From assembly GCA_964019135.1 (NCBI GenBank), contig OZ025263.1, positions 24,985,639-25,049,638 of the forward strand: a DNA stretch of 64,000 nt. The letters are read 5' to 3'. The position numbers were made by a program, and so were the translations under genes. The notes beneath the pieces are model-generated. The model was not told the origin of the DNA. It did no database searches and saw nothing but the letters and a program-made list of their open reading frames with translations. This DNA comes from Arenicola marina. Lineage: Eukaryota; Annelida; Polychaeta; Arenicolidae. Every line of letters starts with the position of its first letter. The first letter of the stretch is position 1. Below, piece after piece: positions 1 to 64,000 of the stretch.

Positions 1-3000
1 GACTGAGCTCTGTGAGACTGAGCTCTGTGAGAATGAAAGACTGAGGCCTGTGAGACTGAGAGACTGAGCTCGCTGAGACTGAGACTGAGCTCTGAGAGAC
101 TGAGAGACTGATGTCTGTGAGACTGAGAGACTGAGAGACTGAGCTCTGTGAGACTGAGCTCTGTGAGACTGAGAGACTGAGCTCTGAGAGACTGAACTCT
201 GTGAGAATGAGAGACTGAGGTCTGTGAGACTGAGAGACTGATCTCGGAGAGACTGAGAGACTGAGCTCGGAGAGACTGAGAGACTGAGCTCTGAGTGACT
301 GAGCTGTGGGAGACTGAGAGACTGGGCTCTGAGAGACTGAGCTCTGTGAGACTGAGAGACTGAGCTCTGTGAGACTGAGAGACTGAGCTCTGTGAGACTG
401 ATACTGAGCTCTGAGAGACTGAGCTCTGTGAGACTGAGACTGAGCTCTGTGAGACTGAGACTGAGCTCTGTGAGACAGAGACTGAGCTTTGTGAGACTGA
501 GAGACTGAGCTCTGTGAGACTGAGACTGAACTCTGTGATACTGAGCTCTGTGAGACTGAGAGACTGAGCTCTGTTAGACTGGGCTCTGTGAGACTGAGCT
601 CTGTGAGACTGAGACTGAGCTCTGTGAGACTGAGCTCTGTGAGACTGAGCTCTGTGAGACTGAGCTCTGTGAGACTGAGACTGAACTCTGTGATACTGAG
701 CTCTGTGAGACTGAGAGACTGAGTCCTGAGAGACTGAGCTCTGTGAGACTGAGCTCTGTGAGACTGAGCTCTGTGAGAATGTAAGACTGAGACCTGTGAG
801 ACTGAGAGACTGAGCTCGCTGAGACTGAGACTGAGCTCTGAGAGACTGAGAGACTGAGGTCTGTGAGACTGAGAGACTGAGAGACTGAGCTCTGAGAGAT
901 TGAGCTCCGAGAGACTGAGCTCTGAGAGACTGAGAGGCTGAGCGCTGTGAGACTGAGAGAGCTCTGTGAGACTGAAACGGAGCTCTGAGAGACTGAGCTC
1001 TGTGAGACTGTGAGACTGAGCTCTCTGAGACTGAGACTGAGCTCTGTGAGACTGTGAGACTGAGCTCTGTGAGACTGAGCTCTGTGAGACTGTGAGACTG
1101 AGCTCTGAGAGACTGAACTCTGTGAGAATGAGAGACTGAGGTCTGTGAGACTGAGAGACTGATCTCGGAAAGACTGAGAGACTGAGCTCGGAGAGACTGA
1201 GAGACTGAACTCTGAGAGACTGAGCTGTGGGAGACTGAGAGACTGGGCTCTGAGAGACTGAGCTGTGGGAGACTGAGAGACTGGGCTCTGAGAGACTGAG
1301 CTCTGTGAGACTGAGAGACTGAGCTCTGTGAGACTGAGAGACTAAGCTCTGTGAGACTGAGAGACTGAGCTCTGTGAGACTGATACTGAGCTCTGAGAGA
1401 CTGAGTTCTGTGAGACTGAGACTGAGCTCTGTGAGACTGAGACTGAGCTCTGTGATACAGAGACAGAGCTCTGTGATACTGAGCTCTGTGAGACTGAGAG
1501 ACTGAGCACTGAGAGACTGAGCTCTGTGAGACTGAGACTGAGTTCTGTGAGACTGAGACTGAGCTCTGTGAGACTGAGACTGAGCTCTGTGAGACTGAGA
1601 CTGAGCTCTGTGATACAGAGACTGAGCTCTGTGATACTGAGCTCTGTGAGACTGAGAGACTGAGCTCTGTGAGACTAAGACTGAGTTCTGTGAGACTGAG
1701 ACTGAGCTCTGTGAGACTGAGACTGAGCTCTGTGAGACTGAGAGACGGAGCTCTGTGAGACTGAGCTCTGTGAGACTGAGCTCTGTGAGAATGAAAGACT
1801 GAGGCCTGTGAGACTGAGAAACTCAGCTCGCTGAGACTGAGACTGAGCTCTGAGAGACTGAGCTCTGTGAGACTGTGAGACTGAGCTCTCTGAGACTGAG
1901 ACTGAGCTCTGTGAGACTGTGAGACTGAGCTCTGTGAGACTTAGCTCTGTGAGACTGAGCTCTGTGAGACTGTGAGACTGAGCTCTGTGAGACTGAGCTC
2001 TGTGAGACTGAGAGACTGAGCTCGGAGAGACTGAACTCTGTGAGAATGAGAGACTGAGGTCTGTGAGACTGAGAGACTGACCTCGGAGAGACTGAGAGAC
2101 TGAGCTCGGAGAGACTGAGAGACTGAGCTCTGAGTGACTGAGCTGTGGGAGACTGAGAGACTGGGCTTTGAGAGACTGAGCTCTGTGAGACTGAGAGACT
2201 GAGCTCTGTGAGACTGAGAGACTGAGCTCTGTGAGACTGTGAGACTGAGCTCTGTGAGACTGAGAGACTGAGCTCTGTGAGACTGAGACTGAGCTCTGTG
2301 AGACTGAGACTGAGCTCTGTGAGACAGAGACTGAGCTTTGTGAGACTGATAGACTAAGCTCTGTGAGACTGAGACTGAACTCTGTGATACTGAGCTCTGT
2401 GAGACTGAGCTCTGTGAGACTGAGACTGAGCTCTGTGAGACTGAGCTCTGTGAGACTGAGCTCTGTGAGACTGAGCTCTGTGAGACTGAGCTCTGTGATA
2501 CTGAGCTCTGTGAGACTGAGAGACTGAGTCCTGAGAGACTGAGCTCTGTGAGACTGAGCTCTGTGAGACTGAGCTCTGTGAGAATGAAAGACTGAGGCCT
2601 GTGAGACTGAGAGACTGAGCTCGCTGAGACTGAGACTGAGCTCTGAGAGACTGAGAGACTGAGGTCTGTGAGACTGAGAGACTGAGAGACTGAGCTCTGT
2701 GAGACTGAGCTCTGTGAGACTGAGAGACTGAGCTCTGAGAGACTGAACTCTGTGAGAATGAGAGACTGAGGTATGTGAGACTGAGAGACTGATCTCGGAG
2801 AGACTGAGAGACTGAGCTCGGAGAGACTGAGAGACTGAGCTCTGAGTGACTGAGCTGTGGGAGACTGAGAGACTGGGCTCTGAGAGACTGAGCTCTGTGA
2901 GACTGAGAGACTGAGCTCTGTGAGACTGTGAGACTGAGCTCTGTGAGACTGAGAGACTGAGCTCTGTGAGACTGATACTGAGCTCTGAGAGACTGAGCTC

Positions 3001-4599
3001 TGTGAGACTGAGACTGAGCTCTGTGAGACTGAGACTGAGCTCTGTGAGACAGAGACTGAGCTTTGTGAGACTGAGAGACTGAGCTCTGTGAGACTGAGAC
3101 TGAGCTCTGTGAGACTGAGCTCTGTGAGACTGAGCTCTGTGAGACTGAGCTCTGTGAGACTGAGACTGAACTCTGTGATACTGAGCTCTGTGAAACTGAG
3201 AGACTGAGCTCTGTGAGACTGATACTGAGCTCTGAGAGACTGAGCTCTGTGAGACTGAGACTGAGCTCTGTGAGACTGAGACTGAGCTCTGTGAGACAGA
3301 GACTGAGCTTTGTGAGACTGCGAGACTGAGCTCTGTGAGACTGAGACTGAACTCTGTGATACTGAGCTCTGTGAGACTGAGAGACTGAGCTCTGTTAAAC
3401 TGAGCTCTGTGAAACTGAGCTCTGTGAGACTGAGACTGAGCTCTGTGAGACTGAGCTCTGTGAGACTGAGCTCTGTGAGACTGAGACTGAACTCTGTGAT
3501 ACTGAGCTCTGTGAGACTGAGAGACTGAGTCCTGAGAGACTGAGCTCTGTGAGACTGAGCTCTGTGAGACGGAGCTCTGTGAGAATGAAAGACTGAGGCC
3601 TGTGAGACTGAGAGGCTGAGCTCGCTGAGACTGAGGCTGAGCTCTGAGAGACTGAGAGACTGAGGTCTGTGAGACTGAGAGACTGAGAGACTGAGCTCTG
3701 AGAGATTGAGCTCCGAGAGACTGAGCTCTGAGAGACTGAGAGGCTGAGCGCTGTGAGACTGAGAGAGCTCTGTGAGACTGAAACGGAGATCTGAGAGACT
3801 GAGCTCTGTGAGACTGTGAGACTGAGCTCTCTGAGACTGAGACTGAGCTCTGTGAGACTGAGCTCTGTGAGACTGTGAGACTGAGCTCTGAGAGACTGAA
3901 CTCTGTGAGAATGAGAGACTGAGGTCTGTGAGACTGAGAGACTGATCTCGGAAAGACTGAGAGACTGAGCTCGGAGAGACTGAGAGACTGAGCTCTGAGA
4001 GACTGAGCTGTGGGAGACTGAGAGACTGGGCTCTGCGAGACTGAGCTGTGGGAGACTGAGAGACTGGGCTCTGAGAGACTGAGCTCTGTGAGACTGAGAG
4101 ACTGAGCTCTGTGAGACTGAGAGACTGAGCTCTGTGAGACTGAGAGACTGAGCTCTGTGAGACTGAGAGACTGAGCTCTGTGAGACTGATACTGAGCTCT
4201 GAGAGACTGAGCTCTGTGAGACTGAGACTGAGTTCTGTGAGACTGAGACTGAGCTCTGTGAGACTGAGACTGAGCTCTGTGATACAGAGACTGAGCTCTG
4301 TGATACTGAGGTCTGTGAGACTGAGAGACTGAGCACTGAGAGACTGAGCTCTGTGAGACTGAGACTGAGTTCTGTGACACTGAGACTGAGCTCTGTGAGA
4401 CTGAGACTGAGCTCTGTGAGACTGAGACTGAGCTCTGTGATACAGAGACTGAGCTCTGTGATACTGAGCTCTGTGAGACTGAGAGACTGAGCTCTGTGAG
4501 ACTGAGACTGAGTTCTGTGAGACTGAGACTGAGCTCTGTGAGACTGAGACTGAGCTCTGTGAGACTGAGAGACTGAGCTCTGTGAGACTGAGCTCTGTG

Positions 4600-6205
4600 A
4601 GACTGAGCTCTGTGAGAATGAAAGACTGAGGCCTGTGAGACTGAGAGACTGAGCTCGCTGAGACTGAGACTGAGCTCTGAGAGACTGAGCTCTGTGAGAC
4701 TGTGAGACTGAGCTCTCTGAGACTGAGACTGAGCTCTGTGAGACTGTGAGACTGAGCTCTGTGAGACTGAGCTCTGTGAGACTGAGCTCTGTGAGACTGT
4801 GAGACTGCGCTCTGTGAGACTGAGCTCTGTGAGACTGAGAGACTGAGCTCTGAGAGACTGAACTCTGTGAGAATGAGAGACTGAGGTCTGTGAGACTGAG
4901 AGACTGACCTCGGAGAGACTGAGAGACTGAGCTCGGAGAGACTGAGAGACTGAGCTCTGAGTGACTGAGCTGTGGGAGACTGAGAGACTGGGCTCTGTGA
5001 GACTGAGCTCTGTGAGACTGAGCTCTGTGAGAATAAGAGACTGAGGTCTGTGAGACTGAGAGACTGACCTCGGAGAGACTGAGAGACTGAGCTCGGAGAG
5101 ACTGAGAGACTGAGCTCTGAGTGACTGAGCTGTGGGAGACTGAGAGACTGGGCTCTGAGAGACTGAGCTCTGTGAGGCTGAGAGACTGAGCTCTGTGAGA
5201 CTGAGAGACTGAGCTCTGTGAGACTGTGAGACTGAGCTCTGTGAGACTGAGAGACTGAGCTCTGTGAGACAGAGACTGAGCTTTGTGAGACTGAGAGACT
5301 AAGCTCTGTGAGACTGAGACTGAACTCTGTGATACTGAGCTCTGTGAGACTGAGCTCTGTGAGACTGAGACTGAGCTCTGTGAGACTGAGCTCTGTGAGA
5401 CTGAGCTCTGTGAGAATGAAAGACTGAGGCCTGTGAGACTGAGAGACTGAGCTCGCTGAGACTGAGACTGAGCTCTGAGAGACTGAGCTCTGTGAGACTG
5501 TGAGACTGAGCTCTCTGAGACTGAGACTGAGCTCTGTGAGACTGTGAGACTGAGCTCTGTGAGACTGAGCTCTGTGAGACTGAGCTCTGTGAGACTGTGA
5601 GACTGCGCTCTGTGAGACTGAGCTCTGTGAGACTGAGAGACTGAGCTCTGAGAGACTGAACTCTGTGAGAATGAGAGACTGAGGTCTGTGAGACTGAGAG
5701 ACTGACCTCGGAGAGACTGAGAGACTGAGCTCGGAGAGACTGAGAGACTGAGCTCTGAGTGACTGAGCTGTGGGAGACTGAGAGACTGGGCTCTGTGAGA
5801 CTGAGCTCTGTGAGACTGAGCTCTGTGAGAATAAGAGACTGAGGTCTGTGAGACTGAGAGACTGACCTCGGAGAGACTGAGAGACTGAGCTCGGAGAGAC
5901 TGAGAGACTGAGCTCTGAGTGACTGAGCTGTGGGAGACTGAGAGACTGGGCTCTGAGAGACTGAGCTCTGTGAGGCTGAGAGACTGAGCTCTGTGAGACT
6001 GAGAGACTGAGCTCTGTGAGACTGTGAGACTGAGCTCTGTGAGACTGAGAGACTGAGCTCTGTGAGACAGAGACTGAGCTTTGTGAGACTGAGAGACTAA
6101 GCTCTGTGAGACTGAGACTGAACTCTGTGATACTGAGCTCTGTGAGACTGAGCTCTGTGAGACTGAGACTGAGCTCTGTGAGACTGAGCTCTGTGAGACT
6201 GAGCT
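4600..6205. repeat. 798-bp tandem duplication inside the satellite
   Basis: The marker string of a GAATGAAAGACTGAGGCC variant followed by a CTCGCTG variant recurs with a shift of 798 bp (near 4,616 and 5,414). The order of variant words between the markers is the same. This is one higher-order unit present twice in tandem. Boundaries are approximate because the array has no unique edges. Confidence 0.8.
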
Positions 6206-7914
6206 CTGTGAGACTGAGCTCTGTGAGACTAAGACTGAACTCTGTGATACTGAGCTCTGTGAGACTGAGAGACTGAGTCCTGAGAGACTGAGCTCTGTGA
6301 GACTGAGCTCTGTGAGACTGAGCTCTGTGAGAATGAAAGACTGAGGCCTGTGAGACTGAGAGACTGAGCTCGCTGAGACTGAGACTAAGCTCTGAGAGAC
6401 TGAGAGACTGAGGTCTGTGAGACTGAGAGACTGAGAGACTGAGCTCTGTGAGACTGAGCTCTGTGAGACTGAGAGACTGAGCTCTGAGAGACTGAACTCT
6501 GTGAGAATGAGAGACTGAGGTCTGTGAGACTGAGAGCCTGATCTCGGAAAGACTGAGAGACTGAGCTCGGAGAGACTGAGAGACTGAGCTCTGAGTGACT
6601 GAGCTGTGGGAGACTGAGAGACTGGGCTCTGAGAGACTGAGCTCTGTGAGACTGAGAGACTGAGCTCTGTGAGACTGAGAGACTGAGCTCTGTGAGACTG
6701 TGAGACTGAGCTCTGTGAGACTGAGAGACTGAGCTCTGTGAGACTGATACTGAGCTCTGAGAGACTGAGCTCTGTGAGACTGAGACTGAGCTCTGTAAGA
6801 CTGAGACTGAGCTCTGTGAGACAGAGACTGAGCTTTGTGAGACTGAGAGACTGAGCTCTGTGAGACTGAGACTGAACTCTGTGATACTGAGCTCTGTGAG
6901 ACTGAGAGACTGAGCTCTGTTAGACTGAGCTCTGTGAGACTGAGCTCTGTGAGACTGAGACTGAGCTCTGTGAGACTAAGCTCTGTGAGACTGAGCTCTG
7001 TGAAACTGAGACTGAACTCTGTGATACTGAGCTCTGTGAGACTGAGAGACTGAGTCCTGAGAGACTGAGCTCTGTGAGACTGAGCTCTGTGAGACTGAGA
7101 GACTGAGGTCTGTGAGACTGAGAGACTGAGAGACTGAGCTCTGAGAGATTGAGCTCCGAGAGACTGAGCTTTGAGAGACTGAGAGGCTGAGCGCTGTGAG
7201 ACTGAGAGAGCTCTGTGAGACTGAAACGGAGCTCTGAGAGACTGAGCTCTGTGAGACTGTGAGACTGAGCACTCTGAGACTGAGACTGAGTTCTGTGAGA
7301 CTGTAAGACTGAGCTCTGTGAGACTGAGCTCTGTGAGACTGTGAGACCGAGCTCTGAGAGACTGAACTCTGTGAGAATGAGAGACTGAGGTCTGTGAGAC
7401 TGAGAGACTGAGCTCTGTGAGACTGAGAGACTGAGCTCTGTGAGACTGTGAGACTGAGCTCTGAGAGACTGAGAGACTGAGCTCTGTGAGACTGAGCTCT
7501 GTGAGACTGAGCTCTGTGAGACTGAGACTGAACTCTGTGATACTGAGCTCTGTGAGACTGAGAGACTGAGTCCTGAGAGACTGAGCTTTGTGAGACTGAG
7601 CTCTGTGAGACTGAGCTCTGTGAGAATGAAAGACTGAGGCCTGTGAGACTGAGAGACTGAGCTCGCTGAGACTGAGACTGAGCTCTGAGAGACTGAGAGA
7701 CTGATGTCTGTGAGACTGAGAGACTGAGAGACTGAGCTCTGTGAGACTGAGCTCTGTGAGACTGAGAGACTGAGCTCTGAGAGACTGAACTCTGTGAGAA
7801 TGAGAGACTGAGGTCTGTGAGACTGAGAGACTGATCTCGGAGAGACTGAGAGACTGAGCTCGGAGAGACTGAGAGACTGAGCTCTGAGTGACTGAGCTGT
7901 GGGAGACTGAGAGA

Positions 7915-10900
7915 CTGGGCTCTGAGAGACTGAGCTCTGTGAGACTGAGAGACTGAGCTCTGTGAGACTGAGAGACTGAGCTCTGTGAGACTGATACTGA
8001 GCTCTGAGAGACTGAGCTCTGTGAGACTGAGACTGAGCTCTGTGAGACTGAGACTGAGCTCTGTGAGACAGAGACTGAGCTTTGTGAGACTGAGAGACTG
8101 AGCTCTGTGAGACTGAGACTGAACTCTGTGATACTGAGCTCTGTGAGACTGAGAGACTGAGCTCTGTTAGACTGGGCTCTGTGAGACTGAGCTCTGTGAG
8201 ACTGAGACTGAGCTCTGTGAGACTGAGCTCTGTGAGACTGAGCTCTGTGAGACTGAGCTCTGTGAGACTGAGACTGAACTCTGTGATACTGAGCTCTGTG
8301 AGACTGAGAGACTGAGTCCTGAGAGACTGAGCTCTGTGAGACTGAGCTCTGTGAGACTGAGCTCTGTGAGAATGTAAGACTGAGACCTGTGAGACTGAGA
8401 GACTGAGCTCGCTGAGAATGAGACTGAGCTCTGAGAGACTGAGAGACTGAGGTCTGTGAGACTGAGAGACTGAGAGACTGAGCTCTGAGAGATTGAGCTC
8501 CGAGAGACTGAGCTCTGAGAGACTGAGAGGCTGAGCGCTGTGAGACTGAGAGAGCTCTGTGAGACTGAAACGGAGCTCTGAGAGACTGAGCTCTGTGAGA
8601 CTGTGAGACTGAGCTCTCTGAGACTGAGACTGAGCTCTGTGAGACTGTGAGACTGAGCTCTGTGAGACTGAGCTCTGTGAGACTGTGAGACTGAGCTCTG
8701 AGAGACTGAACTCTGTGAGAATGAGAGACTGAGGTCTGTGAGACTGAGAGACTGATCTCGGAAAGACTGAGAGACTGAGCTCGGAGAGACTGAGAGACTG
8801 AACTCTGAGAGACTGAGCTGTGGGAGACTGAGAGACTGGGCTCTGAGAGACTGAGCTGTGGGAGACTGAGAGACTGGGCTCTGAGAGACTGAGCTCTGTG
8901 AGACTGAGAGACTGAGCTCTGTGAGACTGAGAGACTGAGCTCTGTGAGACTGAGAGACTGAGCTCTGTGAGACTGATACTGAGCTCTGAGAGACTGAGTT
9001 CTGTGAGACTGAGACTGAGCTCTGTGAGACTGAGACTGAGCTCTGTGATACAGAGACAGAGCTCTGTGATACTGAGCTCTGTGAGACTGAGAGACTGAGC
9101 ACTGAGAGACTGAGCTCTGTGAGACTGAGACTGAGTTCTGTGAGACTGAGACTGAGCTCTGTGAGACTGAGACTGAGCTCTGTGAGACTGAGACTGAGCT
9201 CTGTGATACAGAGACTGAGCTCTGTGATACTGAGCTCTGTGAGACTGAGAGACTGAGCTCTGTGAGACTGAGACTGAGTTCTGTGAGACTGAGACTGAGC
9301 TCTGTGAGACTGAGACTGAGCTCTGTGAGACTGAGAGACGGAGCTCTGTGAGACTGAGCTCTGTGAGACTGAGCTCTGTGAGAATGAAAGACTGAGGCCT
9401 GTGAGACTGAGAAACTCAGCTCGCTGAGACTGAGACTGAGCTCTGAGAGACTGAGCTCTGTGAGACTGTGAGACTGAGCTCTCTGAGACTGAGACTGAGC
9501 TCTGTGAGACTGTGAGACTGAGCTCTGTGAGACTTAGCTCTGTGAGACTGAGCTCTGTGAGACTGTGAGACTGAGCTCTGTGAGACTGAGCTCTGTGAGA
9601 CTGAGAGACTGAGCTCGGAGAGACTGAGAGACTGAGCTCGGAGAGACTGAGAGACTGAGCTCTGAGTGACTGAGCTGTGGGAGACTGAGAGACTGGGCTT
9701 TGAGAGACTGAGCTCTGTGAGACTGAGAGACTGAGCTCTGTGAGACTGAGAGACTGAGCTCTGTGAGACTGTGAGACTGAGCTCTGTGAGACTGAGAGAC
9801 TGAGCTCTGTGAGACTGAGACTGAGCTCTGTGAGACTGAGACTGAGCTCTGTGAGACAGAGACTGAGCTTTGTGAGACTGATAGACTAAGCTCTGTGAGA
9901 CTGAGACTGAACTCTGTGATACTGAGCTCTGTGAGACTGAGCTCTGTGAGACTGAGACTGAGCTCTGTGAGACTGAGCTCTGTGAGACTGAGCTCTGTGA
10001 GACTGAGCTCTGTGAGACTGAGACTGAACTCTGTGATACTGAGCTCTGTGAGACTGAGAGACTGAGTCCTGAGAGACTGAGCTCTGTGAGACTGAGCTCT
10101 GTGAGACTGAGCTCTGTGAGAATGAAAGACTGAGGCCTGTGAGACTGAGAGACTGAGCTCGCTGAGACTGAGACTGAGCTCTGAGAGACTGAGAGACTGA
10201 GGTCTGTGAGACTGAGAGACTGAGAGACTGAGCTCTGTGAGACTGAGCTCTGTGAGACTGAGAGACTGAGCTCTGAGAGACTGAACTCTGTGAGAATGAG
10301 AGACTGAGGTATGTGAGACTGAGAGACTGATCTCGGAGAGACTGAGAGACTGAGCTCGGAGAGACTGAGAGACTGAGCTCTGAGTGACTGAGCTGTGGGA
10401 GACTGAGAGACTGGGCTCTGAGAGACTGAGCTCTGTGAGACTGAGAGACTGAGCTCTGTGAGACTGTGAGACTGAGCTCTGTGAGACTGAGAGACTGAGC
10501 TCTGTGAGACTGATACTGAGCTCTGAGAGACTGAGCTCTGTGAGACTGAGACTGAGCTCTGTGAGACTGAGACTGAGCTCTGTGAGACAGAGACTGAGCT
10601 TTGTGAGACTGAGAGACTGGGCTCTGAGAGACTGAGCTCTGTGAGACTGAGAGACTGAGCTCTGTGAGACTGAGAGACTGAGCTCTGTGAGACTGATACT
10701 GAGCTCTGAGAGACTGAGCTCTGTGAGACTGAGACTGAGCTCTGTGAGACTGAGACTGAGCTCTGTGAGACAGAGACTGAGCTTTGTGAGACTGAGAGAC
10801 TGAGCTCTGTGAGACTGAGACTGAACTCTGTGATACTGAGCTCTGTGAGACTGAGAGACTGAGCTCTGTTAGACTGGGCTCTGTGAGACTGAGCTCTGTG

Positions 10901-13319
10901 AGACTGAGACTGAGCTCTGTGAGACTGAGCTCTGTGAGACTGAGCTCTGTGAGACTGAGCTCTGTGAGACTGAGACTGAACTCTGTGATACTGAGCTCTG
11001 TGAGACTGAGAGACTGAGTCCTGAGAGACTGAGCTCTGTGAGACTGAGCTCTGTGAGACTGAGCTCTGTGAGAATGTAAGACTGAGACCTGTGAGACTGA
11101 GAGACTGAGCTCGCTGAGAATGAGACTGAGCTCTGAGAGACTGAGAGACTGAGGTCTGTGAGACTGAGAGACTGAGAGACTGAGCTCTGAGAGATTGAGC
11201 TCCGAGAGACTGAGCTCTGAGAGACTGAGAGGCTGAGCGCTGTGAGACTGAGAGAGCTCTGTGAGACTGAAACGGAGCTCTGAGAGACTGAGCTCTGTGA
11301 GACTGTGAGACTGAGCTCTCTGAGACTGAGACTGAGCTCTGTGAGACTGTGAGACTGAGCTCTGTGAGACTGAGCTCTGTGAGACTGTGAGACTGAGCTC
11401 TGAGAGACTGAACTCTGTGAGAATGAGAGACTGAGGTCTGTGAGACTGAGAGACTGATCTCGGAAAGACTGAGAGACTGAGCTCGGAGAGACTGAGAGAC
11501 TGAACTCTGAGAGACTGAGCTGTGGGAGACTGAGAGACTGGGCTCTGAGAGACTGAGCTGTGGGAGACTGAGAGACTGGGCTCTGAGAGACTGAGCTCTG
11601 TGAGACTGAGAGACTGAGCTCTGTGAGACTGAGAGACTGAGCTCTGTGAGACTGAGAGACTGAGCTCTGTGAGACTGATACTGAGCTCTGAGAGACTGAG
11701 TTCTGTGAGACTGAGACTGAGCTCTGTGAGACTGAGACTGAGCTCTGTGATACAGAGACAGAGCTCTGTGATACTGAGCTCTGTGAGACTGAGAGACTGA
11801 GCACTGAGAGACTGAGCTCTGTGAGACTGAGACTGAGTTCTGTGAGACTGAGACTGAGCTCTGTGAGACTGAGACTGAGCTCTGTGAGACTGAGACTGAG
11901 CTCTGTGATACAGAGACTGAGCTCTGTGATACTGAGCTCTGTGAGACTGAGAGACTGAGCTCTGTGAGACTGAGACTGAGTTCTGTGAGACTGAGACTGA
12001 GCTCTGTGAGACTGAGACTGAGCTCTGTGAGACTGAGAGACGGAGCTCTGTGAGACTGAGCTCTGTGAGACTGAGCTCTGTGAGAATGAAAGACTGAGGC
12101 CTGTGAGACTGAGAAACTCAGCTCGCTGAGACTGAGACTGAGCTCTGAGAGACTGAGCTCTGTGAGACTGTGAGACTGAGCTCTCTGAGACTGAGACTGA
12201 GCTCTGTGAGACTGTGAGACTGAGCTCTGTGAGACTTAGCTCTGTGAGACTGAGCTCTGTGAGACTGTGAGACTGAGCTCTGTGAGACTGAGCTCTGTGA
12301 GACTGAGAGACTGAGCTCGGAGAGACTGAGAGACTGAGCTCGGAGAGACTGAGAGACTGAGCTCTGAGTGACTGAGCTGTGGGAGACTGAGAGACTGGGC
12401 TTTGAGAGACTGAGCTCTGTGAGACTGAGAGACTGAGCTCTGTGAGACTGAGAGACTGAGCTCTGTGAGACTGTGAGACTGAGCTCTGTGAGACTGAGAG
12501 ACTGAGCTCTGTGAGACTGAGACTGAGCTCTGTGAGACTGAGACTGAGCTCTGTGAGACAGAGACTGAGCTTTGTGAGACTGATAGACTAAGCTCTGTGA
12601 GACTGAGACTGAACTCTGTGATACTGAGCTCTGTGAGACTGAGCTCTGTGAGACTGAGACTGAGCTCTGTGAGACTGAGCTCTGTGAGACTGAGCTCTGT
12701 GAGACTGAGCTCTGTGAGACTGAGACTGAACTCTGTGATACTGAGCTCTGTGAGACTGAGAGACTGAGTCCTGAGAGACTGAGCTCTGTGAGACTGAGCT
12801 CTGTGAGACTGAGCTCTGTGAGAATGAAAGACTGAGGCCTGTGAGACTGAGAGACTGAGCTCGCTGAGACTGAGACTGAGCTCTGAGAGACTGAGAGACT
12901 GAGGTCTGTGAGACTGAGAGACTGAGAGACTGAGCTCTGTGAGACTGAGCTCTGTGAGACTGAGAGACTGAGCTCTGAGAGACTGAACTCTGTGAGAATG
13001 AGAGACTGAGGTATGTGAGACTGAGAGACTGATCTCGGAGAGACTGAGAGACTGAGCTCGGAGAGACTGAGAGACTGAGCTCTGAGTGACTGAGCTGTGG
13101 GAGACTGAGAGACTGGGCTCTGAGAGACTGAGCTCTGTGAGACTGAGAGACTGAGCTCTGTGAGACTGTGAGACTGAGCTCTGTGAGACTGAGAGACTGA
13201 GCTCTGTGAGACTGATACTGAGCTCTGAGAGACTGAGCTCTGTGAGACTGAGACTGAGCTCTGTGAGACTGAGACTGAGCTCTGTGAGACAGAGACTGAG
13301 CTTTGTGAGACTGAGAGAC
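7915..13319. repeat. 2,702-bp tandem duplication inside the satellite
   Basis: Word order and variants match between about 7,915-10,617 and 10,617-13,319. For example, the open stretches 8,167-9,102 and 10,869-11,804 translate identically and lie exactly 2,702 bp apart. The junction near 10,617 joins a CTTTGTG word to a GGGCTCTG word. This is a recent duplication by unequal exchange or an assembly artefact. Its second copy overlaps the left end of the 7,777-bp duplication. Confidence 0.85.
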
Positions 13320-16300
13320 TGAGCTCTGTGAGACTGAGACTGAGCTCTGTGAGACTGAGCTCTGTGAGACTGAGCTCTGTGAGACTGAGCTCTGTGAGAC
13401 TGAGACTGAACTCTGTGATACTGAGCTCTGTGAAACTGAGAGACTGAGCTCTGTGAGACTGATACTGAGCTCTGAGAGACTGAGCTCTGTGAGACTGAGA
13501 CTGAGCTCTGTGAGACTGAGACTGAGCTCTGTGAGACAGAGACTGAGCTTTGTGAGACTGCGAGACTGAGCTCTGTGAGACTGAGACTGAACTCTGTGAT
13601 ACTGAGCTCTGTGAGACTGAGAGACTGAGCTCTGTTAAACTGAGCTCTGTGAAACTGAGCTCTGTGAGACTGAGACTGAGCTCTGTGAGACTGAGCTCTG
13701 TGAGACTGAGCTCTGTGAGACTGAGACTGAACTCTGTGATACTGAGCTCTGTGAGACTGAGAGACTGAGTCCTGAGAGACTGAGCTCTGTGAGACTGAGC
13801 TCTGTGAGACTGAGCTCTGTGAGAATGAAAGACTGAGGCCTGTGAGACTGAGAGGCTGAGCTCGCTGAGACTGAGGCTGAGCTCTGAGAGACTGAGAGAC
13901 TGAGGTCTGTGAGACTGAGAGACTGAGAGACTGAGCTCTGAGAGATTGAGCTCCGAGAGACTGAGCTCTGAGAGACTGAGAGGCTGAGCGCTGTGAGACT
14001 GAGAGAGCTCTGTGAGACTGAAACGGAGCTCTGAGAGACTGAGCTCTGTGAGACTGTGAGACTGAGCTCTCTGAGACTGAGACTGAGCTCTGTGAGACTG
14101 TGAGACTGAGCTCTGTGAGACTGAGCTCTGTGAGACTGTGAGACTGAGCTCTGAGAGACTGAACTCTGTGAGAATGAGAGACTGAGGTCTGTGAGACTGA
14201 GAGACTGATCTCGGAAAGACTGAGAGACTGAGCTCGGAGAGACTGAGAGACTGAGCTCTGAGAGACTGAGCTGTGGGAGACTGAGAGACTGGGCTCTGAG
14301 AGACTGAGCTGTGGGAGACTGAGAGACTGGGCTCTGAGAGACTGAGCTCTGTGAGACTGAGAGACTGAGCTCTGTGAGACTGAGAGACTGAGCTCTGTGA
14401 GACTGAGAGACTGAGCTCTGTGAGACTGAGAGACTGAGCTCTGTGAGACTGATACTGAGCTCTGAGAGACTGAGCTCTGTGAGACTGAGACTGAGTTCTG
14501 TGAGACTGAGACTGAGCTCTGTGAGACTGAGACTGAGCTCTGTGATACAGAGACTGAGCTCTGTGATACTGAGGTCTGTGAGACTGAGAGACTGAGCACT
14601 GAGAGACTGAGCTCTGTGAGACTGAGACTGAGTTCTGTGAGACTGAGACTGAGCTCTGTGAGACTGAGACTGAGCTCTGTGAGACTGAGACTGAGCTCTG
14701 TGATACAGAGACTGAGCTCTGTGATACTGAGCTCTGTGAGACTGAGAGACTGAGCTCTGTGATACTGAGCTCTGTGAGACTGAGAGACTGAGCTCTGTGA
14801 GACTGAGACTGAGTTCTGTGAGACTGAGACTGAGCTCTGTGAGACTGAGACTGAGCTCTGTGAGACTGAGAGACTGAGCTCTGTGAGACTGAGCTCTGTG
14901 AGACTGAGCTCTGTGAGAATGAAAGACTGAGGCCTGTGAGACTGAGAGACTGAGCTCGCTGAGACTGAGACTGAGCTCTGAGAGACTGAGCTCTGTGAGA
15001 CTGTGAGACTGAGCTCTCTGAGACTGAGACTGAGCTCTGTGAGACTGTGAGACTGAGCTCTGTGAGACTGAGCTCTGTGAGACTGAGCTCTGTGAGACTG
15101 TGAGACTGCGCTCTGTGAGACTGAGCTCTGTGAGACTGAGAGACTGAGCTCTGAGAGACTGAACTCTGTGAGAATGAGAGACTGAGGTCTGTGAGACTGA
15201 GAGACTGACCTCGGAGAGACTGAGAGACTGAGCTCGGAGAGACTGAGAGACTGAGCTCTGAGTGACTGAGCTGTGGGAGACTGAGAGACTGGGCTCTGTG
15301 AGACTGAGCTCTGTGAGACTGAGCTCTGTGAGAATAAGAGACTGAGGTCTGTGAGACTGAGAGACTGACCTCGGAGAGACTGAGAGACTGAGCTCGGAGA
15401 GACTGAGAGACTGAGCTCTGAGTGACTGAGCTGTGGGAGACTGAGAGACTGGGCTCTGAGAGACTGAGCTCTGTGAGGCTGAGAGACTGAGCTCTGTGAG
15501 ACTGAGAGACTGAGCTCTGTGAGACTGTGAGACTGAGCTCTGTGAGACTGAGAGACTGAGCTCTGTGAGACAGAGACTGAGCTTTGTGAGACTGAGAGAC
15601 TAAGCTCTGTGAGACTGAGACTGAACTATGTGATACTGAGCTCTGTGAGACTGAGCTCTGTGAGACTGAGACTGAGCTCTGTGAGACTGAGCTCTGTGAG
15701 ACTGAGCTCTGTGAGACTGAGCTCTGTGAGACTAAGACTGAACTCTGTGATACTGAGCTCTGTGAGACTGAGAGACTGAGTCCTGAGAGACTGAGCTCTG
15801 TGAGACTGAGCTCTGTGAGACTGAGCTCTGTGAGAATGAAAGACTGAGGCCTGTGAGACTGAGCGACTGAGCTCGCTGAGACTGAGACTGAGCTCTGAGA
15901 GACTGAGAGACTGAGGTCTGTGAGACTGAGAGACTGAGAGACTGAGCTCTGTGAGACTGAGCTCTGTGAGACTGAGAGACTGAGCTCTGAGAGACTGAAC
16001 TCTGTGAGAATGAGAGACTGAGGTCTGTGAGACTGAGAGCCTGATCTCGGAAAGACTGAGAGACTGAGCTCGGAGAGACTGAGAGACTGAGCTCTGAGTG
16101 ACTGAGCTGTGGGAGACTGAGTGACTGGGCTCTGAGAGACTGAGCTCTGTGAGACTGAGAGACTGAGCTCTGTGAGACTGAGAGACTGAGCTCTGTGAGA
16201 CTGTGAGACTGAGCTCTGTGAGACTGAGAGACTGAGCTCTGTGAGACTGATACTGAGCTCTGAGAGACTGAGCTCTGTGAGACTGAGACTGAGCTCTGTA

Positions 16301-19300
16301 AGACTGAGACTGAGCTCTGTGAGACAGAGCCTGAGCTTTGTGAGACTGAGAGACTGAGCTCTGTGAGACTGAGACTGAACTCTGTGATACTGAGCTCTGT
16401 GAGACTGAGAGACTGAGCTCTGTTAGACTGAGCTCTGTGAGACTGAGCTCTGTGAGACTGAGACTGAGCTCTGTGAGACTAAGCTCTGTGAGACTGAGCT
16501 CTGTGAAACTGAGACTGAACTCTGTGATACGGAGCTCTGTGAGACTGAGCTCTGTGAGACTGAGCTCTGTGAGAATGAAAGACTGAGGCCTGTGAGACTG
16601 AGCGACTGAGCTCGCTGAGACTGAGACTGAGCTCTGAGAGACTGAGAGACTGAGGTCTGTGAGACTGAGAGACTGAGAGACTGAGCTCTGTGAGACTGAG
16701 CTCTGTGAGACTGAGAGACTGAGCTCTGAGAGACTGAACTCTGTGAGAATGAGAGACTGAGGTCTGTGAGACTGAGAGCCTGATCTCGGAAAGACTGAGA
16801 GACTGAGCTCGGAGAGACTGAGAGACTGAGCTCTGAGTGACTGAGCTGTGGGAGACTGAGAGACTGGGCTCTGAGAGACTGAGCTCTGTGAGACTGAGAG
16901 ACTGAGCTCTGTGAGACTGAGAGACTGAGCTCTGTGAGACTGTGAGACTGAGCTCTGTGAGACTGAGAGACTGAGCTCTGTGAGACTGATACTGAGCTCT
17001 GAGAGACTGAGCTCTGTGAGACTGAGACTGAGCTCTGTAAGACTGAGACTGAGCTCTGTGAGACAGAGCCTGAGCTTTGTGAGACTGAGAGACTGAGCTC
17101 TGTGAGACTGAGACTGAACTCTGTGATACTGAGCTCTGTGAGACTGAGAGACTGAGCTCTGTTAGACTGAGCTCTGTGAGACTGAGCTCTGTGAGACTGA
17201 GACTGAGCTCTGTGAGACTAAGCTCTGTGAGACTGAGCTCTGTGAAACTGAGACTGAACTCTGTGATACTGAGCTCTGTGAGACTGAGAGACTGAGTCCT
17301 GAGAGACTGAGCTCTGTGAGACTGAGCTCTGTGAGACTGAGCTCTGAGAGACTGAGAGACTGAGGTCTGTGAGACTGAGAGACTGAGAGACTGAGCTCTG
17401 AGAGATTGAGCTCCGAGAGACTGAGCTTTGAGAGACTGAGAGGCTGAGCGCTGTGAGACTGAGAGAGCTCTGTGAGACTGAAACGGAGCTCTGAGAGACT
17501 GAGCTCTGTGAGACTGTGAGACTGAGCACTCTGAGACTGAGACTGAGTTCTGTGAGACTGTAAGACTGAGCTCTGTGAGACTGAGCTCTGTGAGACTGTG
17601 AGACCGAGCTCTGAGAGACTGAACTCTGTGAGAATGAGAGACTGAGGTCTGTGAGACTGAGAGACTGAGCTCTGTGAGACTGAGAGACTGAGCTCTGTGA
17701 GACTGTGAGACTGAGCTCTGAGAGACTGAGAGACTGAGCTCTGTGAGACTGAGAGACTGAGCTCTGTGAGACTGATACTGAGCTCTGAGAGACTGAGCTC
17801 TGTGAGACTGAGACTGAGTTCTGTGAGACTGAGACTGAGCTCTGTGAGACTGAGACTGAGCTCTGTGAGACAGAGACTGAGCTCTGTGATACTGAGCTCT
17901 GTGAGACTGTGAGACTGAGCTTCGTGAGACTGAGAGACTGGGCTCTGTGAGACTGATACTGAGCTCTGAGAGACTGAGCTCTGTGAGACTGAGACTGAGT
18001 TCTGTGAGACTGAGACCGAGCTCTGTGAGACTGAGACTGAGCTCTGTGATACAGAGACTGAGCTCTGTGATACTGAGCTCTGTGAGACTGAGGGACTGAG
18101 CTCTGAGAGACTGAGCTCTGTGAGACTGAGACTGAGTTCTGTGAGACTGAGACTGAGCTCTGTGAGACTGAGACTGAGCTCTGTGATACTGAGCTCTGTG
18201 ATACTGAGCTCTGTGAGACTGAGAGACTGAGCTCTGTGAGACTGAGCTCTGTGAGACTGAGCTCTGTGAGAATGAAAGACTGAGGCCTGTGAGACTGAGA
18301 GACTGAGTTCGCTGAGACTGAGACTGAGCTCTGAGAGACTGAGAGACTGAGGTCTGTGAGACTGAGAGGCTGAGAGACTGAGCTCTGAGAGATTGAGCTA
18401 CGAGAGACTGAGCTCTGAGAGACTGAGAGGCTGAGCGCTGTGAGACTGAGAGAGCTCGGTGAGACTGAAACGGAGCTCTGAGAGACTGAGCTCTGTGAGA
18501 CTGTGAGACTGAGCTCTCTGAGACTGAGACTGAGCTCTGTGAGACTGTAAGACTGAGCTCTGTGAGACTGAGCTCTGTAAGACTGAGCTCTGTGAGACTC
18601 TGAGACTGAGCTCTGTGAGACTGAGCTCTGTGAGACTGAGAGACTGAGCTCTGAGAGACTGAACTCTGTGAGAATGAGAGACTGAGGTCTGTGAGGCTGA
18701 GAGACTGATCTCGGAAAGACTGAGAGACTGAGCTCGGAGAGACTGAGAGACTGAGCTCTGAGAGACTGAGAGACTGAGCTCTGTGAGACTGAGAGACTGA
18801 GCTCTGTGAGACTGATACTGAGCTCTGAGAGACTGAGTTCTGTGAGACTGAGAGACTGAGCTCTGAGAGACTGAGAGACTGAGCTCTGTGAGACTGTGAG
18901 ACTGAGCTCTGTGAGACTGAGAGACTGTGCTCTGTGAGACTGAGAGACTGAGCTCTGTGAGACTGAGAGACTGAGCTCTGTGAGACTGATACTGAGCTCT
19001 GAGAGACTGAGCTCTGTGAGACTGAGACGGAGTTCTGTGAGACTGAGACTGAGCTCTGTGAGACTGAGAAACTGAGCTCTGTGAGAATGAGACTGAGCTA
19101 TGTGAGACTGAGCTCTGTGAGACTGAGAGACTGAGCTCTGTGAGACTGAGAGACTGAGCTCTGTGAGACTGAGACTGAGCTCTGTGAGACTGACACTGAG
19201 CTCTGTGAGACTGAGAGACTGAGCTCTGTGAGACTGAGAGACTGAGCTCTGTGAGACTGAGAGACTGAGCTCTGTGAGACTGATACTGAGCTCTGAGAGA

Positions 19301-22300
19301 CTGAGCTCTGTGAGACTGAGAGACTGAGCTCTGTGAGACTGAGAGACTGAGCTCTGTGAGACTGAGAGACTGAGCTCTGTGAGACTGATACTGAGCTCTG
19401 TGAGACTGAGAGACTGAGCTCTGTGAGACTGAGAGACTGAGCTCTGTGAGACTGATACTGAGCTCTGAGAGACTGAGTTCTGTGAGACTGAGACTGAGCT
19501 CTGTGAGACTGAGACTGAGCTCTGTGATACAGAGACAGAGCTCTGTGATACTGAGCTCTGTGAGACTGAGAGACTGAGCACTGAGAGACTGAGCTCTGTG
19601 AGACTGAGACTGAGTTCTGTGAGACTGAGACTGAGCTCTGTGAGACTGAGACTGAGCTCTGTGAGACTGAGACTGAGCTCTGTGATACAGAGACTGAGCT
19701 CTGTGATACTGAGCTCTGTGAGACTGAGAGACTGAGCTCTGTGAGACTGAGACTGAGTTCTGTGAGACTGAGACTGAGCTCTGTGAGACTGAGACTGAGC
19801 TCTGTGAGACTGAGAGACGGAGCTCTGTGAGACTGAGCTCTGTGAGACTGAGCTCTGTGAGAATGAAAGACTGAGGCCTGTGAGACTGAGAAACTCAGCT
19901 CGCTGAGACTGAGACTGAGCTCTGAGAGACTGAGCTCTGTGAGACTGTGAGACTGAGCTCTCTGAGACTGAGACTGAGCTCTGTGAGACTGTGAGACTGA
20001 GCTCTGTGAGACTTAGCTCTGTGAGACTGAGCTCTGTGAGACTGTGAGACTGAGCTCTGTGAGACTGAGCTCTGTGAGACTGAGAGACTGAGCTCGGAGA
20101 GACTGAGAGACTGAGCTCGGAGAGACTGAGAGACTGAGCTCTGAGTGACTGAGCTGTGGGAGACTGAGAGACTGGGCTTTGAGAGACTGAGCTCTGTGAG
20201 ACTGAGAGACTGAGCTCTGTGAGACTGAGAGACTGAGCTCTGTGAGACTGTGAGACTGAGCTCTGTGAGACTGAGAGACTGAGCTCTGTGAGACTGAGAC
20301 TGAGCTCTGTGAGACTGAGACTGAGCTCTGTGAGACAGAGACTGAGCTTTGTGAGACTGATAGACTAAGCTCTGTGAGACTGAGACTGAACTCTGTGATA
20401 CTGAGCTCTGTGAGACTGAGCTCTGTGAGACTGAGACTGAGCTCTGTGAGACTGAGCTCTGTGAGACTGAGCTCTGTGAGACTGAGCTCTGTGAGACTGA
20501 GACTGAACTCTGTGATACTGAGCTCTGTGAGACTGAGAGACTGAGTCCTGAGAGACTGAGCTCTGTGAGACTGAGCTCTGTGAGACTGAGCTCTGTGAGA
20601 ATGAAAGACTGAGGCCTGTGAGACTGAGAGACTGAGCTCGCTGAGACTGAGACTGAGCTCTGAGAGACTGAGAGACTGAGGTCTGTGAGACTGAGAGACT
20701 GAGAGACTGAGCTCTGTGAGACTGAGCTCTGTGAGACTGAGAGACTGAGCTCTGAGAGACTGAACTCTGTGAGAATGAGAGACTGAGGTATGTGAGACTG
20801 AGAGACTGATCTCGGAGAGACTGAGAGACTGAGCTCGGAGAGACTGAGAGACTGAGCTCTGAGTGACTGAGCTGTGGGAGACTGAGAGACTGGGCTCTGA
20901 GAGACTGAGCTCTGTGAGACTGAGAGACTGAGCTCTGTGAGACTGTGAGACTGAGCTCTGTGAGACTGAGAGACTGAGCTCTGTGAGACTGATACTGAGC
21001 TCTGAGAGACTGAGCTCTGTGAGACTGAGACTGAGCTCTGTGAGACTGAGACTGAGCTCTGTGAGACAGAGACTGAGCTTTGTGAGACTGAGAGACTGAG
21101 CTCTGTGAGACTGAGACTGAGCTCTGTGAGACTGAGCTCTGTGAGACTGAGCTCTGTGAGACTGAGCTCTGTGAGACTGAGACTGAACTCTGTGATACTG
21201 AGCTCTGTGAAACTGAGAGACTGAGCTCTGTGAGACTGATACTGAGCTCTGAGAGACTGAGCTCTGTGAGACTGAGACTGAGCTCTGTGAGACTGAGACT
21301 GAGCTCTGTGAGACAGAGACTGAGCTTTGTGAGACTGCGAGACTGAGCTCTGTGAGACTGAGACTGAACTCTGTGATACTGAGCTCTGTGAGACTGAGAG
21401 ACTGAGCTCTGTTAAACTGAGCTCTGTGAAACTGAGCTCTGTGAGACTGAGACTGAGCTCTGTGAGACTGAGCTCTGTGAGACTGAGCTCTGTGAGACTG
21501 AGACTGAACTCTGTGATACTGAGCTCTGTGAGACTGAGAGACTGAGTCCTGAGAGACTGAGCTCTGTGAGACTGAGCTCTGTGAGACTGAGCTCTGTGAG
21601 AATGAAAGACTGAGGCCTGTGAGACTGAGAGGCTGAGCTCGCTGAGACTGAGGCTGAGCTCTGAGAGACTGAGAGACTGAGGTCTGTGAGACTGAGAGAC
21701 TGAGAGACTGAGCTCTGAGAGATTGAGCTCCGAGAGACTGAGCTCTGAGAGACTGAGAGGCTGAGCGCTGTGAGACTGAGAGAGCTCTGTGAGACTGAAA
21801 CGGAGCTCTGAGAGACTGAGCTCTGTGAGACTGTGAGACTGAGCTCTCTGAGACTGAGACTGAGCTCTGTGAGACTGTGAGACTGAGCTCTGTGAGACTG
21901 AGCTCTGTGAGACTGTGAGACTGAGCTCTGAGAGACTGAACTCTGTGAGAATGAGAGACTGAGGTCTGTGAGACTGAGAGACTGATCTCGGAAAGACTGA
22001 GAGACTGAGCTCGGAGAGACTGAGAGACTGAGCTCTGAGAGACTGAGCTGTGGGAGACTGAGAGACTGGGCTCTGAGAGACTGAGCTGTGGGAGACTGAG
22101 AGACTGGGCTCTGAGAGACTGAGCTCTGTGAGACTGAGAGACTGAGCTCTGTGAGACTGAGAGACTGAGCTCTGTGAGACTGAGAGACTGAGCTCTGTGA
22201 GACTGAGAGACTGAGCTCTGTGAGACTGATACTGAGCTCTGAGAGACTGAGCTCTGTGAGACTGAGACTGAGTTCTGTGAGACTGAGACTGAGCTCTGTG

Positions 22301-25300
22301 AGACTGAGACTGAGCTCTGTGATACAGAGACTGAGCTCTGTGATACTGAGGTCTGTGAGACTGAGAGACTGAGCACTGAGAGACTGAGCTCTGTGAGACT
22401 GAGACTGAGTTCTGTGAGACTGAGACTGAGCTCTGTGAGACTGAGACTGAGCTCTGTGAGACTGAGACTGAGCTCTGTGATACAGAGACTGAGCTCTGTG
22501 ATACTGAGCTCTGTGAGACTGAGAGACTGAGCTCTGTGATACTGAGCTCTGTGAGACTGAGAGACTGAGCTCTGTGAGACTGAGACTGAGTTCTGTGAGA
22601 CTGAGACTGAGCTCTGTGAGACTGAGACTGAGCTCTGTGAGACTGAGAGACTGAGCTCTGTGAGACTGAGCTCTGTGAGACTGAGCTCTGTGAGAATGAA
22701 AGACTGAGGCCTGTGAGACTGAGAGACTGAGCTCGCTGAGACTGAGACTGAGCTCTGAGAGACTGAGCTCTGTGAGACTGTGAGACTGAGCTCTCTGAGA
22801 CTGAGACTGAGCTCTGTGAGACTGTGAGACTGAGCTCTGTGAGACTGAGCTCTGTGAGACTGAGCTCTGTGAGACTGTGAGACTGCGCTCTGTGAGACTG
22901 AGCTCTGTGAGACTGAGAGACTGAGCTCTGAGAGACTGAACTCTGTGAGAATGAGAGACTGAGGTCTGTGAGACTGAGAGACTGACCTCGGAGAGACTGA
23001 GAGACTGAGCTCGGAGAGACTGAGAGACTGAGCTCTGAGTGACTGAGCTGTGGGAGACTGAGAGACTGGGCTCTGTGAGACTGAGCTCTGTGAGACTGAG
23101 CTCTGTGAGAATAAGAGACTGAGGTCTGTGAGACTGAGAGACTGACCTCGGAGAGACTGAGAGACTGAGCTCGGAGAGACTGAGAGACTGAGCTCTGAGT
23201 GACTGAGCTGTGGGAGACTGAGAGACTGGGCTCTGAGAGACTGAGCTCTGTGAGGCTGAGAGACTGAGCTCTGTGAGACTGAGAGACTGAGCTCTGTGAG
23301 ACTGTGAGACTGAGCTCTGTGAGACTGAGAGACTGAGCTCTGTGAGACAGAGACTGAGCTTTGTGAGACTGAGAGACTAAGCTCTGTGAGACTGAGACTG
23401 AACTATGTGATACTGAGCTCTGTGAGACTGAGCTCTGTGAGACTGAGACTGAGCTCTGTGAGACTGAGCTCTGTGAGACTGAGCTCTGTGAGACTGAGCT
23501 CTGTGAGACTAAGACTGAACTCTGTGATACTGAGCTCTGTGAGACTGAGAGACTGAGTCCTGAGAGACTGAGCTCTGTGAGACTGAGCTCTGTGAGACTG
23601 AGCTCTGTGAGAATGAAAGACTGAGGCCTGTGAGACTGAGCGACTGAGCTCGCTGAGACTGAGACTGAGCTCTGAGAGACTGAGAGACTGAGGTCTGTGA
23701 GACTGAGAGACTGAGAGACTGAGCTCTGTGAGACTGAGCTCTGTGAGACTGAGAGACTGAGCTCTGAGAGACTGAACTCTGTGAGAATGAGAGACTGAGG
23801 TCTGTGAGACTGAGAGCCTGATCTCGGAAAGACTGAGAGACTGAGCTCGGAGAGACTGAGAGACTGAGCTCTGAGTGACTGAGCTGTGGGAGACTGAGTG
23901 ACTGGGCTCTGAGAGACTGAGCTCTGTGAGACTGAGAGACTGAGCTCTGTGAGACTGAGAGACTGAGCTCTGTGAGACTGTGAGACTGAGCTCTGTGAGA
24001 CTGAGAGACTGAGCTCTGTGAGACTGATACTGAGCTCTGAGAGACTGAGCTCTGTGAGACTGAGACTGAGCTCTGTAAGACTGAGACTGAGCTCTGTGAG
24101 ACAGAGCCTGAGCTTTGTGAGACTGAGAGACTGAGCTCTGTGAGACTGAGACTGAACTCTGTGATACTGAGCTCTGTGAGACTGAGAGACTGAGCTCTGT
24201 TAGACTGAGCTCTGTGAGACTGAGCTCTGTGAGACTGAGACTGAGCTCTGTGAGACTAAGCTCTGTGAGACTGAGCTCTGTGAAACTGAGACTGAACTCT
24301 GTGATACGGAGCTCTGTGAGACTGAGCTCTGTGAGACTGAGCTCTGTGAGAATGAAAGACTGAGGCCTGTGAGACTGAGCGACTGAGCTCGCTGAGACTG
24401 AGACTGAGCTCTGAGAGACTGAGAGACTGAGGTCTGTGAGACTGAGAGACTGAGAGACTGAGCTCTGTGAGACTGAGCTCTGTGAGACTGAGAGACTGAG
24501 CTCTGAGAGACTGAACTCTGTGAGAATGAGAGACTGAGGTCTGTGAGACTGAGAGCCTGATCTCGGAAAGACTGAGAGACTGAGCTCGGAGAGACTGAGA
24601 GACTGAGCTCTGAGTGACTGAGCTGTGGGAGACTGAGAGACTGGGCTCTGAGAGACTGAGCTCTGTGAGACTGAGAGACTGAGCTCTGTGAGACTGAGAG
24701 ACTGAGCTCTGTGAGACTGTGAGACTGAGCTCTGTGAGACTGAGAGACTGAGCTCTGTGAGACTGATACTGAGCTCTGAGAGACTGAGCTCTGTGAGACT
24801 GAGACTGAGCTCTGTAAGACTGAGACTGAGCTCTGTGAGACAGAGCCTGAGCTTTGTGAGACTGAGAGACTGAGCTCTGTGAGACTGAGACTGAACTCTG
24901 TGATACTGAGCTCTGTGAGACTGAGAGACTGAGCTCTGTTAGACTGAGCTCTGTGAGACTGAGCTCTGTGAGACTGAGACTGAGCTCTGTGAGACTAAGC
25001 TCTGTGAGACTGAGCTCTGTGAAACTGAGACTGAACTCTGTGATACTGAGCTCTGTGAGACTGAGAGACTGAGTCCTGAGAGACTGAGCTCTGTGAGACT
25101 GAGCTCTGTGAGACTGAGCTCTGAGAGACTGAGAGACTGAGGTCTGTGAGACTGAGAGACTGAGAGACTGAGCTCTGAGAGATTGAGCTCCGAGAGACTG
25201 AGCTTTGAGAGACTGAGAGGCTGAGCGCTGTGAGACTGAGAGAGCTCTGTGAGACTGAAACGGAGCTCTGAGAGACTGAGCTCTGTGAGACTGTGAGACT

Positions 25301-27177
25301 GAGCACTCTGAGACTGAGACTGAGTTCTGTGAGACTGTAAGACTGAGCTCTGTGAGACTGAGCTCTGTGAGACTGTGAGACCGAGCTCTGAGAGACTGAA
25401 CTCTGTGAGAATGAGAGACTGAGGTCTGTGAGACTGAGAGACTGAGCTCTGTGAGACTGAGAGACTGAGCTCTGTGAGACTGTGAGACTGAGCTCTGAGA
25501 GACTGAGAGACTGAGCTCTGTGAGACTGAGAGACTGAGCTCTGTGAGACTGATACTGAGCTCTGAGAGACTGAGCTCTGTGAGACTGAGACTGAGTTCTG
25601 TGAGACTGAGACTGAGCTCTGTGAGACTGAGACTGAGCTCTGTGAGACAGAGACTGAGCTCTGTGATACTGAGCTCTGTGAGACTGTGAGACTGAGCTTT
25701 GTGAGACTGAGAGACTGGGCTCTGTGAGACTGATACTGAGCTCTGAGAGACTGAGCTCTGTGAGACTGAGACTGAGTTCTGTGAGACTGAGACCGAGCTC
25801 TGTGAGACTGAGACTGAGCTCTGTGATACAGAGACTGAGCTCTGTGATACTGAGCTCTGTGAGACTGAGGGACTGAGCTCTGAGAGACTGAGCTCTGTGA
25901 GACTGAGACTGAGTTCTGTGAGACTGAGACTGAGCTCTGTGAGACTGAGACTGAGCTCTGTGATACTGAGCTCTGTGATACTGAGCTCTGTGAGACTGAG
26001 AGACTGAGCTCTGTGAGACTGAGCTCTGTGAGACTGAGCTCTGTGAGAATGAAAGACTGAGGCCTGTGAGACTGAGAGACTGAGTTCGCTGAGACTGAGA
26101 CTGAGCTCTGAGAGACTGAGAGACTGAGGTCTGTGAGACTGAGAGGCTGAGAGACTGAGCTCTGAGAGATTGAGCTACGAGAGACTGAGCTCTGAGAGAC
26201 TGAGAGGCTGAGCGCTGTGAGACTGAGAGAGCTCGGTGAGACTGAAACGGAGCTCTGAGAGACTGAGCTCTGTGAGACTGTGAGACTGAGCTCTCTGAGA
26301 CTGAGACTGAGCTCTGTGAGACTGTAAGACTGAGCTCTGTGAGACTGAGCTCTGTAAGACTGAGCTCTGTGAGACTCTGAGACTGAGCTCTGTGAGACTG
26401 AGCTCTGTGAGACTGAGAGACTGAGCTCTGAGAGACTGAACTCTGTGAGAATGAGAGACTGAGGTCTGTGAGGCTGAGAGACTGATCTCGGAAAGACTGA
26501 GAGACTGAGCTCGGAGAGACTGAGAGACTGAGCTCTGAGAGACTGAGAGACTGAGCTCTGTGAGACTGAGAGACTGAGCTCTGTGAGACTGATACTGAGC
26601 TCTGAGAGACTGAGTTCTGTGAGACTGAGAGACTGAGCTCTGAGAGACTGAGAGACTGAGCTCTGTGAGACTGTGAGACTGAGCTCTGTGAGACTGAGAG
26701 ACTGTGCTCTGTGAGACTGAGAGACTGAGCTCTGTGAGACTGAGAGACTGAGCTCTGTGAGACTGATACTGAGCTCTGAGAGACTGAGCTCTGTGAGACT
26801 GAGACGGAGTTCTGTGAGACTGAGACTGAGCTCTGTGAGACTGAGAAACTGAGCTCTGTGAGAATGAGACTGAGCTATGTGAGACTGAGCTCTGTGAGAC
26901 TGAGAGACTGAGCTCTGTGAGACTGAGAGACTGAGCTCTGTGAGACTGAGACTGAGCTCTGTGAGACTGACACTGAGCTCTGTGAGACTGAGAGACTGAG
27001 CTCTGTGAGACTGAGAGACTGAGCTCTGTGAGACTGAGAGACTGAGCTCTGTGAGACTGATACTGAGCTCTGAGAGACTGAGCTCTGTGAGACTGAGAGA
27101 CTGAGCTCTGTGAGACTGAGAGACTGAGCTCTGTGAGACTGAGAGACTGAGCTCTGTGAGACTGATACTGAGCTCTG
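11620..27177. repeat. 7,777-bp tandem duplication inside the satellite
   Basis: About 11,620-19,397 is repeated at about 19,397-27,177 with a constant offset of 7,777 bp. Examples are 12,236 against 20,013, 14,599 against 22,376 and 17,218 against 24,995. The copies are almost identical. One clear difference is C at 17,923 against T at 25,700. The copies diverge just after about 19,400 and 27,177. A single-base difference argues against a plain duplicate-contig error but does not exclude a collapsed or haplotypic assembly problem. Confidence 0.88.
15820..17300. repeat. 739-bp nested tandem duplication
   Basis: A block marked by GAGAATGAAAGACTGAGGCC followed by a GAGCGACTGAGCTCGC variant occurs near 15,832 and again near 16,571, an offset of 739 bp. 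The same nested pair recurs 7,777 bp downstream (near 23,609 and 24,348), so this duplication came before the 7.8-kb one. Confidence 0.75.
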
Positions 27178-30100
27178 AGAGACTGAGCACTGTGAGACTG
27201 AGACTGAGTTTTGTGAGACTGAGACTGAGCTCTGTGAGACTGAGACTGGGCTATGTGAGACTGAGACTGAGCTTTGTGAGACTGAGAGACTGAGCTCTGT
27301 GAGACTGAGACTGAGCTCTGTGAGACTGAGCTCTGTGAGACTGAGCTCTGTGAGACTGAGAGACTGAGCTCTGTGAGACTGATACTGAGCTCTGAGAGAC
27401 TGAGCTCTGTGAGACTGAGACTGAGTTCTGTGAGACTGAGACTGAGCTCTGTGAGACTGAGACTGGGCTATGTGAGACTGAGACTGAGCTTTGTGAGACT
27501 GAGAGACTGAGCTCTGTGAGACTGAGACTGAGCTCTGTGAGACTGAGCTCTGTGAGACTGAGCACTGTGAGACTGAGAGACTGAGCTCTGTGAGACTGAG
27601 AGACTGAGCTCTGTGAGACTGAGACTGAGTTCTGTGAGTCTGAGACTGAGCTCTGTGAGACTGAGACTGGGCTCTGTGAGATTGAGACTGAGCTTTGTGA
27701 GACTGAGAGACTGAGCTCTGTGAGACTGAGACTGAGCTCTGTGAGGCTGAGCTCTGTGCGACTGAGCTCTGTGAGACTGAGAGACTGAGCTCTGAGATAC
27801 CGAACTCTGTGAGAATAAGAGACTGAGGTCTGTAAGACTGAGAGACTGATCTCGGAAAGACTGAGAGACTGAGCTCGGAGAGACTGAGAGACTGAGCTCT
27901 GAGATACTGAGAGACTGAGCTCTGTGAGACTGAGAGACTGAGCTCTGTGAGACTGATACTGAGCTGTGAGAGACTGAGTTCTGTGAGACTGAGAGACTGA
28001 GCTCTGAGAGACCGAGAGACTGAGCTCTGTGAGACTGAGAGACTGAGCTCTGTGAGACTGAGAGACTGAGCTCTGTGAGACTGATACTGACCTCTGAGAG
28101 ACTGAGCTCTGTGAGACTGAGACTGAGTTCTGTGAGACTGAGACTGAGCTCTGTGAGACTGAAAGACTGAGCTCTGTGAGACTGAGACTGAGCTCTGTGA
28201 GACTGAGCTCTGTAAGACTGAGAGACTGAGCTCTGTGAGACTGAGAGACTGAGCTCTGTGAGACTGAGACTGAGCTCTGTGAGACTGAGACTGAGCTCTG
28301 TGAGACTGAGAGACTGAGCTCTGTGAGACTGAGAGACTGAGCTCTGTGAGACTGAGAGACTGAGCTCTGTGAGACTGATACTGAGCTCTGAGAGACTCAG
28401 CTCTGTGAGACTGAGACTGAGTTCTGTGAGACTGAAACTGAGCTCTGTGAGACTGAGACTGGGCTATGTGGGGCTGAGACTGAGCTTTGTGAGACTGAGA
28501 GACTGAGCTCTGTGAGACTGAGACTGAGCTCTGTGAGACTGAGCTCTGTGAGACTGAGCTCTGTGAGACTGAGAGCCTGAGCTCTGTGAGACTGAGAGAC
28601 TGAGCTCTGTGAGAGTGAGAGACTGAGCTCTGTGAGACTGATAGACTGAGCTCTGTGAGACTGAGACTGAGCTCTGTGAGACTGAGCTCTCTGAGACTGA
28701 GAGACTGAGCTCTGTGAGACTGATACTGAGCTCTGAGAGACTGAGCTCTGTGAGACTGAGACTGAGTTCTGTGAGACTGAGACTGAGCTCTGTGAGACTG
28801 AGACTGGGCTCTGTGAGACTGAGACTGAGCTTTGTGAGACTGAGAGACTGAGCTCTGTGAGACTGAGGCTGAGCTCTGTGAGACTGAGCTCTGTGAGACT
28901 GAGCTCTGTGAGACTGAGAGACTGAGCTCTGTGAGACTGAGAGACTGAGCTCTGTGAGACTGAGAGACTGAGCTCTGTGAGACTGATACTGAGCTCTGAG
29001 AGACTGAGCTCTGTTAGACTGAGACTGAGTTCTGTGAGACTGAGACTGAGCTCTGTGAGACTGAGACTGGGCTCTGTGAGACTGAGACTGAGCTTTGTGA
29101 GACTGAGAGACGGAGCTCTGTGAGACTGAGACTGAGCTCTGTGAGACTGAGCTCTGTGAGACTGAGCTCTGTGAGACTGAGAGACTGAGCTCTGTGAGAC
29201 TGAGAGACTGAGCTCTGTGAGACTGAGAGATTGAGCTCTGTGAGACTGAGAGACTGAGCTCTGTGAGACTGAGACTGAGTTCTGTGAGACTGAGACTGAG
29301 CTCTGTGAGACTGAGACTGGGCTCTGTGAGACTGAGACTGAGCTTTGTGAGACTGAGAGACTGAGGTCTGTGAGACTGAGACTGAGCTCTGTGAGACTGG
29401 GAGACTGAGCTCTGTGAGACTGAGACTGAGCTCTGTGAGACTGAGCTCTGTGCGACTGAGCTCTGTGAGACTGAGAGACTGAGCTCTGAGATACTGAACT
29501 CTGTGAGAATGAGAGACTGAGGTCTGTGAGACTGAGAGACTGATCTCGGAAAGACTGAGACTGAGCTCTGTGAGACTGAGACTGGGCTCTGTGAGACTGA
29601 GACTGAGCTTTGTGAGACTGAGAGACTGAGCTCTGTGAGACTGAGGCTGAGCTCTGTGAGACTGAGCTCTGTGAGACTGAGCTCTGTGAGACTGAGAGAC
29701 TGAGCTCTGTGAGACTGAGAGACTGAGCTCTGTGAGACTGAGAGACTGAGCTCTGTGAGACTGATACTGAGCTCTGAGAGACTGAGCTCTGTTAGACTGA
29801 GACTGAGTTCTGTGAGACTGAGACTGAGCTCTGTGAGACTGAGACTGGGCTCTGTGAGACTGAGACTGAGCTTTGTGAGACTGAGAGACGGAGCTCTGTG
29901 AGACTGAGACTGAGCTCTGTGAGACTGAGCTCTGTGAGACTGAGCTCTGTGAGACTGAGAGACTGAGCTCTGTGAGACTGAGAGACTGAGCTCTGTGAGA
30001 CTGAGAGATTGAGCTCTGTGAGACTGAGAGACTGAGCTCTGTGAGACTGAGACTGAGTTCTGTGAGACTGAGACTGAGCTCTGTGAGACTGAGACTGGGC

Positions 30101-33100
30101 TCTGTGAGACTGAGACTGAGCTTTGTGAGACTGAGAGACTGAGGTCTGTGAGACTGAGACTGAGCTCTGTGAGACTGAGAGACTGAGCTCTGTGAGACTG
30201 ATACTGAGCTCTGAGAGACTGAGTTCTGTGAGACTGAGAGACTGAGCTCTGAGAGACCGAGAGACTGAGCTCTGTGAGACTGAGAGACTGAGCTCTGTGA
30301 GACTGAGAGACTGAGCTCTGTGAGACTGATACTGAGCTCTGAGAGACTGAGCTCTGTGAGACTGAGACTGAGCTCTGTGAGACTGAGACTGGGCTCTGTG
30401 AGACTGAGACTGAGCTTTGTGAGACTGAGAGACGGAGCTCTGTGAGACTGAGACTGAGCTCTGTGAGACTGAGCTCTGTGAGACTGAGCTCTGTAAGACT
30501 GAGAGACTGAGCTCTGTGAGACTGAGAGACTGAGCTCTGTGAGACTGAGAGATTGAGCTCTGTGAGACTGAGAGACTGAGCTCTGTGAGACTGAGACTGA
30601 GTTCTGTGAGACTGAGACTGAGCTCTGTGAGACTGAGACTGGGCTCTGTGAGACTGAGACTGAGCTTGGTGAGACTGAGAGACTGAGCTCTGTGAGACTG
30701 AGACTGAGCTCTGTGAGACTGAGCTCTGTGAGACTGAGAGACTGAGCTCTGTGAGACTGAGAGACTGAGCTCTCTGAGACTGAGCTCTGGGAGACTGAGC
30801 TCTGTGAGACTGAGACTGAGCTCTGTGAGACTGAGCTCTGTGCGACTGAGCTCTGTGAGACTGAGAGACTGATCTCTGAGATACTGAACTCTGTGAGAGT
30901 GAGAGACTGAGGTCTGTGAGACTGAGAGACTGATCTCGGAAAGACTGAGAGACTGAGCTCGGAGAGACTGAGAGACTGAGCTCTGAGAGACTGAGAGACT
31001 GAGCTTTGTGAGACTGAGAGACTGAGCTCTGTGAGACTGATACTGAGCTCTGAGAGACTGAGTTCTGTGAGACTGAGAGACTGAGCTCTGAGAGACCGAG
31101 AGACTGAGCTCTGTGAGACTGAGAGACTGAGCTCTGTGAGACTGAGAGACTGAGCTCTGTGAGACTGATACTGAGCTCTGAGAGACTGAGCTCTGTGAGA
31201 CTGAGACTGAGTTCTGTGAGAGTGAGACTGAGCTCTGTGAGACTGAGAGACTGAGCTCTGTGAGACTGAGACTGAGCTCTGTGAGACTGAGCTCTGTAAG
31301 ACAGAGAGACTGAGCTCTGTGAGACTGAGAGACTGAGCTCTGTGAGACTGAGACTGAGCTCTGTGAGACTGACACTGAGCTCTGTGAGACTGAGAGACTG
31401 AGCTCTGTGAGACTGAGAGACTGAGCTCTGTGAGACTGAGAGACTGAGCTCTGTGAGACTGATACTGAGCTCTGAGAGACTGAGCTCTGTGAGACTGAGA
31501 CTGAGTTCTGTCAGACTGAGACTGAGCTCTGTGAGACTGAGACTGGGCTATGTGAGACTGAGACTGAGCTTTGTGAGACTGAGACTGAGCTCTGTGAGAC
31601 TGAGCTCTGTGAGACTGAGCTTTGTGAGACTGAGAGACTGAGCTCTGTGAGACTGAGAGACTGAGCTCTGTGAGACTGAGGCTGAGCTCTGTGAGACTGA
31701 GCTCTGTGAGACTGAGAGACTGAGCTCTGTGAGACTGATACTGAGCTCTGAGAGACTGAGCTCTGTGAGACTGAGACTGGGCTATGTGAGACTGAGACTG
31801 GGCTATGTGAGACTGAGACTGGGCTATGTGAGACTGAGACTGAGCTTTGTGAGACTGAGACTGAGCTCTGTGAGACTGAGCTCTGTGAGACTGAGCTTTG
31901 TGAGACTGAGAGACTGAGCTCTGTGAGACTGAGAGACTGAGCTCTGTGAGAGTGAGAGACTGAGCTCTGTGAGACTGAGAGACTGAGCTCTGTGAGACTG
32001 AGACTGAGCTCTGTGGGACTGAGCTCTGTGAGACTGAGAGACTGAGCTCTGTGAGACTGATACTGAGCTCTGAGAGACTGAGCTCTGTGAGACTGAGACT
32101 GAGTTCTATGAGACCGAGACTGAGCTCTGTGAGACTGAGACTGGGCTCTGTGAGACTGAGACTGAGCTTTGTGAGACTGAGAGACTGAGCTCTGTGAGAC
32201 TGAGACTGAGCTCTGTGAGACTGAGCTCTGTGAGACTGAGCTCTGTGAGACTGAGAGACTGAGCTCTGTGAGACTGAGAGACTGAGCTCTGTGAGACTGT
32301 GAGACTGAGCTCTGTGAGACTGATACTGAGCTCTGAGAGACTGAGCTCTCTGAGACTGAGACTGAGTTCTGTGAGACTGAGACTGAGCTCTGTGAGACTG
32401 AGACTGGGCTCTGTGAGACTGAGACTGAGCTCTGTGAGACTGAGAGACTGAGCTCTGTGAGACTGAGAGACTGAGCTCTGTGAGACTGTGAGACTGAGCT
32501 CTGTGAGACTGATACTGAGCTCTGAGAGACTGAGCTCTCTGAGACTGAGACTGAGTTCTGTGAGACTGAGACTGAGCTCTGTGAGACTGAGACTGGGCTC
32601 TGTGAGACTGAGACTGAGCTTTGTGAGACTGAGAGACGGAGCTCTGTGAGACTGAGACTGAGCTCTGTGAGACTGAGCTCTGTGAGACTGAGCTCTGTGA
32701 GACTGAGAGACTGAGCTCTGTGAGACTGAGAGACTGAGCTCTGTGAGACTGAGAGACTGAGCTCTGTGAGACTGAGAGACTGAGCTCTGTGAGACTGAGA
32801 CTGAGTTCTGTGAGACTGAGACTGAGCTCTGTGAGACTGAGACTGGGCTCTGTGAGACTGAGACTGAGCTTTGTGAGACTGAGAGACTGAGCTCTGTGAG
32901 ACTGAGACTGAGCTCTGTGCGACTGAGCTCTGTAAGACTGAGAGACTGAGCTCTGTCTGGGCTCTGTGAGACTGAGACTGAGCTTTGTGAGACTGAGAGA
33001 CTGAGCTCTGTGAGACTGAGACTGAGCTCTGTGCGACTGAGCTCTGTAAGACTGAGAGACTGAGCTCTGTGAGACTGAGAGACTGAGTTCTCTGAGACTG

Positions 33101-33338
33101 AGCTCTGGGAGACTGAGCTCTGTGAGACTGAGCTCTGTGAGACTGAGCTCTGTGAGACTGAGCTCTGTGAAAGTGAGCTCTGTGAGACTGAGAGACTGAG
33201 CTCTGTGAGACTGAGAGACTGAGCTCTGTGAGACTGAGCTCTGTGAGACTGAGACTGAGCTCTGTGAGACTGAGCTCTGTGAGACTGAGCTCTGTGAGAC
33301 TGAGCTCTGTGAGACTGAGGGACTGAGCTCTGTGAAAC
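27178..33338. repeat. Right-hand satellite subdomain with GGGCTCTG/CTTTGTG markers
   Basis: Word usage changes here. The pair CTGGGCTCTGTG then CTGAGCTTTGTG recurs every few hundred bases, and words with CTCGCTG or AAACGGAG, common to the left, disappear. A block at about 28,790-29,390 recurs at about 29,570-30,170 with a 778-bp offset, marked by a CTGTTAG variant at 29,011 and 29,789. The last 300 bp are the most uniform. The subdomain ends at the single-copy junction near 33,338. Confidence 0.75.
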
Positions 33339-34160
33339 TCCGCTATGGATGATCAACTAATAAATGGAACTCGGAATCCGCCGAGAAGAATGTATACATG
33401 GCTGGTTTCGTCGTCATTGGAAACCGGAAGCTTGAATCCGCGTGGTCGGGTGAGGGCGGGTAGAGGTGGGGGAGGTGGGGGGGGGGGGGGGCAGGGGCGT
33501 TTGGCGTTTGGTGTTGAATCGAGTCATGCCAGAGCCAAGCCAGACTTGTTGGTTGCACTTGACATAGGACCGATGCGATGGCTGGCCTGGTGGGACCGTG
33601 TTCGGGTTTACAAATCTAGGGCAAAGCCAGTGGTTGCTCCTCGCTCCCCCACCCACTCCCCCCCACCTCCCCGACCCGTCTCTCCCTCTTCGCCTGCAGA
33701 CAGTCCATGGGCGCAGACCCCCCCATCAACGAATGGACATTGGCCATTAGGAATAGTGACAGCGCGAAGGAAAGAAAGTCCTGCGGCAGCGAAGACTCTT
33801 CCGAAAGAAATGTGCAAAAGGGAATGGTGGATAGACAGGACCATGGGGGCGAGACGTGCTGGTGACCGGTGTTGATGGGTGAGATCGCCAGAACCGGAAG
33901 ACCAGAAGGGAGGGGTTGGGGGGGGGGGGGGCGGAAAGGGGAGGGGAGCATATTTAAACCGGCGAAACCGGTGATGACGGTCGCTGACGACGATGACGGG
34001 GAAGGGGAGGGAGGTATTTCTATAGCGACTTGCATCAATGGTGACATTTCCCCGGGATGGTGATATATATCCGCTGAGCTCCGGCCCAAGACTTCTAGGC
34101 CCATAGATAGGAATCACACACAGCAGGACGCAGTCGGCAGTAGAATGGCGCATATTCAGG
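33339..34160. other. Gene-free G/C-run sequence next to the satellite
   Basis: No recognisable gene or repeat family was found. There are pure G runs of more than ten bases near 33,478 and 33,920 and a C-rich stretch near 33,650-33,720. Overlapping open frames on both strands give low-complexity Pro/Gly/Arg peptides that follow from base composition. Confidence 0.6.
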
Positions 34161-34430
34161 CTCTGTAAATGACCAAGTTGTTTAGCATCTGTAAGCTAGA
34201 TGACCAAGTTGTGTTGCCTCTGTAAGCTAGATGACCAAGTTGTTCGGCCTCTGCAAGGTAGATGACTAAGTTGTTCGGCCTCTGTAAGGTAGATGACCAA
34301 GTTGTTCGGCCTCTGCAAGGGAGATGACCAAGTTGTGTGGCCTCTGTAAGGTAGATGACCAAGTTGTTCGGCCTCTGTAAGGTAGATGACCAAGTTGTTT
34401 AGCCTATGTAAGGTGGAGGACCAAGTTGTG
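34161..34430. repeat. 31-bp minisatellite, about 8.5 copies
   Basis: The tandem unit is close to GATGACCAAGTTGTTCGGCC plus TCTGTAAGGTA. Substitutions are at CGG/GTG/TTA and at the final GGTA/GCTA. Short open frames across it are periodic and show no protein character. Confidence 0.92.
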
Positions 34431-35237
34431 ACGCTTTCGCTTTGTTGTCCTCGTGTTATGTTACTTCAAGTTTTCGTATCGATCATATCTTCGTAACTCT
34501 GCGGATGTAGATATAACGATTGAGTCTGTGAGACAAGGAGACCTGCACATCGACAGCACCGGACCTCGCCCATATCCAGCCGAACCCGGACGTATTTGGG
34601 CCCAACGTGTGGTCACACACCAGCAAATAATGGTGCGTGTAGGTGACCGTATGGCTCTAACGTCATGACAAGCATAAGTTGATCTCAATTATTGCGTGTT
34701 CAATGTATTTATTGCAATCTGTCAACGCTATAATTCATCAGGCACAACTTAATGGCATATACGGTATTTAAAAACTAAAACGGATTATTAGTATAAGATG
34801 AATATGACATCTGCTCTATACACGGCCATACCTCAACCACACTGCAATGATGACATGGTGCGGCGGTGCCTTCATATCAATCTCGCGGCTCCGCGTTTCA
34901 CGACCCATAAGCGGTTTCGCGGTTGTAAAGCGCACGTCGAGTGGATTTCAGTATATTGATGAAATCCATGTCCCGATGTGGTTGTTCTGTCGGGTTGCGA
35001 CCATTTCCATCTCATTTGGTGGGCACGAGGCCTAGGGAACTGTAGGCTAATGTGATACTTAAGGACCAAGGCGGGGTAGTGTTACAGAAAGAGCTAATTG
35101 GCAGATCGGTGGGGGGGGGGGGGGGCGGGGGTGGACACTGCATTACAACGGTGGTGGGGGTGTGCAGCCCGTGCCGTAGAGAGCATTTGGAGAGCAAGAG
35201 GTAAGCCCGATTTTGTGGTCATTGAGAGAGAAGAAAA
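34431..35237. other. No recognised feature
   Basis: Mixed-composition sequence with no recognisable gene or repeat family. A G run lies near 35,110-35,125. Confidence 0.5.
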
Positions 35238-35390
35238 AAGGCATTTAAATGGACATTGACATAATGTTTTGGTTAAAAATGCGTATAAATATACATCGAC
35301 AGAAAGTTGCGGTTAAAAAAGCATCTAAATTAGATACTGACAGAATTTTTGGGTTAAAAAAGGCATCTAAAATAGACACTGACATTCATG
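35238..35390. repeat. Degenerate ~50-bp tandem repeat, about 3 copies
   Basis: Three units share GCATCTAAA(T/A)TAGACACTGACA followed by a GGGTTAAAAA stretch. They are AT-rich and diverged from one another. Confidence 0.7.
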
Positions 35391-35507
35391 ACAAAGTCTT
35401 TGGAGGTTACATATCTGAACACTTTCGATATCAACTTAACTATGTATTCTAAGATGGGCACATCGAGAGTATTTGCGGATTTCTGCTTCGGGGATTGAGA
35501 GACAAAA

Positions 35508-35684
35508 GCCGACTCAAGCATCTGGCCGACTCAAAACACATGGCCGACTCCAACATCTGGCTGATTTAAACACCTGGCCGACTCAAACACCTCACCTACT
35601 CAAACACCTGGCCGGCTCGAACACCTGGCCGACTCAAAGACCTAGCCGACTCAAACGCCTGGCCTAATCAAATACCTGGCCGAC
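35508..35684. repeat. 17-bp minisatellite, about 10 copies
   Basis: The unit is close to GCCGACTCAAACACCTG. Ten consecutive copies carry one to four substitutions each, and occasional copies are 18 or 16 bp long. Confidence 0.92.
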
Positions 35685-36087
35685 AAACTGGCACAGCATA
35701 GTATACACGCTCAGAGAACCATTTATATGTTATATTCGAGTAATTTGGTCTTTATCTAGTTCCTCTCGCCATCATTCAATTGTGAAAACTTTAATTCATT
35801 GACTATTAAATGCACTAATAAGCTCCACTAAGATAACAGTGAGACAGTCAACAGTGAAACAGGCAAGGGCGTATTCTTCCTTTCGATGAAATATACCGCG
35901 GCCGCCTCTATCTAGATGTAAAATGTAAAATTCAATATATCTTTTCTTCATTTTAAGGTAAGTATAATGAAATTAGTATTGTAGAAATCTTGAAGTTCAG
36001 ATATCTCGAATGCTATTTGAGATATATTGAATGTAAATAAAAATGGATATGTGGTACATATTTTATATTAAATATATCTAGAATAGA
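35685..36087. other. AT-rich spacer, no recognised feature
   Basis: AT-rich sequence between two minisatellites. No coding frame or repeat was recognised. Confidence 0.5.
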
Positions 36088-36193
36088 ATTAAAGATATTA
36101 CAGATTGCATTAAAGATATTACAAATTGCATTTAGGATAACACAAATTGCATTTAAGATATCTTAAATTCAATTCAAGATATTTCGAAATGCA
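36088..36193. repeat. AT-rich 21-bp tandem repeat, 5 copies
   Basis: The unit is close to ATTAAAGATATTACAAATTGC, repeated five times with growing divergence to the right (ATTTAAGATATCTTAAATTC, then AATTCAAGATATTTCG). Confidence 0.85.
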
Positions 36194-37890
36194 CCTTTTT
36201 TGTTATTACATCTTACCTTTTATGCCCATATCCGTTAAAAAAAGACCACAACAATAATGAATCACAAACAAAGCACCTATGTGTTGACAAGGGATGAATT
36301 GAATTGCTGGTCGGGGACGCTCACCCGATAAACAAATTGAATCAATAAGCATCTCGCAAGCCCCGCAATGCTATAAGCGGAGAGGAGACAGGGTAAGTAG
36401 CCAGGGGAACATCGACAATATCTCAACGGAAGGAAAAAAGGGAAAAACATTTTTTTTTTAAACTCGTCTAATTCTGTGGTGGCTATTGACCGTCACCGTG
36501 TCGACGGTCGGCTGACATTTTAGCAACGTGACCGCGATGGCGGACAGTTCGACGACCGCCGCGACCCCTACCGGCCGGCGGGGTCGGCGAGGACGGAGAC
36601 TGCTTTCATCAAACTCGCATACGTCACAGACCACGTGTCTGCGGCCATTATTGTTGGGACATCCGCTAGGGTACAATGGTTTCAGACCGGGCTTCAGAGC
36701 CACGCGATGCGGGAAGTATATGATTGGGATTAGCCTTGGTGACCTCCACCCCCACCCCCACCTCCCGATCCCCCTCGCCTTCCGTCCACCGCCGGCGTGA
36801 CGGTTATGATTTGTAAGGCAGCTGGACTCACACTGTCCACTGCAGACCAAACACAGAACGGCACTTTTATTAAGGCACAATTCATGTGGCATCAAAAGAG
36901 AAGCGGGGGCGGGGGGGGGGGTGGCATGGGTGGAGGGAGAGGGGAAGAGGGGCAGTCTATATCTGAAATGCTTTGTGTCGTTCCCAATTATTTCTCATTT
37001 CATTTCGAAATAGAATATTTCTTGTATGACAACGCGATAGTTGAAAATCGAGCATATCAAAACATTATGGCATGGGTAAAAATTAGACAACGACCCATGG
37101 AATTTGCTCTCGGAACATTCTTTCAATTTCACACAACACAAAGTTTTATGTAAAGCCAATTCTTAACGTGGGTACGTAATGTGGGCTGCTGGGGGTGGGG
37201 TGGGGGAGGGGGTGCATGAAAGGCTTACCGCCGTAACATTCAATTCAAAGCGTTCTATTGGCGCGGGCCATATCTGAAAAGGCCCACATAGTCGCCACCA
37301 TAGTTAACGTTACTGATGTTCATGCGAGTCAATTCATCGGTCATTCCGCTTGCGTCATAAACCCCAGCACAAGTTTCCCCTTAATACAAGGATTATGTTG
37401 TATCTGCATACCATACGGCCATAATGTATGCAATGACCAGTGCGGCTATTGACACTTAAGTAAATAACATTGAAATGATCTTTAGTTGACGAACCTTCAT
37501 TGTTGAAAGCGCTTACATAACGTTACAGTGGCTATAATATTTCTGTAAAACTGCAATAATCGCATTGATCTTCTTCGACGGTGTATCAATGATGACTCCT
37601 TGGTCAATCAAATCACCAAAAACAATTCCGTAGCATCGCCGTGTTGAAGGCTAAAGCACAGCTACTTAATAGGTGAACGGACCACGTATATATTAGATAT
37701 ATATTGCATCCCACGCTAGTACTGACGGAATGCCGTGGATACGCCCATGACCTTCTGCCCACGAGGAGTTGCGTGACGGGAAGGTCGAGCCAAGGGATGT
37801 TGACCAATAATTGCACGACGCCGTGACTGTGGGAAGGTTATACACTGCAGGCGGACATGTCCTGGGCTCGAAGGAGGGCGGCCGGGTGAA
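36194..37890. other. No recognised gene
   Basis: Open frames on both strands at about 36,458-37,153 are short and composition-driven, with Arg/Pro-rich stretches over GC-rich DNA and a poly-Gly run over a G tract near 36,905-36,920. No domain, splice signal or start context supports a gene. Confidence 0.5.
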
Positions 37891-38010
37891 CGCAGGAGAA
37901 GATGAGAGAGAGACAGACGATGACAGGGATAGAGAGCGGGAGAGGGTGAGACAAAGACAGGGAGAGGGAGAGAGAGAGAGAGAAAGAGTGTGAAGGAGAG
38001 AGAGAGAGAG
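37891..38010. repeat. GA-rich microsatellite
   Basis: An imperfect purine tract of GAGA, GACA and GGGA on the plus strand, including uninterrupted (GA)n runs near 37,968-37,982 and 38,000-38,009. Confidence 0.9.
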
Positions 38011-38302
38011 CTGCCTCAAAAGAGAGCTTGTTCCGCCCAATGACAGTTGTGACCAAGTGAACCCAGAGTAGGGTCTCATAGAATTAGACTGCCTGGTTCC
38101 CTGGCACAATATTTCATGCATTTTTCTCCAGACTATATTTTATATGTTATTTTATTTTTATATATAACAGGGTATATATTACAGTAAAAGCTAGCAATTC
38201 TTAAAACTAAACAAATCTCAAATAATTTAACTGATACACCGCATTTTCATGGTCATTTTTAACGGCATCTTCGGAATATGCAATCTATGTTGCATGAAAA
38301 TA

Positions 38303-38347
38303 GCGAGTCGTGAAAAAATAGAGCCAGCCCGACTCGCTTTTTTCACG
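38303..38347. repeat. Two interleaved inverted repeats
   Basis: GCGAGTCG (38,303-38,310) pairs with CGACTCGC (38,330-38,337). CGTGAAAAAA (38,309-38,318) pairs with TTTTTTCACG (38,338-38,347). The pairs interlock in an H-type order, so both stems cannot form as simple hairpins. The same words recur at 43,200-43,520. Confidence 0.8.
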
Positions 38348-38399
38348 CAGTTTCTTTTCGGACTCGGCTTTTTAACGGCGACAAACGGTTGGGTAAACC

Positions 38400-38847
38400 A
38401 TGCCGCCGACAAACACTGTCCTAGTGCAGTTGCAACGAAATTTGTCTAAAGTACAAACCTTAGCTGGGCGAATATGGAAATGTCCAACTTTGACTAGGGC
38501 ACAGGAGTCTTAGTGGGGTGGGGATGGATGGGGGAGAGCGGTAGTAACCATAGTTATGTGTCCCTTTTTCTGACAGGTTCTGCCCCCCCCCCCCCCACCC
38601 ACCCCGGCCACCCGCCAACGAGTCTACTTTGCTCAGTGGCACAGCTAGGAAGCTAAGTCGGTTGGGGAGCTGATCTGTCCCTTTATCAAATAGTTGTGTA
38701 CCCCCGCCCGCCCGCGCTCACCTCCACCCCCGCCATCGACCCTCTTAGCCTGAGCATAGCTTGCGAAGCGAGCGAGTGTACATGGTGCGAGAAGCGTGCA
38801 TTTAGGCAGTGGCAGAGGCGTGACAGAGGCGACAGAAAGCCTGGGAC
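38400..38847. other. No recognised gene; C-run spacer
   Basis: Contains a run of about 15 C near 38,582-38,597 and GC-rich sequence. No gene was recognised. It borders the left arm of the foldback locus. Confidence 0.5.
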
Positions 38848-40780
38848 TTGTCAATCCATCGCTGTGCTCTATTTCTCCACGCACTTCCCCCTACACAGTG
38901 TAGTGGTCTCGCCCAGGACTTTCACGCTCACTCGTCGCGGAGAAGGCGAGTTCAACTCCCTCTCTACAGTGCAGGGTTCTCGCATATTTCACGGCTTGCT
39001 TGCTGTGAAAAGCCCGGGACACATTACCCAATGACTGTGCTCTATTTTTCCACACTCGCCCCCCGTTGTAAATGCGAGTCCGTCCTTTCTCTATACCACA
39101 TAGTGCAGCGGTCTCGCTTATTTCACGGCTTGTCTGCCGTGAAACCCCCGGGACACCCTACCTAATGACTGTGATCTATTTCTCCACGCTCGCCCCCCGT
39201 TGTAAATGCGAGTCCGTGCTCTCTCTATACCACATAGTGCAGCGGTCTCGCATTTTTCACGGCTTGCTTGCCGTGAAGACCCCGGGACACTTCATCGCAT
39301 GGCTGTGACCTATTTCTCCACGCACGTTCACCGTGGAAAATTAGGGTTCGTCTCTGTATACTACATGTTGCATTGGTCTCGCATATTTCACGGCTTGCTT
39401 GCGTTAAAAGCCCGGGACATCTCATCGCATGGCTGTGCCCTATTTCCCCACGCCCGGTCTCCGTGGAGAATTAGGTTCTGTATACTACATGTTGCATTGG
39501 TCTCGTATATTTCACGGCTTGCTTGCGTTAAAAGCCCGGGACATCTCATCGCATGGCTGTGCCCTATTTCTCCACGCACGTTCACCGTGGAGAATTAGGT
39601 TCTCTATACTACATAATGCATTGGTCTCGCATATTTCACGGCTTGCTTGCGTGAAAAGCCCGGGACATCTCATCGCATGGCTGTGCCCTATTTCTCCACG
39701 CCCGGTCACCGTGGAGAATTAGGTTCTCTATACTACATAATGCATTGGTCTCGCATATTTCACGGCTTGCTTGCGTGAAAAGCCCGGGACATCTCATCGC
39801 ATGGCTGTGCCCTATTTCTCCACGCACGTTCACCGTGGAGAATTAGGTTCTCTATACTACATAATGCATTGGTCTCGCATATTTCACGGCTTGCTTGCGT
39901 TAAAAGCCCGGGACATCTCATCGCATGGCTGTGCCCTATTTCTCCACGCCCGGTCTCCGTGGAGAATTAGGTTCTGTATACTACATGTTGCATTGGTCTC
40001 GTATATTTCACGGCTTGCTTGCGTTAAAAGCCCGGGACATCTCATCGCATGGCTGTGCCCTATTACTCGACGCACGTTCACCGTAGAGAATTAGGTTCTT
40101 CATACCACATAATGCATTGGTCTCGCATATTTCACGGCTTGCTTGCGTGAAAAGCCCGGGACATCTCATCGCATGGCTGTGCCCTATTTCTCCACGCCCG
40201 GTCACCGTGGAGAATTAGGTTCTCTATACTACATAATGCATTGGTCTCGCATATTTCACGGCTTGCTTGCGTGAAAAGCCCGGGACATCTCATCGCATGG
40301 CTGTGCCCTATTTCTCCACGCACGTTCACCGTGGAGAATTAGGTTCTCTATACCACATAATGCATTGGTCTCGCATATTTCACAGCTTGCTTGCGTTAAA
40401 AGCCCGGGACATCTCATCGCATGGCTGTGCCCTATTTCTCCACGCCCGGTCTCCGTGGAGAATTAGGTTCTCTATACTACATAATGCATTGGTCTCGCAT
40501 ATTTCACGGCTTGCTTGCGTGAAAAGCCCGGGACATCTCATCGCATGGCTGTGCCCTATTTCTCCACGCACGTTCACCGTGGAGAATTAGGTTCTGTATA
40601 CTACATGTTGCATTGGTCTCGCATATTTCACGGCTTGCTTGCGTTAAAAGCCCGGGACATCTCATCGCATGGCTGTGCCCTATTTCTCCACGCACGTTCA
40701 CCGTGGAGAATTAGGTTCTGTATACTACATGTTGCATTGGTCTCGCATATTTCACGGCTTGCTTGCGTTAAAAGCCCGGT
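38848..40780 (+). repeat. 124-bp tandem repeat, left arm of foldback locus (about 15 copies)
   Basis: The first three units are longer (about 133 bp) and contain a CCCCGTTGTAAATGCGAG segment. From 39,393 to 40,757 there are twelve copies spaced exactly 124 bp. Each carries two hairpins with 9-nt loops: TTTCACG/CGTGAAA (39,634-39,656 for example) and TTCTCCACG/CGTGGAGAA (39,568-39,594). The sequence after CTCCACG alternates between a CACGTTCACC form and a CCCGGTCWCC form, giving a 496-bp tetrameric higher-order period. Short open frames on both strands repeat with the unit and are not genes. Confidence 0.95.
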
Positions 40781-40958
40781 GTAACATGACCAGCTGTCCC
40801 ATCATGACAGCGTGTCCCCCCTGCAGTTCGGGTATACGCGCGGAGGAGGTCACTAGTTATGAGAGGGACACATTGTCATGGGCTGAATATACCTTGAGCG
40901 GACATGGGGGTGGGGGTGGAGGTGGGCATGTTGTCATGGGTTGAATATAGCTATGACC

Positions 40959-41158
40959 NNNNNNNNNNNNNNNNNNNNNNNNNNNNNNNNNNNNNNNNNN
41001 NNNNNNNNNNNNNNNNNNNNNNNNNNNNNNNNNNNNNNNNNNNNNNNNNNNNNNNNNNNNNNNNNNNNNNNNNNNNNNNNNNNNNNNNNNNNNNNNNNNN
41101 NNNNNNNNNNNNNNNNNNNNNNNNNNNNNNNNNNNNNNNNNNNNNNNNNNNNNNNNNN
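40959..41158. other. Assembly gap (200 N)
   Basis: Exactly 200 N. The left side ends inside ATAGCTATGACC and the right side resumes at GCACGGAATTACC, which are adjacent landmarks of the same ~100-bp unit. The round length suggests a placeholder rather than a measured gap. Confidence 0.98.
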
Positions 41159-41346
41159 GCACGGAATTACCGATTTATGTGGGTTAAGGGACATGGGGAG
41201 GGGGGGGGGACATCCTGTCACGGGTTAATATACAGCTATGACCAAATGTCCCCTTAGTTTAGCATAGGACCACACATCCAGGTGGGTTAAAGGACATCGG
41301 GAAGGAGGGGAACGTGTTGTCATGGGTTGAATATAGCTATGACAAG

Positions 41347-42222
41347 ATGTCCCCTTATTCTAGCACGAGATTGCGGTTCTATATGGGTTAAGGGACATCG
41401 GCAGGGGGAGGGGGACATGCTGTCACGGTGTAACATGACCAGCCGTCCCCCCATGACAGCGTGTCCCCCCTGCAATTCTAATGTATACGTGCAAATGAGG
41501 ACACAAGTTATGGGGGGACATGTTGCCATGGGGGGACGCCTGGTCATGTTACACCGTGACAGCATGTCCCCCCCCCCTGCCCATATCCCTTAACCCACTT
41601 AGATGGGTAATTTCGTGCTAGAATAAGGGGACATGTGGTCATCGCTATAATCAACCCATGACGACACGTCCCCCCCCCCTTCCGGGGTACCTGAACCCAC
41701 CTGAATGTGTGGTTCAATGCTAAACTAAGGGGATATTTGGTCATGGCTGTATTTTAACCCGTGACAGGATGTCCCCCCCCCCTCCCCATGTCCCTTAACC
41801 CACATATATCGGTAAGCCCGTGCTAAGCTAAGGGGACATCTGGTCATAGCTATAATTAACCCATGACAACATGTCCCCCCCTCTCTCTATCCCTTAACCC
41901 ACCTGGAACAGTGATCCAATGCTAAACTAAGGGGACACCTGGTCATGGCTGTATTTTAACCCGTGACAGCATGGGGGACGTGTCGTCATGGGTTGATTAT
42001 AACGATGACCACATGTCCCCTTATTCTAGCACGAGATTGCGGTTCTATATGGGTTAAGGGACATCGGCAGGGGGAGGGGGACATGCTGTCACGGTGTAAC
42101 ATGACCAGCCGTCCCCCCATGACAGCGTGTCCCCCCTGCAATTCTAATGTATACGTGCAAATGAGGACACAAGTTATGGGGGGACATGTTGCCATGGGGG
42201 GACGCCTGGTCATGTTACACCG
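41347..42222. repeat. 210-bp direct duplication in the core (666-bp offset)
   Basis: 41,347-41,556 and 42,013-42,222 are essentially identical, from ATGTCCCCTTATTCTAG through the inner hairpin. The second copy joins directly to the reversed 124-bp repeats, so it looks like the copy that defines the right edge of the core. Confidence 0.9.
41427..41555. repeat. Near-perfect inner hairpin of the foldback core
   Basis: GGTGTAACATGACCAG then GTCCCCCCATG on the left pairs with CATGGGGGGACG then CTGGTCATGTTACACC on the right, a stem of about 28 bp around a loop of about 70 bases. A second copy of this module lies at 42,093-42,221. The pairing continues outward through TGCTGTCACGG and CCGTGACAGCA. 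Confidence 0.92.
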
Positions 42223-42830
42223 GGCTTTTAACGCAAGCAAGCCGTGAAAAATATGCGAGACCAATGCAACATGTAGTATACAGAACCTAATTCTCCACGG
42301 TGAACGAGCGTGGAGAAATAGGGCACAGCCATGCGATGAGATGTCCCGGGCTTTTCACGCAAGCAAGCCGTGAAATATGCGAGACCAATGCAACATGTAT
42401 TATAGAGAACCTAATTCTCCACGGTTAACGTGCGTAGAGAAATAGGGCACAGCCAAATATGCGAGACCACTGCACTGTGTGTTACAGAGATAGCACGGAC
42501 TCGCATTTACAACGGGGGGCCGAGCGTGGAGAAATAGAGCACAGTCATTGGGTAGGGTGTCCCGGCCTTTTCACGACAAGCAACCCGTGAAATAAGCGAG
42601 ACCGCTGCACTATGTGGTATAGAGAGAGCACGGACTCGCCTTTACAACGGGGGGCGAGCGTGGAGAAATAGAGCACATGCAGTCAGTGGGTATAGAGTGT
42701 CTCGGACTTTTCACGGCAAGCAAGCCGTAAAATATGCGAGACCATTTCACTGTGTACTGAGAGGGAGCAGGACTCGCCTTCTCCACGGGGAGCGAGCGTG
42801 AAAAAATAAAGCACAGCCATGGGCTCTGCC
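42223..42830 (-). repeat. 124-bp repeat family in reverse, right arm of foldback locus
   Basis: Four to five units are in reverse orientation. The inner two match the ACCGTGGAGAATTAGG type. The outer ones match the longer type with CTCGCATTTACAACGGGG. The order from the centre outward mirrors the left arm. One inner unit (about 42,455) is truncated. The right arm has far fewer copies than the left, so the left arm was expanded, or the right contracted, after inversion. Confidence 0.92.
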
Positions 42831-43030
42831 GATCCATGTGGGTTAAGGGACCTGGGGGATGGGGCCGGAGGGGGGGGGGAGGATCAAGATAGCCATGATT
42901 CCCCCGTTGCTTAGCATGAGAGACAGCTATCCCTATGCGTGAGCGACAGGATCATCGCCATATTCAGTCTATGACAATCTGCCCCCCCCCATCCCCATGT
43001 CCCTAAACCTACGTGGATATCATGTACACC
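42831..43030. repeat. Small inverted repeat of core-type units
   Basis: A CCATGTGGGTTAAGGGAC stretch near 42,834 is matched in reverse by GTCCCTAAACCTACGTGG near 43,000-43,017, with G and C runs between them. These are remnants of the ~100-bp core family outside the right arm. Confidence 0.75.
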
Positions 43031-43169
43031 CATGCCAAGCCTCAATGATCTCTTTCAGATTCTTTGTTCTCCGAGCCAAATTTGTACTATAGGTGTCACT
43101 GGCGTGTAACGAATATGTCACTTCCGATTTCTTTATTCACAGGCGATAATATGGACTTTTGAGGCATTG

Positions 43170-43520
43170 TGGGCGATAAAAGATGCAGCTTCTGATTTTT
43201 GCGTGAGAAACTCGGGTTTTTCACGTTAAGAACTCGGGACTTTCACAAGCGGTAGCGTTGTAATCCCGGTATTTTCACGAGGAGTATCGTGAAAATACCG
43301 GGACTTTCACACGCTCTCTGTCTCTACGTTTTCACGCGACCCTCGCGTGAAAAAATGAAGTCCGTGGAAACAGCGAGACGGCACTCAGAACTCGCTTTTT
43401 TCAGGCGAAGAACTCGGGTTCTCCACGGACTCGCGTTTTTAACGCAGTAAATTTGGGTGGTCTCGCACTTTTCACGTGAAAGTCCCGGGCTTTTCACGGA
43501 CTCGCGATTTTCATGCAACA
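43170..43520. repeat. Cluster of TTTTCACG/CGTGAAAA hairpin words
   Basis: At least two strong hairpins occur. 43,265-43,302 has a perfect 16-bp stem, CCCGGTATTTTCACGA against TCGTGAAAATACCGGG, with a 6-base loop. 43,329-43,353 has a perfect 10-bp stem, TTTTCACGCG against CGCGTGAAAA, with a 5-base loop. Around them the words ACTCGC, CCCGGG, TTTTCACG and CTCCACGG recur in both orientations. No coding function was recognised. Confidence 0.85.
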
Positions 43521-44769
43521 TCTACACGCTTGCTAACCCAGTCATATGAGGAACGTTCGTTTTGTCCGTGCCGGCCGCACTAGTTTTACAAGCCCCATCC
43601 GGAGAAAAACGCGCATCCGAGTCAACGCGCCTACGACCGTCATGTGGATTGGGGCTAAAGCTAACCAGGAGAGAGAGACATAGTGGGAGAGAGGGACGGG
43701 AGGGTGATGAAGCTGGCCTTTGTCTCGTCTCAGATAAACCTAGTTATCACCTTTCTGGTGGGGGCTCACTGAGCAAGAAGAGGACTAGATCTTCAGATTT
43801 GTGCCCTTCGCTGCCCCCTCTCATATTCTGTAGCCCCCCCCCCCCCCCCACACACACGCCACCCCCGAGGGCATGATTAACCAGTATGTGCGTCAGGGGG
43901 CCGCGATTAGGGGAGGGAGGGTGGGGGGGAGCTGTGTCACCCCGGGGAGTCACGCGCCGCGCTCAGCCTTCATTACCCCTCGGGCCTGTAACCTCCACGT
44001 TTCGTCGCCTCTCATACAAGTGTCGCCTGCGGGGCACGAGTTTCACTCGACTGTGGGTGTGTTCAATGAGACATGGGCACTTCTTAGGTCACCAAGCCCT
44101 GTCGACTCCCAGGTGCCGTTCCTTTTACCATGAAACGTGATCCCGTACCAAGGTTTGGTCGAGGGAAAGTCATGAACAATGACGGAAAGAAATGAAATCT
44201 TGTGTGTTTTTTAACTAGCTGAAGGCTGAATCGGTCAAGGCACCCCCCGGGACAAGGAGAAACGAGGGTTTTTCAGATCGGGTTATCAGATCACTAAGAA
44301 TAAATGTCTTCATTCCCAGGTAACGATGAATTCAAATCCTTCATCACGGCGGTCGGCTAACATCCCATTCCCAGTTCATGAAGAAGTATGTTTCGCATTC
44401 CCAGTTCACTGTGAAATGAAACGCCCATTCCCGAGGAACGGAAATACCTCTCCCCCCCCCCCCCTCCCTCCCACCATGGTACCAGCGGGGGCTGTATCCT
44501 TGAAGGATGGCGGAGACACATCGGCGGTAGAGTGCAGCTTCGCAGATTACAGTCGCTGTGTAGTCAACACCATGGTGATACAAGGAGAATACAATTATCA
44601 CCACAATATCACCATGATATTACCACAAGAATATTAGGACATATCATTCTCACACCTAGAAAGCTGTCCGCACGACATGCTGCTCTGTCAGCAGCTGGCA
44701 ATGGGCCATGCCGCTCTCACATTAACAGGCCAGATAGTCAGGAGGAATAATGGCATATATAGCCGGTGG
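43521..44769. other. No recognised gene between foldback locus and transposon
   Basis: Contains a C run near 43,837-43,850 and another near 44,452-44,464. Open frames on both strands are short and Pro/Gly/Arg-rich. Three CATTCCCAGTTCA-like words near 44,310-44,430 are the only local repetition seen. Confidence 0.5.
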
Positions 44770-45260
44770 GGTGGAAATAGAGTAAAGACCTTTTTTGTCG
44801 ATTTATATAAGTTCACAAAGGTCTCTGACAACATTTTCCGAAGGGTGTGCACAATTTTGGTCCTGGGCATTTTTTTAAATTCAAGATGGCCGCCACGACC
44901 ACAAATTCTCAATAAAATGGTCATAACTTTTTAAGTATCTGCGCTAGAGATATAAAATATGTGTCTATACCCAGTATTTCACATACGAGGAATCTATTGG
45001 AATAGTTCATTATGTGATTTAACCACACCAGTAGTACGTAAATCCAATAGGACGGCCAAAATGCCACAAAGTCGGCCTATATATTCAAATTAAGGACATT
45101 GGCTTCTTGATATCATCTGTGTGTTTATTAATTGGACACAAGGTTTATGATACACCCGTTAAAACCGTTCAATGTTGACCACATATTAATACAGATATCC
45201 GAGATAAATGCTACAGAATGATGTGATGCCGTGCTAGAGGCTGTTCACAGAAACTAGGTA
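44770..45260 (+). repeat. Left terminal inverted repeat of the nuclease transposon
   Basis: Pairs with 47,948-48,441. Conserved blocks include TTTTTGTCGATTT, ACATTTTCCG, CACATACGAGGAATCTATTGG and GATGCCGTG. It contains AAGATGGCCGCC at 44,883, a YY1-like sequence that could be a host factor site. That possibility is speculative. Confidence 0.9.
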
Positions 45261-45271
45261 TGTCTTCTCGC

Positions 45272-47865
45272 GACAAAATATGATCCGAAAATTCCTCAGG
45301 AATATCGTAAACAAGCATACCAAATACGAAGCTACGAGAAATCAGGTGGACAAGAGTATAAACAATACATACTCAATCTTTGTCAGAAGAGGAATGACAA
45401 CCATGGTGAAACTGTACGTGAACGGGTCCTATTGCTTTGCTACTGTCCAAAATATCATCCGAATTCGACCATGAATCACTGTTCCATCAGTTCGGGTACT
45501 TCAAGTCCGTCATCACAGTGCTTGGAGGCATGCACGCTGCTTCATGCGACTGCTATCATAATGGCTGGCAGCCATATAAAAAGAGATTCTTGTCAGCACA
45601 TTTGGAAGGGCCGGTAAAATGTTGAGTGGGAAAAAATATTCACAGAATTTTCGTGCCCTCAGGTGGCGTCGTACAAGATCAAGGATATCATTTGCTCGCC
45701 TCATCGAAGTGCTTGACGCTCGAGCAAGCCGCAGCAGAACTACGAAGTTGTGGACGGACTACCTTGCCAAGACTGATCATAATGATGACAGTCTATCGTG
45801 CGGGACATGAGGGGGATTGGGTTCTTCATCTCTTATATGCGGAAGCTATGTTGCCGTATCTGATCTGCTGGTTGCCACAACTACGCGCGGTATGCTGCCT
45901 CCTACATTCATCGCATGAAAGGCCTCGATCCAAAGCTGATGAAGAAGCTACATGGTACCGTCGCGCGACACATCGCTGGCATCTATAACTCAACCTGGAC
46001 GGACATGTTCATAGAGACAACGTGCATGCGACTTGGTCACGGACCAGCTGGAGCTGTAGTCATAACCACAGACTATCACCAGATGGTAACGTGGGCCCTA
46101 AACTTGTCTCTGAGCGCGGAACTCTCACACAATGTTCGAGCTATGAGCAACGATCACCAGGATACTGTCTAAACTCACCATAAAGAAGAAGCGAAGGGTC
46201 GAATCGAGGCAGACAACTGGATCGGCGGAGCCTACTAAAGTCACTGGATGATTGCATTGACCCATTGGATGATGTCTCTCACCATGAAGGTGGACTGATG
46301 ACCATTGTCATAGGAGAAGTGGATCATCCTGATGTCAATGCGGATGATGCCATCAGGCTCGGAGAGCGGCGACTAAGGTACTTCAAGGCTGGTTGGCCGG
46401 GATCTTTCTACAATCATCTCGCTAAGCTGGTAGTTACAATGGACGTGAGAAAGAAACATGTGTTGGTCGGCAAGGAGCGAGTCTATGATCAGGAGCTAAT
46501 CTATGCTCGTGTAATTGGCCTACTAGCAAGTTCTCGTCAAATCAATCTCGATGACGTGTTGGCTTGTGAGTTAGCGGCATACCCACCATCGATGTTCAAC
46601 CCAGACGGCCAAATGAAGCTGGTGAAATCGAAATCGACGCTGACGAAGAAACCCCAATTCACTATATCGGACCGCAACTGCCCACTCCCCGACATCGTGA
46701 TCTATGACGTCTGTGCACTTCTCTGGGTCATTACCTGGCTGTCTGATAAAGACCGTGCATACGTGGATGCATGTAAAGTAATCGTCCAGCAAGCGCTACA
46801 GCACACAGATGTCATCCTCGTGTTTGACAGATACTTCGCCAACAGCATTAAGAACTTCGCAAGGATGCGTAGATCAGGATTCAGTCGAGTTCACAATCTG
46901 ACGCCAGATATGGTCGCTCCGGCCAGGCAAGCTATTCTCAGCAGCACCAATAACCAGGTCCAACTGAACACCATGCTTGCAGAAGCCATTCTGGATTCAG
47001 ACTTATACATGACATAGACGTCTTTGTCCTGCTCGTCCACTTCTACCACAGCCACTGCGAAGACCAGCGTGCTGCCCCAATGATCATATCATCTCCAGTG
47101 AGCAATAGAACAATGGTAGATATTCGCACGATTGCAGAAGTGCACAGTGGCACAGCATGTGATCTTCTGGCAGTGCATGCACTATCTGGGACCGACACTG
47201 TAGTTTTATTGCATGGCATAGGCAAGACAACTATCCTCAAAGGATGCCAGAAGGCATGTTATTCAGTCTCGAAAGTTGGTGATGACAATGCTGACATGCA
47301 ATCTCTTGAAGTTCAGGCCACGAAGTTCATATGTGCTGCATATCGGAAGGCGACACAATCATGTTTTACGATGACGGAATTCAGACTGAAAATGTGGCGC
47401 ATCAAAACAGGGAAGAGTGGCGCAACCTCAGGGAAACTCTCCTCCCTTCCACCCACCAGTGAAGCATTCACCGAAAATATCCACAGATGTCCCCTTCAGG
47501 TAGCCATATGAAAGGCAGCACTTCTGGAGTCACCCCCCGAAATGGACCAACGAAATATGGTTGCGAGCTAGACCATCAAGGCATGCCGCTCCCAAGGACT
47601 GTGACAGCAGATACGCGTTCTGCACCGGCAGATATACCCCAGCTTAATTATCCACTGCAACTGCAGATCTTCTGGATGCCAAACTGCACCTTGCAGCTGT
47701 TCCCATATAGGATGCACAAGATGTTGTTTATCGGGGTGGGGGGGGGGGGGCGGAGAAGATTGTAAGAACCCTCTTACACAAATTATGTCACAAGAAGGAG
47801 GATCTGAAACGAAGGAAGAAGCTCAGGAAGGCGAAGACGAGGATGCGGAAGTTATGTTGCAGTAA
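45272..47865 (+). pseudogene. Broken gene for an uncharacterised FEN1/XPG-like nuclease protein
   Basis: Coding sense is spread over three frames: frame 2 to about 45,870, frame 3 to about 46,170, frame 2 at 46,265-47,017, then frame 1 from 47,017. The N-terminal half (EGDWVLHLLY, CHNYARYAASYIHRMKG, WTDMFIETTCMRLGHGPAG) resembles multicopy uncharacterised proteins I associate with corals, molluscs and echinoderms. The 250-residue fragment at 46,265 shows IVIYDVCALLW (Asp 148) and VFDRYFANSIKNFARMRR (residues 186-203), which match the first acidic residue and the FDG...K...R region of XPG/FEN1 nucleases. After a deletion the frame resumes with DVFVLLVHF, then LSGTDTVVLLHGIGKTT, which resembles the helix-turn-helix of that fold. 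The acidic tail ends at TAA 47,863-47,865. An internal stop also occurs after the HTH region. Confidence 0.75.
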
Positions 47866-47947
47866 TACGGACGGCTAAAGTAATAGAGGTTTCATTAAAG
47901 TGAGCAAGCACGAGCATATTGAATTTCTTCCTTGTACGTATAAATAG

Positions 47948-48441
47948 GTACCCATTTTCGGTGAACAGCCTCTAACACGGCATCATGTGATTCTGTAGCA
48001 TTTATCTTGGATGTCTGTATTCAGTTGTGGTCAACATTGTATGGTTATAACGGGTGTATCGTAAACCTTGTGTCCAATTAATAAACACACATATGATATC
48101 AAGAAGCCTATGTCCGTAATTGGAATATCTACGCCGACTTTGTGGCATTTTGGCCGCCATTTTGGATTTACGTATTACTGATGTCTTTAAATCACATAAT
48201 TAACCATTCCAATAGATTCCTCGTATGTGAAATACTGGGTATAGACTCAGATGTTATATCTCTAGCGCAGATACTTAACGAGTTATGACCATTTGATTGA
48301 AAATTGGTGGTCGCGGCAGCCATCTTTGATTTTAAAAATTGCCAAGGACCGAAAAATGTTGCACACCCTCCGGAAAATGTTGCCTTATGCCTGTATCAAC
48401 TTATAGAAATCGACAAAAAAAATCTTTACTCCGTTTCCACC
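47948..48441 (-). repeat. Right terminal inverted repeat of the nuclease transposon
   Basis: Reverse complement of the left arm with scattered differences. It contains an AATAAA at 48,080-48,085 that could serve as the poly(A) signal for the plus-strand gene, and a YY1-like word in reverse near 48,316-48,328. Confidence 0.9.
48080..48085 (+). promoter_or_regulatory. Candidate polyadenylation signal of the transposon gene
   Basis: AATAAA lies about 215 bp downstream of the gene's stop codon, inside the right TIR. The hexamer is present, but its use is inferred from position only. Confidence 0.4.
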
Positions 48442-49959
48442 TTATGTGGGATTTCCTCCTGACTAAGAGGGCAAGGTGGGGGAAGGGTTACTGTAAGAGG
48501 GTATGCTCGGCAGTGCACATAATGTCCCAGTCGGCCGCTGGGGGCGCTTCTATACGAGATGGCATCCCGGAAATAACCCCACCCTACAGGACGGGACACC
48601 GGAAGTGACGCGTCCGGCAGATGGCGCTGACGACACACGTGGAGATGCATGGATGTGGAGATGACCGTCCCAGGCCAGCGCAATAATTCACCGAAAGAGA
48701 GACGCCATTATATAAGGATTAGGTTGATAGTGATCGGGTACGATGAAAACCATAGCAACACAGAAAGGTTAAGATATAAAACAATTAAGGGTGCACAGCC
48801 CAGCCACATGCTGCCGCTAACGAAGAAGCATTCACGTGGCATTCTGGTGTGGGTCCGGGTGATCCCGGATGTAAAGTGTAAACAATCTCTCCCACCCTCC
48901 CACTCTCATTTTGTTTAGAATCTCTCCGCCCCCACCATCGTAACCGGTATCCATGAATGAATGGTTATTCAATAACAAGGATAATATCGGATCCAAGCGA
49001 CCATGCTTGAGTTTGAGGCTTTTTTGCCATTATTTAAACCTAATTTTAAGTTTTTACATGTTTTTAAAGGAACAACATTCATTTGCATTGCCTCGTTCAA
49101 TTTATGTTTGATGGATCATTCATTCATTCAGTATGTTAACAAGATCGGAACAGTTCAGAAATACTTCCGTTTGCCGTATTCGTTACCATTAATACCCAAT
49201 GAAGATAAATTGGATTGGACAAGAAAAACGTCCCCTCTGAAATATGCACAGCTCGAACTCGGTTCGTTGCTGTTATGCATCTGCATTTGTCAGCATTATA
49301 GTTCGTTTCAATATTATATGCACCCGCCAACCTAGTTCGAGGTTCAATATGTCTGTCTGGGTCAATAGCGATATCAGAGGATGCCTTTCTCAATACAAAT
49401 ATAGGTCACCTCAGGTTGTGGACAACCCTCCCCCACTCATATTCCCCCTTTTTGAGAGGACCCCCCCCATGTTTGTAGATTACATGCTTTTTTCGAGTTC
49501 GCCGGTTTGCGATATCTGTCTATCTATAAGTATCAATACCCTAGAGATTTGAGTACACAGGCACCGGTGCCGGAGTTCTAATTATCCATAAGGACCCCAC
49601 GTGAAGGAAAATAAAAGTATCTATACGAGTAAATAAGATATATTGTTGGTCTAAGGCGTTCGTAATCACTACTGGCAAATATGCGTGATACTGTCCCCCA
49701 AACACACTAATCGGATGGTGTTACAACTCGCGTTGAGGCCCTTGGCCCCAGCAATGACGTCATGTACTGGATGAAGGCAATATGGCGACGCTATGATGCG
49801 CGGAAGATTTTGTCCAACGGTTCTGGTTTCAAATTACAAATAAACGGCCTGGCTCCCCTGTGGGTTTGAAAGTCGATCTTTCCAGATCTGTCACGTAGCA
49901 TCACCGCTCTCAGGGGGCTATTAACTTCTACAAATAATCCCCCACTCAGTGTAAAGTGT
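48442..49959. other. No recognised gene
   Basis: Mixed sequence with a C-rich stretch near 48,893-48,935. Open frames at 49,003-49,552 show no recognisable domain. Nothing else could be supported. Confidence 0.5.
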
Positions 49960-50213
49960 GGGGTCGACTCGATAGCTCAGTGGGTTAGAGCGCTCACATT
50001 GACTGCTCTCGCCATCTGAGATCCTAACGGCACGTAGATGGGTCGTTCGCTCAACGCTGTGGCCATGTTTGTGTGGTCGCAGGATAAAGATCCCATGTCC
50101 TTCTTCGCAAAGAGTAGGGGGTTACCCCCGGGGCCCTATCTATATTCTTCCTTCCTTCTTCCATTGATGCAATATGACCAACTTTGGCTAAAGCCTCCTG
50201 AATATACAACCCA
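49960..50213 (+). mobile_element. tRNA-derived SINE, copy 1
   Basis: The head resembles tRNA, with an RNA polymerase III A box TAGCTCAGTGGGTTAGAGC starting at 49,973. The B-box region is decayed (GTCGTTCGCTCAAC). The body includes CCCATGTCCTTCTTCGCAAA and a tail ending CCTGAATATACAACC. The second copy at 56,871-57,130 lies in reverse and shares the body and tail, which defines the family. A free-standing tRNA gene is unlikely because the acceptor stem does not close and the similarity continues well past tRNA length. Confidence 0.85.
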
Positions 50214-51944
50214 CCAACCGGATGACGTGAAGCTGACTCGTTCACTGTCCATGGATATTCAAAAGCGGGCGGCACATAGAGAACGCTAGACAACATGCCA
50301 CAGCATCATACACCCAACCCCGATCTCCCGGCAGCTGAACGCATTCGTGACCCCACTCCCGTTGAGGTCAACCGTGAGGTTGGCGGGTACGTGGGGCAGA
50401 AGTGAAGATGTGAGGAACGAGCTCCCTCTGCCGGCAGAGGGATCCAACCCGCCGAATCAATCTAAAACCATCTCTGCAATGACAGGTCGTAACAAGGATG
50501 ACCAGTCATGTTGGCTCCGGGGTCTGAGACACGGTGCGTGTGTACACAGACACACACAGTGCCTTACAGAACAACCGCCCGGCTGCCCACTAGGTGTATT
50601 TCCCTGGGATATCTGGAACAATTTTCCACCTCGGTCTGCCCGTGTTTTCATGTTTGCTGCTTATGTATTTTGGAATTTGTTTTGGACTCATTTATTCGAT
50701 CAATTCAGTAGAATACTCGGTCTCAAAATAAGCATAAAATGAAACTAAATTTCATATTTGAAATCGATCGGGAAACTCGCATAAAGACCCAATCGGGTCA
50801 TTGTCGTGAGCGCCACTTAAAATATTGGTGTTGTATTTTTCACATTTCGATATATTTAAAACGTATTTAAAAAGGGTGTTGTTGATATAAGAAAATGGAA
50901 GATCGGTCATTCCTAAAATTTATAGTGAAATGTTTTGTTTCGCTATCATCTATGCCAGATATTCTATGTCAATCCATAAACGTAACAATGTGGGATCGCT
51001 GTTCTAAATAAGGGCTCAGTGTGTGCGTTGTAAGCATTAAGATGCTTGAATACTGTCATTTAGCAGTACATGGCCTATATGGTAAGATAGGGGACGCAGC
51101 GATATCTGATATTGTCGTATATACATCTCTAAGACGCGTCACATACTTGTGTAGTACGACGACGTAAAAATCACCTTATAGTCGATTAGTCTTGAGAATA
51201 ACGAATACCTGTCGATTATAGCATCACAACGCGGTATCCGTTTGCTTGTAAGGACTGTGTTCATGTCTGATTTTGTTTTGAGAAGACCCGGCTACCTGAG
51301 CGTCTCCGTCTGCGGCACAGACACGTGACCACAAATACAGATGAACGCTCTCTGCTTCATTTGCGTGTGTTTTTTTCGTTTCTGGACAAAGATAACGAGG
51401 CGCCATAGAGGATGGTTTACGATCTATGCCCGCACGACCTTAACCCCTCAGGGACGCCTCATTCATGGCTCACTGGCCCTCTGACGGTAGATATCAATCC
51501 TAATGGAAACTCTTGCTGCAGCTCGGAGCGGCTGCCCGAGCCGTCGAATCAATCTGCGTCTGGAGGGAGCGGTGGACGGGGGTGGGGCGGGGGGGGGGGG
51601 CAGCAGAACGCAGACCATTGCAGCGTCGCCGTGTCATTATGACCTTGACCGCGTTGCCTTTGCTACTTTGACCTTGACGGCGCTGAGTGACCTACACGGG
51701 GTGCCTGTGTGAGTCGTGTAATGCGTGGACTCTCACGGACGAGGAGGACAGCCGTCACATATATCACACAACCGACCGGCTAATTGAATCGGCCGGCTCC
51801 ATTTCCGCGAAGTGCAGCGGGTCACCGGACTGGGTGGGCTTCAGTGGCATCAGGCTTTTTTCCGCCCCGCAACAGGCGCTGCGCTAAGTGATCTGACACT
51901 GCAGTCCGCGTTATGAGCCATGAGGTCTACCTGCTTCAACTCAC
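50214..51944. other. No recognised gene
   Basis: No coding region could be supported. There is a G run near 51,588-51,600. The sequence around 50,740-51,200 is AT-rich. Confidence 0.5.
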
Positions 51945-51953
51945 CTTCATCCC
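51945..51953. repeat. Left target-site duplication, 9 bp
   Basis: CTTCATCCC directly precedes the element end TAGCCTGAAAA and is repeated exactly at 54,067-54,075. Confidence 0.9.
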
Positions 51954-52231
51954 TAGCCTGAAAACAAGACGTTACTGTCGTAAGACAGTTGGCAATGAGA
52001 CGACATGGTAACGTCTGAACTCATCGCACTTGTTCCCTGTTCAAGAAACCTATTTCAACATCTTGACTAAAACACTCACTTGTCAGCCGTATTTTGAAAT
52101 CACATATTTCTTCCTTGATATAAATCAAAGCGTGGGCACACAAGAGTCGCACTCATTCAGGCAAGATAACTCCATAAATCAACATTTTCACGAACGCGCA
52201 ATTTCACTTCTCTCGCGATCAGCCATGATGG
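51954..52231 (+). repeat. Left TIR of the helicase-bearing element
   Basis: Pairs with 53,809-54,066. The segment from AACGTCTGAACTCATCGCAC to GATCAGCCATGATGG is almost identical in both arms. A small indel near 51,978-52,010 distinguishes them. Confidence 0.92.
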
Positions 52232-53509
52232 TTTTCGTAGCGACACCTTCCGGGGTGCGGCGAACTAAGAATTCTGGAGACACACACGAAATACACACAG
52301 ACAAACGCTCAAGTTCTCAGTCCGTAATTTTAAGTATGATCCGCATGCAAATCGACCGATAAAACAATGGAAATAATTACTTAATAATATATTATACTAT
52401 TGAATACCGTTTATTATACATGAAAAATAAAATCAATTCAAAAATTCAATGTTGATTCTACTGTACAAGGATTTCCCACGCGTCAGGCTGCAAATGACGT
52501 CAGCATTGTTCGCCGGTTACCATGACTGCGGTGACTGAGTTCATTGCTGACTGGAACAAGAACATGTGGCACCATGGCCGATAATCTCTGTGTCGTCTGT
52601 AAAAGCCAGTTTGCAAAGAGAGCAACTGGTTACGGGTTTTCTAAGTAGGCCCATGTCTATGCATTTAATCTAAGTCTTCTACACCTTGTACCCATACACA
52701 CACGTTCCCACGCTTGTACACCAATGCATGTATACCCAGCACCGTCGGAGCAAAATGAAAGTGATGGGGTAGACATTGTGACATTAGGTGGATGATATCG
52801 GGCTAAACTCCCTGGTAGGGGGAGGGAGGGGGGCTATTGTACAAATACGGTGGGGGGATGGGGCTTGCCGAGAAAAACCCAGTTTCTTTAGCGCTCGCAC
52901 GCCCCCCCCCCCTCCCCCCCCCCCCACCAATGAACAGGGTCCCCCCTGTTTGCAGCCCATTAATCAGCATCCTCCCCGGCCGGTTGGCCCAGATTCCAAA
53001 GTTGTATAGCGCCGCACGCTCGCACTAGGGACAGCAACAGCTAGTATTTAAAACGCAACTTTCACTCGGCCAACTGCTAAAGCCAAACTCCCCGTTTATT
53101 CAATTACGATCTACATTTCTAGTTGCTACATTGCATACTATGCATATTACTTTCATAGCAACCAACTCAATAATCCCACCGCCCCAGTTGAACCCGCCCG
53201 TCCAAATACACACACTCGCGCCGCCACTGTCACCGCTCGCGACCGTCCACCGCCTCGCCGCTCCTTGTTGTTCTTTCCCTCGTTATTGAAACAGCGCTTG
53301 TATATATATCTAGTCTAGAGATGATAAGCCATGCCGTGGTGTCGGGCCGGGACTGTTACCATGCGATCGATGTAAGCCGGCCAGCTGCTCTTAATAATAA
53401 GGCTGGGGCGCATTGTTTCAGAATTTTCCCAGCATTTATATTAAAATAAATTCCAGTTAATGGTACCGCTGTTTCAATTAAATATAGAAATAGGTAGCCC
53501 TTAATTTAC
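52232..53509. other. Interior of the helicase-bearing element
   Basis: No second helicase exon or transposase was recognised. An AT-rich stretch lies at 52,370-52,450, C runs near 52,903-52,925, and a GC-rich stretch near 53,180-53,280. The intron following the helicase exon (minus strand) would begin at 53,509. Confidence 0.5.
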
Positions 53510-53695
53510 CTCGGCAATGTCTTTCATCAGAGGCGGAAAAACATATATGTCACTCTTGCCGTGACCGGTGGGCAGAACGCAAAAGACATCTTGCCCATCA
53601 AAGGGGCGTTGTATGGCAGTAACCTGCTCCTGGTTCTGCTCATAAGGCAGGCTCAGCTCCTTTGCCACTTGCTTAATAAGACTTTGCAAAGACAT
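53510..53695 (-). CDS. First exon of a RecQ-like superfamily 2 helicase (partial)
   Basis: The start is ATG at 53,695. The 62-residue product contains a QEQVTAIQ stretch, placed like the helicase motif 0/Q region, then VLPTGHGKSD. This is a Walker A (motif I) of RecQ type, LPTG(x)GKS, which would bind ATP phosphate with the Lys. The frame ends at GAG followed by GTAAAT, a good splice donor, so the gene is split. Motifs Ia to VI were not found downstream within the element, so this copy cannot make a working helicase. The exon begins about 115 bp inside the right TIR and reads inward, as expected for a transposon's own gene. A captured host exon is the alternative. Confidence 0.75.
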
Positions 53696-53808
53696 GACAT
53701 CCGATTGGAAACCACCCGGTCATTGAACGTACACGGAACGGCCAACGCGCTGAACCTCCAGTAGGCGAGTTCGTGGTGGCGCCGCCCTGGAGGCATGTTG
53801 ACAGAGAG

Positions 53809-54066
53809 CCATCATGGCTGATCGCGAGAGAAGTGAAATTGCGCGTTCGTGAAAATGTTGATTTATGGAGTTATCTTGCCTGAATGAGTGCGACTCTTGT
53901 GTGCCCACGCTTTGATTTATATCAAGGAAGAAATATGTGATTTCAAAATACGGCTGACAAGTGAGTGTTTTAGTCAAGATGGTGAAATAGGTTTCTTGAA
54001 CAGGGAACAAGTGCGATGAGTTCAGACGTTATCTTGCCGTAAGCTGAGTAACGTCTTTTCAGGCTA
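53809..54066 (-). repeat. Right TIR of the helicase-bearing element
   Basis: Reverse complement of 51,954-52,231, ending in TTTTCAGGCTA. It probably supplies the promoter region for the minus-strand helicase exon. That role is inference from position. Confidence 0.92.
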
Positions 54067-54075
54067 CTTCATCCC
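54067..54075. repeat. Right target-site duplication, 9 bp
   Basis: CTTCATCCC, identical to 51,945-51,953. Confidence 0.9.
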
Positions 54076-56066
54076 GTGACCTTACAAGTGACATGTGCAT
54101 TCTCTCTCGTGGCTACTGTGATATATGGTATCATGCTGTTGTTATCGCTCAGACGTGTCGCACAATATCAAACAAATACCTGCTACAAATAATATGGATA
54201 CGTCTCACTTATATGGCGAGCGCAGCTAGCGTTCCAGGTCCAAATTGAAAGCAACAGGGATGACAAAAAAAAGTTGCAAGATTATTTTACTTTCACACAC
54301 AGGTTAATGTTTTATGTATATACTACATAAGTTCAACATTCCATCTAAAGAGTCACTAATAGAAATGTAGTTAAAGCGCTATCAAACAGTGCAGTTTTAA
54401 GAGAGCCCCAGTATAAATTTGATCACATAAAGTCCACGGTATATTGAAAAAGAGTTTAATTATATATCATATTTATTCAATCATAGTATTGCTAATAGAT
54501 ATAAAGAGTTTATCTTGTTGTTAATTTGCCCTTTTGGTACCTTGCAATCGTAAATTAAACCACGGGGCATTAACATAGACTGACCAGTGAACTTAAAAAA
54601 ATATGTAACAAAGCCAAGAGACTTGCAGACCACCAGGTTTGGTGCTCACTTCCAATTCAGTTGTAGTGTTCTCATGATAATTTTTTCAACTTTTTCACAT
54701 TGTGAAAACCATTTTGTAAATCCATAAAATTGCACATATTATATTGCAGTGAACCGATATTACCAGCCACACCGGCTATATGACCACATCAGGTAAATCA
54801 ACAACACGGAATGCCGCTGTAACGTCAACGACTCGGTATAAATAGCGGCGGTATATGAGACCTGGGGGGAATTATGTTCCCGCCAGCTGAATGGCGTCGC
54901 TTCCAATACCAAAGCTGATCATCAGCTCTTCGTACGGACGTCGCTTTCAGTTCTGATGAGCTTCACTACGCTCCACAATGGAATGGCAATCTATGCAGCA
55001 ACCTCGAGATTATGAGTGTGAATGGAGGCTGAGAGCGACTTGGAGAGGCTGAGAGCGCCACGACGTTTGTCGCCGTGTGAAGGTAGTCCATGGTAACCTC
55101 GGTCACCGTAACCTTGGTAACCAGGCACAATATTCTTTAGGCGGAACATTGCTGCTCTAGCCATGGCATTATCTATTTTTACTGAATTGTTTGTCTCTCT
55201 AAATGCCATGACATGGCAACGAGCTAGATGAGACGAAGCTAAATGGCAAGGAGCCAGATGAGGCTTTGTTGGTGACATCCCGCGACGTTTGCTGAGACCA
55301 CCACATGTCTTCAGGCTTCTCTTTAGCAGTTACTTTGTTGCGAGGTCGGTTAAGAGACCAGCCCAGACACGTTCACCAGATGTTCTTCCCACTCAACATT
55401 TGCTCAGCCGCAGTTGGTGTGTACATATGGTCAATTTACCTCATTGAGTCCGGATCTCGCCCTCACATGTGCGATACATCCCTTTTTTTGTTCTATAAAC
55501 GTAATTCTTTACGATTTACGTTTTTCGTTTATTAAAAATTCACATTCTGTATGGAACCGAATGGCACAAGATCTGCGTCTGCAGTCACTTTAGAAAACAT
55601 TCTCAGCGCTGGAAAAAAATACACATTGCAATTACGATATTTGTTTCAAACTCCACGGTTAAACTTTAACGACATTGATACTAGAACACTATAACACCGC
55701 GTGGTCGTCATCATAGAGTCCACTTCTTCACCTTTTATTGCCAATAGTAAATTTATCCCGACTGGTTCAATCGGCAAATAAATATTTGGACGAATCAAAT
55801 CAACCTGACTGTGGGGGGCGGGGGGGGGGGGGGGCACATTGAGCGAGTCTCTGGTGGCAGCTAACGTCTTGTGAGTAAATCTAGCTGTTTTAATGTCCAC
55901 ATCCGGACAGCACACAATTAAAGAATGCAGTTGCAGGTTTAACATTGCGCGCTGGTGTTTTACCTTTAAAGCGGCATTTCTTTTAAAACTGTTCAAGTTA
56001 GTGAACATTTGCGTCAGTTTATTTAGCATTGTTGGCAGCAGTCAGGTGTCAGAGAGAACATGTGAC
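54076..56066. other. No recognised gene
   Basis: AT-rich from 54,180 to 54,760. There is a G run near 55,818-55,833. Open frames on the minus strand near 54,991-55,278 and 55,646-56,029 show no recognisable domain, and the second crosses the G run. Confidence 0.5.
54837..54845 (+). promoter_or_regulatory. Candidate TATA box
   Basis: TATAAATAG is a full match to the eukaryotic TATA consensus, in GC-richer surroundings than the DNA to its left. No clear gene follows. The first ATG downstream (54,979) opens only 24 codons. Confidence is low. Confidence 0.2.
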
Positions 56067-56438
56067 GACCATAGTAAACAGAGAACGAGATTTGTTGTAA
56101 TGTAAACGGCGAGCGATCGGATTTCAGAATGTAAACATGAAGAAAAACACTGACATTTGGCTGTCATTTTGGACGTACATACGCCGGCGAGATCGGGGAA
56201 TGGAAAACTGGTATTTGCGGCAGCGGTAACTCGTTGTTGTTTGGCACCCTGTAAATATATTGAAAACACAAATTCCGTATTGTATTTCAATAGAATGGGG
56301 GTCGGAGGTAGGGGTGGTTTTGGCGTGGGCGTATGCGCCCAGGACCCCCAGGACAGGCCTTATTGCCATGGAGAGGACCATAGTAAACAGAGAACGAGAT
56401 TTGTTGTAATGTAAACGGCGAGCGATCGGATTTCAGAA
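56067..56438. repeat. 63-bp direct repeats flanking a 246-bp segment
   Basis: 56,067-56,129 and 56,376-56,438 are identical, running from GACCATAGTAAACAGAGAAC to CGATCGGATTTCAGAA. The 246 bp between them shows no TIR or coding domain. It may be a simple tandem duplication of 309 bp or an insertion with an unusually long duplication. Confidence 0.9.
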
Positions 56439-56870
56439 CGGTCGTCTCCCTGTGGCCGCCACAATCGTTACTGACCAACTTCGTTCACTAGGCTGGGCCA
56501 TTATGCGGGGGCGTGTCGTATTTGTGGTGTTGCCGTTTTTCGAAGATTGTGACACCCAACCGCTTGGATAATTTTTATTTACCATTAGTTGTTTCAATAG
56601 CTTGCTAATTTTCCACGAATTTTCAATAGACAGAGTAACATTCGCATATCAGACATGTAAATAACGCAAAATAACCAAATAACGATTATTTAGAAGTGAT
56701 AGTTTGGAGATGTGGAGCTTAGAATGCAGCTTTTAAAAGTGACATTTAAGAAAATATTATTTAGAAGTGAGACTTAAGGAGATATGATTAAGTATGTAGC
56801 CTTAAGGATAACGCAGAACGGATATAGTATAGAGTTTGAATTTTGGCCCCGATCGCCTCCCATACACGTT
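56439..56870. other. No recognised feature
   Basis: AT-rich sequence with AGAAGTGA-like words repeated near 56,690 and 56,763. No gene was found. Confidence 0.5.
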
Positions 56871-57130
56871 GAAGGTTGGTTGTATATTCAGGACGCTTTA
56901 ACCACTTTTTGGCATATCGCCTCAATGTGAGAAGGAAGGGTGCTTATAGCCATGTCCCCTGGGTAAACCCGTACTCTTTGCAAAAAAGGACATGGGTTTA
57001 CAGAGTTACATGCATCCTATGACCACAAGGGGAGCAACTGTAAATATATTGAAACACAGCGGGACTCGAACCACCGATCCAGTTGCCGTTAGACTCTGGC
57101 AGGTGGCCAGAGACCTCAAGGCGACCTTGT
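56871..57130 (-). mobile_element. tRNA-derived SINE, copy 2
   Basis: In reverse, this copy has an intact B box (GGTTCGAGTCCCGC), a CCCATGTCCTTTTTTGCAAA body and a CCTGAATATACAACC tail. It matches copy 1 over the body and tail with substitutions. The A-box half is decayed or truncated, the opposite of copy 1. Confidence 0.82.
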
Positions 57131-58397
57131 GGAGCGGCGCAGTAGAATAGCATGTACACGTGACAGGTAGAACACGTTTCCTGCTTGATCACAAGAGAGC
57201 CGCGATAAAGCCTTAATATGCGGAAATAAACTGACGCCTGGCGGTCTGGCAGAAATGTAACTCAGTATGCTGCAAATCGTATTTTTACGTGAATGTAGTA
57301 CGTGTGTTGTATGAGGGCGAACAATATCCAAGAAGAAATGGATGACCTCACGTTCTTCCATCGATATGTTGGCACAATCGCTTTATTCACTATCACGGTA
57401 ACCATTAGTTAATAAACATACTTCAGTCTATATGTGTTTATATATTTCTAGCCCCCTTTATTTAGATCCAACTACTGCGTTAGGCTATGAAAAAAAAACT
57501 TGCAAAGTAAATTAAAAGTGTTGGTCTAAATTTCATTCTTGCTTTGTTGAGTATGAATGTAAAATGTCGTTCGGTTTAGTCATGATGACATGATTAAACT
57601 GTCAGGACGCTGACAAAGAAGCAAAACGCCTTTTCAGGTACCTTTGTGCCACTGTCATGTCGTATTCTGTTGCCATGTCGCGTTTCATATTTTGTTCATA
57701 TCTCCTCTGAATTGCGTTCGTTCGACGGCAACCAACGCCAGACTATGCATTAAAGCGATTTTTCATTTCTATCAGAATCCAATTGTTGGTTTTATCGTCT
57801 TTTGGCGTGTCTCTCCGATGCCACAGACAGTAGACTTACCCTAAAGAATCCAAATATAGTACCATCGGTAGTTTAGAGACAGGGGGGATCAGGCACGACC
57901 AGGGGCTTGGTGGGCGGGTGTTAGGATGGGGCTCAGAAAGGAAAAGGGGCAGGGAAGGGAGAACATGCCATCTTACCCCAGTGGAGGGTGGAAGGGGATG
58001 AGACAATTATCTGCCCGTGCCCCGCTGGCGAAGGCGAAGCGGAAAGAAAGTGATGGCGGGAGGGACTGTGGGGGTAGAGTATGGGGTCGGACTGGGGAAT
58101 GGGGGGTCTAGGGTGGGGGTATTGCCTGTTCTACCCGCCTTACTGTGCTGTTAAGGACCTTCTTATAGCCACAGTCGGGATGTCAAACCTTATTACTCGT
58201 TTGAGGACAATGGTCGCGGTCCGCTCTTTCTTTCTCTGTGACGTCACAGGCGTCAAGCGACTTCACTACGCCCCCCTGCCTTCCTGCCCCCGCCGCCCTT
58301 ACCCCTGCGATACTTGCGGAAACTACCGCCCGACGGGCGCTCGGGAACCACGAAAGGGCAGGAGTAATCCAATTGGAAACCGTAGACGGCAATTGAC
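57131..58397. other. No recognised gene; possible LINE 5' region
   Basis: AT-rich to about 57,860, then G-rich to about 58,130. The last part may be 5' untranslated sequence of the LINE, but no boundary could be placed. Confidence 0.4.
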
Positions 58398-59219
58398 TGA
58401 AGCCCATTTGTGCCGATTTTGAGAGCTGGTCACTTTCGGGACTCCTTCTACCGGTCATGCGGACATTACACTGAGAACCCGTATAACCGGGCCCACAGAC
58501 TCGGGACTTTCAACAAGAACGTTGAAAAAAATCACCCAAGACCAATGGTGGTAAGATTATCTTCACAAAAGGCGGTTTCGGATTTGCTCGGTTTTGCTCG
58601 CAGCCTCCCTAGAGGTAAGGATATGGCAAAGATAACGCCGCACTACCCACCTGAGTTACTCGAGAGCCGCAGAAAGCATGGCGAACAAATAGCCGCTCTC
58701 CAGAAATCTACCCAGTCAGACCTTGTAAATTTCAAACTGGTCAAAGATAAACTCTACATCAACGGTGAGCTACAGAGAGACTCATTGCCTGGACCCACCG
58801 CAAGGGACATCTTGCAGACAACAGCAGGGAATGAAGCGTCGATTACAGGATCACCACCGAGCATTCGCCATGGCCAGCCGGTAACTCACAAGGGGGCTAC
58901 CATGATCACCTCATCGGCGCCTGTGCGAACCATCGGCGAGGTGAGGTCAGCCTACAAAAAGTTGCTGCTCGACCCAAACAGACTTGCCGCAGCTCACACC
59001 GTGGTGGTCTTCCGGCTAACAGGCGACTCGTCGACTGGACCCAAAGATGGCTGGCCAGACGACGGCCTTCACGGCGCAGGCTGCCACCTTCGCTACCTAC
59101 TGAACCGCAAGGGCGTGGAAAACACAGTGGTGTTTATTTCAATGAACTCGCACCAGCCTCATCTAAGCCTCGATGGCTTCCGGGCCATGGAAGAGGCGCT
59201 CAACAGCGTAACTTAACTC
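58398..59219 (+). CDS. LINE ORF1 with L1-ORF1p-like part and C-terminal IMPACT/YigZ-like domain
   Basis: The frame is open from the stop at 58,398-58,400 to TAA at 59,214-59,219. No good ATG begins it, so the true start is lost or upstream. Numbering from 58,410: residues 44-125 (RPMVVRLSSQK, PPELLESRRK, KLYINGELQRD) resemble the RNA-binding and C-terminal parts of L1-type ORF1 proteins. Residues 172-266 resemble the IMPACT/YigZ (UPF0029) fold: AAHTVVVFRL at 193-202, then DDGLHGAG at 217-224 in place of DDGE...AG, then VENTVVFIS at 236-244, then HLSLDGFRAMEEAL at the position of the family's LG...F motif. The family's Tyr-Gly-Gly stretch is replaced by NSHQP. The protein would bind LINE RNA; the role of the added domain is unknown. 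Confidence 0.7.
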
Positions 59220-59540
59220 ACCCGATGTTGTTGTTAGGGTCTTCTTGTCGCTGATTGAAGCTGGTATGTGACCGTGTATTGCATTTGCTGTTTTTGTAAC
59301 ATGTTACCCTTGTTATTGCCTAATGTAGTCTTTTGTTAAAAGGATCCGTCTCGCACAATAAGTAATCGCCGCGCTACTCTACCCATGCTTGTCAATAATA
59401 GAGTCAAATGGGCTGTGTGCTGACGGCAAATGTGGGTTTGTTTCACCTATGTTATTTGTGCCGTTATGACACTATTTTCCAAGTTTAGTTTTCTGCACAA
59501 TTGTTCATATTGCCTTAGGATACAAGTGACATGTACTATT
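59220..59540. other. ORF1-ORF2 spacer
   Basis: AT-rich with frequent stops in all frames. It is probably the inter-ORF region of the LINE plus the decayed start of ORF2. Confidence 0.5.
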
Positions 59541-60684
59541 GAAGCTACATCTACTATTAACTAGATGAGATCTATCATCTATTGGTTCTTGAAAAACATA
59601 CGGATATTATATGCATAGGGGAATCCTGGCTCAACGTTACGATTTCCAACTCGTCGCCGTCTTTGTTCGTGGCAGCTTGTCTGCTCGTCGGCGACCAGAG
59701 TTGGAAAACGATAACATTGAGTCTGTATGGTTAGAGGTTGTGCGGCCGCACCAGAGAGTTCTCATATGTGCATACTATAGAGCGCCAAACGCCCGCATGG
59801 ACTCTGTAAACGAATTCATGTCTCAACTGCAAGACTCCTGGAATAATGCCTCTGCAGAAAACTCAGATACTATTGTTTTAACAGGGGACTTCAATGATAA
59901 ATGCTTAACTTTCGCAGGCAATCACGATGATAGTGACTTGAGGTATCGATTAGTATATTTTGTAAACAATAATAACTTATCGCAACTGATAACCGAGCAA
60001 ACGCGTATAACACCAACCAGTGTTTCTCAGCTTGATCTAGTAATTACTGATTCTCCTGGAAAGATTAGTCAATGCGGAGTTATCTCACCGATATGCAACT
60101 TAGATCATCATATTGTGTACTGCCACATAAAGTATAAGATGCATCACCAGGCTCCGATTAAACAAAATATATACGTTTATAACAATGCCGATTTCATTGG
60201 CATGCGAGAACATTTATCCGCAGCCCCTTGGAATGAAGGCATGGACCCTGGTGCGAGTATTGACGACTGTGTCAACCACTGGAACTCTATGTTTCAAACA
60301 TCAGTGAGTAGATTTATTCCAAGCAATTCAGTTTTTATCAGACCGCGAGACAAACCATGGATGTCGGCGAACATTAAAAGACTTCTCAGAAAGAGGGACC
60401 GCTTGTATAAACGTTTTGCCAAGCGTAGAACCGACTCCTCGTACAAACTATATGTTGATGCCCGCCGAGAGGCGCACCTGGAAATAGACCGGGCCAAGGA
60501 AGGGTATTATGCTAGGCTTAACAGGCGACTCAGAGACCCAAATACCACAAGCACGGAATTTTTTAAACTACGCAAAATATTTTACTGTGATAAAGAAGAC
60601 ACACGGGTGCCCGCGTTATTAGAGAACGGCTTTTGGCTGTCAAACCCACTTCGCAAAGCAAACGTCCTCACTGAATATTTTTGA
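59541..60684 (+). pseudogene. LINE ORF2, endonuclease (APE/EEP) part
   Basis: A short piece in frame 2 at about 59,562-59,640 contains IICIGESWL, whose Glu matches the metal-binding residue of APE-type endonucleases. A frame change then leads to the open frame at 59,611-60,684. There GDFND (residues 92-96), SQLDLVIT (139-146) and NLDHHIVY (163-170) match the catalytic GDFN, SxLDxxxT and SDH motifs. A Leu stands before the final Asp-His where Ser is usual. The later part (residues 240-357) is the linker between endonuclease and reverse transcriptase, rich in Arg/Lys. The protein nicks target DNA to prime reverse transcription. This copy cannot work because of the frameshift and the stop at 60,682-60,684. 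Confidence 0.82.
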
Positions 60685-60765
60685 CTTCTCAGAAAGAGGG
60701 ACCGTTTGTATAAACGTTTTGCCAAGCGTAGAACCGACTCCTCGTACAAACTATATGTTGATGCC
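60380..60765 (+). repeat. 83-bp internal duplication in LINE ORF2 (303-bp offset)
   Basis: 60,380-60,462 and 60,683-60,765 are identical except for one C/T difference. The offset is a multiple of three, so the frame is kept. However, the second copy begins with a TGA stop and replaces the linker that should lead into the reverse transcriptase. Confidence 0.95.
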
Positions 60766-61509
60766 TTGTTGAGAAGTCTTTTAAGTCTGAATATTAAAGA
60801 AACAGCAGAAGTCATAGCCCAGCCACTGGCTGACCTGTTTAATCGCAGTATGGTATCACACAGTTTCCCATGCAGCTGGAAAGAAGCAAATATAACACCA
60901 GTCTATGAGAAAGGAGATAAACATGTGAAAGATAACTATCGCCCTATCTCCTTGCTATCATGTGTTGGCAAAATTATGGAACGAATCGTATGTGATGAAT
61001 TGTATAACAATTGTATGAAAAACAAAATATTAACTTGAAGAAACGCTGGGTTTGAGAAAAATGATTCAACTGTCAACCAATTAACATATATTACTCATAG
61101 AATATATCAATCGCTTGAATGTAACCGGGATTCTATGATGGTATTTTTAGACGTGTCGAAGGCCTTTGACCGGGTTTATCACGATGGACTCCTACATAAG
61201 CTCCAGGCATTTGGTATAACTGGTGACCTACTGTTGTGGTTCAATAGCCATTTGAGTAATCGTAGCCAACGAGTTGTGTTAGACGGTAATGCCTCGGAAT
61301 ATAGAAAAATTAATGCCAGTGTCCCACAAGGTTCGATTCTTGGACCCTTACTGTTCCTTATCTATGTGAATGATATAATAGACGGACTAGAAGGTGACAT
61401 ATTCCTGTACGCGGACGATACATCTGTATTTTTTGTCCTTGATAGCAATAGAAATTCGGAAGCCATAAATCGCGACCTCGCAAAGTTATGGGACTGGGCG
61501 TCTCAATAG
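60706..61509 (+). pseudogene. LINE ORF2, reverse transcriptase part
   Basis: Same frame as the endonuclease part. WKEANITPVYEKGD and NYRPISLLS are the early RT motifs. FLDVSKAFD at 61,144-61,170 carries the first catalytic Asp (motif A). SVPQGSILGPLLFLIYVND is motif B. LYADDT near 61,405 carries the Asp pair of motif C. In-frame stops TGA (61,036-61,038) and TAG (61,507-61,509) interrupt it; both could be single-base changes from TGG, but that is inference. The polymerase copies LINE RNA at the nicked target. All catalytic Asp residues remain, so the decay is fairly recent. Confidence 0.88.
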
Positions 61510-62291
61510 AGGGTATCTTTTAACCCGAGCAAAACAGTGTACATGACATTCAGCAAAAGGCCTCGTAACCCGGACGGCTTACAAATTTATTTTGGCTGTA
61601 CTTTAATGCGTCGTGTTGACAGCCATTGTCACGAGCAATATGAACTGGGCCGCCCAGGTTGACAATATGGTTGACAAGGCGTCTAAGGCCGTGTCACTCT
61701 TTAAACGAATGCTTGGGCGTATTGACAGGAAAACAAAGATGAGTATTTACAAGACAAATATCAGACCACTCTTAGAGTATGCAACGCCTGTGTTTCATGG
61801 TAATCTGACAAACCACCAGTCGCAACGATTAGAAACTGTACAACGCCAGGCCCTGTTGACAACTACAAGAGCTTACTCTAGTACGTCGCATCAACGCCTT
61901 CTGTCTGAAACTGGTGTTGATTCGTTGTCGACAAGTCGTGCTTATTTTTGTGCATGCATGTTCTATAAGATGGTAAAAGGTCTGGCTCCTCAATACCTCG
62001 CTGGTTCCACCCACCGTGTCTGATGTGTCCCATTACTCTCTACGCCATAATAACGACTTTTATCTTCCAGTAATCAAAAAAACATACTACATGAATTCTT
62101 TTTTATGGACCTCTGTCAGAGCATGGAACTCCCTCCCCCAGGACCTGAAAACATCCACGTCCCTCTTATCGTTTAAAACAATGTACTTTGATTCGCCAAA
62201 CGTCCTATATGATATGTTTAAAGCTACATGTGGAGCTGACCGTTGCAACGGCTGTACCAAAATAAACATCAACAGGAAATGTTACCTTTGA
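61510..62291 (+). pseudogene. LINE ORF2, C-terminal region
   Basis: Continues after the TAG with FNPSKTVYMTFS (RT motif D) in frame 1. It then shifts to frame 2 near 61,613 (NMNWAAQVDNMVDKASKAVS, LLEYATPVFHGNLT) and to frame 3 near 62,016 (HYSLRHNNDFYLPVIKK, SFLWTSVRAWNSLPQDL). The last two strings are typical of the C-terminal part of CR1/Jockey/RTE-X-like ORF2 proteins. It ends with a Cys-containing segment (CGADRCNGC) and TGA near 62,289-62,291. Two frameshifts separate it from the RT. Confidence 0.85.
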
Positions 62292-63487
62292 CCACAAGCA
62301 GTGTCAACGGCCACCGCTAAAGAAAAAGTGGCGCTCCGGACGCTTCTATTGTCTCATATAATTTAGCGCTTGGGCCCCCTGTCGGTGGCACCGGTAAACG
62401 ACTTGTGTACACACGTTTATGACGTTTCAAATCAGCACAAGTTTTCATTTTTGTGGCGGACAATTCATGAATTTGAAATGTTTTGCTCATTTTTTTTTTT
62501 TTTTTAATACTTGGACGTCCGGTTGCAGAACTCTATAGGCCTATGAGGTGATGATGATGTTATTCTTATAGGGTATTTCCTTTCATATTGGCAAAGCAGT
62601 TCAATTTAATTGCGTAGACATGACACAAGCATAAGTTTCGAAGAGTAATCCCCGGTGAGGTCGATATCTCGTTGCTGCTAGAGAACAAAGGATAAGTGTA
62701 CTTGGAAAATGGTAGTTTTGTGTCTCAAATATCGGTCACTGGATGACCTTAGTTAAAAGATTTCCCCCAGAGCAGGACTAACGTGGATGTCTATCCTTAT
62801 TTCGAATACAATGAAGTGAATCGCTTGTTACAGAAATACTATTTTACTACAGCCTCTGTTACAATCCAAAAACGTCCGGGAAAAAATGGTCACAAAGTAA
62901 TGCACGTGAGATATCATAATATTTCAAAGAACCAGATAGTTGATCTAAAGGTCACATGGATAAGCAGTGGTTGCTACGGCAACCATCAACATGAGAAGCA
63001 TGAGGGCAAAACTGTCTTGAGGAAGACTTCGCTAGATAGCCACCGTTCTGTACCATATCTACTGATGAGCAGCTGACACAACTCTGTTGAAAATATCTCG
63101 ACGTCTGCATCCCGCCATTCCTAGGTACTTCATGTTCATCTCTGAGTCTCCTTCGACCGCATGCTTTGTAAAGCTTGCTCGCATGTCATCGGTTAAAGAG
63201 AAGGGATCAACGGCTGGTTTGAAGGGGATTCCCAGTATCGCAGCGGGTGACGCTTATAATGAAATGTGTAAGTGGCCCGCATGATTATTTATGCTAGAGT
63301 AGATCCAAATGATCGATTTTCTTTCAGTTTCTTTTCTTCCTGGCTCTTCTTGAACCGCTTTCATCCTTGACAGGCCACCCAGCCAGCCTTTTCCTTCGAC
63401 TCATATCATCTTGCCCTCATTTTATGCCACGTCAGAGCACGCAAGGTTTATGAAAAGTTATGCCATGTGCAACTTTTCTCTGGCTCC
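62292..63487. other. No recognised gene after the LINE
   Basis: Includes a run of 16 T near 62,490-62,506 and a short open frame at 62,783-63,076 with no recognised domain or start context. Nothing else could be supported. Confidence 0.5.
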
Positions 63488-63553
63488 GGATCAGAGATCA
63501 TAAATCAGAGATCAGAGGTCAGGAATCAGAGATCAGAGATCAGAGATCAGAGA
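63488..63553. repeat. 7-bp microsatellite (ATCAGAG)n
   Basis: Imperfect then perfect copies of ATCAGAG, with variants such as ATAAATCAGAG and GGTCAGG at the left. Confidence 0.92.
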
Positions 63554-63659
63554 TCTATTATTCAATTTTCGATAATTTAGTTTTCGTTTTACTTGTGTTG
63601 CCCAGATTGCGTATGATAAAACACTGATGCTGTGACCCTGCAACTGGAAGAATCTGGAA
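63554..63659. other. Short spacer
   Basis: No feature recognised. Confidence 0.5.
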
Positions 63660-64000
63660 GGCTGGTTTCGGAGGGACTCAGCCATAGAGTGGTGGCCTGT
63701 GAGGGTCTCAGCCACAGAGTGCTGGCCTGGGAGGGTCTCAGCCACAGAGGGCTGGCCTTGGGATCTCGGCCACAAAGGGCTGGCCTGGGAGGATCTTGGC
63801 CACAGAGGGTTGGCCTGGGAGGGACTCGGCTACAGAGGGCTCTCCTGGGGGGATTCGGCTACAGAGGGCTCTCCTGGGGGGATTCGGCTACAGAAGGCTC
63901 TCCTGGGGGGATTCGGCTACAGAGGGCTCTCCTGGGGGGATTCGGCTACAGAGGGCTCTCCTGGGGGGATTCGGCTACAGAGGGCTCTCCTGGGGGGATT
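63660..64000. repeat. ~31-33-bp minisatellite, truncated by the window end
   Basis: Units combine GGACTCAGCCACAGAGGGCT with GGCCTGGGA. The last five or more units are nearly identical (GGATTCGGCTACAGAGGGCT with CTCCTGGGG), while the left ones are diverged. The array continues beyond the window, so its length is unknown. Confidence 0.93.

Follow-up and report, generated by a model that had tools for sequence, protein, structure and literature searches.

The nuclease encoded by the AcademX lineage of DNA transposons is XPG-like. AcademX and AcademH belong to one superfamily whose elements carry a large accessory enzyme, and their target-site duplications, of 3-4 bp in AcademX and 9-10 bp in AcademH, have been linked to the encoded nuclease and helicase, respectively (accessible part of PMC10045372). 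The accessible part of PMC10294476 gives a mean length of 5,565 bp for bivalve Academ elements. Among the accessible portions of the literature searched, no fuller text on the XPG lineage was found and TAGTC ends of Academ elements were unconfirmed in print. The available parts of PMC9587614 and PMC10799480 did not concern that lineage, and the term DUF6589 was not found in the papers searched.

Here we describe an element within a 64,000-nucleotide stretch of Arenicola marina DNA, referred to as the window, which lies on contig OZ025263.1 (C18 below) of an 867-Mb genome. We named the family of this element family A. The window element is very probably a dead, internally deleted and non-autonomous copy belonging to an Academ-type (AcademX-like) family of cut-and-paste DNA transposons. 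Family A and its relatives share with AcademX an XPG/FEN-like part in a long transposase-type protein, as well as inverted repeats. The 3-bp duplications of families A, B and C fit the 3-4 bp of AcademX (PMC10045372, accessible part), and the relatives, at about 6 kb (6.0-6.2 kb), are near the bivalve Academ mean of 5,565 bp (PMC10294476, accessible part). The window copy departs from AcademX in its length of 3.7 kb, in the loss of the aspartate motifs at the N-terminus and in its incomplete XPG part. The resemblance to AcademH is limited to the superfamily and its large accessory enzyme: the duplications are 9-10 bp there (PMC10045372, accessible part) and 3 bp here, where no helicase match was found in the rows scanned. 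The AcademX-like name is provisional and is drawn from architecture and duplication length.

Element limits and insertion sites

The inverted repeats comprise an outer pair of 89 nt (44770-44858 and 48353-48441, 82%) and an inner pair of 406 nt (44855-45260 and 47949-48354, 88%). The 490-bp repeats described in the earlier note are real, but the element is longer than was proposed. The sequence common to the copies extends past the repeat noted earlier, so that the true element outgrows the first limits by 35 bp on the left and 24 bp on the right (Table 1). Its outermost inverted ends, TAGTCAGGAGGAA, lie at 44735 and 48465; the element thus reads TAGTC...GACTA.

The insertion site was examined by searching the genome with the 200 bases to the left of the element (44535-44734). 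Besides the window itself, two places on C18 matched the last 72 bases of this query (97% and 96%), and an alignment was made for one of them, L071, on the window's own contig. At L071 a single AGA directly joins the left flank, identical in 70 of 72 bases, to the right flank (446 alignment columns, 87%). L071 is a paralogous empty site of the window insertion. It holds a single AGA where the window has AGA on either side of the element, which establishes both the insertion and the 3-bp target duplication. The duplication had initially been read as TA; this reading was dropped because TA is palindromic and part of the ends, and it is the next three bases that are duplicated.

The left repeat has at least 43 matching places in the genome. 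On C11, an exact TAT duplication was seen at four loci (L009-L012), which we count as one insertion in a duplicated segment because both the flanks and the duplication are identical. The copy at C10:38.2 Mb has an exact GAC duplication, with the outer two bases of its ends differing, and the copy at C2:16.23 Mb an exact TTT, while that at C2:16.19 Mb shows ATA/TTA, with one mismatch. The 3-bp duplication was thus exact in three of the four further insertions with both ends seen, and mismatched in the remaining one; the other family loci inspected for duplications had a single recognisable end or none. Family A therefore comprises at least four independent insertions with four different duplications (AGA, TAT, GAC and TTT). 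A genome search for copies with the same repeats and for target-site duplications, as proposed in the earlier note, yielded the 3-bp duplications but, among the places examined, no copy combining TAGTCAGGAGG ends with an open frame.

Five family A loci were mutually 93.7-95.7% identical over the internal part when the C12 copy and the more damaged C18:19.9 Mb copy were excluded, and identity dropped to 72.6% among pairs that included these two. As a test of selection across six family A loci, the changes at codon positions 1/2/3 numbered 31/25/31, 26/32/28 and 14/17/22 in three frames, with 14/14/21 in a non-coding control stretch. Codon changes were mostly even too in six copy pairs from other families, with 13/23/30 for the pair L058-L067. 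We did not use the evenness in family A as proof because most comparison pairs show little bias.

Remnants of the gene in the window

The landmark peptides that had suggested a FEN1/XPG-like gene between the repeats are present and in the order described. However, they do not belong to a single open gene, but to pieces in different frames (Table 1). We scanned these pieces with a profile of the relatives, made from 18 rows of alignment A1 with the two window rows left out. As a control, window positions 33301-64000 were shuffled 10 times in two-base blocks, and the top score of each shuffle fell in the range -0.4 to 9.6 bits. The window pieces matched the profile colinearly, and both landmark-bearing frames were among them. 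The first and last pieces are considered doubtful because one of the 10 shuffles reached 9.6 bits. The FEN1/XPG-like landmarks of the window exceed chance.

Some of the weaker pieces were also found in other family A loci. The region of profile 132-197 gave E values of 0.035 in L013 and 0.042 in L016, the piece at 903-930 was stronger in both (8.6e-8 and 1.3e-6, respectively), and the part at 1668-1716 had an E value of 0.0074 in L016. The glutamate of TWTDMFIETT (codon 46014-46016) is a candidate for the third acidic residue. When searched directly against Pfam, NCBIfam and PDB sequences, neither the window ORFs nor the relatives gave any match that reached the cut-off.

Table 1. Features of the family A element in the window (positions are those of the window)
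Feature	Position	Strand	Remarks
Left target-site duplication AGA	44732..44734	.	Empty-site comparison
Whole element, 3,731 bp	44735..48465	.	Ends TAGTCAGGAGGAA...TTCCTCCTGACTA
Left terminal inverted repeat	44735..45260	+	Short stretch inside the outermost 13 bp unmatched in the other arm
Doubtful N-terminal-region remnant	45258..45614	+	Profile 132-197, 8.9 bits, E 0.0091
Helical-part remnant behind second aspartate motif	45626..45985	+	Profile 903-930, 11.0 bits, E 0.0022
Remnant with TWTDMFIETT	45864..46169	+	Profile 932-1031, 35.9 bits, E 6.8e-11
FEN1/XPG-like N-terminal-half remnant	46184..47014	+	Profile 1102-1363, 70.3 bits, E 2.8e-21; ORF with IVIYDVCALLW and VFDRY..K..RR
FEN1/XPG-like C-terminal-half remnant, other frame	46954..47508	+	Profile 1444-1621, 58.6 bits, E 9.2e-18; ORF with DIDVFVLLVHF and GTDTVVLLHGIGK
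19-nt deletion relative to the C12 locus	47004..47005	+	Acidic GDAD/HEEAD stretch missing nearby
Doubtful Cys-rich (CXC-like) C-terminus remnant	47605..47862	+	Profile 1668-1716, 4.5 bits, E 0.2
Right terminal inverted repeat	47949..48465	-	
Right target-site duplication AGA	48466..48468	.	Empty-site comparison

Related families with longer genes

A search of the genome with the 277-aa window ORF returned 41 matches, including the window itself and broken or partial copies of the same family. Nineteen of the 41 showed 25-33% identity; their open frames ranged from 207 to 789 residues, and some contained stops. The elements of family B (L055-L057) measure 6.0 kb (5.75 kb in L057), and the copies are 99.3-99.5% identical. 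They have TAGTCCGGGCA ends, inverted repeats some 170 bp long (77%) and the target duplications ACA, TGA and TTT. In L056, two ORFs (747 and 789 residues) share a frame and are parted by a short stop-containing gap; L057 has ORFs of 747 and 705 residues, and the first ORF of L055 is broken. Family C (L058), 6.16 kb long, has TAGTCGGCCGGCC ends, repeats some 360 bp in length (93%) and an ACA duplication, and its gene is one uninterrupted frame of 1,599 residues. TAGTC ends are common to both families. The family B ORFs had 68 (ORF1) and 77 (ORF2) matches in the genome. The end TAGTC[ACG]GG was found in none of the nine stretches L060-L068, a result of little weight because these were trimmed close to the coding part. 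Viral contigs scanned with relatives B and C gave no matches.

The relatives' proteins have a conserved two-part arrangement. The motifs of the N-terminal part occur in the order DNxD, DQ, GGFH or GHLH, a helix-rich stretch and D...E, with single exceptions (DNxE in L070, V for D of DQ in L068 and K for E in L066). The second half holds VIDG/VLDG, FDxY..K..RR, HEEAD or GDAD, DTD, GCDTTS..G(I/L)GK and a Cys-rich tail. On the scale of the relatives' profile, family C has DNxD at 512-515, DQ at about 688-690 and HEEAD at about 1408-1415. The part with the D/D/E motifs and the XPG part form one protein in family C and two consecutive ORFs in family B. We take the order of the second half to be that of the FEN1/XPG active site, namely DG, FD..K..RR, EEAD/GDAD, DTD and GCD plus GIGK/GLGK. 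By this scheme, families B and C carry the full set of FEN1/XPG metal-binding acidic motifs. As for the first catalytic aspartate of the N-terminal part, a DG motif was considered at first, but it is replaced by AG in L060 and L063, and DNxD is the better candidate.

For 1,200 residues of the family C protein, AlphaFold2 gave a model that was poor overall (mean pLDDT 48.7). Within residues 781-1,110, however, the ten-residue means were 56-87, except at 841-860 and 901-930 (24-45). A Foldseek search against the PDB placed T5 flap endonuclease/5'-exonuclease, a plastid exonuclease, Rad2 and FEN-1 at ranks 1-10. The first of these matches (E 8.5e-4, prob 1.00, TM-score by target 0.52) was the sole one at E<=0.001, and TM-scores by target of 0.35-0.56 over ranks 1-10 indicate loose superpositions. 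The structurally matched region would correspond to the XPG-like part. A FEN-like fold is thus predicted in a relative, which, together with the colinear profile matches of the window ORFs, bears out the FEN1/XPG relationship first suggested by the landmarks. The relatives share this fold match and the acidic-motif order with the FEN1/XPG/Rad2/T5-exonuclease superfamily, but here the nuclease part belongs to a transposon protein, and the window copy is without the EEAD/GDAD stretch.

The separate model of the N-terminal part, with a mean pLDDT of 42.2, was too poor to use and matched nothing in the PDB at E<=0.001. In our reading, its strands and helices are predicted in an order that an RNase-H fold would allow. 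A row-by-row Pfam scan of alignment A1, the only search in which DUF6589 (PF20231) surfaced, matched this domain in three of 20 rows, with a best E value of 3.1e-4 and 20 bits against the Pfam cut-off of 27. In family C this weak match starts after the second aspartate motif and extends beyond the third acidic one. No XPG or PIN Pfam family was found in the 20 rows scanned.

Stretches lost from the family A gene

In the window element, there was no clear match between profile positions 198 and 902. About 520 nt separate the end of the left repeat (45260) from the first clear protein match (about 45785), and in their place the relatives' profile spans some 700 positions with two aspartate motifs. 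Of the 16 family loci L009-L024, we scanned 12, namely all except two further C11 copies (L010, L011) and two distant loci (L021, L022). Profile positions 192-873 and 1365-1443 were unmatched in all 10 loci with any match, and L018 and L023 had no profile match at all. Because the putative DDE stretch is unmatched in these loci, we call the window element a deleted non-autonomous derivative and not an autonomous Academ element.

The XPG-like part is also damaged. At the DNA level, all 10 loci holding window positions 46920-47080 are without room for the acidic GDAD/HEEAD stretch, and the window copy therefore does not have the full set of FEN1/XPG metal-binding acidic motifs. In addition, 19 nt present at C12:13.3 Mb are absent from nine of these 10 loci. 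The site was aligned for the window and six of the 16 fetched loci, and six of these seven sequences are without the 19 nt; they lie at different places, and four have both ends resolved. Since the frame is open across the site in C12 only, we take the other loci to have suffered a deletion that shifts the frame. These lesions are common to separate insertions with different duplications, which indicates that the copies moved after the gene had died. The XPG-like gene cannot have served the family A copies in cis.

Alternative explanations and possible mechanism

One rival explanation, raised in the earlier note, gives the role of transposition nuclease to the XPG-fold enzyme; a DDE part would then never have been needed. 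Only XPG-like and nearby pieces can be clearly recognised in the window, and the FEN-like fold predicted in a relative would suit such a role. However, a conserved N-terminal part precedes the XPG part in relatives with the same end type. Moreover, with the acidic stretch gone from 10 of 10 loci and the frameshift in nine of 10, across four or more separate insertions, the XPG gene was already dead when the family moved, and we regard this explanation as highly improbable. The other suggestion made there, that the catalytic domain had been lost, is supported by the unmatched profile region 198-902 of the window and by the D/D/E motifs kept by the relatives; the failure to see a DDE/D triad reflects the absence of the two-aspartate stretch. 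Most likely the rest of the gene was lost, leaving the nuclease as the seemingly only enzyme. Spread of the copies by segmental duplication, as seen in the four C11 loci with common flanks and duplication, is scarcely credible for the family as a whole: the window, C10:38.2 Mb, C2:16.23 Mb and C11 insertions differ in their flanks and 3-bp duplications, and the empty site refutes it for the window copy.

It is also very unlikely that the DDE-like and XPG-like parts, TAGTC ends and 3-bp duplications define a new superfamily apart from Academ. Such a separation would be in keeping with the weak DUF6589 hit, the only one seen by Pfam, with an Academ link made through architecture and duplication length instead of named relatives, and with TAGTC ends that the accessible literature does not confirm for Academ. 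On the other side, the accessible part of PMC10045372 describes AcademX as a nuclease-encoding Academ lineage with 3-4 bp duplications, and the lengths of 6.0-6.2 kb are near the bivalve Academ mean of 5,565 bp (PMC10294476, accessible part). The layout had seemed different from and shorter than that of Academ, but the shortness is due to internal deletion, and the long two-part layout is kept in family B, at 6.0 kb, and family C, at 6.2 kb. Intact copies with a DDE transposase, which the earlier note named as a refuting outcome, have a counterpart in form only: relatives with D, D and E motifs exist, but they belong to other families and encode candidate DDE transposases.

We therefore favour an Academ-type element that has suffered deletion. 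The ancestral element would have coded for a long transposase with a Cys-rich N-terminus, a D/D/E catalytic part, presumably a DDE transposase, a FEN1/XPG-like part and a Cys-rich C-terminus. In family A, the region holding the first two aspartates and the stretch of XPG metal ligands were lost; the family then multiplied, presumably in trans through an autonomous relative acting on its ends, before the copies decayed. In intact relatives, the DDE-like part would cut and join the ends at target cuts staggered by 3 bp, and the FEN-like part would trim or cut flap or end structures. A more specific division of labour, a two-nuclease transposase in which the FEN1/XPG-like part cuts one strand of the end while the DDE-like part is responsible for the second cut and for joining, is a doubtful but conceivable Academ-type scheme. 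If it were true, defective families like that of the window would need both activities in trans.

For the window copy itself the import is small: an apparently XPG-only transposon is accounted for by deletion from a known type of element. The near-identical (99.3-99.5%) 6.0-kb relatives with their ORFs and the 1,599-residue family, which combine DDE-like motifs with a FEN-like part, are of wider interest, and families B and C could open the role of a flap nuclease in transposition to experiment. When the family C model was searched against a viral library, the named top matches were XRN/5'-3' exonucleases.

Variation in family B and in a family A copy

Four loci of family B, the roughly 6.0-kb relative in the same genome, were found to lack residues ~555-637 of ORF2, its FEN1/XPG-like part: L057 (contig C14, 29.35 Mb), C10 (40.37 Mb), C14 (1.27 Mb) and C13 (20.94 Mb). 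Within the XPG part, this missing segment is where the GCD motif and the GIGK sequence lie. The 705-residue frame stays open across the gap in two of the four. These loci represent a sub-family that has spread and in which part of the XPG site is lost. The family A copy L012 on contig C11 carries extra DNA, and the two parts that match the window element overlap by ~6 bp at its junction.

Other repeats in the window

The Academ-like scrap (Table) aligned with family B ORF2 over 37 residues (E 4e-7) with one internal stop, and this similarity indicates a second Academ-like remnant within the window. No stop-to-stop ORF of at least 110 residues lay wholly between the 237-nt inverted repeats, and the unit that they bound is possibly a short non-autonomous transposon. 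The LINE-like region contains YADDT, a reverse-transcriptase motif, and an 83-bp stretch present twice, at 60380 and 60683. GC skew was strong (about 0.3) in the 33-kb tandem array. The 124-bp/~102-bp arrays are in inverted arrangement, with an N run (40959-41158) in the middle.

Table. Coordinates of repeats and insertions
Feature	Location	Strand	Details
Tandem array, 33 kb	window 1-33339		15/23/38-bp units (GACTGAGCTCTGTGA...)
Tandem arrays	window 38968-42815		124-bp and about 102-bp units
Inverted repeats, 237 nt	window 52000-54040		97% complementary; spacing 1,567 nt
Academ-like scrap	window 55264-55374	-	54% identity to family B ORF2 residues 157-193
LINE-like retrotransposon, pieces	window 58401-62020		YADDT in ORF 61039-61506
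Extra DNA, ~2.3 kb	L012 (C11:8082180-8088350), about 1350-3690		within family A copy; absent from window element
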